Part shown: piece after piece, positions 1-64,000 of the stretch
How the letters are laid out: each line of letters begins with the position of its first letter
Position numbering within the stretch: position 1 is the stretch's first letter
Source of the DNA: Sipunculus nudus
Taxonomy: Eukaryota > Annelida > Sipuncula > Golfingiida > Sipunculidae
Length of the DNA: 64,000 nucleotides
Reading direction: 5' to 3'
NCBI GenBank assembly: GCA_026874595.1
Contig: CM049307.1
Location: 19,631,079-19,695,078, forward strand
The notes under the pieces: model-generated
What the model saw: the letters and a program-made list of their open reading frames with translations, nothing else
Told to the model about the DNA's origin: nothing
Databases searched by the model: none
Made by a program: the position numbers and the translations under genes

Positions 1-1203
1 GATGGTCTCTCTGGCCTTGGTGTAATAATGTACACACACCGTCGTGGGCTTGGCGATGAGCCTCCTTGAGCACATTTGGTGTTGGGGTCAGCAAGTCTAC
101 ACATATATCAATAAGAGAGTACACAGAGGATTCATGTCTTAATGAGAAAAATGACGGACATGTCATATCCAGATGGAACGGACCTAAATGTCAGCGACGA
201 ACAAGCTACCTGTAGGTTGGTTCAATGCTAATAATGCAATAATAACAAGAGTGGAGAGATAACTAAAACGTGTTTTGATTTACATATATCTAAAAGCAGG
301 TGACGCTTGAGCACATATGGTTTGTTGACCATTCTTACGACTTGGGTAGTATTTGCAGTATCAGGCAATACCAATTCAGCCGAGGATTTATATGGCAGCG
401 ATTCTGCGAATGGACCAATGTTTTTAGCCTGTATGTTTTGAACGTTACGTGACTGATCAAGGCAAATAATTGAAATCATGTAACACAACACTCGATTCAT
501 AAGAAGAGACCTGATATGTACAAGACTTTTTGTATGTGACTTTTTATACGTATGCATGCAGTGATTAAGGTCAAAGTCTCCGTTAAACTGCAGATATTGT
601 TCTTCAAAATCGTTTCAAGCGCTGCGCGATAACTTGAGCGCGCATGTCTATAGTCCTACCAAAGGGAGCTGCAAATCACTATTTGTTCACACGTACTGAT
701 CCTAGTGATATTATCTGACGACTAGTGAATGCGATTCATAACGCCTGTTTCCATTGTAAACGGACGGCCGCTATAAACGAGTTTTGTTAACAGGGAAAGT
801 ACACAGAACCACAAGGTGTACCTGCCTACAAGCAGCGCAAAACGAAAGACGACTTTTGTTATATCACGATCAAGCAGAAATATAAACTATGTCATAGATT
901 TACAGCATAATAACTGTGGATTACATGGTGGATTATAAAAAGACAACACAGACAGAGAGGCCTTGTGATAAAATTACGGTGATAATCCCCGTAGATTTAA
1001 CTTTTTTTTGGCGTCACAGAGACAGGGTAAGTGACGTGTAAATTGAAAAACTATTGAAAACCGAAACGTTTGTTATAGGTACAGAAGAGAGAACCCTTCA
1101 CTTCTTTACATTGTGGGTGACATCAGGTACGGAATTAACGGTATTAATTTTCTTTATAATTGGGAAAAAATAACTAACAAGAGTCAGCGACCCAACAGTT
1201 ACC
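1..1203. other. Gene-free left flank
   Basis: I see no supported gene. A minus-strand open stretch at 228-557 has no start context or homology that I recognise. A TATAAAAAG string at 934-942 lies about 260 bases before the first plus-strand gene and could be a TATA box, but nothing else supports that. Confidence 0.4.
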
Positions 1204-1674
1204 ATGAAGATCCACCACTGTAGCTTGTGTACGTGTGTGGCGTATCTGATCCTGGGCTCTCTGCTGGCCACTTTAATGGTAGCACCAACAGCTGCCCTCC
1301 TTCTTGTGGGCTTCGTGTGCATTTCTGAGGAGGAACGTAAAAACAATCCAAACACATGTGGCATGATTACTTCTAACACTGTGGCTTACAGCCTCATAGC
1401 CGTGGGGTTTACTTTGGTATTACCGAATCTGGTGTGTCTGTACTTTAGTACGCGCTGCTTCTGCACGTCGCCAAATTCTAAAGTGGCGCCATCTGAAGAG
1501 GAGGAAGCGGAAACCACCGATGACGTCATATACTATAAAAAAGATGGACTTGATGATAAGAACGATAAAGAACCAGAACAAACGGATAACGATAATAAAA
1601 GAGAATCAGGAGAGAAAAGTACTGCACAAAATGAGCCTGAAAAGACCCAAGAAACATTGTTAGAAAACATGTAG
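1204..1674 (+). CDS. Small multi-pass membrane protein with acidic tail, unknown family
   Basis: The reading frame encodes 156 residues without an intron. The start is preceded by ACC directly before ATG, a favourable eukaryotic context, and no better upstream ATG is in frame. Residues about 9-40 form a long hydrophobic stretch, enough for one long or two tightly paired membrane segments. A short polar loop (about 41-58, with Cys52) follows, then a second hydrophobic segment at about 59-81. The remainder (about 95-156) is a highly charged Glu/Asp/Lys-rich tail, probably cytoplasmic. Cysteines cluster at both ends of the hydrophobic core (6, 9, 11, 39 and 78, 85, 87), so palmitoylation or disulfides are possible. 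I recognise no family. The hydrophobic segments followed by a polar tail recall the gene at 12816-14348, but I see no clear sequence identity. It may be a single-exon gene or the last exon of a longer one. AATAAA at 2470-2475 is a possible polyadenylation signal. Confidence 0.6.
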   Translation: MKIHHCSLCTCVAYLILGSLLATLMVAPTAALLLVGFVCISEEERKNNPNTCGMITSNTVAYSLIAVGFTLVLPNLVCLYFSTRCFCTSPNSKVAPSEEEEAETTDDVIYYKKDGLDDKNDKEPEQTDNDNKRESGEKSTAQNEPEKTQETLLENM

Positions 1675-4630
1675 TATATATCATGTTCTTTTTAAGGCAG
1701 AGGGAGAAAGGGGGAGGTATGTAGATACGTATTCAAAGTGGATAGAAAATAATCAGCTGAGAGATAGAGAGAGAGGTATTGTAAGATTTGTGTTCGCGTT
1801 TGAATGCTTTCATTGGATCCTCTATGCCAGTTTCTGCGGAAAAAAATAATATACATGAGTAAATATATGTTTGCTATATATTGATACCTAATACACTTAA
1901 GCTTTTTGTTTTACCACATTTTCATCGAGACCTTTTATCAGTATACGAATTCCAGAATATATTCATTTTGGCTTTTATACTCATAAGAGCATTGTCTTCT
2001 GTATATGAACTCTTGCATTAGATACTCAACATTTGAAATCTTCATAATTCTTATGAAAGGTCCATTATATATTCAAATGTAATTTTCATGCTTTTTTCAT
2101 TCTTGTCGAAATATATGTCTTAGTTTTCTCGTCATACGTACAGGCAACTTTTAATCTCGCAGGAAGGAAGCAAAAGAGTGAATTTGACTCATTTTTATAT
2201 GTTTATATCGAATGCATTTTGACTGTTTTACATTCGTTTAATGTTATAGCGACATGCATTTTCTTTTCAAATTAAATTCAAATTGTGCATGATATTTTTT
2301 TCAGTATATAAATAATCGTCTATCACAAGACACTTTTATGTTTACAGTTAGTTATTGTCTCTGTAGAGTGTTTCAATTTAAAACAATTTGTGCCAAATTG
2401 TAAATCAAGATGTATACCAACTCTAACTATGATGTATCATACATAAATCGATTTTAAAGAATTTGATGCAATAAATCATATTTTTATCGTTTACATGGTC
2501 TCTTTTACAATTATAGATATAATGTGTGTATATTTGTATATATACTGTGGTATAGGCTACTATTTTTCTTTGCTATCGCTTTTTTTTGGCAGTACAAATA
2601 AAACTGCTGGAACATATTTCATAAACCGTTGTAGAGGGGCTGGACAGGGGCCAGGAAAAACCCATAAAATTTCGATAAAGGGCCGTTTTCCTTTTTATGA
2701 AAGCAAGTGCACTTGAGTGCCATTTAAGTTATTTTCCGGTCTTTGTGTATATACCTCTTCTTAACTTGGGATCTCCTTACCATAACATAAAAGATCACGA
2801 TTGTTTATAACTGTTGGTTTTTATTAAGTACAGCCATTTAAAAAAAATGTATAGACGTGCAACAAAGGACGCCAAATCCGGGAGTGAAACACCATTGATC
2901 GAACAAAGTACCGGATATACCTCTGGAGCCTATAACGTATACATTAAGATTTATGGTTATTCTTTGGCCTCGAGAAGCAAAAGGTAAGGGATCCATAAAC
3001 TAAAATTTATTGGTCTAATTCAAAGTATAAGGAAGGGGAAAACTGAAGTAATTTGCCCTGGAGCTATGACCTTTGTTTAATCATTTATTAGTAATTCACG
3101 TATGTTTACACGGGGCTATTATCACATAGCGGATGACAGGCATCTCATTGATCTTTATACTGTAGAAAAAGACACCTTAATTCACCACATGGGGCATCCA
3201 CTACAACTTTAGAAGATGACGTTTGAGTCCAGTGTACTACTGATGATAGTCACAGAAAGGTTTTGCCTAAATGTGTCTATACTTTAACCACATACACATG
3301 TAGACCCTGGTCGGTTTGTTGTGGCCCAGTGATTTACTCACTCCTATATTTAAACACTGTAGCATATACTTTAAAAAATAATTTATTATTTGTATTGACC
3401 ATGTGACCTGTATACATGATAACTTTATCCCTGCTTCTTTTATATGAAAAAAATGTAGTCAAAATTAATTAAGCCATAGATTGCAGAGAAAATATATCGG
3501 TTTATTTTACAAGAGCAGGCAGGATAATTTTACCGGCTAAATTTCTTAAAATTAGTTGACGCTGGTTATACAAATAACTCTATGGCTGGTCAACAACCGA
3601 GTTCTCTTTAAAGAATAATTTTTTAAATGTCAAAATCCTCTGCATAACCCGTTAATTTTTTTTGCACACATGGCGTATAACATACTATCGCGGATAGCGA
3701 ATATTTCTTGAAATCCTATAATACTGGAATACTTGAACCCTGTCTCTTTGCTTTCAGTCGTGCTTTAGATTATGGCCAAACGTTTTTCATTTAATTTAGA
3801 TCCCACTTAAGATATTGAAATTTATTTTTTATAAAACGAAATATTTTTCAATATAGACCGGAAAAGGGAGGTGATAGTTAATGATAGTTAATGATTAAAG
3901 TTAACATTCAGGATATTTGAAGTTATTGTATCTGAATAACGTGCATATATAGCAAAGAAAATAACAGATAAAAAGAACCAAATGCTTAAGACGAGGATAA
4001 AATGTTCAAGTCTTTGCCACGCGGATCTCATATATTCGAATACATGCAAAAAATATGTAAAATTTTAAACTCATAATGATAAGATCTCGGAATCCAAAGC
4101 AAAAAAAATTATGCTTAAATTGAAAAAAGATGTTGCAGTTGTACAACTGCTGTTAGAGAAAACCCAATGGTTTAAATAATTCCACAGACCAATTTTCAAA
4201 AGCATCTCAAGTACATTTATTATTACGATCGAGAATTCTCGAATTTTACAGTCAGGAAAATAAACGGCTAAACCCTACAACCATTTTTTTTTAATTTTTA
4301 ATGGAAATAACCGCCTCCTTTTTTAATGCTACCTTAACCAAGTATATGCATGTACATCTGCAGAATTCCATATGGACCACGTAACAGTGCAGTATCAGAC
4401 GCTTCCTCTAGACTTACATCCGGGTACATGGTGTTAACCAGGCCTGACGACTACTGCTCCTGAAGGCCCGGGGTCGTTTAATCAACCATATTGCCGGGTT
4501 ATACATCCGCGGAACCCCCGAAAGGCGCACTTGTTTGTGTGGGGAAACACGGCCGTTCCCAGAAATATGAATTTACCGATTGTTATTTCTGTAATATTGT
4601 CCCTGTTATACACAATAACATTTCTCCCAG
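1675..4630. other. AT-rich intergenic DNA
   Basis: No convincing exon, RNA gene or element is visible. AATAAA strings at 2470 and 2597 could serve the gene ending at 1674. A short direct repeat (GATAGTTAAT twice) lies near 3874-3895. The plus-strand open frame at 2495-2716 looks random. Confidence 0.4.
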
Positions 4631-4925
4631 GGTCCATCATTACATCGCCAAAACCATTACCGAATACATCATTCCTTCTTCTATAATATACACTATCTTC
4701 AAACTGAACGTCATGGGTCGAAGAAAATATAGTAGAATGAGCGAAGATAAAATTCGCTATTTGAACGAGAGACAGTCACATACTGTTGATCACAAGGTTC
4801 CCGTGTCCGTCACGAAACTACACAGAGATGACGATTCTGAGTCGTCAAGTAACGAAACCATGGAATCAGTACAACCGGGAGTTCCAGCCTCAGTGCCATA
4901 TGCCGTGGAGGAAATTTATCGTTAG
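4631..4925 (+). CDS. Candidate terminal coding exon, unknown protein
   Basis: A pyrimidine-rich stretch ending in CAG just before 4631 looks like a splice acceptor, and the frame beyond it is open to a TAG at 4923-4925. If this is an exon, it encodes about 97 residues: a moderately hydrophobic start (residues about 8-28), then a basic patch (GRRKYSR), then a polar Ser/Asp/Glu-rich tail. An internal ATG at 4713 (context GTC-ATG-G) would give a 70-residue product without splicing. Codon use looks coding-like and the TMD-then-polar-tail layout resembles the ends of the two membrane-protein genes in this window. No family is recognised and no upstream exon was found, so this is a weak call. Confidence 0.3.
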
Positions 4926-5248
4926 TGGAGGATGTAGATAAACGCCGAGGGTGGGGCAGCAATATGGGACTGCGTTGCACGAAAGAATTTTGTGAGAGGA
5001 ACGCGGCACCACGTCGCCAAATTTTGCGAAGTGAACCGCGCCGGAGTCTTAGCTATGAGAGCGATCGGTAAAGGAAGAGCGGCCGCAGCACGATTTAGCG
5101 CGTATATGACTGGTGTAAATAAATCTAATGAGAGAGAGATATGTGTTGCTGCTAGCTATGTAGTGTCTCATATATAATTGTGAGAGGGAGAGAGAAGCTG
5201 TTAATTGGATTATATAGGGTATATGGTGGTCTGAATGAGAGCGCATAG

Positions 5249-5904
5249 CACAGGCGCTTGAATCGCTATTTGTGTTGATCTTGGTTTAAATAGTGTTCAA
5301 TTTACCTAAACAACAATCTCCTACCGTTTAATGAGCTTTAAACCATGTTATATCGTTTGCCGGTACTTGTTTATATAATAGATACACAAGGCCGGCATCC
5401 AAGTCTGCGGACGAGTCTGTATCCATTAAGCGACGAACAGACAGATTTATCCCAGATTACTATTTCCATCATTATCAACCAATCAGGTGTTAGGTTCCAG
5501 GGGGGATTCCTTACTGCTGACCAAGATACATGGGGATTTCCTTGTTTGGGGTAACAGCTGCTTAATGGATGCAGACTAGTTACAAATAAGAGCTCATTAC
5601 ACGTGGTACACTGTGTGTTTTGGAATTGTTGATGCTTTTATAGAAAGAGGAACTGGCCATTTAACCACTGTAAGTTTCTTCCCTCGAAAATCTTTGAAAT
5701 ATTTGGGAATTTCAATTGATTTCTTGTATTATCGCCCACCCGTCCGCAGACTTGGAAGCCGGCCTTGTGTATCTATTATATAAACAAGTACCGGCAAACG
5801 ATATAACATGGTTTAAAGCTCATTAAACGGTAGGGTATTGTCGTTAAGGTAAATTGAACACTATTTAAACCAAGATCAACACAAATAGCGATTCAAGCGC
5901 CTGT
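5249..5904. repeat. Long inverted repeat (about 165-bp arms, about 325-bp loop)
   Basis: The left arm at 5249-5414 is repeated in reverse complement at 5740-5904 with only a few differences. It includes the shared blocks GGCGCTTGAATCGCTATTTG and GTATCTATTATATAAACAAG (given in the right-arm sense). The unique middle has no convincing frame. The structure fits a foldback or MITE-like element. No target duplication is obvious at the ends. The short open frames inside it are by-products of the repeat. Confidence 0.8.
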
Positions 5905-6734
5905 GCGCATAGTAAACAGAGTGATCGTTCTTATCAGTCACTTCACACCTGACGCGTGCCCCGGCGCGGGAGCCCATGACCTGATTACCGATGACCGACC
6001 CCTCGGACCAGTAAGCTCTGCCTACTTTAGTTTGACAGTTCTCCAGTTGTCATGATGCCTAATAAAATCCTGTTTTTAACATTGATAAACCATTAAATTT
6101 TATAATTTATGTATTGAAACCGATTCTCATGGGAACATTTAGTGAAAAAATACAACTGTTACTTGCGCTTATATCCCTGTTTTCCATTCAAAACGAAATT
6201 TCTCTTCCCAAACAGTTTTTGGCCGTTTTCTCAAAACAGTATTTCAGGAGACTGTACGGTCTTCAGAGCGATATTTCTCAAAAACCATCGGATATAGAGT
6301 CTTCAAATTTTGCATATGGGTAAATCAACAAGTATTCTAAAATGCGTTTTTTTCTTTTTCCTATATCGTTTTTAGTGTAGTAGAAATACGTTATTTAAAC
6401 GAAATAAGTATTGTTAACATCACACATTTTTTTTAAATTCAAAATTCTTTATGAAAAAAAAGACAATAAATATATAACCAAAAAACGCCTGGAGATATTT
6501 GTATGTAGTTTCAAATGATACTATTTCCACATACATACCCTATGCCAATTTTGAGATATATCCAATTAAAATAAAATAATTTAAAATCATTTCAAGTTTT
6601 AAATTTTCAAAGTGGACACTGTTACACTTTTTAAATATATATCATCTGATAGAGAATATTCTAAGGATTCTAAATATATATACTTCACTGTGTCTAAAAT
6701 TATTATTAATATGAATTCTAAAGCTAAATTAAAC
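5905..6734. other. Intergenic, nothing recognised
   Basis: AT-rich sequence without a supported feature. A GC-rich patch near 5950-6015 is not explained. Confidence 0.35.
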
Positions 6735-6895
6735 CAAGGTTGTTTGACGATGATTAGACCTTAAACCTGCAGAGCGCTCACCCTGGGCGGGGCCGACCGT
6801 GTAAAATCTCACCGCCTCGACTGAGGTTCGAACACACGATCTCCCGACTTTGAGTCCTGTGCCTTACGCCTGAGCCACAGAAACCGGTTCCCACA
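6735..6895 (-). mobile_element. tRNA-derived SINE (decayed)
   Basis: Read on the minus strand, the region contains an A-box-like TGGCTCAGGCGTAAGG followed by a B box GTTCGAACC about 40 bases later, the internal RNA polymerase III promoter spacing of a tRNA. The acceptor and T stems do not pair, so this is not a functional tRNA gene. A GC-rich non-tRNA body follows. This fits a tRNA-headed SINE; I cannot name the family. Confidence 0.65.
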
Positions 6896-8481
6896 ACCAA
6901 TTTAATAAAAATCGGTAGGCCTTCATTTGTTGGTATTTGATACCCGGAATATTAAATGTATATGTACTAAAAATATCCGGAAAATTGGACAATTTTAGTT
7001 GTTCTTTTCAAAATGCGTCCAAGAGTTGCAATTTTAGTATCTTCTTTCCGTTTTTTTTATCATTATTTTTTAGGGGGCGCAAAAAATTAATAAACCCAAC
7101 TTAAATAGCGCGAAGTAGTCATGTGACTAATATATTCCATTAGGGATTCAATATTGTTGCCGATTCCATGACAATGAAATAGTCAAAAGTTACTATCATT
7201 GCTGCAAATTTAGTGCCTTTATATATACCAATCGTTTAACGGAATGATAAATCTGCTGAGTGGTTAAAAATATCATTTGGATAAGGCTTGAGTATGCCGA
7301 TAACCTGTAAATCCAATATGGTGTCAAAGAGGCGTGTTGAATAATTTTATAGTGTCATGGTCAGAACTTATTTTCCTTATGGTAATAACTTTGATGCCTG
7401 AGACAAGGTATTTGAATAAAAACCCCTCTCACAATGTCACAGCACCGGTCCTTCTTTCTTACCCTATAGCCGGCAGTGATGGGATCATGGAATCGTTCCA
7501 TGTTGCCTTGGTGCAAGGCTGAGAATTACACACCAGGTGACCCGGGCTCCAATCTCATTTCAGTTATGAACCCATAACAACGTTCCATGAAGATCTTGGT
7601 CACCTGCTGAAGCCTATATTCTTCCTCTGGAGACAAGTTCAAGCGCAACTTTAACGCCAGAGTGTGTACTAACTGCAGAAAGTGGAAAGGACCTTTACCC
7701 AGACTCGGAGGTACATCGGACGGAGTCCAACCCAGCTCCAGTGGGAAAGCTCTGTCAAATACGATAAAAACATTTATACATACGCGAACTACCTAAAGAA
7801 TATTATAGGCCTTCAAAAAGACAATACTTGCCGGGCTTTAGTTTTGCAGCGGGGGCTAAAAGTAATTAAACAATGAAGTAAAACGTGTGAATGATTGTCT
7901 CAAATTTCTATCTAGAATTTATTTTAAAAAGCTCTTTTCATTGGACAACAAGCTGACCTCCAACGGATCTCATCTGGAGACACAACACAACAGTGAGACC
8001 AGTCCATGCAGAGCTTTGGTTGTAGAAGATGGCTAAGTCAACACTTGGCTACAAAAAGAGAATCAGGCGATTTTTTTAACGAGACCGACAGGGCAGCAAT
8101 TCAGCCTCTTATAGATACACAGAATGACTTGATAATCTTGCAGAATGATACCAGTAAATAGCTGCACATCCCGCAGGAAGAGGTGTGCAGGATGCAGAGT
8201 GTGAGAAAAGGCATACTAAGTGCAGCATTATGCTGAAACTTTGATCTATAATAGATTCTACATTCCGATTAAACATTTCGTAGTGACCCGGTTTCACTGG
8301 TACCTATCTTTTTTATAGGCACAAATTGAAGCGGGACCCCATGAAATGTTTGACAATTAATATTTAAGGCTTTTTTATGCGGATAACGGGTTATTTTGAG
8401 TAAATAGCCACTCAGAGTAATAAAAACCAGTTTGATTAACAATTAGTTATGGGGGAGTAGTCTTCCAGTGCGTATTATGTC

Positions 8482-8674
8482 TCCCCCCCTCCCCCCCCCC
8501 CCCAACAGACACACACACACGACCATCACCGCGACATTCGGACAAGTACCTTTTCGTGGGGATGGACCACCTTAACGAAAGGACATGAAACACATGGAGG
8601 CCCAACTTGGTTTATGATCATTACATCCCATCGGTTAAATGGGAAACGCCCCTGCCCCCCCCCCCCCCCCCCCC
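8482..8674. repeat. Two poly-C tracts plus CA repeat
   Basis: A C-run interrupted by one T lies at 8482-8503, followed by a short (AC)n, and a second pure C-run of about 20 lies at 8655-8674. The intervening sequence is unremarkable. Confidence 0.9.
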
Positions 8675-8916
8675 GTTTACCGTTTGGGAGATGTGCATTT
8701 TGACTGATGGATATCATTAGGAGACGTGAATATTGGTTCATATAATTTTGATGGCTTGCATATTGACAGATGCCACATGGGGATTGATTGGCAGTGGTTG
8801 GGAAACGTGCATATGAAAATGTATTCGAGACCCTTGGTGACTGACATCGTGTATTATCGAATGTTATCAGATGGGAGACGTGTATATTGGTTGATATAAT
8901 TTTCTGTCAGTGAACT

Positions 8917-8920
<4 letters not shown>

Positions 8921-8972
<52 letters not shown>
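8921..8972. repeat. (TA)n microsatellite
   Basis: Uninterrupted alternating TA of about 50 bases. Confidence 0.95.
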
Positions 8973-10071
8973 GTGCTCACAGTCTGGTCTGATTTCAGTT
9001 CATATTAGAGGTCAATATGCCTTCCCCTGGAGCTCATCAGCTTTTATAACTGTTGTTTGCTCTATAAGCAAGCGAGGTCGAAGCTTTCTACAAACATGGT
9101 CGTCAGGGGCAACCTTGTAAACAGTGAGCCAGCAGGCGGCGGGGTGGCGCTATCGATCTGAGCGGGTTTCATGCAATCACGAAGCGCTCGCCGTGCGAAC
9201 AGTTGAGATACAAACGTGAATAAAGGCTCCATAAATTATAGCACTTCATGTTGGCCCATAGATAGGTCGATTGTGCTAAACTGGATTTGTATGGTTACAA
9301 CTCCAGCCTTTGGCGCGGATTACATTAACCATGAAGCCCACTGGTCAAGCATGACATCTTCCACCCACGCGTGACCAGAAGTTATCAGAAGACAAAAGCC
9401 TTACTAATGCTGCACTCAACTGCTCGTACCAGGGTAATTATCATGTATATATTGCATGTCACTATACGTTTATGAATAGACGTTATGTGGTGCATGGTCA
9501 TTTGTTGTCACTGCAACGGAATGTCACTGCAACGGATCTTTCGACTTATCAAATACGTTTCTTGCATATATATATATATACTGTATATGTACACATGTAC
9601 TCCCGGATTATGTCAGTCTTTGCCATTCTTGTTATATAAACGATCTTGTATACAGGGGAAATGTTATATAAGTAGAAGTACATTTGTTTTGTGGGAAAAC
9701 GGCCGATTTCAGTTAATTATATATAAAGTGCATTTGGTAAAGTAATACGAACGCTGACACAACTGAAAGTATGGCAATGATATATAATATAAAAAAAACA
9801 TGAAATATTTTAAACTTTACCAACATGCTAAATATGGCAATAATTATAATGCGTCATGCATGTTTATCATCCTTATATATATATATATGATCCTATCTAA
9901 CATATCAATAGGACTATTGATATGTTCACTGCTTCCAAGACCCTATTACAAATCAGTTCAATATGCTAATTGAGCATCCTTGAACATATCTTTGTATAAA
10001 ATTTAAAACAATAAATAACCTCCTTGCCCTGCCCTGTTATGTTTCAGTATAGCGCACGTGTACCCCGATCA

Positions 10072-10101
10072 ATCCTATTGTGCACCCGAGGACAATAGGA
10101 T
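10072..10101. repeat. Short perfect hairpin
   Basis: ATCCTATTGT and its exact complement ACAATAGGAT are separated by ten bases. It could be a remnant of an inverted-repeat element. A C-run follows at 10122-10135. Confidence 0.7.
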
Positions 10102-10283
10102 CAGTGTCAGTCTTTCACATACCCCCCCCCCCCCCGCCCCGAATCGCACTGAGTATAATCTCGTAAAGTCTCGGCTTTTCAAACCAAGCCGTTAGCTTCA
10201 TTCTAACCACATTCACCTGATGATCGGGTCGCATCCCGTGAAACATACTGTTGTGAATTAACAGAGTTGTTTTTCTTCAGAGT

Positions 10284-10286
<3 letters not shown>

Positions 10287-10317
<31 letters not shown>
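10287..10317. repeat. (TA)n microsatellite
   Basis: Alternating TA of about 30 bases. Confidence 0.9.
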
Positions 10318-10318
<1 letters not shown>

Positions 10319-11179
10319 GTACGTACAAACTTTATATGGTTTCATTTTCAAATAAGAACAAAATTTATGTTACAATGTAAAAACAGGTACAAGTTAAAGT
10401 TTCATCATTACAGGGGGTGGGTTTGGGTGTGCCAGGTCAGGGTATTATATTTATAGGATATTTAAGTAATAGCATTTGTAATAGCAATATATAGAAGCAA
10501 TTTAATAGTAATAGATAAAAAATGTTGCAATAGTAGGAGTAACATATGGATTAAGGAGTTTAAGTAGTATTAAGAGAACCCCTGTAACAGGGCCCAACAT
10601 ATATATATATATATTGGCGCGACACCAACCGTAAACATATAACACCTGATGATTTTGAGAGCATGAAAACACATGTATGTTAATGTAAAACTGAACATTT
10701 TCGTAATTAAAAACTATATATTAACCCGGGTTATAACATTTAAAATAATAAAATAATAAGATAATTATATTTTATGAACCAATTTAACTTAATTTTAATA
10801 GTTGGGTTGGGGTGACCCATCCTTTTTAAATACTTATTTGTTCAAAATATGAAGGGGAGAAAAGGGATTTAGCGATTTCCCGCTGTAAGCATTTCGGAGT
10901 ACATACACATGGCCATTTCCTATGTAAAGCCCAAAGTGCTCATGTCAATATACCGCTTCCAACTTCATTAATGGCAGTCTGCGGGACAAAAGTTATATAG
11001 CTAATTGGTCAACAAATGTACAAATGCATACATTGCTGCTAAACCATGTCGGTTTAACGTCACTGTGTGTCTCATTGACTGGGTCAGCCCAATTTATTGA
11101 TACTGTATAGTATGAGCTTAGGACATAAAGTCGTTTATATTGATTGACATTTGTCCATCAGGTCTGCATTTATATGGAA

Positions 11180-11216
11180 CACACACACACACATGCACAC
11201 ACTCATATATATATAT

Positions 11217-11264
<48 letters not shown>
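11180..11264. repeat. Compound (CA)/(TA)/(GA) microsatellite
   Basis: A short CA run, then TA, then a pure (GA)n from 11220 to 11264. The Arg-Glu frames across it are artefacts of the repeat. Confidence 0.95.
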
Positions 11265-11265
<1 letters not shown>

Positions 11266-12815
11266 ATGACTCGGGTTCCTCATGCAACGAGCTCACACAA
11301 ACATATTTTGATATTCCACGGTGTCTGATTCAGAGTATTGGTGAAATCGGAATGCTCTATATAATTCGGTATTATTACTTTTAAAAGGTGCTGCACCAGA
11401 GCCCCCCCCCCCCCTTCAGCCGCCACATCTTTTTAAGGGTTACAAAAACAATTATTGCGGCCTAGATCCTTTTTCCGGACCTCGGGACATTTTAGGGTTC
11501 CCCATATATAGTCTTCCTGGGTTGAACCCCTGTTTCCATGAATCTTGTTGAAGGTTAGTCAACCGCATTCAAATTTAACATAAAGTGTTTCTAAGGGTCT
11601 CTAAATTTACTGCAATTTCAGGATATTTCTATTGATCTAAAAATTAGACAGTTTATACCTAGCGAACTGCCTTCACAGAAGTAGTAGTTTTATCTGCAGT
11701 AAATAACAGGGTAAACCTTACACTATAAAACGAACGAATACTAGTATGCGACGGCAAACTAAATAGAGAAAGCAACTCCGTGTCACACTGGTCTTTAATC
11801 AAATTTGCTCTGCTATATATGTTTGTACATTATTGACATCGATCTGACAAATCAGTAGACACTTCTAGAAATTAACATACCTTTTGAATAGATTACCATC
11901 ACCTCGGCACTCATTAGGATTAGAGCTCTGGTACTGATAAATATTTTATGTCTGCGACTGGATGCATGAGTTGTATGCTGACAAAATTTCAATTATTAAT
12001 TGATGTAGCTAGGCAATGAAATGAACTGTGATGTCACGGTGCACACACTGCTGAGTTTTGTTTAGGAGTGACTGATATAGTATGTTCACTGGTAGGTGAT
12101 CATTCAAAAATGGCGATTTTTTCTTAACTGAAATATGGTCACGGAGTTTGACACAAGAGCTGATATATACAATAGAATATATGCCTAATATGAGATAATA
12201 CATTTCTTGATTTTGTTAATATTTATATTTTACAGCCTCCTGCTTCTAAAGATTCTTGTTGCCATGAACATGTGACATAGCGGCTACCATGGGTTGCCCG
12301 CTTCAGTTTGATGTAGTTATATTCTGAGGATATTTAAAAACACTGAACAATCAGTCATCAGCTTTTATATGAAGTTGTTTCAGCATGTAACCCATAACCT
12401 TGACCTTCATCAATAGGGTTGAGATGTTGTAGAAATTATTTTTTAAATACCGTATTGATCTTATTGCATTATTAAAATATTTAGCAAGGTCTGGTTTTGG
12501 TTATATTTTAGTTAATTAGGTCTAAACGTTACATTCCTTCCTTGCAGCTTACTTTGGAACTGATCCCATACCTCATGGAAACATTGCCAAATTTCAATGG
12601 TCACCACGCTGTGGAACATACTACAGGCATACAATCTCTTATACTCAGTCCGCAAACAGGAACGTTTAAAGAAGTGCATGTTTTTTCATTTTTATGCAGT
12701 AATATTCATATTTATACCTCTATGTGTTTCAGTTTAAACAGCGACTCTAAAATGTAGGCGTTGCTACACGGAGAGCGCGTTGAAAAAAAGACCAAATACG
12801 CTGCAAGGGGAACGA

Positions 12816-14348
12816 ATGCAGAGGAACGGATCAGCAGATCGCACAACTGGAGAGAACGGTCCATCAAAAGTCACTACAGCGCTCAAGAAATATGGAAAGG
12901 TAGCACCAACTCAGCCGTACAAAGCAGACGGCGTCACTGGCGGGAAAAAGACGGTGAACTTAACCAAGATCAAGGTAACCACTATCCGGAGTGAGGTTCC
13001 ATTATCCAAGGATGGACGGCCGCAGATACAAGATGAGATTCAGGGGAGGAGGAGGGGGATGGTATTTGCTCTGGTGGTTGGAGTAGTCATGGTGATTCTG
13101 GGCGTGGCTCTGATATGCCTCTGGCCTATATATCATCTCCGGGATCTGCTGGTCATTGGACCTGGCTCACTTATTCTCGGGCTCATCTTAGTCGCCATCG
13201 GTGCCAGTGTGGTGTTACGTAACTACTGGCAGCGATACCAGATAAAAAGGCAGCTCAAGATACAACAGGAAGAGAAAATAAGGAGACAGGAGGTGAGTTT
13301 ATTCCTCTATTTTACTGTATACACACAAATATTGACTTCTTTCATAATTAATCCTAATTTTGCCATTTATAACTCGGCACCCCAGTCAACCTATAGGTTC
13401 AAGCTGAACGTTGTCAGTTTATAACAAGTCGCCGCCGTAAATTCTTTAACTTACATGAACCGGCTTTCTGCAGCAAAAGCTAGAGTATCAGGCTCTCGAC
13501 ACCAGCATATAAACTTGGACCTTTAGATACCTACAGTGACCTGTCAGTTATGGAACTATTTCCCGCTAAGTAATAGATAGCGCCAGTCTATACATAAAAA
13601 ACTAAAGCTGCAGCCAGATCATTACAAGCAATCAGTATGTAATCAAGGTAAAGTTATAGACATGACAAAAAATGTATTATTAAAATGTAATCATCCTATT
13701 TTAAATAGAATGGGTAGGCCTATACTTCATAAATTAACCAGTACGTTGTACGCAAATACTAGTATCTTTTGAAGGTCATTTGAAGCAGGCCATTTTCCTA
13801 GTTCAAGCCACCAAAGTCGGCTCACTAGGGCCGACTTTAAAAGTTGATCGAATATCTTCTCGAAGGATTCCACAAATGCTTCGAGCTTTGTCGTTGGATG
13901 CCATGGCAGACAGCTCGACAGGGTACTTGTCTTTGAGACTACATTTTACCTCTTAACAGAAAACTGCATGTACCTGTGTCCAGTTACGTGTGCAATGCGA
14001 AACATAGTCATGAATATTAATGTGTTAACAATCATGAATGCCTCATAATAAAAAAAATATCTTTTACAGATTACTGAATATTATTTACCGCCAGCTGATG
14101 TCAATCACTCAGTGGTGAAACAGACGGGCGCACCCAGCGCTAACGCCCTCTATGGGACGGAAGAAACACTAGACAGTCGTCTGCGCCGGGGAAGTATTGC
14201 GACTGTATCCAACAAGCCAAAACCACTGGTTCACCGATCCACACTCCCAGTTGTCATTCCAAACACACTAATGGATATAGCCGAGAAAAATGTGGACGCT
14301 GTAGATACCGTACCAGTACCAGTAAATATAACGGAACATGATGTTTAA
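12816..14348 (+). CDS. Two-pass membrane protein, two coding exons, unknown family
   Basis: Exon 1 (12816-13292) ends in GAG followed by GTGAGT. Exon 2 (14070-14348) begins after TTTTACAG. Both junctions are phase 0 and the 777-base intron is GT-AG, giving 251 residues. Residues 1-80 are basic and polar. Two strong hydrophobic helices follow at about 82-104 and 111-135, joined by a very short loop (a helical hairpin), then a basic amphipathic stretch (about 136-159), then the polar exon-2 tail to residue 251. The first in-frame ATG is at 12816 in weak context. The frame stays open back to 12738, and CAG at 12730-12732 after a pyrimidine tract is a likely acceptor, so an upstream exon (5' UTR or coding) is probable. 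The function is unknown; the layout suggests both termini face the cytoplasm. The intron carries a perfect 9-bp hairpin (13813-13821 with 13830-13838). Confidence 0.7.
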
Positions 14349-16129
14349 TTTATTTAGACAAAAAGTAATGCACAGCCATGCATGCAATACGGTGTCAAGT
14401 TTGCATGTTCGATTCTCCGCTAGAGGTCGCTCTCGGGCGTACAAAAATTTTGTTCCACGGATTCCCACTCAGGTACTCGCTTTGGTCATGACGCGGAGAA
14501 TTTTTTATTCTTTTACATGGGAGGTTCCCATGCATCGGAGTCACCTGTAGCGATGACGCATTTGACGGAAAATACACAATAACATGGGCTTGATTTGATG
14601 AAAAGTTAGCGATAAAGTGTCAACTGAACACAAAGGGAGATAGCGGTGAAGAGCAAAGGTAGACATTTTGGTGGCGTTCACGGGCTGGTCCCTGGCCTCC
14701 AGGCAACACATTTACGCATTTTGTTATTTTTAAATGTATATATGTACCATGTTACACATGTAAAACTAAACAGAATATCACTTTAACCGACACGATCTCA
14801 TACATGTAACTAGTCTCAGATGGATACGGATAAGAGACGGTACGCACCTCCGTTCTCTGGGTATGAGGTTGAATTTGAATAGGAGTTTCATTTGAAGACT
14901 GAACAAGCGAGTGCAAGGCAAGAGAGCCTACATTTTTGTGGTGTTTTATAAACAGGGTAATTGTAACAGGGATTAATGACGCAGTCTGTACAGCTTTTAT
15001 TCCCTTTTCAATGCTGCCATTTGATATTATTTTAAAAGTATTATAGTCTTTGTCAAGACAAGGCACGTATTTATATTTTCAGGGGTAAAACCTTTTTTTT
15101 CAGATGCAATCATTTTTATTCTTGACACAAAATTACTGGTTAGTGTTTATGCATAAGCAGCATGCAACTTGCTGAAGGATGTTTTGCCACTCTTTCGCAG
15201 CTTCATGACAAAATGTTTATCAAGATGTTTATAATATTATCATGTACAGATGATGTTATTGTAATAATTGGATGAGAGTAACGCATTTGACGTCGGTGTA
15301 TATTTTTTATACTTTATTAGAGGACGTGTTTAAGGGGAGGAGAGCAGAAAGCTGTGTAAATATATATCCATATACCCTAGAAAATAATAATCACTATTTC
15401 ATTAACATGTGACCACATTTCCATAAAGATTACAAACAGCAATGATTTATCTGAAATATACCAAAGGTTAGTCAAGTTCCATGTTAACTGGTTATATATA
15501 GGCATGTATGAATAAGCACCCCCTCAATGAATGACTTGGTTCCTTACGTTTTTTTCTAAGTCCTAAAAAGCCTGTTATGGCAACAGCTTAAATTTTAGTT
15601 GTCAAATTTACGTCATTGGTTAGGTCACCTCAACGAAGAGCGCCAATTCTTGGTTGGCAAGGGATGTATGCATATCTCTCTGAACCTTGTTTTCCAGAAA
15701 AAATATGGTCATGCAGCCTTGGGCGAAATGGGTACATTTACTGTTAAGCGCTACTCATCCCGATCCAGGAAAACAAGTTGACATTTAATATAATTATGTA
15801 TAGATAGAAAGATAGATAGATACATAGATGGTATGACGGTGTAAACATGTTCAGGTTTAAATAACATTTTGATGTGGAACCATGGTGTTTTACCTAACCC
15901 TACTCGGTGATTCTGGATGTATATTTAATTAACAGTGTTGTGTTCTTATTAGCCTCTGTTCAGTAAGATACGGATTTTACGTTTACCATTATGTGACAAT
16001 AATTCTTCAGATTCTGTGACACTTGCATTTTGTCCTATATATAGGACCTGAAGTTAACATCCTTGAAGATAGTTTCTATCATGACAATCACTGTTACCGA
16101 TTTTTTTAAAATAAACTGGAAAACAGGCA
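14349..16129. other. Intergenic, nothing recognised
   Basis: Probably contains the 3' UTR of the two-pass membrane protein gene. A short GATA-type repeat lies near 15800-15830. No other feature is supported. Confidence 0.4.
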
Positions 16130-16440
16130 TTCGACACGCAATTATGTGTATCCGCCAAATGGGTGTTTTTTACAGGACATGACTCCAAATTTATGGCATC
16201 AGTGATGCCAATTTAACTCCTAATACATGTGCAATATTCATAACAAACAGATCTACAAATGGAAACACCATGCCAAATTTCAGGCCTAGACATCAATCCG
16301 CTACTGAGGAAAATTGCATCAATGTATTCTTAACGGAACAGCTGGTAGCGCCGCCTGTCTGGTCTTCAACGAACCTATCCAAGACGGAAACCAAGCAAAA
16401 TTTCAGGCTGATACATTCATTCACTCCTGAGATATGAGCG

Positions 16441-18300
16441 ATTTTTAGCTCAGCTGACTGAAAGTCATCTGAGCTATAGCGATCACTCTTTGTCTTTAGT
16501 CCGTCTGTCCTTCCGTTAAGAAGGCACAAATCGTAACGACTGGACGTAGAAACTTCTAACTGAAAACCCATGAAGATTCAATCTCCCTTGAAACCTGAAA
16601 ATCACTGCGACCTCTATTTTGCGAACTATTGGCCAAAAAGATATTGAGCACCTATTGAGTCAGACCTGGCACAAATTGTAACTACTTGACCTAGGAGCTT
16701 CTATCTTGACACCCACAGAGGTTCATTCCAAAAATATCCTAGGAAACCTGAAATTAGGTCACTGAGACCAATATCTCCCGAGCTGTTGGGTTCAAAATTA
16801 CCCCCAGATTAACTATTGATTTGATACAAAAGCTCCAGTATCTGAATAACTAATGCACTGATTGCCAAGATTCTTTCAATACATATCGATCATGGAATGT
16901 TTCATAATTTCATGAATACTGGTGGCGCCATCTGTATTTTTTTCTAATTGTTACGCACATTTTTCTCTATATTTGAGACCTTCAAACGAAGCAGTCCGGC
17001 CGTTAATAGGACAGTAACCGTAACCGTTAGACCATGACACTTCTAACTGAATATCCATGGAGGTCCGAGGCGAATCTCCTTGGAAACCTAAAATTAGGTC
17101 ATAGTGACCTATATTTTGCAAACTACGGGCCTAAAACATGATTTTGAGTACCTAGTTAGTCAGACAGGACAGAAACTGTATCTGATAGCCCCAGAATCTT
17201 CGAACGCAGTATCCAGGGAAATCATGGGCAAGTCTCCTATGATTCCTGAAATAAGGTCACTGTGACCTATATTCAGTGAGCCACGAGCAGAAAACCAAAT
17301 GTTGAGCAGCCAAAAAGTCACACAGGGTAAAAGTCTTTACTGAACATGATTTGAGTACCCCATAAGTCAGATGGACACAAGTCGCAGCAGTTTGGCGTAG
17401 AAACTTCTAACTTTGCATCTAGGGAGTTCCTATTTAAATCTTCTCGGAAACCTTAAATAAGGTCACAGGTCATTGTTACCTTTTTCGAAGGACTAATGGT
17501 AACAATACATGATTTTGAACACCTAGAAAGTCATTCTACCCATTGATCAAGGTTTCTAAACAAATATTTTTCACCAGATCATAACGCCATTAATGCATGC
17601 ATCACCTGTATTTCAAATTCAGCTAAGCGTCATGGCCTATGAGCCACTCGTTATTCAAAACAAACGCACAAAAATATGCATGCAAAGAATCATGTTGATC
17701 AATGCGTTAGTTGTTCAGAAACTGGAGGTTTTGTATCACTATTATTATACTTAGGGGTAGTAACAAGCCCGATAGCTCGAAAGATATATGTAACAAAGAC
17801 ATAATTTCAGGTTTTCAAGGAGATTTTTCATTGACATCCCTGGATGTCAAGTAAGAAGATTATAGATCCAATGGTTATGATTTGTGCCGTTAACAGACGA
17901 CTACATCTTTGCTCAAAAATAGAGAAAAAAATGTGTAAACATTTGAAAAAATCCAGGTGGCGCGTCCAGTCTGCAGGAACTGATGAAACACTCCATGGTG
18001 AATATGCATGCAACTTGATTAAAGCATTAGTTGTTCAGATACAGGAGCTTTTGTGTCACATTTTTAATTATTCTGGTAGGTACTTCCGTGCCAAATAGCA
18101 CGGAGGATAGTGGTAACAGAGACTTAATTTAGGTTTCTACGGAGATTTATCACGGCCCTCCCTCGATGTCAAGTTAGAATATTCCTGTTCCAGCGGTTAC
18201 GATTTGTGCCATGTTAACGGACTGACGGAAAGGAAGACGGACAGACAGAAAGACGGACGACGTACAAAGAGTGATCGCTGAAACTCAGATGGACATGCAC
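16441..18300. mobile_element. Two RC-A-type tandem-repeat elements, tails outward
   Basis: The left border at 16443-16480 is the RC-A 3' hairpin in reverse orientation, followed by complementary GTCC repeats. The units to about 17550 read in the minus sense. From about 17590 the same unit type reads in the plus sense and ends in a GGAC/ACGG-rich tract at 18215-18270. So two copies, or one copy rearranged by inversion, face away from each other and the 5' ends are missing. Perfect AGGTCAnnnTGACCT sites occur at 17096-17110 and 17254-17268. No coding capacity. Confidence 0.6.
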
Positions 18301-18439
18301 AGTTACAGCCCAATACATTGAAATAAACTCATTTAGACAAACAGATGGCAAACGCATGGATGAACGCCACGCAAAAATCATTGTAGGTGACACGCCCAGT
18401 CTCTAGTACGAGTTAGAGATACCCAACATTTATTGATAT

Positions 18440-20758
18440 GCACAATTTCAGCTCAGTACATGAGAAATTAGATATGGGCTGTTATCACTAAGACTTCCAG
18501 ATTCATACCATAATATGATCTATATGAAACCTACTTACAGACGTAAACTTCAAATGCTGAAACCACGTGAAATTAATATGAAAGTGAACTCAAAGGAAGC
18601 CTATGAGACCCTTCAAACATGTTTTGATCTAACAGACTGGCAAATGTTCATTGACACTTCATATGATTTAGATGAATTTACTGAAACTGTGTCAAGTTAA
18701 CTGTGTCTAGAAACTGTGTTTAGTGGTACCCACTAAAACCATAAAGATTTACCCTAATAATAAACCTTGGATCAATAGTGATCTAAAGAAACTTATCGTA
18801 TGTAAGCACCAAGCCTTCACAAGCAATTCAAATAACAGATATGACTTACAAAAAGAAACTGATTCTGCCATTGAGAAAGCCAAACAACAATATAAAAAGA
18901 AAGAAGAAAAACTGTTCAATAGCCAGCAATCAAAAGATGCTTGGAAGGGTCTTCAGGTATTAACTGGTAAAACTAAAAGCAAGAAAGAATGTTCACTGCT
19001 TGCTGAAAATGGCAGTGCTGACAAATTAAATACATTCCATGCACGTTTGGATGAAAGTGACTTCTAAAAAGAAAAAGATGACATTTAGAGCAGTCTGATA
19101 GCAAATTTAGAATCATGCGATGATGGCATCCTTACTTATCTAACTGATGTAAACAAAGTGTTAAGTAAGATTAATGTAAAGAAAGCCTGTGGACCCGACA
19201 AAACCAGTGACAGATTAATTAAAACCTGTAGACATAGTTTTTCCTTCATCATACATCACATTTTTCAATTGTCTCTCTGTTGCACTTACATCTATTCTCG
19301 CAAAATCTTTGGAGCGAATAGTTCTTAACTAATAACTTCCAATTGTTAAACCAATGCAAAATCAACATCAGTTTGCATATTCATCCAACAGATGCACAAG
19401 TGACGCAATTGCCACATTAGGTCATTATATTTATTAACACTTAGAAAGGGACCCCAGAAATTTTGCCGGATCACTTTTCATTGATTATTCTTCAGCTTTC
19501 AATACAGTACAGCCACACATCATGATCAATCAGCTCTGTAGGTATAACATTCCTCCTTCCTACTGTCTATGGATTCTAGATTTTCTCTCGGATAGAAGAC
19601 AACATGTTAGAACAAGCAAAGAGACTTCTTCACATATAATCATAAATACTGGTGCTCCACAAGGCTGTGTTCTGTCAGCATTCCTTTTTTTTCCTGTATA
19701 CAAATAATTTGTCTGTGAGCCTTTCAGATTGTAAAATTATCAAATATGCAGAAGACACTGTCATTCTAGGCCTGATACACATGAATGATGAATCGCTCTA
19801 CAGGAAAACAATTCAATATGTGATTGGTTGTCGTGAGGAACACTACCTTCAATTAAATGTAAAGAAGACTAAAGAAATAGTCTTTGATTTCAAGAGATCA
19901 AACTCTGAAAATTATAAATACTTAGGATGTATTATTGGCAGAAACCTGAATTTGAAAGAACGTGTTGAATCAATCGAAGAAAGCAAACAAAAGATTATAT
20001 TACCTATATTATCTAAGAAAGCTAAATATTGACAAAACCATAATAACCATGTTTTATAATTCAGTAATTTCCAGTGTCCTAACTTACTCACTGGTTTACA
20101 AATATATCTGATAAGTTAAAGAAACAGTTAAATAATACAAGGAAGAGGATTTGTAAAATAACTAGTACTTCTCTTGCCACGCACCAGGAAATCTGTGAAA
20201 CCAAAACATTGGCATTCATATCAAAGGTCATGAATGACACAACAAATCCCGATGTAAAGTTTTGAAATGCCGTGCTAGTCTGTTACTTACAAAAGTAATG
20301 TAAATGGTTGACACCTTTTGAAAAAGACTAGCTGTGTGTGGGTTCTAGTACACAAGCTTTCGGGTGCTCGGCCTGAGGAAGGTCTTTTTTCAAAAGGTGT
20401 CAACCATTTACATTACAACAAATCCCCTACATTCAGAGTTCCGTTTTTTTACGTTCAGGTAAACGTCTAGACACAATATTCTGCAGAATAACTCATGCCA
20501 TATAGTATAAAACTGTTTAACTGGCAACCCTCTTAGATATTTAATGTTTTAAATTATGTGTTTTACCTGCAGAATTATCTGTTTTATCATTTTAACATGC
20601 TTTTTCTACGTACATAGTCAATATTTTATGTGTTATTTTTATGTATTTTTATGTATCTATCTATTTACTTATTTATTTTTATATAATGAATTGCAAGTCA
20701 CGACAAATTCCTGGAACTGAAGGCTAATAAATGTTATCTTATAATATCTTATCTTATC
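18440..20758 (+). pseudogene. Dead non-LTR retrotransposon (CR1/Rex1-like LINE), endonuclease tail and reverse transcriptase
   Basis: Fragments in three frames read in order as a LINE ORF2. At about 18480-18700 is the end of an endonuclease-like region and linker. At 18723-19067 is a linker with a YPNNKPW motif typical of this group. At 19085-19300 is the start of the reverse transcriptase, with a GPD motif. At about 19460-19700 are the palm motif FIDYSSAFN and then TGAPQGCVLSA. At 19652-20032 is the catalytic box, here YAED instead of YADD, then LNVKKTKE and YKYLG. Stops and frameshifts break the frame many times and a short deletion lies near 19285. The 3' end is typical of the group: a TTGCAAGTCACGACAAATTC phrase, AATAAA, then short ATCTT repeats ending at 20758. 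It is inactive. The clade assignment is from memory of these motifs. Confidence 0.8.
20251..20414. mobile_element. Small inverted-repeat insertion inside the LINE, 12-bp target duplication
   Basis: ACAACAAATCCC is present at 20239-20250 and again at 20415-20426, flanking 164 bases that break the LINE. Inside, 34-35-base inverted repeats (20295-20328 and 20382-20416) begin with GTAATGTAAATGG and surround about 53 bases. A 12-base duplication is longer than most cut-and-paste elements make and suggests target-primed insertion. The inner CTGAGGA phrase is reminiscent of Penelope-like ends, but that is speculative. Confidence 0.65.
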
Positions 20759-20955
20759 TGACCTTATACTGCATAAAAAGAACTGCAGTTGGCGCCACCT
20801 GTCTTTGTTATAACGACATAGGTCAGCGAATAACTATGCCAGGTTTTAATAAGATCAGTCCAAGGGTCTCAGAGTTCTCCGGAAAAGAACGCGGCGGCGG
20901 CGGCGGAACAAGCGTGAAAACAGAGTATCCGTTAAACTGTTTTGGCGGATACGAT

Positions 20956-23900
20956 AACGTATACAGTACTGAAAAGTTTCAAGCTCGAACATGATGTGCA
21001 AATATATTCTGCTAGTAACATGCATGAGCACATTGTATGACCCGGGTATCTGCGTATTTTGTGCGTTTGTAAATCTGCATATTTTGTAATTATGTATGTG
21101 ATCTGTAACGTCAGTTTTAATTGGCGTTTATCTTGGAACTGTCTTTGCTAAGCTTGAGTGTATATGTGTATAGTGTGTGTATATAAAGCATGATGTGAAT
21201 ATATACGCATTGTTTGACGCGTATCTGCGTGTGGTGAAACGCCTACATGGATTTACCAGTTTTACGTACTCTATAACTGCGTTATGCGTGTCATACGTTT
21301 ATATCTACGTTTAGTAAAAAAAGGTCTTATCAAAATTCATGTGGTAAAAACATAAGTGTACAAAATATATTACAGTGAATTTTGATGTGTAAATCTAGTA
21401 CATGTAAGACGATTTTTCAAAGACAAATGCCATAACTGATCTGGATGTTCCAAAGTGATGGATAGGAAGAGGTGGCAATCTGTTACGGTAGGTACTTTGA
21501 CAAAACATTGACAATGGAGACTGATTTTGTAAATTAAAAAAACACGCACCAGTCATATTTCCCGTTATAAATATAGTTCGTGCTTAAAAAGGACTTTAGG
21601 AGCAGAAGTTTCCTTTACTAATGTGATATTGGCCCTTTATATATTCAGCGAGTTTAAAACGATTGTAATATGACCTTAGGTAATCATTTTTGTGTCAACT
21701 AGCAGATTTACATATGAACTGGAGAAAGAATCGGGTATTAATCCTTAATGTATTTTTCATATAATGCTCTCAATAAACCCAAAAGCAACATCATTTTTCC
21801 AAGAACGATGGGCTTAATTACACAAGGTCGGCGATGTCTGCGTTACTCGTATACAGCACCCATTCCAGCTTTCAAATTATGGGCGTGCTATTCTTAAATA
21901 AGTCTTGAAAACGATATCACACATCAGTAACGTAGCCTCTAACAACAGTTTGCATTAAGCTGATGTTTTGACAAAATTAACAATTCATTCCGTTACACAA
22001 GTAATTTGGAACAAAATATCTCTTTCAAAAGCCATGTTCACTTCAAATTTTTTCTCGGTCCTTCAGTTAATCTCAACACAACAAAATATTCCAAAATAGC
22101 ATTAACCAATATATTACCATTGGTTTCAAATTCGCAAAGCCGTTCAGTGAAACTCTGACTGCTTCACTGGAAGTTTCTAGCCAAAAATCATAACGTGGCG
22201 GTCATTTTCAGTTGAATGTTATTGCCACGAGGCAGTCTCTTTGACTTTTTCTCATTGTAAGGAAGAACTATCCAAAGAGCACCATCTGCAGGAAAACTAC
22301 GAATAGTGGCGTCTAAACAAGGGAAACCTTGCATTACATTTTAAACAGTCTCCTCTTGGTATCACATTATCGCATGCCTTGAAGAATCCTTACGAGCAAT
22401 ATGCTCCTGTCCAATTTGCATTTTGCCAGTAAAAGTCTTACGGGTGTAAATTGGGAATCCGGTGTAAATGGGTAATCAGAAGTTTATGTGGATTAAATGA
22501 GATTATGCGAGATGTAACATGGCCAGCAGTTATATCAGCTGTATGAAATGCCAACAATATTTGCATTGTTTGAATATCTCATTTTCTTTCCACCGAAAAA
22601 AATGTGCAACCAAAATTTGGACTTTAAGTGACGAAGGACTGTACCATTGTTACCATCTGGCATCTAGCGCAAACTGATACGGATGAACATAGAAACTGGA
22701 TATTCTTCTGAACTGAAACATTCACAGATATTCTTCAACGAAAGAGCTGATTGATTGATATCAACAGCTAAATGCGAGTCTCATAAATCCAGCGCTCAAT
22801 ATCTGCATGGAATGAAACAGGAGGTTGATCAAGGATTACCTTCAAACAGGAATAACAGTAAAAGGTGGATGTTTAAATTTGAAAACAACGAAGGGAAACT
22901 GCAAAGCCCCATCATCAAACATCAGCAGCCGTCAGAATAAGAATCATACTGGAACAACGTGTAAAAGCATTGTCCATAATAATCTTCACGCAGTCTGCCG
23001 CATCCTGAATTCATGGACTAATCTCGAAGGTGCAGACGGCTTTAAATGTCTTGTTTCCATCCTGACCCCAGGGCGGCTCCATCTTTGCTGGGGAACAACG
23101 CTCACCACAGCTTTCTCGTCATGACGTAGCACTATTAGCTTTCCTCTGAGGATCAAACTGTATTTAAGTAATTAATCACTCATCCCCTTGTATAGGTACA
23201 TGAGCTGATCCTCAAACTATGAACGGAGTACCGACAGCTTCGAGAAGAAGCTCTCCTGAAACTCATCTTCACCCCAGGAACGGCAATAGCTTTAAAGACA
23301 GCAAGTAGCTCCTTTGTATTCGTGAACCTCTTCTTGCAACTGTAATGCACCTCAAGTTTGACTGGCATGAACACAAACATCGTTACGATTACTTGTACAA
23401 GAATATCTCCAAAAGATACTTAAAATGGCTTCAGTACTGTAAGCCTGCGAAATCCCTGCGACAATCTGAAGAACATCTGTATGGTGAGCTGTTGTGGTTC
23501 CAAACAACAGTCCATCATGTCATCCTTAGTTCTACAGGAATGTGCGAGTGAAAAACATGTTTGGTTCCCTCGTAGCATATCAAGACAGTTAAACTACATT
23601 TTTAAATGGTACAATCATTTGAAATCCTCATAATTCTAAGGCGATTAGATCGTGTATTAGCTTTCATCTTAGGAAATTGGAGACTTACCTTTTTTATATT
23701 CTTGCTGGAGCCCAGGAAAAAACATGTAACATTAATGTTACCTGGATTTTATTTGCAATAGCAGGCGAGTATCCGGTTCAGCAAACAGAAAGAAACAAAT
23801 TGCACACAACCAGGAATAATTACCAAAGCCGTAAATATTTGAAATTTCATCGAACCATTGTCGTCGAAGCCTAAAAGGCAGCTTGAGTGACGGTCGCCAT

Positions 23901-24150
23901 GAGACGGCCATATTTCAATACCAAATGTGCAAGACTTAATGTTATTATGCACCCCCCCCTGGTTCTACAATTAAACATTATAGTCTACAGCATCCACGAA
24001 TGCAGAATTCATGCCTTTTTCTTTGGTTCATTTACGTTGAGTAGTACTTGCTTTAGGAATCTTAGTAAACTTTATTTTTATAGTTAAGCCTAGGTGGCAG
24101 TCATATTATCGAATCAATTATACATCAAGACAGGTATATTATAAACAACA
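20956..24150. other. Intergenic, nothing recognised
   Basis: Short open frames at 22755-23551 and 23677-24087 show no known domain, splice sites or start context. I see no RNA gene or element. Confidence 0.35.
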
Positions 24151-27100
24151 ACAAACACTGTATCAAAGAAAATGTACAAATTTATTTACACCAGTTAACT
24201 AGCAAGACGTGTTAACATGAAGATACCCTTGATGAACAGGAGCTACATTCATCGATTAAAGCTGAGAGGAAAGTTCTCCCTCACATGACAATCAGCAGGT
24301 GGTTTATACTAACTCGTATCAATATACATTGGTGGGGTTCACATTCAAATCAAACAATCAAATACAATAAAAGGAATTAAAAAGGATCTTCCCATGATGA
24401 CAAAAACTAAGACACAAGTGAATCTAGACAGCAAACCCTGAAAGAAACAAGGAAACATATTTCCCAAATCAACACTGCATATAATCAGTCCTGATACAGT
24501 AACATGCGTGTTTTGTAAGTGCATCATAACGAAAAACCAACTTTAACACCCAAGTCTGGACCTCGGGTGAAACTGCTTACACTTCATGAAATATGTCAAG
24601 CACAGGGGCTTTCGAAAATTGCACATATTCTCTGCATAAGCGTTTCTAGTTGGCCTAGGAAACTTTAAGATTCCAATTTAATTAAATAATTTTTTAATAT
24701 TTTTGAATATTGATGTTACCTAAACAAGATGGAAGCATTTATTTTTGTTATCTGAAGCAGAAATTGTTAATTCCAATACTTAATAATCATGCCATCGCCT
24801 TTTCACATGAAAATTTTAAACCTTGAGCATTAAAATTTCTACTGGCCTTAACTAAAAGATTTGGATTGTGCATTGGAGGGGGACGCGTCCCTTTCCTTGC
24901 ATTTGTAATGTGAATGCTCCATAACGATTTGACCGAAGTGTTGAGGCATACATCCATTGAGCAAACTTGAGTGCTGCAGTAGTGTCTGATTTCCCAGCCA
25001 ATATTTCATATTTGTTTCTATGGTTTACAACAACTGAGTAAACCACAAATCATCAACCGAAAAAGGAACGGGCCCTGTGCTCGTGTGAATTGATGAAACA
25101 TAACAGAAACACTGTCTGGTTAAAAGGTGTGAGGCTACAGGCTATTTAATGTTAAAATACAGAGGTGACCATGGTAATACACAGAACAATGAAACTCTGT
25201 ACAATCACATGTTTTACAGAGCCGTTCTGCCCCTTAGAAACAAATCAATGCCCAATGAATATGCATTCATGAGTCACATGCGCTTGAATTGCTATAAGTG
25301 TAGATTTTGGTTAAATGTGTTACTTTTCTAAATCATTTTCTTATAACTATTACTGATCTGACATTTGTGTTTTTCACACTATATGGACCATCTCTTTAGT
25401 ATTTACTTAATATTTGGGAGAAATTTAAATGGCAATGCAAGAGCCTGTGCATGAGTGAATTACATGGAAGCCCATCTAGTGATGAATGGGGCTGCTGCTT
25501 TACCTGTCCACCAAAAATGTGTAAAACACCAACGAGCTTTTGGATTACTATCCCTTGAGTGATGAATGTCTAAACATGCCTCAAATCATCACCTCTGTTC
25601 TAACTCACTGCTTTCAACTGTTTAAGTAACAAGAAAACCCTTGTTAAAATACATGCAGTTTTACATGTCACTGAGCATGTACTATTATTGAAGCCGTGGC
25701 AGTTCAATAATATTTTGTCTTCATTAGTATCATCATTAATTTATGCACAATATTTAGTTGACAACATCAAACATACAAATGCACCATAACATTTAAGCCT
25801 TATATATACAATTCATACATTATCATATATGATATCTCCCCTCTTTCCAAACACACATAAACACATGTAAACACACACGGTGGGTGCTGATATGAATAAC
25901 AGTTTTTGACAGGCAGTGCAAATGGGCATTATGCAGGATCATAGTGGTGCCCCTTACCCCAGGAAATGAGAAGTTGTAAGCTGCCATCACTAAATATCCC
26001 TTTGTCAACTATTAAGTTGAAAATGTGAAGGAACAGAATTAAGAAATGCATATATTCTCAGAACTGTAACATTCTGTGGATTAAACTTCATATTTATTAT
26101 ACATGAATATTTAGATTAAGTTTTGAAAATATTTATTTAATACATATGGTTGCAATTTCCCTACAAGATTAACAAACAATAATATGATGCAAATTTCACC
26201 AGTAAATAAGATGATAATACCAGTAAACAATTTGATGTTGACAGTAAACTAGATGACCAAATACCACAAGAACAGGTATTGATACAAATGCCCAGAGCTC
26301 ATCTGTGAATATTTTGCATTTGACCAAAACTAACACAATCACAACTTTCACACACATAAGGTGCATTTTCTCAGGGAAAAAGAAGAAGTACATGTTCATG
26401 ACAACCTCTCAGAAGAGCATGCATTTGTGCAAAGTGTTGAAAAATTAACTTGGTCGTTATGGTACGAGTGTTTAAAGACATGATTTGGAACTGACAGATG
26501 ACACAGAAAGGACACAGGTAACAGAAGTGCTGGAAAGGGGTTAACACACTTATGCATTACAAGATACAGTTGTTAGCAGGTATTTACACAGCCACACACT
26601 GTGGGACTGGTGTTTTAACGTATGTTACATTCAAACCTTGTACTGGCAGAGTTAAATGAGCTTATGTCCAACTGGACGGTTACATCTTTAATTACAAATG
26701 GGTCTTTTTCTATACATGGTCACCGGTTAAGTGCTACCTAACAGTACAGTGACCACTACAGATGTGGTACACTTAAAAATTTAAAGAAACTTCATCATCG
26801 AATCAATTACCATGTCATTCTTATAGCAGGTGAAGCAATATTGAAAAGACAGGTATTCATATGAAAACATGTACAAGCTTGTGTATTTCATGGTTATCAG
26901 TGAAAAGCCAAACCAATTAGGAGTTAATCCCTCTACCAAATCCCACCTACCAAATATTGCCAACATTTCATTTTGATATTTCACTGATTTAACTACCTGT
27001 GACATGATGTCAACATCCCCATGCTATCTTGGTGAAGCAACCAACTGTGAAGCATAAATTCAATATCAAACTGGCGATCATGATGATGTAATAATAACCT

Positions 27101-27708
27101 TTGAAACACCCTTGTACCAAATGCTGGCTCAAAGATACAGGCTGCTGGCTCAAAGCTACAGCAATCTGTGGAACACTATGTCATTGTTCGTAGTGCTGCC
27201 TTAGTGATGCAATCACCTGTCAAACATGGTGTAAAATGTCTCTACTGCTGCCTCAGTTATGCAGCCACCTAAAAAACCCTGTGTTAGTGTTCCACTGTGA
27301 TTTTTGTCATCTGACAAGCAGAACACTATTTGTCAGTGCCCTGAGAAATGCCACCAAAATACATATCACTAAAGAACTTGTCTCATGTCCAATCTTCAAA
27401 CACTGTCCATGAAAACACTTGATCATTGTATTTACACACTAGACACTTTGTACAACAAAGATTAAATGCATTAGATCTGAACTAGCCCCAGTATGACAAG
27501 GCTGCCTCAGATAACCCAGACTCCACCTGAGCACTACACCTCTGCCATATGTAATATCAGTTTGTATGAGATTCTTTTGAATAAGCTCCTTAATACTAAG
27601 CCCCAAGCAGGTGTATGTGCTGACACCATTCAAACATCAATTTCTTTCCATATATTTCACCAATAATCATTTAAGCATTAAAGTTCCTAACACAACACAC
27701 ACTCACAC

Positions 27709-27709
<1 letters not shown>

Positions 27710-27779
<70 letters not shown>
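27710..27779. repeat. (TA)n microsatellite
   Basis: About 70 bases of alternating TA after a CA run. Confidence 0.95.
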
Positions 27780-27782
<3 letters not shown>

Positions 27783-29219
27783 TTAAACTGGTCAGCTGAC
27801 ATTCCATTTACAGCAGAGCCCTGTTCATCAAAACTTATTTCAGCCAAAATATCTTACCAGTATGTCATATATATCAAAACAGGGAATTAAGCATTCCCTA
27901 GTTTCACTGAACATATCGAAGACCTCTCCCAACCTTGTATTTTGTTGCTCTACATAATATCTGCTTATTATCTTTTGAAAGAGTGGAACTGCAATGTACA
28001 TGTATACTGTAATCCTTGTTGCTTTGTGTACTGTTGGAGAACCATGTTAGACAGAACCAGTGAAGAAGATAGTATCCATATAACTAAATATAAGTACATG
28101 TATGTACTACCATTTAGGCAATATTTCAATGTTTAATATGTGTATATCAGATCCCCAATTTATATGAACACGTCTACTGTCCCTTTAGATGTATTTGGAT
28201 GAATAAGGTTCTGCTGTATGTCATTAAGCAAAACAGGACTGAAATCATTTATTTTATCCTTGTACCATCCTATTCTGCCCTCAGTAATGTTCAGATCATA
28301 CTAGATGGATCGGCGTACCAGTCTACACTGATGTGGCATGGTTCACTAGGAGTTTTACTTCCAAAAGAGAACATAAATGCTACTGTCTCCAGTGTTCATA
28401 TGGAAGGCAGGGAATCCCCTATCTCAGCACATGGTTCACAAATCCTGCATTATCCGTATCCAGTGTGAAAAGTCCCTGGTGCATCACCTCAATGTGCAAC
28501 ATTTCCTGACTGCCTTATTTTCTTTGTTCATTATTTATAATACACTAAGTATTCCTGTATTTCACAGTTTATGTATCACATTAATTATCTGTGTGGCACT
28601 TTAAAAGTATGCATTGACCTTCAAACCTGTTTAATGCCTAAGGTGTAACAAGTCACAGTCTGTGCATTGATGAGTTGTCTGCATATTCAAAGCTCTGCTT
28701 TTACTGTTCAAAATATTTGGCAGACCCAAATTTCTGCCACAGGTGCCCCTTGCAACATTAATGATAAACAGGTCAAAACAATGTGGTTGATAAGAGGTGA
28801 TATCTTTGCCATTTCACTCTTCAGATATGAGCTAAATGATATGCATGTACAGTATCAGTTCTTAAAGCAGGTGCACTGAAAAGGAGCCTGTCTGATACAG
28901 GACTATGGACCAGGCACAGTGCTGCCCCCTGCAATTCACTACAAACACAAAGTTTACTACCTGGGTACATTATCTTTCACTGCTGATGAGCTGGCACCTA
29001 GCAACACAGTATAGGAATTTAAGTTAAGATTTACCTTCACCGAGGAGGCAATGTTCTCACCATTATTGCCTGCTTTCTGTTAATTTTTTTAGCAAAATAA
29101 CCAATTATATTAGGTCTTCATGCTGATTCAAGGTGATATTTTATTGACTGATCATGTGTTATTTTCTTATCATGAAGTATCAATCCTTGAAGTAACATAA
29201 ACAGAATCAGGGAGTTCTT

Positions 29220-29395
29220 ATATTTGATGGTCATGTAGAAACATTAAGACAACTATCATGGTTCAAATCCCTGTCATGGTGGGTTTTTCTCACTCTCTCC
29301 AGCATTGGCCTCAATAATTCGAGCTGTGAGAATATCCACTCTGCTGTGTGCACACTGGTTTCATTATGATGTTAAGTTTGGAGGCAAAAAATCAT
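29220..29395 (+). mobile_element. Possible SINE fragment
   Basis: GGTTCAAATCC near 29260-29270 matches a pol III B box and is followed by a TCTCACTCTCTCC phrase that often follows tRNA heads in SINEs. The A box is not clear, so the call is weak. Confidence 0.3.
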
Positions 29396-31218
29396 GTTTG
29401 AAAAAAACATGCACTGTTTATACAGGCAACATATGGAGTACTTGTCTTTCTGAGCTTTAGGATATCATCCAGTGCCTAATGAAATGTAGGATATTAAATT
29501 ACAAGTTATCTAAGACTCGTCAAAGTTACATTTTCCATCCATAAATGTACACAATGTTATGTGACATTTGCACTCCAGCCCATTTACATGACAATTCCCT
29601 GTGGCGACAGTGACTGTGCCTGTTCAAAGACAGCACTGACCTCATATTATGACTATATGCAGAAGGACTGTTCAGATACCAATAATAATTAAGTCTCTAT
29701 GTCAACTTTGTGCTAAAACTATCACAAAAGTGATCCCTCACGTGCTTGTACAGCACACAGAAGTGGTTTGTGAGATCTTACTATGCATATTTCAAGCTTT
29801 TTTCCAATTCTGTTTCCAAGGTAACAATTTCCTCTGCTGTCACCTGTGCATCTCCTTGTCAGTTTAAGGCACAGTTTTTGGCAGAACTAATTTACATATT
29901 TTCAGTTGTCTTTGTTTTCCTTGAGTTTAAAGGGCACAATGTCTTCACCTCAATACCATGTTTTAAAGTAAAATATGCAATAATTCATTTCTGATCATGA
30001 AAGCACAGCATTTTGAAAAGGCAGAATTTGTTAGTACCCTTAGTTCTGACTGGCATACCACTATATACAGCAAATTAATTCTAATAAATATAAAATAAAA
30101 ACATGATACTGACTGAAGCATTTCATCACATACAGTAAACAAATCATAAAATCATATTTATTTAGATTTCCCTCAAAACAGTGCTCACACCTGCATTAAC
30201 CTTGAAATGTATGCTAAGACTGAGCAGAATTATTTTTGAAACTGTGACTCAATGCAGGCCTTTGAAATAATACTTAAATTAAAACACTTTGAATACTGCT
30301 TTTCTTCCAAATACATGGTCACATAAGCAGTTTGGACTTTTGGAATTGGAGGTTCTTCCTAGCAGTAGCATTTCCTATAAAACCAACAGAATCCTCTCAG
30401 TCTTTTAATCTTGGTATCCCTCCCTTATAACAACCTTATTTTCCAACAAATTCAATTCATTGCTATACATTGGACAACAATGCTTCACAATGAAACCACC
30501 CAGTCACTTTGGCAAGGCTGATAATGGACTTGAAATGGAAGAGACTTTAAGATAATACTAGGATAAAATATCTTCATTAATCAGTATTGCATGAGCTCTT
30601 AGGAACAAATGTTTCCCCTGAAATCAAGTGATCTTCTGAACTTCATTGTTAGAAAAGAGAGAAAACACGTAAAGTCCTCCACTGCTGAAACTTAAACCCT
30701 GCTTGACCATTCATCCAGTAATAATTTACCAACAGCAAACAAAGCCTGCATTTCTTCCTTCTTTCATTGATGTTGTTCAATCACATTACATTCAGTATCC
30801 ATTCACCACCATAAAGGCAGGCCTTAACATTTACCTGTGCTCCTATCACCAATAAACCAACTGTGGTATGCCCTGTAATGACCCTTGTTAAGCCCACCTC
30901 TCTGTAAGTAACCAATATTATGCATGTAGTAAAATATATACAAATGTTTAAGTAAATATATGGAGTTGAAATATTTGATGACAATTCCATCATTCAAGTA
31001 TTCCAAACCTTAGTGTTGCTTTATCAGTAGTTTGAGATCCAGTGCATGAGGTCTGGCCACAATGATACAGTTGAACATGAATGAAGCCCTATTTCTCCAG
31101 GACTCAGTACAGCACTGTATAGCTTGCCTTAGTAAACCCTAAACTAGGGTTATAGTGAATATCAGGCTCCACTCCTTGTGACCACTGGCAGTGACGAGAG
31201 GCCCCCTGTCTTTATACA

Positions 31219-31454
31219 CTAGCTGATACAGCAACTTTTTCTACAGTTTGCAGGTGGTGAGTCAGAGGGATTCAGTATTTTTCGTCTATGTTTACCCCCT
31301 TGCGTGAGGCTGCGCATTCGGGCCCGAGTCTTATTTGCCATATAATAGGACTTGAGTGATGCCTTTAATGAGTTTGGGAGAGGTAACTGTTCAATGCCAT
31401 AGATGGTGGTCTGCTCCATTATGACTCGGCAACAGATCTCCTGTAAGCTCAGAA
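31219..31454 (-). CDS. rab40: Rab40 coding exon 6 (SOCS box, C terminus)
   Basis: Completes Val192, then encodes 77 residues and a TAG stop. It carries the BC box ([11 protein letters not shown]), the Cullin-5 box (LPLP with [12 protein letters not shown]) and the terminal CCIS. The acceptor is TTTCTTTTTCAG. Confidence 0.95.
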
Positions 31455-34400
31455 CTGAAAAAGAAACAGAATTAATTATCTATTTTTATGTATCAAACAC
31501 AGATGAAAAAGACTTACACTTTACACACTGTAACACTTGGTCCTGACTGAAATTAAAAATTTTTTTGGGTGCTAAATATGCAGTTTAAGAGTCAATTGGG
31601 AACTAATGGACTTTGGCCATTCCATCAATATAAACTGACATCGAACAATTACAACAAAACTACACTATATAACTCTTCTGCCACCAGGTACTTCATGCAT
31701 TCTGGTCTAGTTATGAATGTTTCCTGATTTTGTTGACTGTACTCAAGTCTAACATCTTTTTAATGAAAAATATAAAAGTTACAGGCCCCCTAAAAATTAG
31801 TCAAATTATTATTAAGTAAATCCTGCTGGACTTCATGCTTGTAACTGAAACTTTTACTGTTGCAGATGGTTGCTTCAAATTTTACATAAAGTGGTTTACG
31901 CTACTCAGGTTTCAATATAAATCTTCACATTTCTCTGATGAATAAATAAAATAAACTAGTGTGAACCACAATATTAAAACATGAAAAATAAAATATTGCA
32001 ATTTTAAAATAGTTTTCATGGTGTCATATATGTGGTAACCACACATTATATGTGACAAAATAAACATTATTTAACACATTATACTGTTGTAAAAACTGAT
32101 GTTCCACACCACCAACCTTTATCTGGACCTAGAACACACCTCAGACCATTCCGTTTCAGGGCAACGCGGGATAATTCAGCAAGAGATTCTGTTACATTAA
32201 AATCACACAGCGGGCTGACTTCAAAGAAAGCCATGTCATTTTTGATGGCATATTCCTCAGCATCAGCCTCGCTGACCTGCCGCTTGAAGGCCAAATGGAG
32301 ACGGTTACCAACAAGGATCTTTGGCACACCTGGAGCATGCTACAAGGTCAAATGAATTTGAAATATAACAGTGAATGTGAGGGATACCATGACTTGTGAA
32401 TGTGAGGGATACCATGACTTGTAAATGTGAGGGATACCATGACTTGATAAGAACTTGCTTCATGATTTTTAAGTGAAGAAACAATAGTACCAAATTTCAA
32501 CAAAATAACATAACATACACTGAAACAAAAAACTAAAAATATCACTTGATTTACAAGATCTTGTCTTTTATCCTTCTCTCTTAAATTTTAGCTTAATATG
32601 TCGACAGATTGTTACAAATGATATGAAAAATAATATCTAATATTAACTGAATAAACAATTCTGATGCTCTGAGCAATTTTTCCGTGACATCACTTACAGT
32701 GCAATGATTTATAATTTATTAAATAAAATCTACAAGGATTGTCTGTAAACGTACAACAAGTCATGTGTTGAAAATATGAATTATTTCCTTGTATCACTTT
32801 ACTGACTTTGTGATGATCCATTAGTTAATGTATGCATTAAATGTAATAATGAGTAAACAAGTAACAGAACTGGTATAACAGAAAATACATTTATATTTTT
32901 TCAAGCATCTGACCTAAAGTGAATGCCACAAAAAATATTTCAGATTCAATGGCTGATGTATTGAAGTGCTTTTTCATCCTTTGTCAGGAAGATCATGTCA
33001 TAAATGTGAAAGACTTTTTAGTCAAAACACCTCTAGATGACCAGCTTTTAATAATTCCTCTCTATTTACATAAAATTACAGTTGCACTTATTTTGACTTC
33101 AGCTTTTCATTTCCTCCGTCTGATATACAAGTAAAGGGATAGCCTACCTCCTCCACCTCTTTGTACCATCTGTCAATCCCGTCAAACGACCATTTATTAG
33201 TGATGTCATAAACAAGGAGGATGCCCTGCAAATAACAAGGGACCCATGGGTCACAGCACTCAGCTGAAGTTTGAAATTTTTACAAATGCAAAAATTGCAA
33301 AATATTCTATTGTAATGTTTTTCATATATATAAGCATATGAGAAGCTAAGAGGAAAGGGGCCCTCCTACTTGGTTATAGTACAGTTCTAAGTATATGATT
33401 GCAAAACTAATACTCTTACAAGACTGTCATGAAGAAAAACAGTAAAAGTTGTGAGATACTGTGATGCATATGAAAAATTTACAGATGGACAGACAAGCGG
33501 ATAGAATGGATAGAACTAATACCTTTATTTCACTTTCAAGGGAATAATGCATCAAGTTTATATTAAAGCCTTTTTTTTTGCATATCCACTTTTTCCAATA
33601 ATAGTTTTTATCAGATTCATTTTGTTTTATTAACAAGATTAATAATTTGTAATAAAAAATCTGAATATATAAGTTTAGATATCAGAAATCTAAGTTGCAA
33701 TCATTATTTATCCAGGGTGTAGCTCCTATCAGGTCATAATTAAGCATACACATATATTTTATTATTTTTAAATCACAAATGTTTAAACTGAATTTAAAAG
33801 AAAATAATGCCACAACATGGCATCTTCAAGATTATTTCTTGAATCACTATTAAAAAGTTTTGTACATTGGAATTTTCAGTGCATGCTTAATTTTTTTCTC
33901 CAAAATAAAAGATCAAGTAAATTTGATAAAACAAGTGACCTGTGGGTCATGACGCCTAGTTGACTGACATGTTGATAATTGATCATTGCACAGACAACTA
34001 ATTAAGATAGGTGGCATCATTTTTCATGCATATTAGCTTAAATTCATTAAGACCCATAAGCACAACAAATTTGATGACAATCCAACCAGCCTTTCATGAG
34101 GAATCTGGCAATTTGTGTGTATTTTGCATTATTTCTGGGGTGCTCAAACATACCCCAAAACTCTGAGAATATAGGTCACTGTGACCCAATTTCAAAATTC
34201 TGGGGAGAACTTTTGAGGAACTCTCAGGATGTCAAGTTAGAAGATTCTGGGCCCTAGTTTTAGTTATGATTTGTGCCCTACTTTGGTATCAAATTTTCAA
34301 TTATTCTGAGGGGTGTTTATAAGCCCCATCGGTCAGAAAATATGGGTAACAAATACCTAAATTCAGGTTTTCAAGGAGACTTTTCACAGATCTCCCTGTG

Positions 34401-37400
34401 TGTCAAGTTTGAAGATTCTAGGACCAATGGTTACAATTTGAGCCCTGTTAAGGGACAACCTCATCTTTGAAGGTCTCATAAAAAGAGAAAAAAAATATGT
34501 TAAAATTTTTTTTAAATTTAGGTAGAGCCACCAGTCCACAAGAACTGATGAAACACTCCATGATGAATATGCATGCAAAGAATCAGGGTGATCAATGCAA
34601 TAGTTGTTCAGATACTGGAGCTTTTGTATCAAATTCTTAGTTATTCTGGGAGGTGCTTCAAAGACCCATAGCTCAGAGGATATGAGTAACAGAAACCTAA
34701 TTTCAGGTTTCCATGGAGTTTTTTATGGACCTCCAATGATGTCAAGAAAGAAGATTCCAGGTCAAATAGTTGTGATTTGTGCCCTGTTAACAGATGACCG
34801 CATCTTTTAAGGCCTCAAAAATAGATAAAAAACAGTAAAAAATCGAAAAAAATACAGGTGGTGCCACAAGTCTGCAGAACCTGATGAAACACTCCATGAT
34901 CAATATCCATGCAAAGAATCAATTGTTAGTTGTTCAGATATTTGAGCTTTTGTATCAAATTTTTCATTATTCTGGGAAGGGGGGGGGGGGGTACTTCAGA
35001 GCCCCATAGCTTGAAGAAAATGGGCAACAGAGACCTAAATCCAGGGTTCCAAGGAGATATTTTGTGGACCTCTAAGGATGCAAAGTTAGAAGATTCCAGG
35101 TCCAGTGGTTACGATTTGTGCCTTGTTAACGGACAGACGGCCGGACGGACAGAGTGATCGCTATAGCTCAGATGACTTACAGTCAGCTGAATTAATAAAA
35201 ACATCTTTTCAAATAAAGAATATACACTGTTGGTTGAATGAAGGAAATAAAATATGATTGTGCTAATTAATATCTCAGCTATAATTTATTACTGGAATGA
35301 ATAGTCAATTTCACACCTGGTGAAGTTTTTACTCATCTTACGTAAGGAATTACTTATCTGATGAACATCCACACTTTCATAGCAATACACCACTTTGTGG
35401 ACACAATTAAATGTGCACTTTAATCATTGTAACTCTGGTGGTAGAATACAAGATCTAATTTGTAGCATAGCCTAGGATAAGAATGAATCAAATACAGAAA
35501 ATTATAACATTCATCTAGTTTATGCACCAGCTGGGAGAGCGGGGAAGGGGGAGTGCAGGGCAGAGGGGAAGCCTGCTAGTACTTGTGGCCAAGCTGAGCC
35601 AAGGCAAGCTGCCTGGAGAGGGTTACATAACACAAGTGAAGGCTGTACTACTAGGTGGGCTTGATGTAAACAACACTTGACATTGTGTATGAAAACTTAA
35701 ATAAAAGCTTCTCTTTCAATCAATTCCTTTGAATTTTCAGATTTCAGAAGATTAAATCCTTATGTATATATGCTGTAAAAATTAAATCAACAGTGTATAC
35801 AGGAAAAAATGTGCCATAGCCAAAGATGGACAAAATTTAAGGTATTGATTTTTTATTTTGACTAATAACTTAAAGAATTTGCAAAACTCATATCTAATTG
35901 TGGGTAAACAAATGAATCTTGATTAAAATAAGTTATATCCCTGAAAAAAGTCTCCAGCTTCAGTAATTCTTATGTTAAGTGAGTTAATATATTTCCTAAT
36001 TAAAAAATAACCGCATTTTATTTGGGCCCATAACTTCAGAACAATAAGAAATACTGACCTATTTTTTTTGGTACGTTCAAAGAAAATGTATGGAAGAATA
36101 TGAATACTAAATATGATCAAAAAAAGATAGGTGGTTTTGATATTAGGCAGCCTTTAAGAGTTACAATGGCTTTTTATGGAAAATGGAGGTTTTTCCTTAA
36201 TATTTCGAAGGAACAAAGCCCTAGTGACCCAATTTTCAGTATGGTAGGAGATTTTGGGGACATATAACTATATGCAAAATTTTTTTATTCATAGGTCCAA
36301 TGGTTTCAAAATGTGCCCTGTTAACAGATGGACGGCCAGACGAGGACAGGAAAAAAGGACCACAACTAGAGGTCAGATGACTTATAGTCAGCTGAACTCA
36401 AAAAGACTAGCATGTTGAATACTATATGTAAGTCAGGTTGAACCAATATTTACAAGACATAAAAGGAAAATCTAGAACTTACACTCAGTAGAATTACAAC
36501 AAAAAGGCATTATAATATTATTTTAATATAGTATATAAATCATGAAGCTCCTGAATTGGACATGCACAGATCAGTCTTAGTCTCCTCATATTTAAATCTC
36601 AATGTATCAACTAGCTATGTGTAAGTTGAAAAGAGCGTATGGTCTTAAGCCAGTGGACATTTTCAAGAAATTATTTTTAATCATTAAGTTACTTTATCTT
36701 CAGCATTAATGGATGGAAATTTTCATGTAATTACCACTATAATTTTATAACAAATCAATCATAGGGACTTTACCAGGACTTAAGGCATCCAAGTATAAAT
36801 TGTTAGGTAGCCTAGCCATTGAGTGACCTGAGCTGATCAGATGAACTTGAAATGTAATAATATTAAATTTGTGTTTTCAAAATTTCTCCCCTGGTATTAC
36901 CTGAGCTCCTCTTGAATATGACCTGAAGATAGTGCAGAACCTGCCTTGACCAGATGTGTCCCTGTGTGATAGTAAAAAATCTTTAGAGACTCAGAGCAGA
37001 ACAAAATCCATTCCACCATTAATTTACCTACTTCACAATTTGTCCCAAGGCAGTAATGAATGAATTACTAAATTAATGGAACCTAGAGGCTTATCCTGTG
37101 ATGAACTTGTTCTGTTTCCAGCTGCAAACTAGTTGTTGACAAAAGCAACAAGACAAAACGTATTAAAGTGGGAAAAATATGTGACACTAAATATGTAGGA
37201 CTAAGGTGGCCATTCTCCATGATACAGTTATGGTACATGTACAGAATTTTGTGAACATCCACATTACCATAGTTCTCTTAGAAAAGCTTTTATGTATTAA
37301 TCCTAAAGTGCACACAACTTTTTTTAACAAATATCAGCAATAGAACCAGAGGGCATTCAGCATATTTTATGTGAGGCAACCTCCAAGACACTGAAATAAT

Positions 37401-40400
37401 CAACTACAGATGAGAAAGTTCTGTGAACCTGGAATATAAAACAAGTGACCCATGGGTCATGACGCTCAGCTGACTGGGAAGAGATTCGCAAAAGGAAATT
37501 TTATCATCTGAATGGTAGTATATACCCATTCAACTGAAGCATCAAACAGATTAACCCACAGGCCAAGATTGTGTCTGCATTTATATATATTTAAAAAAAA
37601 GAGAAAAAATGTGTAAACTTTAAAAAAATACAGGTGGCTCCACCAGTCTGCAGAAACTAATAAAAACACTTCATGGTCAGTATACATGCAAAGAATCATG
37701 GTGATCTCTGCATTAATTGTTCAGATACTTCAGCTTTTGTATCAAATTTTCCATTATTCTGAGGGATACTTCAGAGTCCTATAGCTTGAAGGATATGGGA
37801 AACAGAGACCAAATTTCAGGTTTCCACAGACACTTTTCATGGGCCTCCTTGCATGACAAGAATGAAGATTCTAGGTCCAGTTGTTACTATTTGTACCCTG
37901 TTGACAGATAACCATCTTAAAAGGTCTCAAAAATAGAGAAAAAATTCGTAAAAATTTGAAAAAAATAGAGGTGTTGCACCCAGTCTGCAGAAACTGATGG
38001 AATACCTCATGATCAATATGTATGCAAAAAATCATGACCATCAGTGTTGTAGTTATTGAGATACTGCAGTTTTTGTATCAAATTTTTCATTATTCTGGGG
38101 GGTATTTTGGAGACATACAGCTTAAAGGATATGGGTAACAGAGACCTAATTTCATGTTTCCATGGAGACTTTTCATAGGTCTCTCATTGTGTCAAGAATG
38201 AAGATTCTAGGTCCAGTCCTTACAATTTGTGCCCTGTTAACAGATGTTCACATTTTTAAAGGTCTCAAAAATAGAGAAAACAATTCATAAAAAATCGAAA
38301 AATACAGGTGGCGCCACCAGTCTGCAGGAACTGATGGAACATCTCATGATTAATATGTATGCCAAAAATCATGACCATCAGTGATGTAGTTAATGAGATA
38401 TTGAAGTTTTTGTATGAAATTTTTGACTATTCTGGGGGGTACTTTGGGGCTCCATAGCTCGAAGGATTTGGGAAACAGAGACCTAATTTTTGGTTTCCCT
38501 AGAGACTTTTCATAGGTCTCTCAGTGTGTAAAGAATGAAGATTCTAGGTCCAGTCTTTATGATTTGTGCCTTGTTAACAGATGTTCACATTTTTAAAGGT
38601 CTCAAAAATAGAGAAAACAATTCGTAAAAAATCAAAAAATACAGGTGGCACCACCAGTCTGCAGGAACTGATGGAACATCTCACGATTAATATGTCTGGC
38701 AAAAATCATGACCATCAGTGATGTAGTTAATGAGATATTGAAGTTTTTGTATGAAATTTTTGACTATTCTGGGGGGTACTTTGGGGCCCCATAGCTCGGA
38801 GGATATGGGTAACAGAGACCTCATTTCTGGTTTCCAAGGAGATTTTTCATGGACCTCTCAGAAGGTCAAGTTACAAGTTTCTAGGTCCAGTGGTTACGAT
38901 TTGTGCCAGGTTAACGGACGGACGGACAGACAGACGGACAACGGACAAAGGATGATCGCTATAGCTCAGATGACTTACAGTCAGCTGAGCTAAAAAACGT
39001 TCATAAACATCTTAAAGTTTGTGATTGTTGGACAGTTTTATTCTGAATTTAATTGGGGGGTTTCAGTATAAACAGTCATGAAGCTTGAGAGACTAGATGT
39101 GTCGGTACGACACGAATGCCCCCGCCTGGGGCAAATTAGAAACATTTGTTAAATTTTGTAAAATTTTTTTAAGTTCAGGAGGTGTTGTATGGTCAAAAGT
39201 AGGTCAAGAAGGGCAAAATGCAAACTCGATCTGTAACGGGTCATTATCAAGGAACACACCAAAAATCAGGCCAGTATGCAGGCACTGTGAAAAAAAGTCC
39301 ATACATGAGCATTTTTCATAAAAAATTCTCTTTCATGAAATTTTCTATGTTCAGGATCTGTCATATGGTCAAAAATAGGTTAACTGGGATGAAACGCGAA
39401 CTTGACCTTTAAGTGGTCATTATGCGCCTACAGACCAACCATTGGGCCAGTATCTGTAAGCATTGTATTGTGAAACTAGAATATTAGCAAAAGCTGGTAT
39501 TCAGTTATAAATTTAAATTGGAGAGGTATGTACCATGTTTTATAACAATCCACCAAATGCTTCCTGAGAAATATCCCCCTAAGTTTTTTTTCTATACTAA
39601 GCTCTGTGACCTTGAAAAGTAGGTCAAGACCACCCATCTTTGAACCTGACCAAGATTTTGTAAATATGATGCAAAAGCACTGAAGTAATGAAGTTCTTTA
39701 GTTGAATACCTTTGGAGATATCCTGCACAAAGGCCAAAATTGAAAAATCCGATAAAATTTCATTAAAAAATCAGAAATTGCAGGTGACGCCACCAAAATT
39801 GTGCAGAACGTACAGACCATCAGTCCCAAAGATCATAGTAAGTTTTGTGAAAATCCACACAATGGTTCCTGAGATATAAGCTTCTGAGTGTTTTTCTATA
39901 ATCAGCTCTAAAATGTAGAAAAATGGGTCAAGGTCACCCATCTTAAAACTTGACTGAGATTTTATCGATATTTATCTTCACTGATGAAATAAAATTCCAA
40001 CGGTGAATCCTTTTAGAGATATCCCGCTCACAAGGTAAAAGTTAACAGATGCGGAACGGACAGACGGACATACGGACCACGACAGACAGATGGACGGATA
40101 GACGGACAGCTTGTGTGACGACAATAGCCCATCAGCCTATGAGCTGAGGGCTAAAAACGGCTGTACATGTACATTTGTCATAAAAATTAATTTTCATGAA
40201 ATTTTCTATTTTTAGGAGCCGTAAAACAATCAAAAGTAGGTCAACCGGGACGAAACGCGAACTCGATCTGTAACTGGTCATTATCTGCATACACACCAAA
40301 AATCAGGCCAATATCTGCAAGCATTGTGAAAAAAAGTCCGAACAGGTGTATTTGTCATGAAAATTTCTATTTTTCATGAAATTTTCTAAGTTAAGGAGCC

Positions 40401-43400
40401 ATAAAACGGTCAAAAGTAGGTCAACCTGGACGAAACGCAAACTCGATCTGTAACTGGTCATTATCTGCCCACACACCAAAAATCAGGCCAATATCTGCAG
40501 GCATTGCGAAAAAAAAGTCCGTACATGTGTATTTGTCATGAAAATTTCTATTTTTCATGAAATTTTCTAAGTTTAGGAGCCGTAAAACAGTCAAAAGTAG
40601 GTCAACTGGGACGAAACGTGAACTCGATCTGTAACTGGTCATTATCTGCCCACACACCAAAAATAAGGCCAATATCTGCAGGCATTGCGAAAAAAAGTCC
40701 GTACATGTGTATTTGTCATGAAAATTTCTATTTTTCATGAAATTTTCTAAGTTTAGGAGCCGTAAAACAGTCAAAAGTAGGTCAACCGGGACGAAACGCG
40801 AACTCGATCTGTAACTGGTCATTATCTGCCCACACACCAAAAATAAGGCCAATATCTGCAGGCATTGCGAAAAAAAGTCCGTACATGTGTATTTGTCATG
40901 AAAACTTCTATTTTTCATGAAATTTTCTAAGTTTAGGAGCCGTAAAACAGTCAAAAGTATGTCAACCGTGACGAAACGCGAACTCGATGTGTAACTGGTC
41001 ATTATCTGCCCACACACCAAAAATCAGGCTAATATCTGCAGGCATTGCGAAAAAAAGTCCGTACAACTGTTTTATTTCGGAAGGACGGAAGGACGGAATG
41101 ACGGACATGGGTAAAACTATATGCCCCGGCCACTTTGTGGCGGGGGCATAAAAAACAAACATGTCTCACAGAGCACTGCTGTATGATAAACTATTGATTA
41201 TTAGCTCCTGTCCCACTCATGGCAAAAGACAAAATTATGGTAAAATTAATTAGAAATCCACTTTCAACCGCAAAACATGATTAACCTGAAGGTAAGGACA
41301 TGCACATTTGTAACATTCCACAATCTGACCAAACAAAACTTCTATGACAAGTCTCCTCTTCTGAATTATAGTGGTAGATTCAATGATTAAAATAAATATT
41401 TTGTTTGCTGATGTCAGAACTGTATAACATCACTATAACTACAGTCATTTAAAGGTAGACAGGTCAGAACACGGTAGCCCCGAAGGAGTTCTGAACAAGC
41501 AGAGCCACATGGGCTCAATAAATCACTTAGTTTGCTCCTGAATACACTTCCTAAACACGAAACATGCTTGTGACAATATTAATGAAACAGCTGTCACATA
41601 AGTAGTCTATACATACAAACAAGCCAATAAAGATCACTGAAAAATGACCAAGAGCTTAAAGGAAACTTACCACAGCTGCAGTTTAACTCTCTTCCCATCT
41701 AGTAATATAGTGGTGGTCTTATAATCAACCCCTGAAAGAAGAACCAAGAATTAGTACATCAGTTAATAGGCTTCAGAATACCATGAGGATGATATTTAAC
41801 ATCCACAATAATCAATTGATCTAATACCTGAACACAATAACCACAATAATATCAAACATTACACAACTAGGAGAACTTCCAGATGATGTCAAACATCACA
41901 AAAAAATACTTTGATATCATCATTATGATGTTAAACTCCAAGAAACAGTACCAGATAACTTTAATACTAGCAACTATCTTAAACATCACTAAACATCACC
42001 AGATTATGACATCACATCAGTAACATCACAAAACTAGAACTGACTGGTACCCAAAGGCATGGCCATGGATTTTAGATTGGTCTGATATTTAAGACCACAA
42101 ATCATCTTCAAGGGACCAGTCTTTAAAAATATCTCCACAATGTCTCTGAGGGTTATTGAGATAATTCATGTAAAAGGAATTCTAGGATTGCTCTCTTGCA
42201 GCCATATTGTAATTTTTCAATAGCGCACATTCCCTCATGGGCATCAATCTTTTGTAAAATCTTCACAGCTAATTGCTTAAATGATTCTTAAGATAGTGTG
42301 TGTGAAAGCAATTCCAAGACCATTGCCAGGCAGCCACTGTATTTCAAACATCTCTTAAATAGACAAGTGAACAACCTCTTATGGGCACATCCATCTGAAG
42401 TTGAGAAAGATTGAATGTTCTTTTTTTCAAGAACTGTGTGCAAAAAAAAATCACAGACCATCTTATGGTGGACATTTTGGATTTTGGCCAGGTCTGTAAT
42501 TCTATGGGGCTGTAAACTTAATAAGCACCTGTGAATTTGAAAAAAAAGAAGATCAAATGTATTCTCTTTTGGATGCTATGAATGGAAGAGAGTGCCAATG
42601 ATGGATGGATGGAAGGACAGACATGGCCATCACTACAGCCTAAGTATAGGGCACCACTTTTCAAGCTGGGGCTAATTAACTTTTATCAGTATGATGGTAC
42701 ACATTACAAAACAGCAGCAGAACCTAGAGCACTGATAGCATGATATGATACATAACATATCATTACAACACTTTGATATCATTAGGAATTCAATGTTACT
42801 AGCAATCATCAGATACCAACAGTACCAGCATAATTTCAAACATCCAAAACATCACAAGCTTACCTGTAACCATTAAACATGATGAGTCATTACAAAACAT
42901 CATACTGGCTCAGGTGGGTCAGACATATATGTAAAATAAACGAGTAACTGTAAACATTATTTAATAAATCACTCCTTTAATAAAAATTTAAGGACAGACA
43001 CAGGGATATTTTTATGTTTAAAACATCAGGTCATGAAATATGAGATGTGGAGTGCTCTTGAGCAAGTGGAGTCCAATCAGTGTTTATGGAGCACAAAATA
43101 ATCTTCATGCCAGGCAAACCTAGAAGTCACACTTTAACAAAAATAATTTCACATTCATCACACAGGATCTGCCATGAAAAAAAAAAACAGAGATAGGTCT
43201 CTATTAACATCTACCAAATGTTACTCACATAACTACATCATTAACACATGGAAGGACATGCACTATGGTTACTGAACCATGTTGGTGCTACCTGTAAATA
43301 GTTGTAATGTCAGCTGGTTGGTTAAAGGTCAATATTATAACTCTATTTGGTGGGTCCATATATTCTTTTGAAACTAATAAATAACTATTAGTGTTTCTTT

Positions 43401-46400
43401 GTGCTCAGAATGATTCACTAATTGTGAGTTCTGCTGCTGGTAAATGAATTTGAATATGCATGACTATGGAAGGGTATGTAATGAACCTTGTATCTCTGCA
43501 GCGTACACCAGGCTAAGCAAAAAGATGCCTCATTTACAAGTCCACGAGGCATGGTTTTCTCTTCATTACGCCAGGGAAATAAGGGACGGCATTCTCATTA
43601 GGCATCACCTCTGTCACATGCTGACTTGACAACCTGCCAACAACACATCTCATTCTGACCCAAACCCTGTTACACCACATGTGTACAGAAGTGAGCATGA
43701 CAGCTTTACCAGTAATAACTGCCTGAGCATTTATAATACCCGGTATATGTGGGTGTGTAATATATCATTCACTTAGCATGTTCCAGAACACAATCTTTGT
43801 AATTATACATTAACAGGTATGGAACAATATTTATATTTAAAATAGCTGTAACACAAAGTGTATGTTTGTGTAATATATATGTAGATCAAAATTTTAATCT
43901 GGGCTGGCCCAGTTTAAAACTGGTCTGGCCCATATTGGAATTTTGATCTGGGCCGGTCCAAATCAAAATTTTGATCTGGGCTGGCCCAGTTTTAAATTGG
44001 GCCAGATTCTAATCTGGGCCTAGACATATATATATTACACATATGTCACACTGCCAAAATAAATATGATATATCCACAAACTATACAAAAACAAATGATT
44101 CTCTTCCATCCTGCCTGAAATTGCAAGCATTATATTCCTTCATGAAACCTAGGTAAGAAAGAGCATAACAAGCAATGTATTGGTTGAAATAGTATGTAGG
44201 AGAGAGTATTAATTAACAACTTACATGATTCCTGGAAATACAAGACAAAAATTCTTGAGAAATACAAATAGTTTAAACTTTACGTATGCCAATGTTATGA
44301 TTATCAATAATTACACATATCAGTAGGATAATAAATTCTGTGATGATCTTTCAAGGAAAATTTTAAACAGGAATTTTGGGTAACCTGATAATATATACTG
44401 AAATTCTAGGTCATTGATTTCTTAATTAACTTTTAAGTAAACAGTGCATTTTCAAATTTTTCAGCCCATTGTTTGTATTGGTCAGGATACACCTTGCAAT
44501 TTTATATCAAAGTCAGATGTCTAGATACATTAAAGAGATTAACTATCCTAATTTCTCATACAATCTGAAAGTCAGGAAAAACTACTTGATAGTTTGTGTC
44601 TACTGTTCAACAAAATTTTTAAAACTATGATATACTTGTCTTATTATTCATTCATTATGATGTGGGATGTGGATATGACAGAAAGAATCCTGAAAATGGC
44701 AAATTGTTCCACTTGAACAAAAGAAGATGGATAATGATTGTGACAATGACATATAGACCAACACGATGTGATAATCCAAGCTCTAACTTTGTCTGCTATT
44801 CTGCTTATTCAGACAGATCGAATGGTGAATGCATTATGCCAAGGTTTTGTTTGCAAACATCTATTATACAGGACTTGGCTGCACTCTTTTTGCACACATA
44901 GTCATGAATGACATGTGAATGATGTGCTATCCTCATTGTTAAACACATGACCAGAGCCAGACACAGTCCTGAGCCAACAATTAATTAAATCCAATCTAAT
45001 AATACTTTACAAGTTTGAATTCTTTTTAATTTTAAGCTAAATAATAAAAAAAAATATAAATTTTTTTTCCCGGTTTGATCAGTTAACACATAAATATGCT
45101 AGGTCTCCACTTTTGACTAGAAGTAGCATTGTTACTTATAATTGGATACAGCTGGCATTCAATCAAACTGGCTTTTTTTAGTATTATGTCTGAGTGTCAA
45201 CTTTGATTGACAGGGCATACAACTTACAAACCATTCACCCTACAACACAGTGTTTACAATGTAAAAAACAGTCATGATTGTAATATCATGATATTATAAT
45301 ATAGGAAGGAGTGAGCACTCCAAAATCAAAGCTAGCAGTACAAGTTGCATGACAGAGTACTGACTAGGATGCAATTAATGTTTGAATAAAGCTTGAATCC
45401 TACAAGGCAAATGAAAAATAGCATGTTTAAGCACAGGCCTGCAGTCAGTGAAAACAGGATGCCTGTCCATTGATTCGTTTAATATTGTTCACCAACGATA
45501 CATCATAATGCCAGTGTTAATGAAATTTCATGTGGTATTTTGCCAGATGTAAGGTAAACTAGACATTTCTTGGCACCGCAGGTGCCAGAGTATCCCCAGA
45601 CATAGTAGGCCCCCACCCCCTTTATAAATAGACCCCCATTTTTAGCAGCATATACTGACACTTGGCATATTTATTGTTTCTTTCATCTAACAATCCACAA
45701 TCTTGTTGAAGATGTTGGTCCTGTGACCTTGATCTTTTTAAAGATGTGTCCTGTGACCTTGACCTTTGACCTCATGACCCCAAAATCAATTCTGGTCTTG
45801 CTTTTCCAATGGGACATATGGAAGTTAAGTTTGAAATCTAAACATCAATAAAGCAGGAATTCTCACCCAGAAACTAATTTTTGGACAGATGGCTCCTGTG
45901 ACCTTCACCTTTGGCATTGTGACCTCAAAATTGATAGTGTTCTTCCTCTCTTGGCAGGAGAACTATATGTGCAAGATGAAAGATCTGAGATGAAATGTTT
46001 GGCTGAAAATGCATCCACATCTTTTTAAAGATGTGTCCTGTGACCTTGACCTTTGACCTCATGACCCCAAAATCAATTTGGGTCTTGATTTTCCAATAGG
46101 ACATATACAAGTCAAGTTTTAAATCCATACATCAATAAAAGAAGGAATTATCATCCAGAAACTAATTTTTGGACAGATGGCTCCTGTGACCTTTACCATT
46201 GACCTCAAAATTGATAGGGGTCTTCCACTCTTGGCAAGTGAACTATATGTGCAAGATGAAAGATCTGAGATAAAATGTTTGGCTGAAAATGCATCCACAA
46301 TCTTTTTAAAGAGGTTTCCTGTGACCTTGACCTTTGACCTCATGACCCCAAAATCAATTCAGGTCTTGCTTTCCCAATGGGACATATACAAGTCAAGTTT

Positions 46401-49400
46401 GAAATCCATACATCAATAAAAGCAGGAATAATCATCCAGAAACTAAATTTTGGACGGATTGCTCCTGTGACCTTCACCTTTGACCTTGTGACCTCAAAAT
46501 TGATAGGGGTCTTCCATTCTCGGCAGGTGAACTATATGTGCAAGATGAAAGATCTGAGATGAATTGTTTGGCTGAAAATGCATCCACAATCTTTTTAAAG
46601 AGGTTTCCTGTGACCTTGACCTTTGACCTCATGACCCCAAAATCAATTCAGGTCTTGCTTTTCCAATGGGTCAAATACAAGTCGAGTTTGAAATCCATAC
46701 ATCAATAAAAGAAGGAATTATCATCCAGAAACTAATTTTTGGACAGATGGCTCCTGTGACCTTCACCTTTGACCTTGTGACCTCAAAATTGATAGGGTTC
46801 TTCCTCTCTTGGCAGGTGAACTATATGTGCAAGATGAAAGATCTGAGATGAAATGTTTGGCTGAAAATGCATCCACATCTTTTTAAAGGTGTGTCCTGTG
46901 ACCTTGACCTTTGACCTCATAACCTCAAAATCAATTTGGGTCTTGCTTTCCCAATTGGACATATATAAGTCAAGTTTGAAATCCATACATCAATAAAAGC
47001 AGGAATTATTATCCAGAAACTAATTTTTGGACGGATGGCTCCTGTGACCTTCACCTTTGACCTTGTGACCTCAAAATTGATAGGGGTCTTCCATTCTCGG
47101 CAGGTGAACTATATGTGCAAGATGAAAGATCTGAGATGAATTGTTTGGCTGAAAATGCATCCACAATCTTTTTAAAGAAGTTTCCTGTGACCTTGACCTT
47201 TGACCTCATGACCCCAAAATCAATTAGGGTTATGCTTTTCCAATGGGACATATACAAGTCAAGTTTGAAATCCATACATCAATAAAAGCAGGAATTATCA
47301 TCCAGAAACTAATTTTTTAGCAGATGGCTCCTGTGACCTTCACTTTTGACCTTGTGACCTCAAAACTGATAGGGGTCTTCCTCTATTGGCAGATGACTTA
47401 CATGTGCAAGATGAAAGGTCTGAGATGAAATGTTTGGCTTAAAATGCATCCACAGTATCTTTTAAAATGCCCGTCCTGTGACCTTGACCTTTGACCTCAT
47501 GACCCAAAAATCAATTGGAGTCTTGCTTTTTCAATGGGACATATATAAGTCAAGTTTAAAATAAATACATCAATAAAAGCAGGAATTATCATCCAGAAAC
47601 TAATTTTTGGACAGATGGCTCCTGTGACCTTCACCTTTGACCTTGTGACCTCAAAATTGATAGGGTTCTTCCTCTCTTGGCAGGTGAACTATATGTGCAA
47701 GATGAAAGACCTGAGATGAAATGTTTGGCTGAAAATGCATCCACATCTTTTTAAAGGTGTGTCCTGTGACCTTGACCTTTGACCTCATAACCTCAAAATC
47801 AATTTGGGTCTTGCTTTCCCAATTAGACATATATAAGTCAAGTTTGAAATCCATACATCAATAAAAGCAGGAATTATTATCCAGAAACTAATTTTTGGAC
47901 GGATGGCTCCTGTGACCTTCACCTTTGACCTTGTGACCTCAAAATTGATAGGGGTCTTCCATTCTCGGCAGGTGAACTATATGTGCAAGATGAAAGATCT
48001 GAGATGAATTGTTTGGCTGAAAATGCATCCACAATCTTTTTAAAGAAGTTTCCTGTGACCTTGACCTTTGACCTCATGACCCCAAAATCAATTTGGGTTA
48101 TGCTTTTCCAATGGGACATATACAAGTCAAGTTTGAAATCCATACATCAATAAAAGCAGGAATTATCATCCAGAAACTAATTTTTTAGCAGATGGCTCCT
48201 GTGACCTTCACTTTTGACCTTGTGACCTCAAAACTGATAGGGGTCTTCCTCTATTGGCAGATGACTTACATGTGCAAGATGAAAGGTCTGAGATGAAATG
48301 TTTGGCTTAAAATGCATCCACAGTATCTTTTAAAATGCCCGTCCTGTGACCTTGACCTTTGACCTCATGACCAAAAAATCAATTGGAGTCTTGCTTTTTC
48401 AATGGGACATATATAAGTCAAGTTTAAAATAAATACATCAATAAAAGCAGGAATTATCATCCAGAAACTAATTTTTGGACAGATAGCTCCTGTGGCCTTG
48501 ACCTTTGACCTTGTGACCCCAAAATTTATATGGATCATCCACTATTGGCAAGTGAGCTATATATTAAAGATGGAAGACCTAGGATGAAAGTTTGGCTTAA
48601 AATGCATCCACAGTATCTTTTAAAATGCCAGTCCAGTGACCTTGACCTTTGACCTCATGACCCTAGAACCTATAGGGTTCTTACTTTAGTGGTGGGCCAT
48701 ACATAAGTCATGTTTGAAATCCATATGGCTATCAACACTGGAGATATCATAAGAGGTGTGTGATTTTCACCATATATGGCAATATTCAAGGTCAAGGCCA
48801 CTATCATAGGAAAGGTCATGACCCCAATTTAAATAAACATCATCCCATAACCCATACCTATGTATATGCATAATATAAAAGAAATCTGTCCATTAGTTTT
48901 TGACTTACAATGCTCACAGTACTGTAAGGTTGCAATTTTGGGGGTATTAAACGGCACGAAAACAAGTAAAGAATAATAGGTGGCGCCACCAGTTTCTGGA
49001 ACATGACAACCCTATCCATGATCTTCCATCAACTTGATTTTGGGATAAATCCATGCAAGATTTCTTGAGATATTAAAGAATTTGTGTGATTTTCCCCAAA
49101 ATTGGACCTATTCAAGGTCAAGGACACTCTCTTAGTAAAGGTCATGACCTCATTTTAGATAGGCTTCGTCCTCTCACCCATATCTATACATATACCAAAT
49201 TTGGTAAAGTTCCGTGAAATATTTTTTGGGTTATCGCGCCAACAAGATTTATATGCGGCGGCGGCGGCGGCGGCGGGACCGGTATGAAAACATAGTATCC
49301 CCCGACTTTGTCTGGGGATACAATAATGATTGCACAAAGAGGTCCTCGTATTTTTAGGATGTCAGTCTATTTAGTTTCTGTTACAATTAACTCCAATAGT

Positions 49401-52400
49401 AAACCTGTGGAAGATGCTGCTAGTGACCTGGCGCCAGCAACCATGCAAGTCAGGTTTAACACTTAGGTGCAAGGTTCTTATAAGATTTTGCAAAGTAACA
49501 CCAGACTACTCTGAACTGGGGAATCCTCGCTCCTCAGATTATAACTCCATGGTTACCCCAAGCTCAATATAAAAGTTAATATCGTAACAAATTTGGCAAT
49601 ACCTGCACTGTGTTTCTAACAAGAGGGACAGTTGCTTGATGGATGATAGCTATTCCTATCTGTACCATACATGTTATCCAAACTAAAAGCAGCATCAGAA
49701 TAAAGGCATCTGTGATTGATAGTTAACAATATACACAGTCACTGGAAAAAACACAACATCAGTACCAGGGTATAACAGAATACCAATATGCTCTATGGTA
49801 AATTTACTAATAATTACAGCCCAGGCAAGATTGTGGGAAAAAAAGACTAACATCACAATAATGGCCGAGTCAAAATAACTTAGCACTGATGATGTACACA
49901 CTTGTACAGGATATGTGTAGTTTTTTTCTTACATATTAACTGCAAGATACAGTATGACAGCAAATATCTCTCTGTTATCTACACAATTATGCCTCCATAA
50001 TTGAGCTTTAAAGTGAATAAGCTCTTGCACCATCCACCTGCCTCTATCATCTATGTATATATATATTTACTTATACTGTGGTTGGCTTTTTGTGTGAGAG
50101 GGTTTCAAATTCACGATATTCACAAAGGGGAAATTATTGTGAAAATAAAACCTTCATAAATACAAGGGACCCATGGGTCACGGCGCTCAGCTGATCGTGA
50201 TTGGACTATAAATGTTTCTCCACTGTGATACTATATTGAGTCGAGAAAGCTTATGAATATCATGGACATATTGGGCTATTATAAAGGAATGTAATATGTG
50301 AGTAAATGATAAATGAAATTACCTGACTGATGGATTAATAGAGTAAAATATAGTGGTTTATTTTTATTTATTTAGGAGGGGTTGAAAATTGTGATATATT
50401 TGAGCAAATATGAATGCAATGACAGCAGTAATAAGCAGTAGTAGAATGATGATAAGGCTATTTGTTGAAGGATCTAAAGTGTATGGTAGTCTGCAAGCTT
50501 TCAATTTGACAGATATGATGTTATGATTAACTATGCTGATGAAGTGATTTATGAATTTGTGACTGAATGACACAATATCTCTTTAGTTTTGACAAGGTAC
50601 ATTATTGTGATGCCCACTATTTCTACATATTAAACAAAATTGACATAATTTCTGGCATGTACATAGGTACCTATGGACGAATAGTTATACAAAATATTAA
50701 AGTATGAATATATCTGATTCATCTTGTTCTTGCTTACTGAGGCTGACTTTGGGATGGGGTTCGGAGAAGGGAAAAGTGAGGGCAGCACGAAGGTGGATGT
50801 AGAAATATTCTATTGTAATGTTTTTCATTTATATAAGAATATGAAAAGCTAAGAGGAAAGGGGCCCTCCTACTTGGTTATAGTAAAGTTCTAAATATATG
50901 ATTGCAAACTAATACTCTGACAAGACTGTCATGAAGAAAAACAGTAAAAGTTTTGAGATACTGTAATGTATGAAAATTTACAGATGGACAGGCCAGTGGA
51001 AAGAATGGACTAATACCTTTATTTCACTTTCAAGGGAATAATGCATTTAAGTTTATATATAAGCCTATTTTTTTAGCATATCCACTTTTTCCATTAAGAA
51101 GTTTTTATCTGAATCATTTTTTTTATTTAGAAGTTTTATAAATTTTTAATAAAAAAACTGAAAATATAAGTTAAAATATTAAAATTGTTGCAAAAGTTGC
51201 AATCATTATATATCCAGAGTGTAGCTCATGTTGGGTCATATTATGCATACACATATATTTTATTATTTTTAAATCATAAATGTTTAAACTGAATTTTAAA
51301 AAAATAATGCCACAACGTGGCATCTACAAGAATATTCCTTGAATCACTATTAAAAAGTTTTGCACACTGGAGTTTTCAGTACATGCTTAATTTTATTCAC
51401 CAAAATAAAATAAAAGATTCAGTAAATTTGATCAAATAAAACATCTTTTCAAATAAAGTATACACACTGTTGGTTGAATGAGGGACAAACAATATCATTG
51501 TGCTAATTACTATCCCAGTTTTAATTTATTACTGGAATTAATAGTCAATGTCACACCTAGTGAAGTTTTTACTCTTCTGAAGTAAGGAATTACTTATCTG
51601 ATGAACATCCACACTTTCATAGCAATACACCACTTTGTGTACACAATTAAATGTACACTTTAATCATTGTAACCCTGGTGGTACAATACAAAATCTAAAA
51701 TGTAGTGTAAATTTCCTGATTTTTTTAAAAATTGCATTATATTTTGGCCCATAACTTCAAAATAATACCCAATACTTACCTAATTTTTGGTATGTTCATA
51801 GAAAATGTATGAAAGAATGTGAATACTAAATATGATCAAAAACAGATCAGTGGTTTTGATATTAGGCAGCCTTGAAGTGTAACAATGGCTTTTTTTATGG
51901 AAAACGGAGGTTTTTCCTTAATATCTTGAAGGAACAAAGTCCTAATGATCTAATTTTCGGTAGGAGATTTTGGGGACATCTAAAATTATGCCAACAGCCT
52001 GGGGAGCATAGAGATGTGCACTAAATGACCTACAGTCATCAAAGTGGACTGCTTGACAATGTAAGGGTATACAACAAGAGCCTCTAAAAAAATTCAATAA
52101 CTAACCTAATTTTGCAGCTTTTATTTTCAAATTTCAGATTTTAACAGATTAAATCCTTATATGTACATGCTGTGAAAATTAAATCCACAGTACTTACAGG
52201 AAAAAAACGTGCCGTGGCCAAAGTTGGGCAAAATTTAAGGTACCAATTTTATATTTTTGCCAATATTAAAAAAAATTTAACAGATTTTGATCTAATTTTT
52301 GGTATACAATTAAATTTTGAATAATTAAAGTTGTATTACTGAAAAAAAGTCCCTACCTTTAACACTTTTGGTCTTAAGTGACCAAATATATTCCTGATTT

Positions 52401-55400
52401 TTTTACAAACTCCATTATGGTTGGGCCCATAACTTTTTTAAATTAAACAATACTGACTTAATTTCTGGCATGTACATAGGAACTATATAGAGGAATATTT
52501 ATGGTAAATATGAAGAAAACCAGATGAGGGGTTTTGATATTAGGCAGTCCTGAAGAGTAAAAATAGATTTCTAATAAAAAATTGAGGTTTTTCTTTAATA
52601 TTTCAAAGGAACGTAGTCCTATTGACCCAATTTTCGGCATGGTAGGAGATTTTGGGGACATCTAACTTAGTGCCGAATTTCAGATTCGTAGGTCCAACGG
52701 TGTCGAAACGTGCCAGTCTTACGGACGGACATCCAGACGGACGGACAGACGACAGACAATGGACCACGACTATAGCTCAGATGACTTATAGTCAGCTGAG
52801 CTAAAAATGCAATATGTGAAGAGTAATTCATAATATAGCTTCAATGGAATCTAACAAGTTTTGTGTTGGTAAAGCGTCATTATCAGCATGTATAAATTTC
52901 TTATTATCTGTAAATCAAAGATTGATAATTTGAATAATATCAATTCATGGGTGCCACTAATTTGTGTGAATAATTTCCACCAATTCGATGTTCCCTTATT
53001 GACTTATACAATATTTAAGATATGTGCTTGCATATTATATAACTGACATAATAATAATTATAATAATGTATACATTGTGTAAGTTACTGTATATGAAATC
53101 TTCACAAAACACTGAAGAAGAGAAAATCACTCATTTTTAACCTCACATTTATGAAGCCAACAACAAAATATATGTCAAGAGCTTCTAGAGGTTGTGTCCT
53201 GCATGCTTTAACTAGAATACGGGTAGTCAACAAGCGACTACCTGTATCCGCCTAAATCAAAGAGGTACGTGTGAAGTGGTAATAGGATATAGAGGTAATG
53301 GGAAAACCTTGTGTGGTAGATGACATATTACATGAAAGATATAGATTAGTTGGTGTGGTATTGTTATGATGTAAAGGCTGAATTACCTGGAGGGAGGGAG
53401 ATAGCTGGCGCCACCTGTCATATAAAAAAAAATATATACAAGATGTATACACGTGCAAAATTTCATGTGAACAAGTCCAACCTCTGCAGAGATATGCATG
53501 ATTTTATCCCAAGGCAGAAAAACAGATGGACGCTGTGCATAAACAGTTGCAAGTGCGGCCACCAGTTTTGGGTATAATAAAGGGCTATGTTAGACCAATA
53601 CACATGCAAAATTTTAGGCTGATATGTCAAACCAGTCCTGAGATATTTGCATGGTGGTCTGGAGCATAAACGAGCAGGTAGGTGGCGCCACCTGTCACAA
53701 AAATGGAAAAACTATCCAAGATGAATAAACACGTAAAATTTTAGCCCAATAGGCCAAATGAGTCCTGAGATATCAGCATGGATGTCTGCACTGCAAATGC
53801 ATAGGTAGGTGGCGCCACCTTTCATATCAACAAAAAATCTATCCAAGATGTATAAATGTGCAAAATTTCAGGAGAATAAGTCCACTGCAGAGATATGCAT
53901 GATTTTATCTAAAGGCAGATAAACAGATGGCTGCTGTGCAAAAACGGTTGCAGGTGGCGCCACCAGTTCTGGATATGTTAGTGCTATGTAAGACCTCTAC
54001 ATATGCAAAACTTCAGGCTGATCCGTCAAACCAGTCCTGAGATATGGGGGTTTATGTGTGAATACAGACGCACAGATGGACGCAGAGGAAAGGTCAGAGG
54101 TCAAAATAAAATCAGGCGCAGCAGTTTACATGTGACCCAAACATAATCCAGGGTTTCGTAAAATTCCGCCCAACCGTTACGGAGGAGTTCTCCGGACACC
54201 TACGCTGCAGGGGAGGGGGCCTGAAAACACAGTATCTGCAAAACTCTGTTTTGGCGGATACAATTACTGTCATTTGCATTGCCCAAAATTTTCTTGATAA
54301 GATAAAATTTGACAAGAAAAATATTCTGCTGACAAGAAATCGACAAGTCTTGAGACAAGATATATTATCTCTTAATAAAATACTTTTTGTCATAAGATGT
54401 TTTTATCTTATGGAAAGAAATTTATTTATGGTATGTGCAAGCACATGCATAATGTGGATTGATGTGTGATTATATTTCTTGCCATAGGATATCTTTTCTG
54501 ATAGCAAGAACACTTACTTTATCAGGAGAAAAAAAAAAATTGTTAAGAAAAATTTTCTTTTCCATAATAAGAAAACTTTCTTGCCCCACTCCCACAAAAA
54601 TTTCCTTGCCAAAAGATATTTTTTTCTTTTAATAAGAAATTATAGGTAAAGGGGCAAGAAAATTTATCTTTTCAAACAAATATTTTTGGCAGTGTAATGT
54701 TATGATATTATGCAAATATTTGGTAAAAGGAAGCTTGAACAGCTCAAAATCATATTTTTGCCCCTGGTCTGCAGAAAAGATTACAGTGACCTTATTTTGG
54801 ATTCCCAAAAAGACTTTACAAGGAACTCCCTGGATGCTTAATAAGAAGTTTTTACATCCAAATGTTGTTCCCAATTGTGCCCATCTGACTTTCAGGATGC
54901 TCAAATCATGTTCGATAACATAGATTGCAGAATATAGGTAACAGTGACGTAATTTCAGATGTCCTAGGAGACTTTAAATGACCTCCCTTTTCATCAGGTA
55001 TGAGGTTTCTAGACCCATGTGTGAAGATTTGTGCCTGGTTTGACCTTATGGGGGTAAAAATCATGTTTTTGGCCTGTAGCTTGCAGAATATAGGTCACCA
55101 TGACTTAGTCTTCCAAGAAGATTTGTCCAGGACCTTCCTTGATATTAAGTAAAGTTTCTGGGTGCAATATAACTGATTTATACAATTTTTTTATTTCAGG
55201 GTATTCTAAATTGTGTTTTACCCTTGCTTATAAAAATTTGGTCACAGTGACTTTTTTTCAGATTTCAAAAGGGTTTTAACCAGGAACTCCCTTGAAATTT
55301 TGTTAGAACTGGTTCTAGGTCCAACTATTATGATTTGTGCCCATCAAACTTTCACAGTGTTCAAATCATGTGCTTTCACAGAACTCACAGAATATAATAT

Positions 55401-57359
55401 AAGTCACAGTGACATAATTCAACTTACTGGTTAGTAAGGTTTGGAGGGGATTTCAACAAGACCTCCCTGAATCTTATTTTACAAGTTCCTAGGTTAATCA
55501 GTTATGATTTTAATGACTTTTACCATGCTGAAAAAAAAGAGCTTATTCCCACACCCTGCAGAATAAAGGTCACAGTGACATAATTTCAGTCTTCAATCAC
55601 CATCAAGACCCCTCTGAATTTTAAGTATTAAGTTTCTATGTCAAAAATTCACAAACTATATCACATGCCTGTCTAATTTTAAGGAACTTAAATTACTGAT
55701 AGGTCACTGTGACTTGATTTCATGTCTAAAAGAATATTTCACCAGGAGCTCCCTGGATTTTCGTTAGAATTTTCTATGTTAGATCAGTAAAATTTGTGCC
55801 TATCTAAATGTTAGGGGTTCCTAAATCATATTTCCCCCCCCATAACTTGCAGAATGTAGGTCACTGTGACCTAATTTCAGTTTTCCAAAGAGACTTTATA
55901 ATGACTTCCTTTCACTTATAGAAAGAGAGTTCATTTTTTAAATTTGTGCCCTGTGACCTTCTTGGTGTTCAAAATCATGTTATTGGCACATATCAGGCAG
56001 AATACAGGTCACTGTGACCTAATTTAAGGTTTGACTTGGAAATTGACTAAGACCTCCCTGGATATGAAGTGAGTTTTTAGGTCTAACAGTTAAGACTTGT
56101 GCCCTGCTAATGGCAAGAAGGCATAAACGGATAATTGGTGATAGTTATACCAGTACTTATCGCTCACAGTCAAACAAACAACAGTCAGCAGAGCTAAAAA
56201 GGTTCTTACCAAATCATATATATATATGATAAATACAGGGTTAAAGCCATGCTGGTCAGCCCTGGTTTGGGGTAGCCAGGATGGGCTTCTGCCTGCGGGC
56301 ACAAAGATAACATTTGCAACGAACCATCTCAAAGATCTAAAAGATAATCAAAATCCAGCTACCAGCAATGAAACTTTGGTTATTCATTACTCGAAACTGC
56401 ATTAAATTTGTACCTCATAAGTAAGTTTACAAAAAAATAATCATTAAAAACAAAGTTATTACACACAGAACAATGTCTGAAGGTGGGTCCCTGGACCTCT
56501 TGCTGTGACCAGTGACCACCTCCGCTTTCTTTACCAATGTCCATAAAATTAGCCAGCACCCAAATTTGTCAATTTTTTTATAGCTATAACCCTATATACA
56601 TATATATATATATATAAATCATATATCACCTATGGACTCATTGGACTGATCTTAAAGATTAATAACTGCTCTTTTCAACCTTGCTATTGAGAATAGTTAT
56701 GTCTTAACCTGCTACAAGGCTTTTATCTCGGCAATAATACATCTTTGTCGAAAACACAGAGGGTCAATTGGATTCAAGGTCAACTGAAACAGGTATTGTG
56801 TTAAGTTACAGTAAAGCGTCATATATATGGAAAGCTCCGGGACATGGATTTTGTTTGAATATAATGTGCTAATTCCAGTTCTGGACTAGTTCTCACTTGA
56901 ATTTTGAATACAGAAATGCAAGTGGGTGAACAGATTCGTGCAAAATGTCTAAGTTCTGCTGGATCTCTGATTATGAATATTTCAGCTTCAAAGCGGATCA
57001 TGATCATTTCAATGAATTTTTCCAATTTTTTTATACAGTCTACTGTCAAAAAGAAAAAATAAATTTTTTTCTGTTGCCTTTTTCGGGATTATCACTAAAG
57101 AACAAGTTGCCACTCCAAAAACCTTGCCCCTGTTCTATACTTACTCTACTGGCACTAGTAGTTCTGTCAATTGTCAGTACTGACTTTGCTTTGACTGAGA
57201 TTTCTCACCTGATGACAAGAAGAATGGAGACTCGGCCGAGCCATCATCAAGTCCACTCAAAATCTCCTCCTTGCCAACATCACTATCTCCTACTAACAAG
57301 AACTTGAGCAGGTAGTCGTAGGGCTTGCTGCGTGGGGTGGGCGACGCTGTAGCGCTCAT
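31219..57359 (-). CDS. rab40: Rab40: Rab GTPase with C-terminal SOCS box (complete, six coding exons)
   Basis: The exons, in transcript order, are 57359-57209, 41731-41671, 36961-36901, 33225-33148, 32339-32117 and 31454-31219. All introns are GT-AG, all phases fit, and the product is 269 residues, close to the usual Rab40 length. The P-loop is GDSDVGK (24-30). Switch I contains DYKTTT (53-58). G3 is WDTSGQ (71-76), with Ser where most Rabs have Ala. [10 protein letters not shown] (128-137) stands at the G4 site, and the SOCS box follows the GTPase domain. The BC box (about 193-203) should bind Elongin B/C, and LPLP (215-218) is the Cullin-5 box. The protein ends CCIS, a prenylation-type signal. 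Rab40 proteins act as membrane-linked substrate adaptors of Cullin-5 ubiquitin ligases, in secretion, adhesion and actin control. Residue 31 after the P-loop Lys is Glu, where most Rabs have Ser/Thr, so nucleotide handling may be unusual. The introns span about 25 kb and are largely repeat elements. Confidence 0.95.
32117..32339 (-). CDS. rab40: Rab40 coding exon 5 (G4/G5 region)
   Basis: Encodes [20 protein letters not shown] and onward to [15 protein letters not shown] and ...GPDK, then one base of Val192. Two donors are possible. GAG/GTGTGT is earlier but breaks phase with exon 6. AAAG/GTTGGT keeps phase and gives the family's ...KVLSLQ junction, so it was chosen. Confidence 0.93.
32377..32450. 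repeat. Three-copy 25-bp minisatellite in Rab40 intron 4
   Basis: GTGAGGGATACCATGACTTG recurs three times at a 25-base spacing (GGGATACC at 32381, 32406 and 32431). The repeated-looking minus-strand open frames here are artefacts. Confidence 0.85.
33148..33225 (-). CDS. rab40: Rab40 coding exon 4
   Basis: Encodes 26 residues, [16 protein letters not shown] and onward to KEVEE. Both ends are phase 0. The acceptor is TTATTTGCAG. A repeat element starts nine bases upstream of the exon, and its terminal bases extend the pyrimidine-rich tract. The donor is GTAGGC. Confidence 0.95.
33235..36400 (+). mobile_element. RC-A element E1 (split by E2), Rab40 intron 3
   Basis: The 5' end has ACAAGG followed by the palindrome GACCCATGGGTC (33241-33252) and CTCAGCTGA. 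The 3' end has an ACGG-rich tract and a decayed hairpin at about 36371-36399. From 33296 it matches element E4 (50805 onward) at high identity, except where E2 is inserted and where a G-rich segment (about 35460-35790) is private. No coding capacity. Confidence 0.8.
33931..35195 (+). mobile_element. RC-A element E2 nested in E1
   Basis: It begins with ACAAGTGACCTGTGGGTCA and ends with a GGACGG tract and the hairpin at about 35165-35191. Two to three internal units of about 340 bases start with 'GGTCTCA' phrases (34468, 34812). E4 has the same flanking sequence without this insert (51421-51445). A G-run lies at 34978-34991. The AGGTCACTGTGACCC at about 34173 is one base from a perfect inverted repeat. 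Confidence 0.85.
36901..36961 (-). CDS. rab40: Rab40 coding exon 3 (G3 motif)
   Basis: A 61-base exon that completes Trp71 and encodes [20 protein letters not shown]. The acceptor is ATCACACAG and the donor is GTAATA. Phase 0 at its end. Confidence 0.95.
37441..38996 (+). mobile_element. RC-A element E3, intact ends, Rab40 intron 2
   Basis: The 5' palindrome TGACCCATGGGTCA is at 37446-37459 and the 5' subterminal repeat GCTCAGCTGACTG at 37464-37476. Its exact complement CAGTCAGCTGAGC is at 38978-38990 and forms the last arm of the hairpin 38963-38991. The body has 338-bp tandem units: the phrase GGTCTCAAAAATAGAG is at 37923, 38261 and 38599. A GGACGGACGGAC tract precedes the hairpin. Non-coding. 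Confidence 0.88.
39099..41155 (+). mobile_element. RC-B element E7 with 180-bp tandem array
   Basis: The 5' palindrome GTGTCGGTACGACAC is at 39099-39113, then ATGCCCCCGCC at 39116-39126. Its exact complement GGCGGGGGCAT is at 41139-41149, the last arm of hairpin 41121-41149. The body has 180-bp units, and the copies at 40591, 40771 and 40951 are nearly identical. The long minus-strand open frame at 40421-41020 is only the array read through, because 180 is a multiple of three. A GGACGGAAGGACGG tract precedes the hairpin. Confidence 0.88.
39500..40156 (+). mobile_element. Element E8 nested in E7
   Basis: A different body interrupts the 180-bp array and ends in its own ACGG tract (40048-40110) and hairpin 40126-40152 (AGCCC..TCAGC with GCTGA..GGGCT, one bulged A). 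After it the array resumes. The left border is not exact. It contains a GGTGACGCCACC block near 39783, one base from the shared palindrome. Confidence 0.65.
41671..41731 (-). CDS. rab40: Rab40 coding exon 2 (switch I)
   Basis: A 61-base exon encoding the end of Gly51, [19 protein letters not shown], and the first two bases of Trp71. The acceptor is TTCTTTCAG and the donor is GTAAGT. Intron 1 upstream is about 15.5 kb. Confidence 0.95.
42050..42670 (+). mobile_element. Possible decayed tandem-repeat element
   Basis: Two diverged copies of a segment ending '..ATTCTAGGATTGCTCTCTTGC..' and '..ATTCCAAGACCATTGCC..' precede a GGATGGATGGAAGGACAG tract at 42600-42620. The order matches the RC elements, but no clear terminal hairpin is seen. 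Confidence 0.35.
43868..44043. repeat. Compound palindrome with repeated GGGCTGGCCCAG core
   Basis: The ends are inverted copies (GTGTAATATATATGT and its complement-like partner near 44026-44042). Between them CTGGGCTGGCCCAGTTT-type blocks recur in both senses, spaced by AATTTTGATC. It could form a branched cruciform. No frame. Confidence 0.75.
45572..49323 (+). mobile_element. RC-C element E9 with ~290-bp tandem array, Rab40 intron 1
   Basis: The 5' palindrome GGCACCGCAGGTGCC is at 45572-45586, and the 5' subterminal repeat GTATCCCCAGAC is at 45590-45601. Its exact complement GTCTGGGGATAC ends the 3' hairpin 49295-49321, preceded by a GGC tract (49255-49276). About eleven monomers of roughly 285-295 bases fill 45720-48700, each with TGACCTTTGACCTCATGACC or a close variant and most with TTTGACCTTGTGACCTC. 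The small open frames across it are repeats of one another, not genes. Confidence 0.88.
46700..48440. repeat. 868-bp tandem duplication (three monomers) inside E9
   Basis: About 46700-47570 is repeated at about 47570-48440 at an offset of 868 bases, with few differences. Examples are ACTTTTGACC at 47342 and 48210, and GGACAGATGGCTCC at 46741 and 47609. Neighbouring monomers differ far more, so this is a recent higher-order duplication. Confidence 0.85.
50163..52806 (+). mobile_element. RC-A element E4, Rab40 intron 1
   Basis: The 5' palindrome GACCCATGGGTC is at 50168-50179 and GCTCAGCTGA at 50184-50193. The 3' hairpin is 52774-52802, after a GGACGGACAGACG tract. From 50805 it is the sister of E1, lacking E2. 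It has extra sequence at 50200-50800 and a second, diverged copy of an internal unit (51715-52000 and 52300-52680). Non-coding. Confidence 0.85.
53222..54263 (+). mobile_element. RC-D element E10, Rab40 intron 1
   Basis: The palindrome GGTAGTC...GACTACC (53222-53242) is followed by GTATCCGCCTAAA (53244-53256). The 3' hairpin 54232-54261 ends TTTTGGCGGATAC, complementary apart from one base. The body has four units of about 125-150 bases, most with GGTGGCGCCACC (53681, 53808, 53953). It is the relative of the host element at 16130-20955. Confidence 0.85.
54277..54694. mobile_element. MITE-like element with CA[C/T]TGCC terminal inverted repeats
   Basis: The left end CATTGCCCAAAATTTTCTTG and the right end, read as its complement CACTGCCAAAAATATTTG, are imperfect inverted repeats. 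The interior repeats CAAGAAA/TTTCTTG phrases in both senses. CACTG-type ends suggest a CACTA- or Chapaev-like DNA transposon derivative. The target duplication is not clear. Confidence 0.55.
54700..56202 (+). mobile_element. Diverged RC-A-like element E6 with ~155-bp units
   Basis: About nine diverged units of 133-171 bases carry GGTCACNGTGAC blocks (for example 54941, 55094, 55241, 55568, 55701, 55858 and 56007). The end CAGTCAGCAGAGCTAAAAA at about 56182-56200 is a mutated RC-A terminus. No intact 5' end was found. It carries perfect AGGTCACTGTGACCT at 55858-55872 and 56006-56020. Confidence 0.65.
56203..57208. other. 5' part of Rab40 intron 1
   Basis: Contains short TA tracts (about 56215-56230 and 56593-56616) and no recognised element. 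The minus- and plus-strand open frames near 56819-57307 are by-products of the intron and exon 1. Confidence 0.5.
57209..57359 (-). CDS. rab40: Rab40 coding exon 1 (P-loop)
   Basis: Encodes residues 1-50 and the first base of Gly51. The start was chosen as the first ATG in frame, just before [19 protein letters not shown], which aligns with the usual Rab40 N terminus. The frame is open further upstream but has no ATG. The donor reads CAG then GTGAGA. Confidence 0.93.
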
Positions 57360-57427
57360 ACCGATACTGGCAGCCACAATGGCCAGCACTGACAGCAGCC
57401 CTGCCCCTCTGGGCTGAACAGTGTGTG

Positions 57428-57490
57428 TCAAACGGGCTCCACCCGACCAGTCACAGGCCCCGACACTTCAGAGCCCCCGGCCGCCATCAT
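57428..57490 (-). CDS. Candidate upstream ORF in the Rab40 leader (20 codons)
   Basis: Two adjacent ATGs (57490 and 57487 downwards) open a 20-residue frame in good context (the second is ATG-ATGG). It ends at a TGA 68 bases before the Rab40 ATG. It matters only if transcription starts upstream of it, which is not shown. The surrounding sequence is GC-rich, as expected near a promoter. Confidence 0.35.
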
Positions 57491-59218
57491 GCCACTGTTG
57501 GGACCAGCAGATTGTTGGAGATGTTACTGAACCCTGGGTTATAATAAATCTGTTCAAGTCGATTCACATAAATCTCTAAACAACATGTAACATCATATTA
57601 CTCCAGTCATCACAGCTTTCCTCTGCACTACGAAAGCGATGAATGACATGCGCACTTCGGGACCATTCCCTGCATCTTTTACGGTGAAGTGAACCCGATC
57701 AGCCAACCACTGGATGAACACTGGCTACTTCGAGCGAAATTTAAGTTAATATTACGTTCACCAAAAAAACGAAAGGGTTCATTTTGAAATATATGATTGG
57801 GAAATGAATGATTTTTCAGGTCATAAATAGGAAAATATCAATTAACTGTTATGATTTATTTTATTTTAACATTATAAATTATCAATAATTAACTGAAAGG
57901 AATAAAAAATACACACTTTATGAGTTAAGACAGAATCCGAAAATAAAAAAAAAAAAAAAATATTAAACTGAATCCGATAAAAAAAGGATTAAGGGCATAG
58001 ACTTTGTACCGCATATAGTTCAATGCGGTAAAATTTATCTTAAAGGGGTGGATATTTAAAATTTAAGTAAAGAAAACTTACCACAGTTAGCAGTTAGCAG
58101 TTAAGCAGTCTAAAAATCATTCAAATGGAAATACAGAGCATGATTTCAGCTGGAGAATAAACAATTTTTATTGAATTTTTATTTTTTTCAATGAATCCAA
58201 CGTAAAATTTGTCAAGACGCACGTTTAGGTTATCAGTGTCTATTAGTTTGTGGGTTATGTTAACGGACTGGTCCCCAGCAGAAAGGAGGTAGAGATTTTT
58301 GACAGGAGAGTTGTTGCTCCAGTATGGCGGGTTGTTTCGTCTGCTAACTCACACTAATCGTGTTTGGGCTGAATCTCAGAGATTAGATCCATTCCCATGA
58401 TAAGGTTGTCATTCTACAGAAAGACTGTCGTCTATTGATGGAAAACAGTGCAAAACGGGCGCGGGAAAAAGCTCAGGTACACCTTTTTACACTTGTGTGG
58501 TGTCGATCAAGATGTCCTTTCACAGCTCAGTCTATCATCTCTGTGGAGCGAGTATAGAATCCGGTCTACATGGACGATGTTATGGGTGTGTACGGACGGA
58601 CGTAATGATGATTGGGATTCATGTAATGGGGGGAATAAGAGGCATGTCGATGTCATATGATCAGGCATATGTTGATTACTGCTGATATGAGACCGTCCAG
58701 TAAGTTTAGACCCATCTCGGAAATGAAGACCAGATTCTATACTCGGGCCACTTCGGAGAAGGAGGACATATTCTCACCCATGTCTGTTTGATCCCACCAT
58801 CAAGGTTTTGTTTTCACCCGTCTGGTCTGTAGGGTTTGTTAGGCTGTTACCAGAATTACATGAAAACTGCTGAACCGTCTCCTGAACACAAAACTTTGTC
58901 TTTATAAAATAAAGTGATTTGGAAGGGAAAACACCTTAAATGGGAAGACAGTGAAGTTAAACTTGCCTTTTGTGCAGATATGGAAATACAAGGACAGAAC
59001 CAGTACAGTTGAGTAAGGGCTGAAATGTGGCAGATCACAAAAGATTTTATATAAGTGACTAGACAAAAGCACCTATACTTTACTATGTAACACTGCCCAA
59101 AGAATGTTGTAAAGATATAAAATATATGAATATATCATGGTATCTAGATACACAATCAAAATATTTATCAATAATAATATGATATTTATATAAAATAATG
59201 GACAAACAAGCCTTAATA
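57491..59218. other. Rab40 upstream region
   Basis: Likely promoter side of Rab40 near 57.4-57.8 kb, without a clear TATA box. An A-run lies at about 57943-57960. Open frames at 58448-58685 show no known domain. Confidence 0.35.
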
Positions 59219-59280
<62 letters not shown>

Positions 59281-59296
59281 TTTCTTGATAGAATAA

Positions 59297-59352
<56 letters not shown>
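59219..59352. repeat. Two (TA)n microsatellites
   Basis: Alternating TA at 59219-59280 and, with one interruption, at 59297-59352. Confidence 0.95.
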
Positions 59353-59356
<4 letters not shown>

Positions 59357-59465
59357 GTTCTTAATAGTAATTAGGGGATTAGAAAGGACAGGGGATTAAC
59401 AGGGACGTCTGGGCAATTCTTCTCGTCAGGAGGATTACACAACCAACCTCCCCAGGTCTATATAG

Positions 59466-59728
59466 GGTAGCCATATGACATTTCAGGACAGTAGCAGGTA
59501 GCCATATGACCAGTTTAGGACAGTAGCAGGTAGCCATATGACAGTTCAGGACAGTAGCAGGTAGCCATATGACCAGTTCAGGACAGTAGCAGGTAGCCAT
59601 ATGACCAGTTAAGGACAGTAGCAGGTAGCCATATGACCAGTTCAGGACAGTAGCAGGTAGCCATATGACCAGTTCAGGACAGTTGCAGGTAGCCATATGA
59701 CCAGTTCAGGACAATAGCAGGTAGCCAT
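59466..59728. repeat. 32-bp minisatellite, left block
   Basis: About eight copies of a unit with consensus AGGACAGTAGCAGGTAGCCA then TATGACCAGTTC. The unit length is not a multiple of three, so the minus-strand open frame across it is a repeat artefact. Confidence 0.95.
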
Positions 59729-61686
59729 GGCAATAAATAAAACTCGGAAGTCGGAAGCCTTCGGAAGTCGGAAGCCGTTTTAATTTTTAATATAAAAAAC
59801 AATCATACCAACACTTTTTCGTGTTAAAATGGAAGATATAGACCCCCTTTGTAAAACCACAAAGTCGCACAAACGTATATTCCCACATATGAAAATCAAA
59901 GCAGTTTTAATGCGTCGGAAGCCTCTCGGAAGTCATCCTGAGGTGACAGATGATGTTCAAAATAATGCATAAAACTCGGAAGTCAAGACCCATATAGCAC
60001 CAACCAAAAATGACACAGAAAAAGTCTTGCATAATTCCAAATTTTAATTTGAGTAATAATTATGTATTAGAATAAAACCATAATGTATATTTCTAATTTA
60101 ACATAATGGTATATAAAATATAAAAATTAAATAAATAAATGTTGAAATATACATTCAAATGTAATACATTACATATCATATCGCGGCGTAATATTTTAAT
60201 ATGGAATGTTATTTTTAATAAATATAATATAAAAGCATTTAAAATTTCGTAATTTTATCAAAATGGTGTAATAATTTTTTCCTTATATCACAAAATAAAT
60301 TAGAATATTATATCATATAAAAAAGTTAAGTATTCAACATTTATTTGTATTATAATATTTTTACATAATACTATTCAAATATTTGATAAAATAAATAAAT
60401 TTGTATATTAATGTAAAAAAACAAAGTATCAAACTAACGCATCCTTGCAGGAACTGGTAAAACCGTAAGAAAAGTCCATTCAGTTTAGTATTAATAAAAC
60501 TATTCTTTTTTATCCATTAGGGTGCTATATACAGTATAAATGAAAATTTTTTATCTATATGCATGAGGCCGCTTTATATGGAACGCATGTAACTCTCCAA
60601 TGCTTGTTGAATACTGATCACCCAACGTATCAGGAAACATTTTTAGAACATTGCACAGACAATTTGCATAAACCATTATAAAAACAATTCCAATTATTTC
60701 GAAAATTTAAAATGTAAAACTGCATAACTGTGAAAGATTAAAAAAGGCATGTGATGTTGCAAAAATATTGATTTAAATTATAACAGTGTCTTTATATTTT
60801 AATTTAGCTTAATCAAAATAATTTATGTAGGAAGGATATTACATTATTATATGATTCCAGAGATCATTTTTTTAATTTTACACTTTAAAGCCACATACTG
60901 TTTTGGAAACATTTTAAGAACAGTTCCATAAAATGTTTGTGCTAACTCGGGATCAGGCAATAAGAACAAGGAAACGCGTGTGCCTTTAAGGTAACGACAT
61001 TAGGTAGTTACCAGTTACAACTAATAGGAGGAATCGCCATCTAAAATCTTTTCTGCCATCTGTTATCCTTTTTATTTGTTAGAATAACTCCCTAGGTGGA
61101 GGAGATAAATTATCACATACATGAATGGATATATAAATAATCATATTATTTACAATTTAATAATTTCATATATTAATTTATATTGACTTATATAACTTTG
61201 TCTTACTTTATATAGGAATATTGATTATATTGTACTTTTGTAATATATATTATTTTATCATATAATATAATTTAATATCAATTTATATCGCTGTTGAATG
61301 AATATATAATTATATCGTCATCTGTGTTATTTAACACATTATGTATAAATATACCTAAATTAATATTTGTGTTGATGCAAGACCCTTTTTGTGTCATTGT
61401 TGATTGATACTGTGGCTTGACTTCCGAGTTTTATGCATTTTGAGCATCATCTGTCACTTCAGGATGACTTCCGAGAGGCTTCCGACGCATTATTTATGCT
61501 TTAATTTTCTTATATATTAATATATATCCTTGAATCTTTCTCGTATGAAAAAGGGTGTCTATATCTTCCGTTTTGACACAAAAACTTGTTGATTTGTTCG
61601 TTATTTTTAAAATTATACTAAAAAATAAAAAGGCTTCCGACTTCCGAAGGCTTCCGACTTCCGACTTCTGAGTTTTATTTATTGCC
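59729..61686. mobile_element. Foldback, Mutator-like non-autonomous element with ~300-bp TIRs and 9-bp target duplication
   Basis: The left terminus GGCAATAAATAAAACTCGGA is the reverse complement of the right terminus. Similarity continues inward to about 60040 and 61380 with moderate divergence, including multiple CGGAAGTC/GACTTCCG blocks. GGTAGCCAT, part of the minisatellite unit, occurs at both borders (59720-59728 and 61687-61695), as expected of a 9-bp target duplication. The 1.3-kb centre is very AT-rich and encodes nothing. Long TIRs with a 9-bp duplication are typical of Mutator-like elements; the assignment is inferred. Confidence 0.75.
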
Positions 61687-64000
61687 GGTAGCCATATGTC
61701 AGTTCTGGACAGTTGCAGGTAGCCATATGACCAGTTCAGGACAGAAGAAGGTAGCCATATGACCAGTTCAGGACAGTAGCGGGTAGCCATATGACCAGTT
61801 CAGGACAGTAGCAGGTAGCCATATGACCAGTTCAGGACAGTAGCAGGTAGCCATATGACCAGTTCAGGACAGTAGCAGGTAGCCTTATGACCAGTTCAGG
61901 ACAGTAGCAGGTAGCCATATGACCAGATCAGGACAGTAGCAGGTAGCCATATTACCAGATTAGGACAGAAGCAGGTAGCCATATGACCAGTTCAGGACAG
62001 TAGCAGGGAGCCATATGACCAGTTCAGGACAGTAGCAGGTAGCCATATGACCAGATAAGGAGAGTAGCAGGTAGCCATATGGCCATTTCAGGACAGAAGC
62101 AGGTAGCCATATGACAGTTCAGGACAGTAGCAGGTAGCCATATGACCAGATTAGGACAGTAGCAGGTAGCCATACGACCAGTTCAGGACAGTAGCAGGTA
62201 GCCATATGACCAGTTCAGGACAGTAGCAGGTAGCCATATGACCAGTTCAGGACAGTAGCAGGTAGCCATATTACCTGTTCAGGACAGGAGCAGGTAGCCA
62301 TATGACCAGTTCAGGACAGTTGCAGGTAGCCATATGACCAGTTCAGGACAGTAGCAGGTAGCCATATGACCAGATTAGGACAGTAGCAGGTAGCCATATG
62401 TCAGTTCAGGACAGTAGCAGGTAGGCATATTACCAGATTAGGACCGTAGCAGGTAGCTATATGACCAGTTCAGGACAGTAGCAGGTAGCCATATGACCAG
62501 ATAAGGACAGTAGCAGGTAGCCATATGACCAGTTCAGGACAGTAGCAGGTAGCCATATGACCAGTTCAGGACAGTAGCAGGTAGCCATATGACCAGATTA
62601 GGACAGTAGCAGGTAGCCATATGACCAGTTCAGGACAGTAGCAGGTAGGCATATTACCAGATTAGGACTGTAGCAGGTAGCTATATGACCAGTTCAGGAC
62701 AGTAGCAGGTAGCCATATGACCAGATAAGGACAGTAGCAGGTAGCCATATGACCAGATAAGGACAGTAGCAGGTAGCCATATGACCAGTTCAGGACAGTA
62801 GCAGCTAGCCATATGACATCAGGACAGTAGCAGGTAGCCATATGACTAGATAAGGACAGTAGCAGGTAGCCATATGACCAGATCAGGACAGTAGCAGGTA
62901 GCCATATGACCAGTTCAGGACCGTAGCAGGTAGCTATATGACCAGTTCAGGACAGTAGCAGGTAGCCATATGACCAGTTCAGGACAGTAGCAGGTAGCCA
63001 TATGACCAGTTCAGGACAGTAGCAGGTAGCCATATTACCTGTTCAGGACAGGAGCAGGTAGCCATATGACCAGTTCAGGACAGTTGCAGGTAGCCATATG
63101 ACCAGTTCAGGACAGTAGCAGGTAGCCATATGACCAGATTAGGACAGTAGCAGGTAGCCATATGTCAGTTCAGGACAGTAGCAGGTAGGCATATTACCAG
63201 ATTAGGACCGTAGCAGGTAGCTATATGACCAGTTCAGGACAGTAGCAGGTAGCCATATGACCAGATAAGGACAGTAGCAGGTAGCCATATGACCAGTTCA
63301 GGACAGTAGCAGGTAGCCATATGACCAGTTCAGGACAGTAGCAGGTAGCCATTTGACCAGATTAGGACAGTAGCAGGTAGCCATATGACCAGTTCAGGAC
63401 AGTAGCAGGTAGGCATATTACCAGATTAGGACTGTAGCAGGTAGCTATATGACCAGTTCAGGACAGTAGCAGGTAGCCATATGACCAGATAAGGACAGTA
63501 GCAGGTAGCCATATGACCAGATAAGGACAGTAGCAGGTAGCCATTTGACCAGTTCAGGACAGTAGCAGCTAGCCATATGACATCAGGACAGTTGCAGGTA
63601 GCCATATGACCAGTTCAGGACAGTAGCAGGTAGCCATGTGACCATTTCAGGACAGTAGCAGGTAGGCATATTACCAGATTAGGACCGTAGCAGGTAGCTA
63701 TATGACCAGTTCAGGACAGTAGCAGGTAGCCATATGACCAGATAAGGACAGTAGCAGGTAGCCATATGACCAGATAAGGACAGTAGCAGGTAGCCATATG
63801 ACCAGTTCAGTACAGTAGCAGCTAGCCATATGACCAGTTCAGGACAGTTGCAGGTAGCCATATGACCAGTTCAGGACAGTAGCAGGTAGCCATGTGACCA
63901 TTTCAGGACAGTAGCAGGTAGCCATATGACCAGTTCAGGACAGTAGCAGGTAGCCATATGACCAGTTCAGGACAGTAGCATGTAGCCATATAACCAGATT
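61687..64000. repeat. 32-bp minisatellite, right block (runs off the window)
   Basis: More than 70 copies of the same 32-bp unit as in the left block, with recurrent variants (GTTCAGG, GATTAGG, GATAAGG; GGCATATTACC; GCTATATGACC). Variant order repeats every 764 bases: TTACCTGTTC is at 62271 and 63035, and GACATC at 62815 and 63579. The array continues past the window end. Confidence 0.95.

Follow-up and report, generated by a model that had tools for sequence, protein, structure and literature searches.

What kind of element are the four repeat families, A to D (RC-A, RC-B, RC-C and RC-D), that share one terminal plan within a 64,000-nucleotide stretch of Sipunculus nudus DNA (the window), and why do they all lie in the same direction? 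On the minus strand, where the published HINE convention places them, all four show the same layout, consisting of a 5' subterminal inverted repeat (subTIR) with an inverted repeat (IR), a microsatellite, a tandem-repeat body, a 3' subTIR and a terminal palindrome, with TT as target. The best overall explanation, to which we assign a probability of about 0.9, is that families A to D belong to the non-autonomous Helentrons (HINEs) and depend for their movement on OTU/Rep/PIF1/endonuclease proteins of Helentron type supplied in trans. Their end anatomy is textbook HINE/DINE-1, i.e., the terminal plan is already known.

Family A occupies positions 37441..38992 of the minus strand (5' end at 38991-38992, 3' end at 37441), and its ends match those of 11 RF and 17 LF listed copies. 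From its 5' end it comprises a subTIR and IR hairpin (38963..38991; an 8-bp stem, one mismatch, a 5-bp stem and a 3-base loop), a microsatellite tract reading GTCC/GTCT on the minus strand (38914..38950), central tandem repeats with a period of 337 (37624..38915), the 3' subTIR as found in the window sequence (37464..37476) and the terminal palindrome GACCCATGGGTC (37447..37458), followed on the minus strand by ACTTGTT. Families B, C and D, also on the minus strand, end at their 3' side in CTAGT. Family B (39092..41149; 5' end 41149, CTAGT at 39092-39096; 31 RF rows, i.e., 30 loci and the window) has its hairpin at 41121..41149 and the palindrome GTGTCGGTACGACAC at 39099..39113. Family C (45558..49321; 5' end 49321, CTAGT at 45558-45562), with a body of period 289 and a GGC tract, has its hairpin at 49295..49321 and the palindrome TGGCACC-3-GGTGCCA at 45571..45587. 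In family D (53211..54261; 5' end 54261, CTAGT at 53211-53215) the hairpin lies at 54232..54261 and the palindrome GGTAGTC-7-GACTACC, with a 7-base loop, at 53222..53242. The four inverted subTIR pairs are all present as originally predicted: GCTCAGCTGACTG at 37464 with CAGTCAGCTGAGC at 38978 in A, ATGCCCCCGCC at 39116 with GGCGGGGGCAT at 41139 in B, GTATCCCCAGAC at 45590 with GTCTGGGGATAC at 49310 in C, and, with one mismatch, GTATCCGCCTAAA at 53244 with TTTTGGCGGATAC at 54249 in D. Families A to D carry two features expected of HINEs, subterminal inverted repeats some 11-15 bp long and a palindrome outside the 3' subTIR, and at all four left ends the subTIR and the close IR fold as one hairpin, as in DINE-1-type elements. 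When folded as single-stranded DNA, seven of the eight window ends beat their shuffles (z -2.9 to -5.6), the sole exception being the A palindrome (z -0.55).

The families had been described as unrelated, which is correct in so far as their sequences differ, but GGTGGCGCCACC, exact or with one mismatch, is carried by the bodies of A, B, C and D, and the left ends of C and D are partly alike, sharing GTATCC..GATACTRTGTTTTCA. A further element, A2 (50162..52803, minus strand), has A-type ends and a different body; A and A2 are alike at the ends only, and GGTGGCGCCACC is absent from the A2 body even if two mismatches are allowed. The window also contains older A-type HINE sequence (33241..36402, minus strand), namely a right end at 33241 and fragments at 33300-33966, 34281-35465 and 35728-36402, a D-type left-end fragment (20872..20958, minus strand) and two neighbouring A-type fragments on opposite strands, at 16443..17114 (plus) and 17673..18291 (minus), the former being the only plus-strand segment among the window segments listed.

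The original prediction had reported a 5' palindrome as a possibly unrecognised signal, together with a 3' hairpin. In HINE/DINE-1 elements as described in PMC4067079 and PMC7492417, the 3' subTIR is followed by a palindrome, and it is the 5' subTIR with the IR that forms the hairpin, so the elements had been read backwards, and the novelty claimed for the palindrome fails because it is the known 3' terminal palindrome. In addition, the CT[A/T]G that follows it resembles the CTRR of Helitron 3' ends. A palindrome is present in four of four families, its stem kept and its sequence different, and the open reading frame (ORF) of a Helentron bounded at one end in this genome runs in the direction first assumed; even so, a Helentron signal that is additional to the subTIR and a 3' hairpin is very improbable.

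Further copies were sought in the 1.43-Gb genome with compound right-end patterns for each family, reversed patterns serving as controls. The patterns match 8889+8747 (A), 1538+1616 (B), 1696+1650 (C) and 3476+3380 (D) sites on the forward and reverse strands, against 0/0, 0/1, 0/0 and 0/1 for the controls, and the bare A subTIR is found at 10782+10983 sites (control 2/1). Per end signature this amounts to 3,154 to 17,636 sites versus 0-1 for the reversed patterns; most copies were retrieved by patterns in which the subTIR bases were fixed. Together with the window anatomy, these counts establish that the common terminal plan of A to D is real. The aligned right ends of all four families show a feature absent from the original prediction, a CT[A/T]G-T terminus with T or C as the next base. 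The terminus occurs in 11/11 right ends of A (judged by eye), 28/31 of B, 20/21 of C and 25/25 of D, and the base after it is T in 80/84 rows and C in 4/84, three A rows being one base out of register. The majority of copies of B, C and D have CTAG, whereas 9 of the 11 A right ends have CTTG; a Helitron 3' end is a hairpin followed by CTRR. Left ends in aligned copies consist of one or more Ts, the subTIR and the IR; Ts precede most of them, only two in the C left ends and most D left ends.

An empty site is available for one D copy (L049 versus L065/L111). The unoccupied sequence reads gtaaTT directly followed by gttttaag, and the occupied sequence reads gtaaTT, the element from GTATCCGCC to CTAG, and then TTgttttaag. 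In this one empty site, from family D only, no target duplication beyond TT is present that would indicate another transposon class. In the older view, Pearl elements are MITEs that move by cut-and-paste, carry inverted repeats and duplicate a TT/AA target, which would account for the TT seen on either side of the inserted copy. Symmetric terminal inverted repeats are expected of such elements; the inverted repeats here are subterminal and asymmetric, one lying within a hairpin and the other being followed by a palindrome, and TT on both sides can also arise when an element enters between two Ts, a mode published for HINEs. This explanation was rejected and is the least probable of those considered here. 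A canonical Helitron (Helitron1) would have a 5' TC, insertion at A^T and no terminal inverted repeats; the 5' end here consists of Ts followed by the subTIR.

The genome encodes proteins of the type that could move such elements. The Helitron_like_N domain has at least 143 matches, compared with none in 14 control genomes, and one ORF of 2,235 amino acids (1,932 scanned, in two pieces) combines OTU, Helitron_like_N, PIF1 and Exo_endo_phos domains. On the 3' side of its gene, this coding Helentron ends like the left end of a HINE; in one of the two copies, a right end belonging to that Helentron family (palindrome, CTTGTT) adjoins head-to-tail. The suggested search for a Rep/helicase element with the same termini thus led to a Helentron of the same end design, but with other subTIRs and bounded at one end only. 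No direct autonomous partner with A, B, C or D ends was found, and the only such end in 30 Helitron_like_N loci is one B left end directed away from Rep. The ORF of the Helentron bounded at one end follows the reading direction of the original prediction; a reversed ORF direction has been reported, among others, for Helentron-Da-40 (Rep ORF in minus orientation, PMC4067079). Anatomy, TT target, the empty site and the presence in this genome of a Rep/PIF1/endonuclease Helentron whose ends are built alike all support the Helentron-like class.

As far as the published descriptions extend, Cg_HINE of Crassostrea gigas and the bivalve Pearl elements (PMC7492417) share with A to D the 5' subTIR and IR, a GTCY/GTCC microsatellite, the tandem-repeat body, the 3' subTIR and palindrome, a T-rich/TT target without target-site duplication, and the occurrence of several families with unrelated bodies. 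Unlike Cg_HINE, the A to D bodies have the GGTGGCGCCACC core in common, and their CT[A/T]G-T terminus has no counterpart in the main text of PMC7492417, which gives no CTAG-initial word. The descriptions consulted in PMC4067079 give a CTAG 3' end only for a Phytophthora proto-Helentron, which has Helitron structure. DINE-1/INE-1 and HINE-Mo (PMC4067079) show the same subTIRs, 3' stem-loop and TT preference with different sequences, and in DINE-1 there is also an IR, 3-22 bp from the 5' subTIR. Helitron2/FoHeli elements, as described in PMC5148889, also have asymmetric inverted repeats, with hairpins at both ends in some, and their target, TTTT^T or C, matches the T or C after the right ends here. 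In contrast to the TTTT^ target, only two Ts stand before C and most D left ends; Helitron2 lacks an endonuclease (PMC5148889), whereas the Helentron ORF of this genome contains Exo_endo_phos.

What was not anticipated is the orientation pattern. The orientation counts cover 400 of the roughly 31,000 places that match a pattern exactly, namely the first 100 listed for each family, every one of them on contig C1. Pairs of copies from different families at most 30 kb apart are on the same strand in 191 of 207 cases, compared with maxima of 139 under permutation and 158 under circular shift (2,000 runs each). When the first 1.2 Mb of C1 are set aside, the same holds for 105/121 pairs; the fit gives a decay length of 47 kb and a limit of about 0.93-1 near zero distance. 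Cg_HINE, by contrast, is described as integrating in both orientations, with no comparison to gene strand in the description consulted (PMC7492417), and no report of HINE strand uniformity or of a match to gene direction was found in the literature searched. An orientation effect common to repeats of every kind was rejected, as SINEs disagree with nearby HINEs (same strand in 9/30). For this comparison 100 exact SINE copies were listed out of 5,855 places; 37 of them fall within the range covered by the HINEs, and for 30 the nearest HINE is no more than 100 kb away. A tRNA B-box pattern tried as SINE control gave only 927 sites, most of them presumably tRNA genes. Two further candidates for an orientation control are too sparse, a Tc1-type motif with 101 sites (48 in its control) and a reverse-transcriptase motif with 1,275 (176 in its control).

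Fork direction was the first guess for the cause, HINEs inserting into the single-stranded DNA of the lagging strand as IS200/IS605 does. In IS200/IS605 elements, the element strand reports which strand was single-stranded at insertion, and they provide the precedent for a single-strand transposon; they are bacterial, have unrelated ends and are coupled to the replication fork, whereas gene strand is the correlate tested here (PMC5371812). A 1.1-Mb block of C1 (0.06-1.17 Mb), in which 68/68 HINE copies are on the minus strand, far exceeds ordinary gene length and would suit replication forks; outside the block, the decay length of about 47 kb is nearer gene size. The fork-direction reading was demoted after the intron test. 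Forty intron samples were taken from 20 genes with a kinesin domain; they contain 11 HINE fragments, spread over nine contigs, of which 10 are in the sense direction, above what fork co-orientation alone would lead one to expect, and an origin in fork direction is quite unlikely.

In ten of these 20 genes no HINE was seen, so that the link to genes comprises ten kinesin-domain genes and a Rab40-like gene. The single antisense fragment (C12, L155) shares its gene with a sense fragment (L135); the 11 include one weak match of 25-35 bases (C2, L123), the only one to family E, and exclude two motif-only left-end matches, one sense-like (C15) and one antisense-like (C13b). The putative Rab40-like gene, with exon joining inferred, spans 31219..57464 on the minus strand, with exons for a SOCS box (31219-31476), a Ras-family segment (32079-32336) and a Rab-like N-terminal segment (57174-57464). 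Its introns hold elements A to D, all sense, and 8/8 HINE segments within it are sense; the four families of the window point in one direction because they are located in introns of what looks like one gene. A splice-donor 9-mer proxy, a weak signal over its control, agrees with HINE strand in 35/58 cases (p 0.15), after splice-like tandem clusters were collapsed from 100 listed to 74. At 39 C1 loci no host exon was clear by eye among HINE-masked ORFs of at least 45 amino acids and G+C of at least 0.42. Surprisingly, the sampled HINE copies have a locally uniform orientation, and in the small number of genes examined this orientation agrees with the direction of transcription.

Random insertion followed by purging selection could produce the same pattern, if antisense copies in introns are lost through the poly(A) or splice signals they carry, as proposed for intronic repeats of human (PMC3517506). 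AATAAA occurs 13 times antisense versus once sense in C and 3 versus 0 in D, and ATTAAA 11 versus 4 in A2. No such asymmetry of AATAAA is seen in A (0/1 sense/antisense), B (1/1), E (0/0) or A2 (9/6), yet the intron sense bias is common to A, A2 and B, and with a concordance of about 0.93-1 near zero distance, few intergenic copies can be randomly oriented; purging selection is unlikely, though a serious contender. We tentatively propose, at somewhat less than even odds, that eukaryotic rolling-circle transposons of Helentron type insert as a single strand, and that they do so in transcribed DNA, where a transcription bubble or R-loop opens the non-template strand to them. The element would be copied as a single strand, with the 5' subTIR/IR hairpin as the putative initiation end and the 3' palindrome with CTAG as the putative termination end, and this strand would be joined into a TT that transcription leaves accessible on the non-template side. 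Each copy would therefore point along the gene that it entered.

To our knowledge, genomic insertions have given no earlier clue to the target state of a eukaryotic rolling-circle element. If the orientation holds genome-wide, they would hint at the state that such elements need, the question could be tested purely by computation wherever an annotated genome is rich in HINEs, and where annotation is lacking, HINE strand could serve as an inexpensive guide to gene direction. If the proposal is true, and if the 400 copies and 11 genes are representative, nearly all of the approximately 31,000 copies would point along the local transcription unit, and the HINE copies together would form a fossil map of the direction of germline transcription in this genome.

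The window corresponds to C2:19631079-19695078; its segments 37001-46000 and 48400-54700 were read directly, with motif positions assigned by script, and all whole-genome counts refer to a genome of 1.43 Gb. The four inverted pairs, four palindromes, repeat bodies and simple-sequence tracts of families A, B, C and D are present as originally described, and their assignment to a Helentron-like class is right. The right-end patterns occur in the genome (forward+reverse) at 8889+8747 places for A, 1538+1616 for B, 1696+1650 for C and 3476+3380 for D. As the reversed patterns match at most once per strand, these are not chance occurrences. According to the consulted parts of PMC4067079 and PMC7492417, non-autonomous Helentrons (HINE/DINE-1) consist, from 5' to 3', of a subTIR, a short pairing IR, a GTCY/GTCC-type microsatellite, central repeats, the 3' subTIR and a palindrome near the end, and insert at TT. 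The minus strand of the window has this order in all four families. Read in this direction, the supposed 3' hairpin, with its distal arm complementary to the 5' repeat, corresponds to the 5' subTIR plus IR, and the additional 5' palindrome, which had been proposed as an unrecognised signal, is the already described 3' palindrome. The four families are new, but their kind is known.

The element ends were fixed by alignment of copies. Left ends comprise Ts, subTIR, loop and IR, in this order, with at least three Ts preceding most A and B ends and two preceding the C ends and most D ends. In the window, the left hairpins of A, B and C have a common geometry of 8 paired bases, one mismatch, 3-5 paired bases and a 3-base loop, while that of D has an outer stem of five bases, then a mismatch and a bulged inner stem. 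Right ends comprise the subTIR, a few bases, the palindrome and a CT[A/T]G-T terminus, which is found in 11/11 right ends of A (by eye), 28/31 of B, 20/21 of C and 25/25 of D. Across the 84 rows, the terminus is followed by T 80 times and by C 4 times, three A rows being one base out of register; this resembles both the 'TTTT and T or C' target of Helitron2 and the TT target of Helentrons, as given in the consulted part of PMC5148889. For one D copy, which lies inside another repeat, a paralogous empty site reads gtaaTT|gttttaag and the filled site gtaaTT|GTATCCGCC...CTAG|TTgttttaag. A 3'-terminal CTAG has been reported for the Phytophthora proto-Helentron (PMC4067079, consulted in part); the HINE literature, as far as accessible, yielded no mention of it, and the main text of PMC7492417 contains no word starting with 'CTAG'. 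At five loci elsewhere in the genome (L004, L008, L092, L096 and L102) the same sequence (TGTGTTGTGTGCACCC..) lies beyond A and D right ends; it may be a repeat favoured as target, or else part of a composite element.

Contrary to the original description, the families are not entirely unrelated, since GGTGGCGCCACC, or a one-mismatch form of it, occurs in every A-D body (window 37633, 38307, 38644, 39783, 48979, 53404, 53681, 53808 and 53953). This core, common to otherwise unlike satellite units and often accompanied by a GAGATA-type motif further on, also occurs in a fifth family, E, from loci elsewhere in the genome; the body of A2, a window element with A-type ends, contains no GGTGGCGCCACC within two mismatches. 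A and A2 are alike only at their ends, over 116 bases on the left and 27 bases on the right. The left ends of C and D have GTATCC..GATACTRTGTTTTCA in common. A GGC tract adjoins it in the window copy of C and in two further D-type left ends; the window copy of D lacks this tract. By eye, the nuclear-receptor half-site TGACCT/AGGTCA is repeated in the C body, as in TGACCTTGACCTTTGACCTCATGACC (window 45732-48725), and AGGTCAA repeats are seen in the B body. Elsewhere in the window, arrays of a 32-bp satellite, GGTAGCCATATGACCAGTTCAGGACAGTAGCA (59466-59776 and 61630-63997), lie to the left and right of a segment that has inverted TCGGAAGTCGGAAGCCT-type repeats at its borders; this segment may be a DNA transposon that carries the array or has inserted into it.

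The genome contains at least 143 Helitron_like_N matches, while none of 14 control genomes was positive. A 2,235-aa ORF on contig C11, of which 1,932 aa were scanned for domains in two pieces, contains OTU, Helitron_like_N, PIF1 and Exo_endo_phos domains, which corresponds to the Helentron domain set; over 13.9 kb, the ORF's locus and a second one on contig C7 share 99.2% identity. The gene-3' side of the ORF carries a HINE-type left end, TT-GCTTGCCGGAAATC-TTC-GATTTCCGCAAGC, followed by a GTCC-like tract, and the C11 copy adjoins a head-to-tail right end of the same Helentron family, with palindrome and CTTGTT. The ORF is thus oriented away from the right end and towards the left, the Helentron being bounded at the gene-3' side only; such a reversed direction has already been described in D. 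ananassae and elsewhere (PMC5148889, PMC4067079, both consulted in part). A Rep/helicase-encoding element of HINE-type end design exists, but it lacks the A-D subTIRs, and no coding element with these was found among 30 Helitron_like_N loci searched. Downstream of Helentron sequence on C11 (L115, L069 and L012), head-to-tail family ends are joined as LF-AACAA-RF (left and right ends), the junction expected if rolling-circle replication had read through an end, or if one element had inserted beside the end of another.

Strand was compared between different families only, using the first 100 listed places per family, all on contig C1 and reaching 3.9 Mb for A, 14 Mb for D and 27-28 Mb for B and C. 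The place lists show long single-strand runs. The same-strand fraction is 0.936 at 2-10 kb (47 pairs), 0.914 at 10-30 kb (151 pairs), 0.752 at 30-100 kb (432 pairs), 0.625 at 100-300 kb (1,039 pairs) and 0.484 at 3-10 Mb (20,818 pairs). Up to 30 kb, 191 of 207 pairs lie on the same strand, against maxima of 139 in 2,000 label shuffles within families and 158 in circular shifts, which preserve each family's own runs. With the first 1.2 Mb of C1 left out the count is 105/121, and beyond 4 Mb it is 60/69. Within C1:64043-1169108 all 68 listed copies, from four families and over 1.1 Mb, are minus; this block perhaps reflects one very long transcription unit, a series of genes in the same direction, a replication domain or a unistrand piRNA cluster. 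The fitted decay length of concordance is 149 kb with this block and 47 kb without it.

A tRNA-like SINE (5,855 places at up to 2 mismatches; control 8), with minus-strand fragments at 6761-6889 and 4457-4557 of the window, served as control. Among its 100 listed exact copies, 37 fall inside the range of the HINEs on C1 and 30 are no more than 100 kb from a HINE; only 9 of these 30 share the strand of the nearest HINE, against 287 of 340 HINEs compared with the nearest HINE of another family, so that the pattern is not general to repeats. If anything, SINEs are opposite to HINEs (21/30), so the two classes of repeat may have opposite polarity. SINE-SINE pairs closer than 60 kb agree in 13 of 15 cases, some being probable local duplicates.

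In the window, three minus-strand exons probably belong to one Rab40-like gene: 57174-57464 (with Rab27A as best PDB sequence match, E 3.3e-5, and no Pfam match), a Ras-family exon at 32079-32336 (E 9e-8) and a SOCS box exon at 31219-31476 (E 9.1e-8). Between them lie A-D, A2 and three older segments, all sense (8/8, A and B counted apart). For 20 genes with kinesin-domain exons, picked by gap size, two 500-base samples each were drawn from a large gap between exons; the flanking exons were taken as one gene from strand and domain order, some gaps spanning undetected exons. Eleven of the 40 samples, from 10 genes, contained HINE sequence, which was absent at the sampled points of the other 10 genes. 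Ten of the 11 fragments are sense; they represent families A, A2, B, C and D, with E represented by the weakest hit only. The one exception is on C12, in a gene whose other fragment is sense; leaving out the weakest hit (C2, 25-35 bases) gives 9/10. By gene, with the C12 tie dropped and the window gene added, 10/10 are sense (two-sided p 0.002), or 9/9 (p 0.004) when the weak C2 hit is also dropped. A splice-donor proxy on C1 agrees with HINE strand in 35 of 58 cases (p 0.15); such weak agreement is expected if most sites are chance, the pattern giving 15,332 sites versus 12,946 for its control.

Intronic sense orientation can arise from insertion or from purging. Purging of antisense copies could act through antisense AATAAA on C (13 antisense vs 1 sense) and D (3 vs 0), but hardly on A (1 vs 0), B (1 vs 1), E (none) or A2 (6 vs 9; 17 vs 13 with ATTAAA included). 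Moreover, concordance approaches a limit near 1 at short distance, with which a large intergenic fraction of random orientation is hard to reconcile. For both reasons we favour oriented insertion, in which a HINE single strand would enter the single-stranded non-template DNA during transcription. Such insertion would fit a single-strand rolling-circle intermediate, and IS200/IS605 provides a replication-coupled precedent (PMC5371812, consulted in part). Oyster HINEs integrate in both orientations, according to the accessible text of PMC7492417, in which gene strand was not tested, whereas the copies sampled here are locally strand-uniform. The open-access literature searched on Helitrons and Helentrons yielded no description of strand domains or of a sense bias. 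It is this strand result that deserves a second look.
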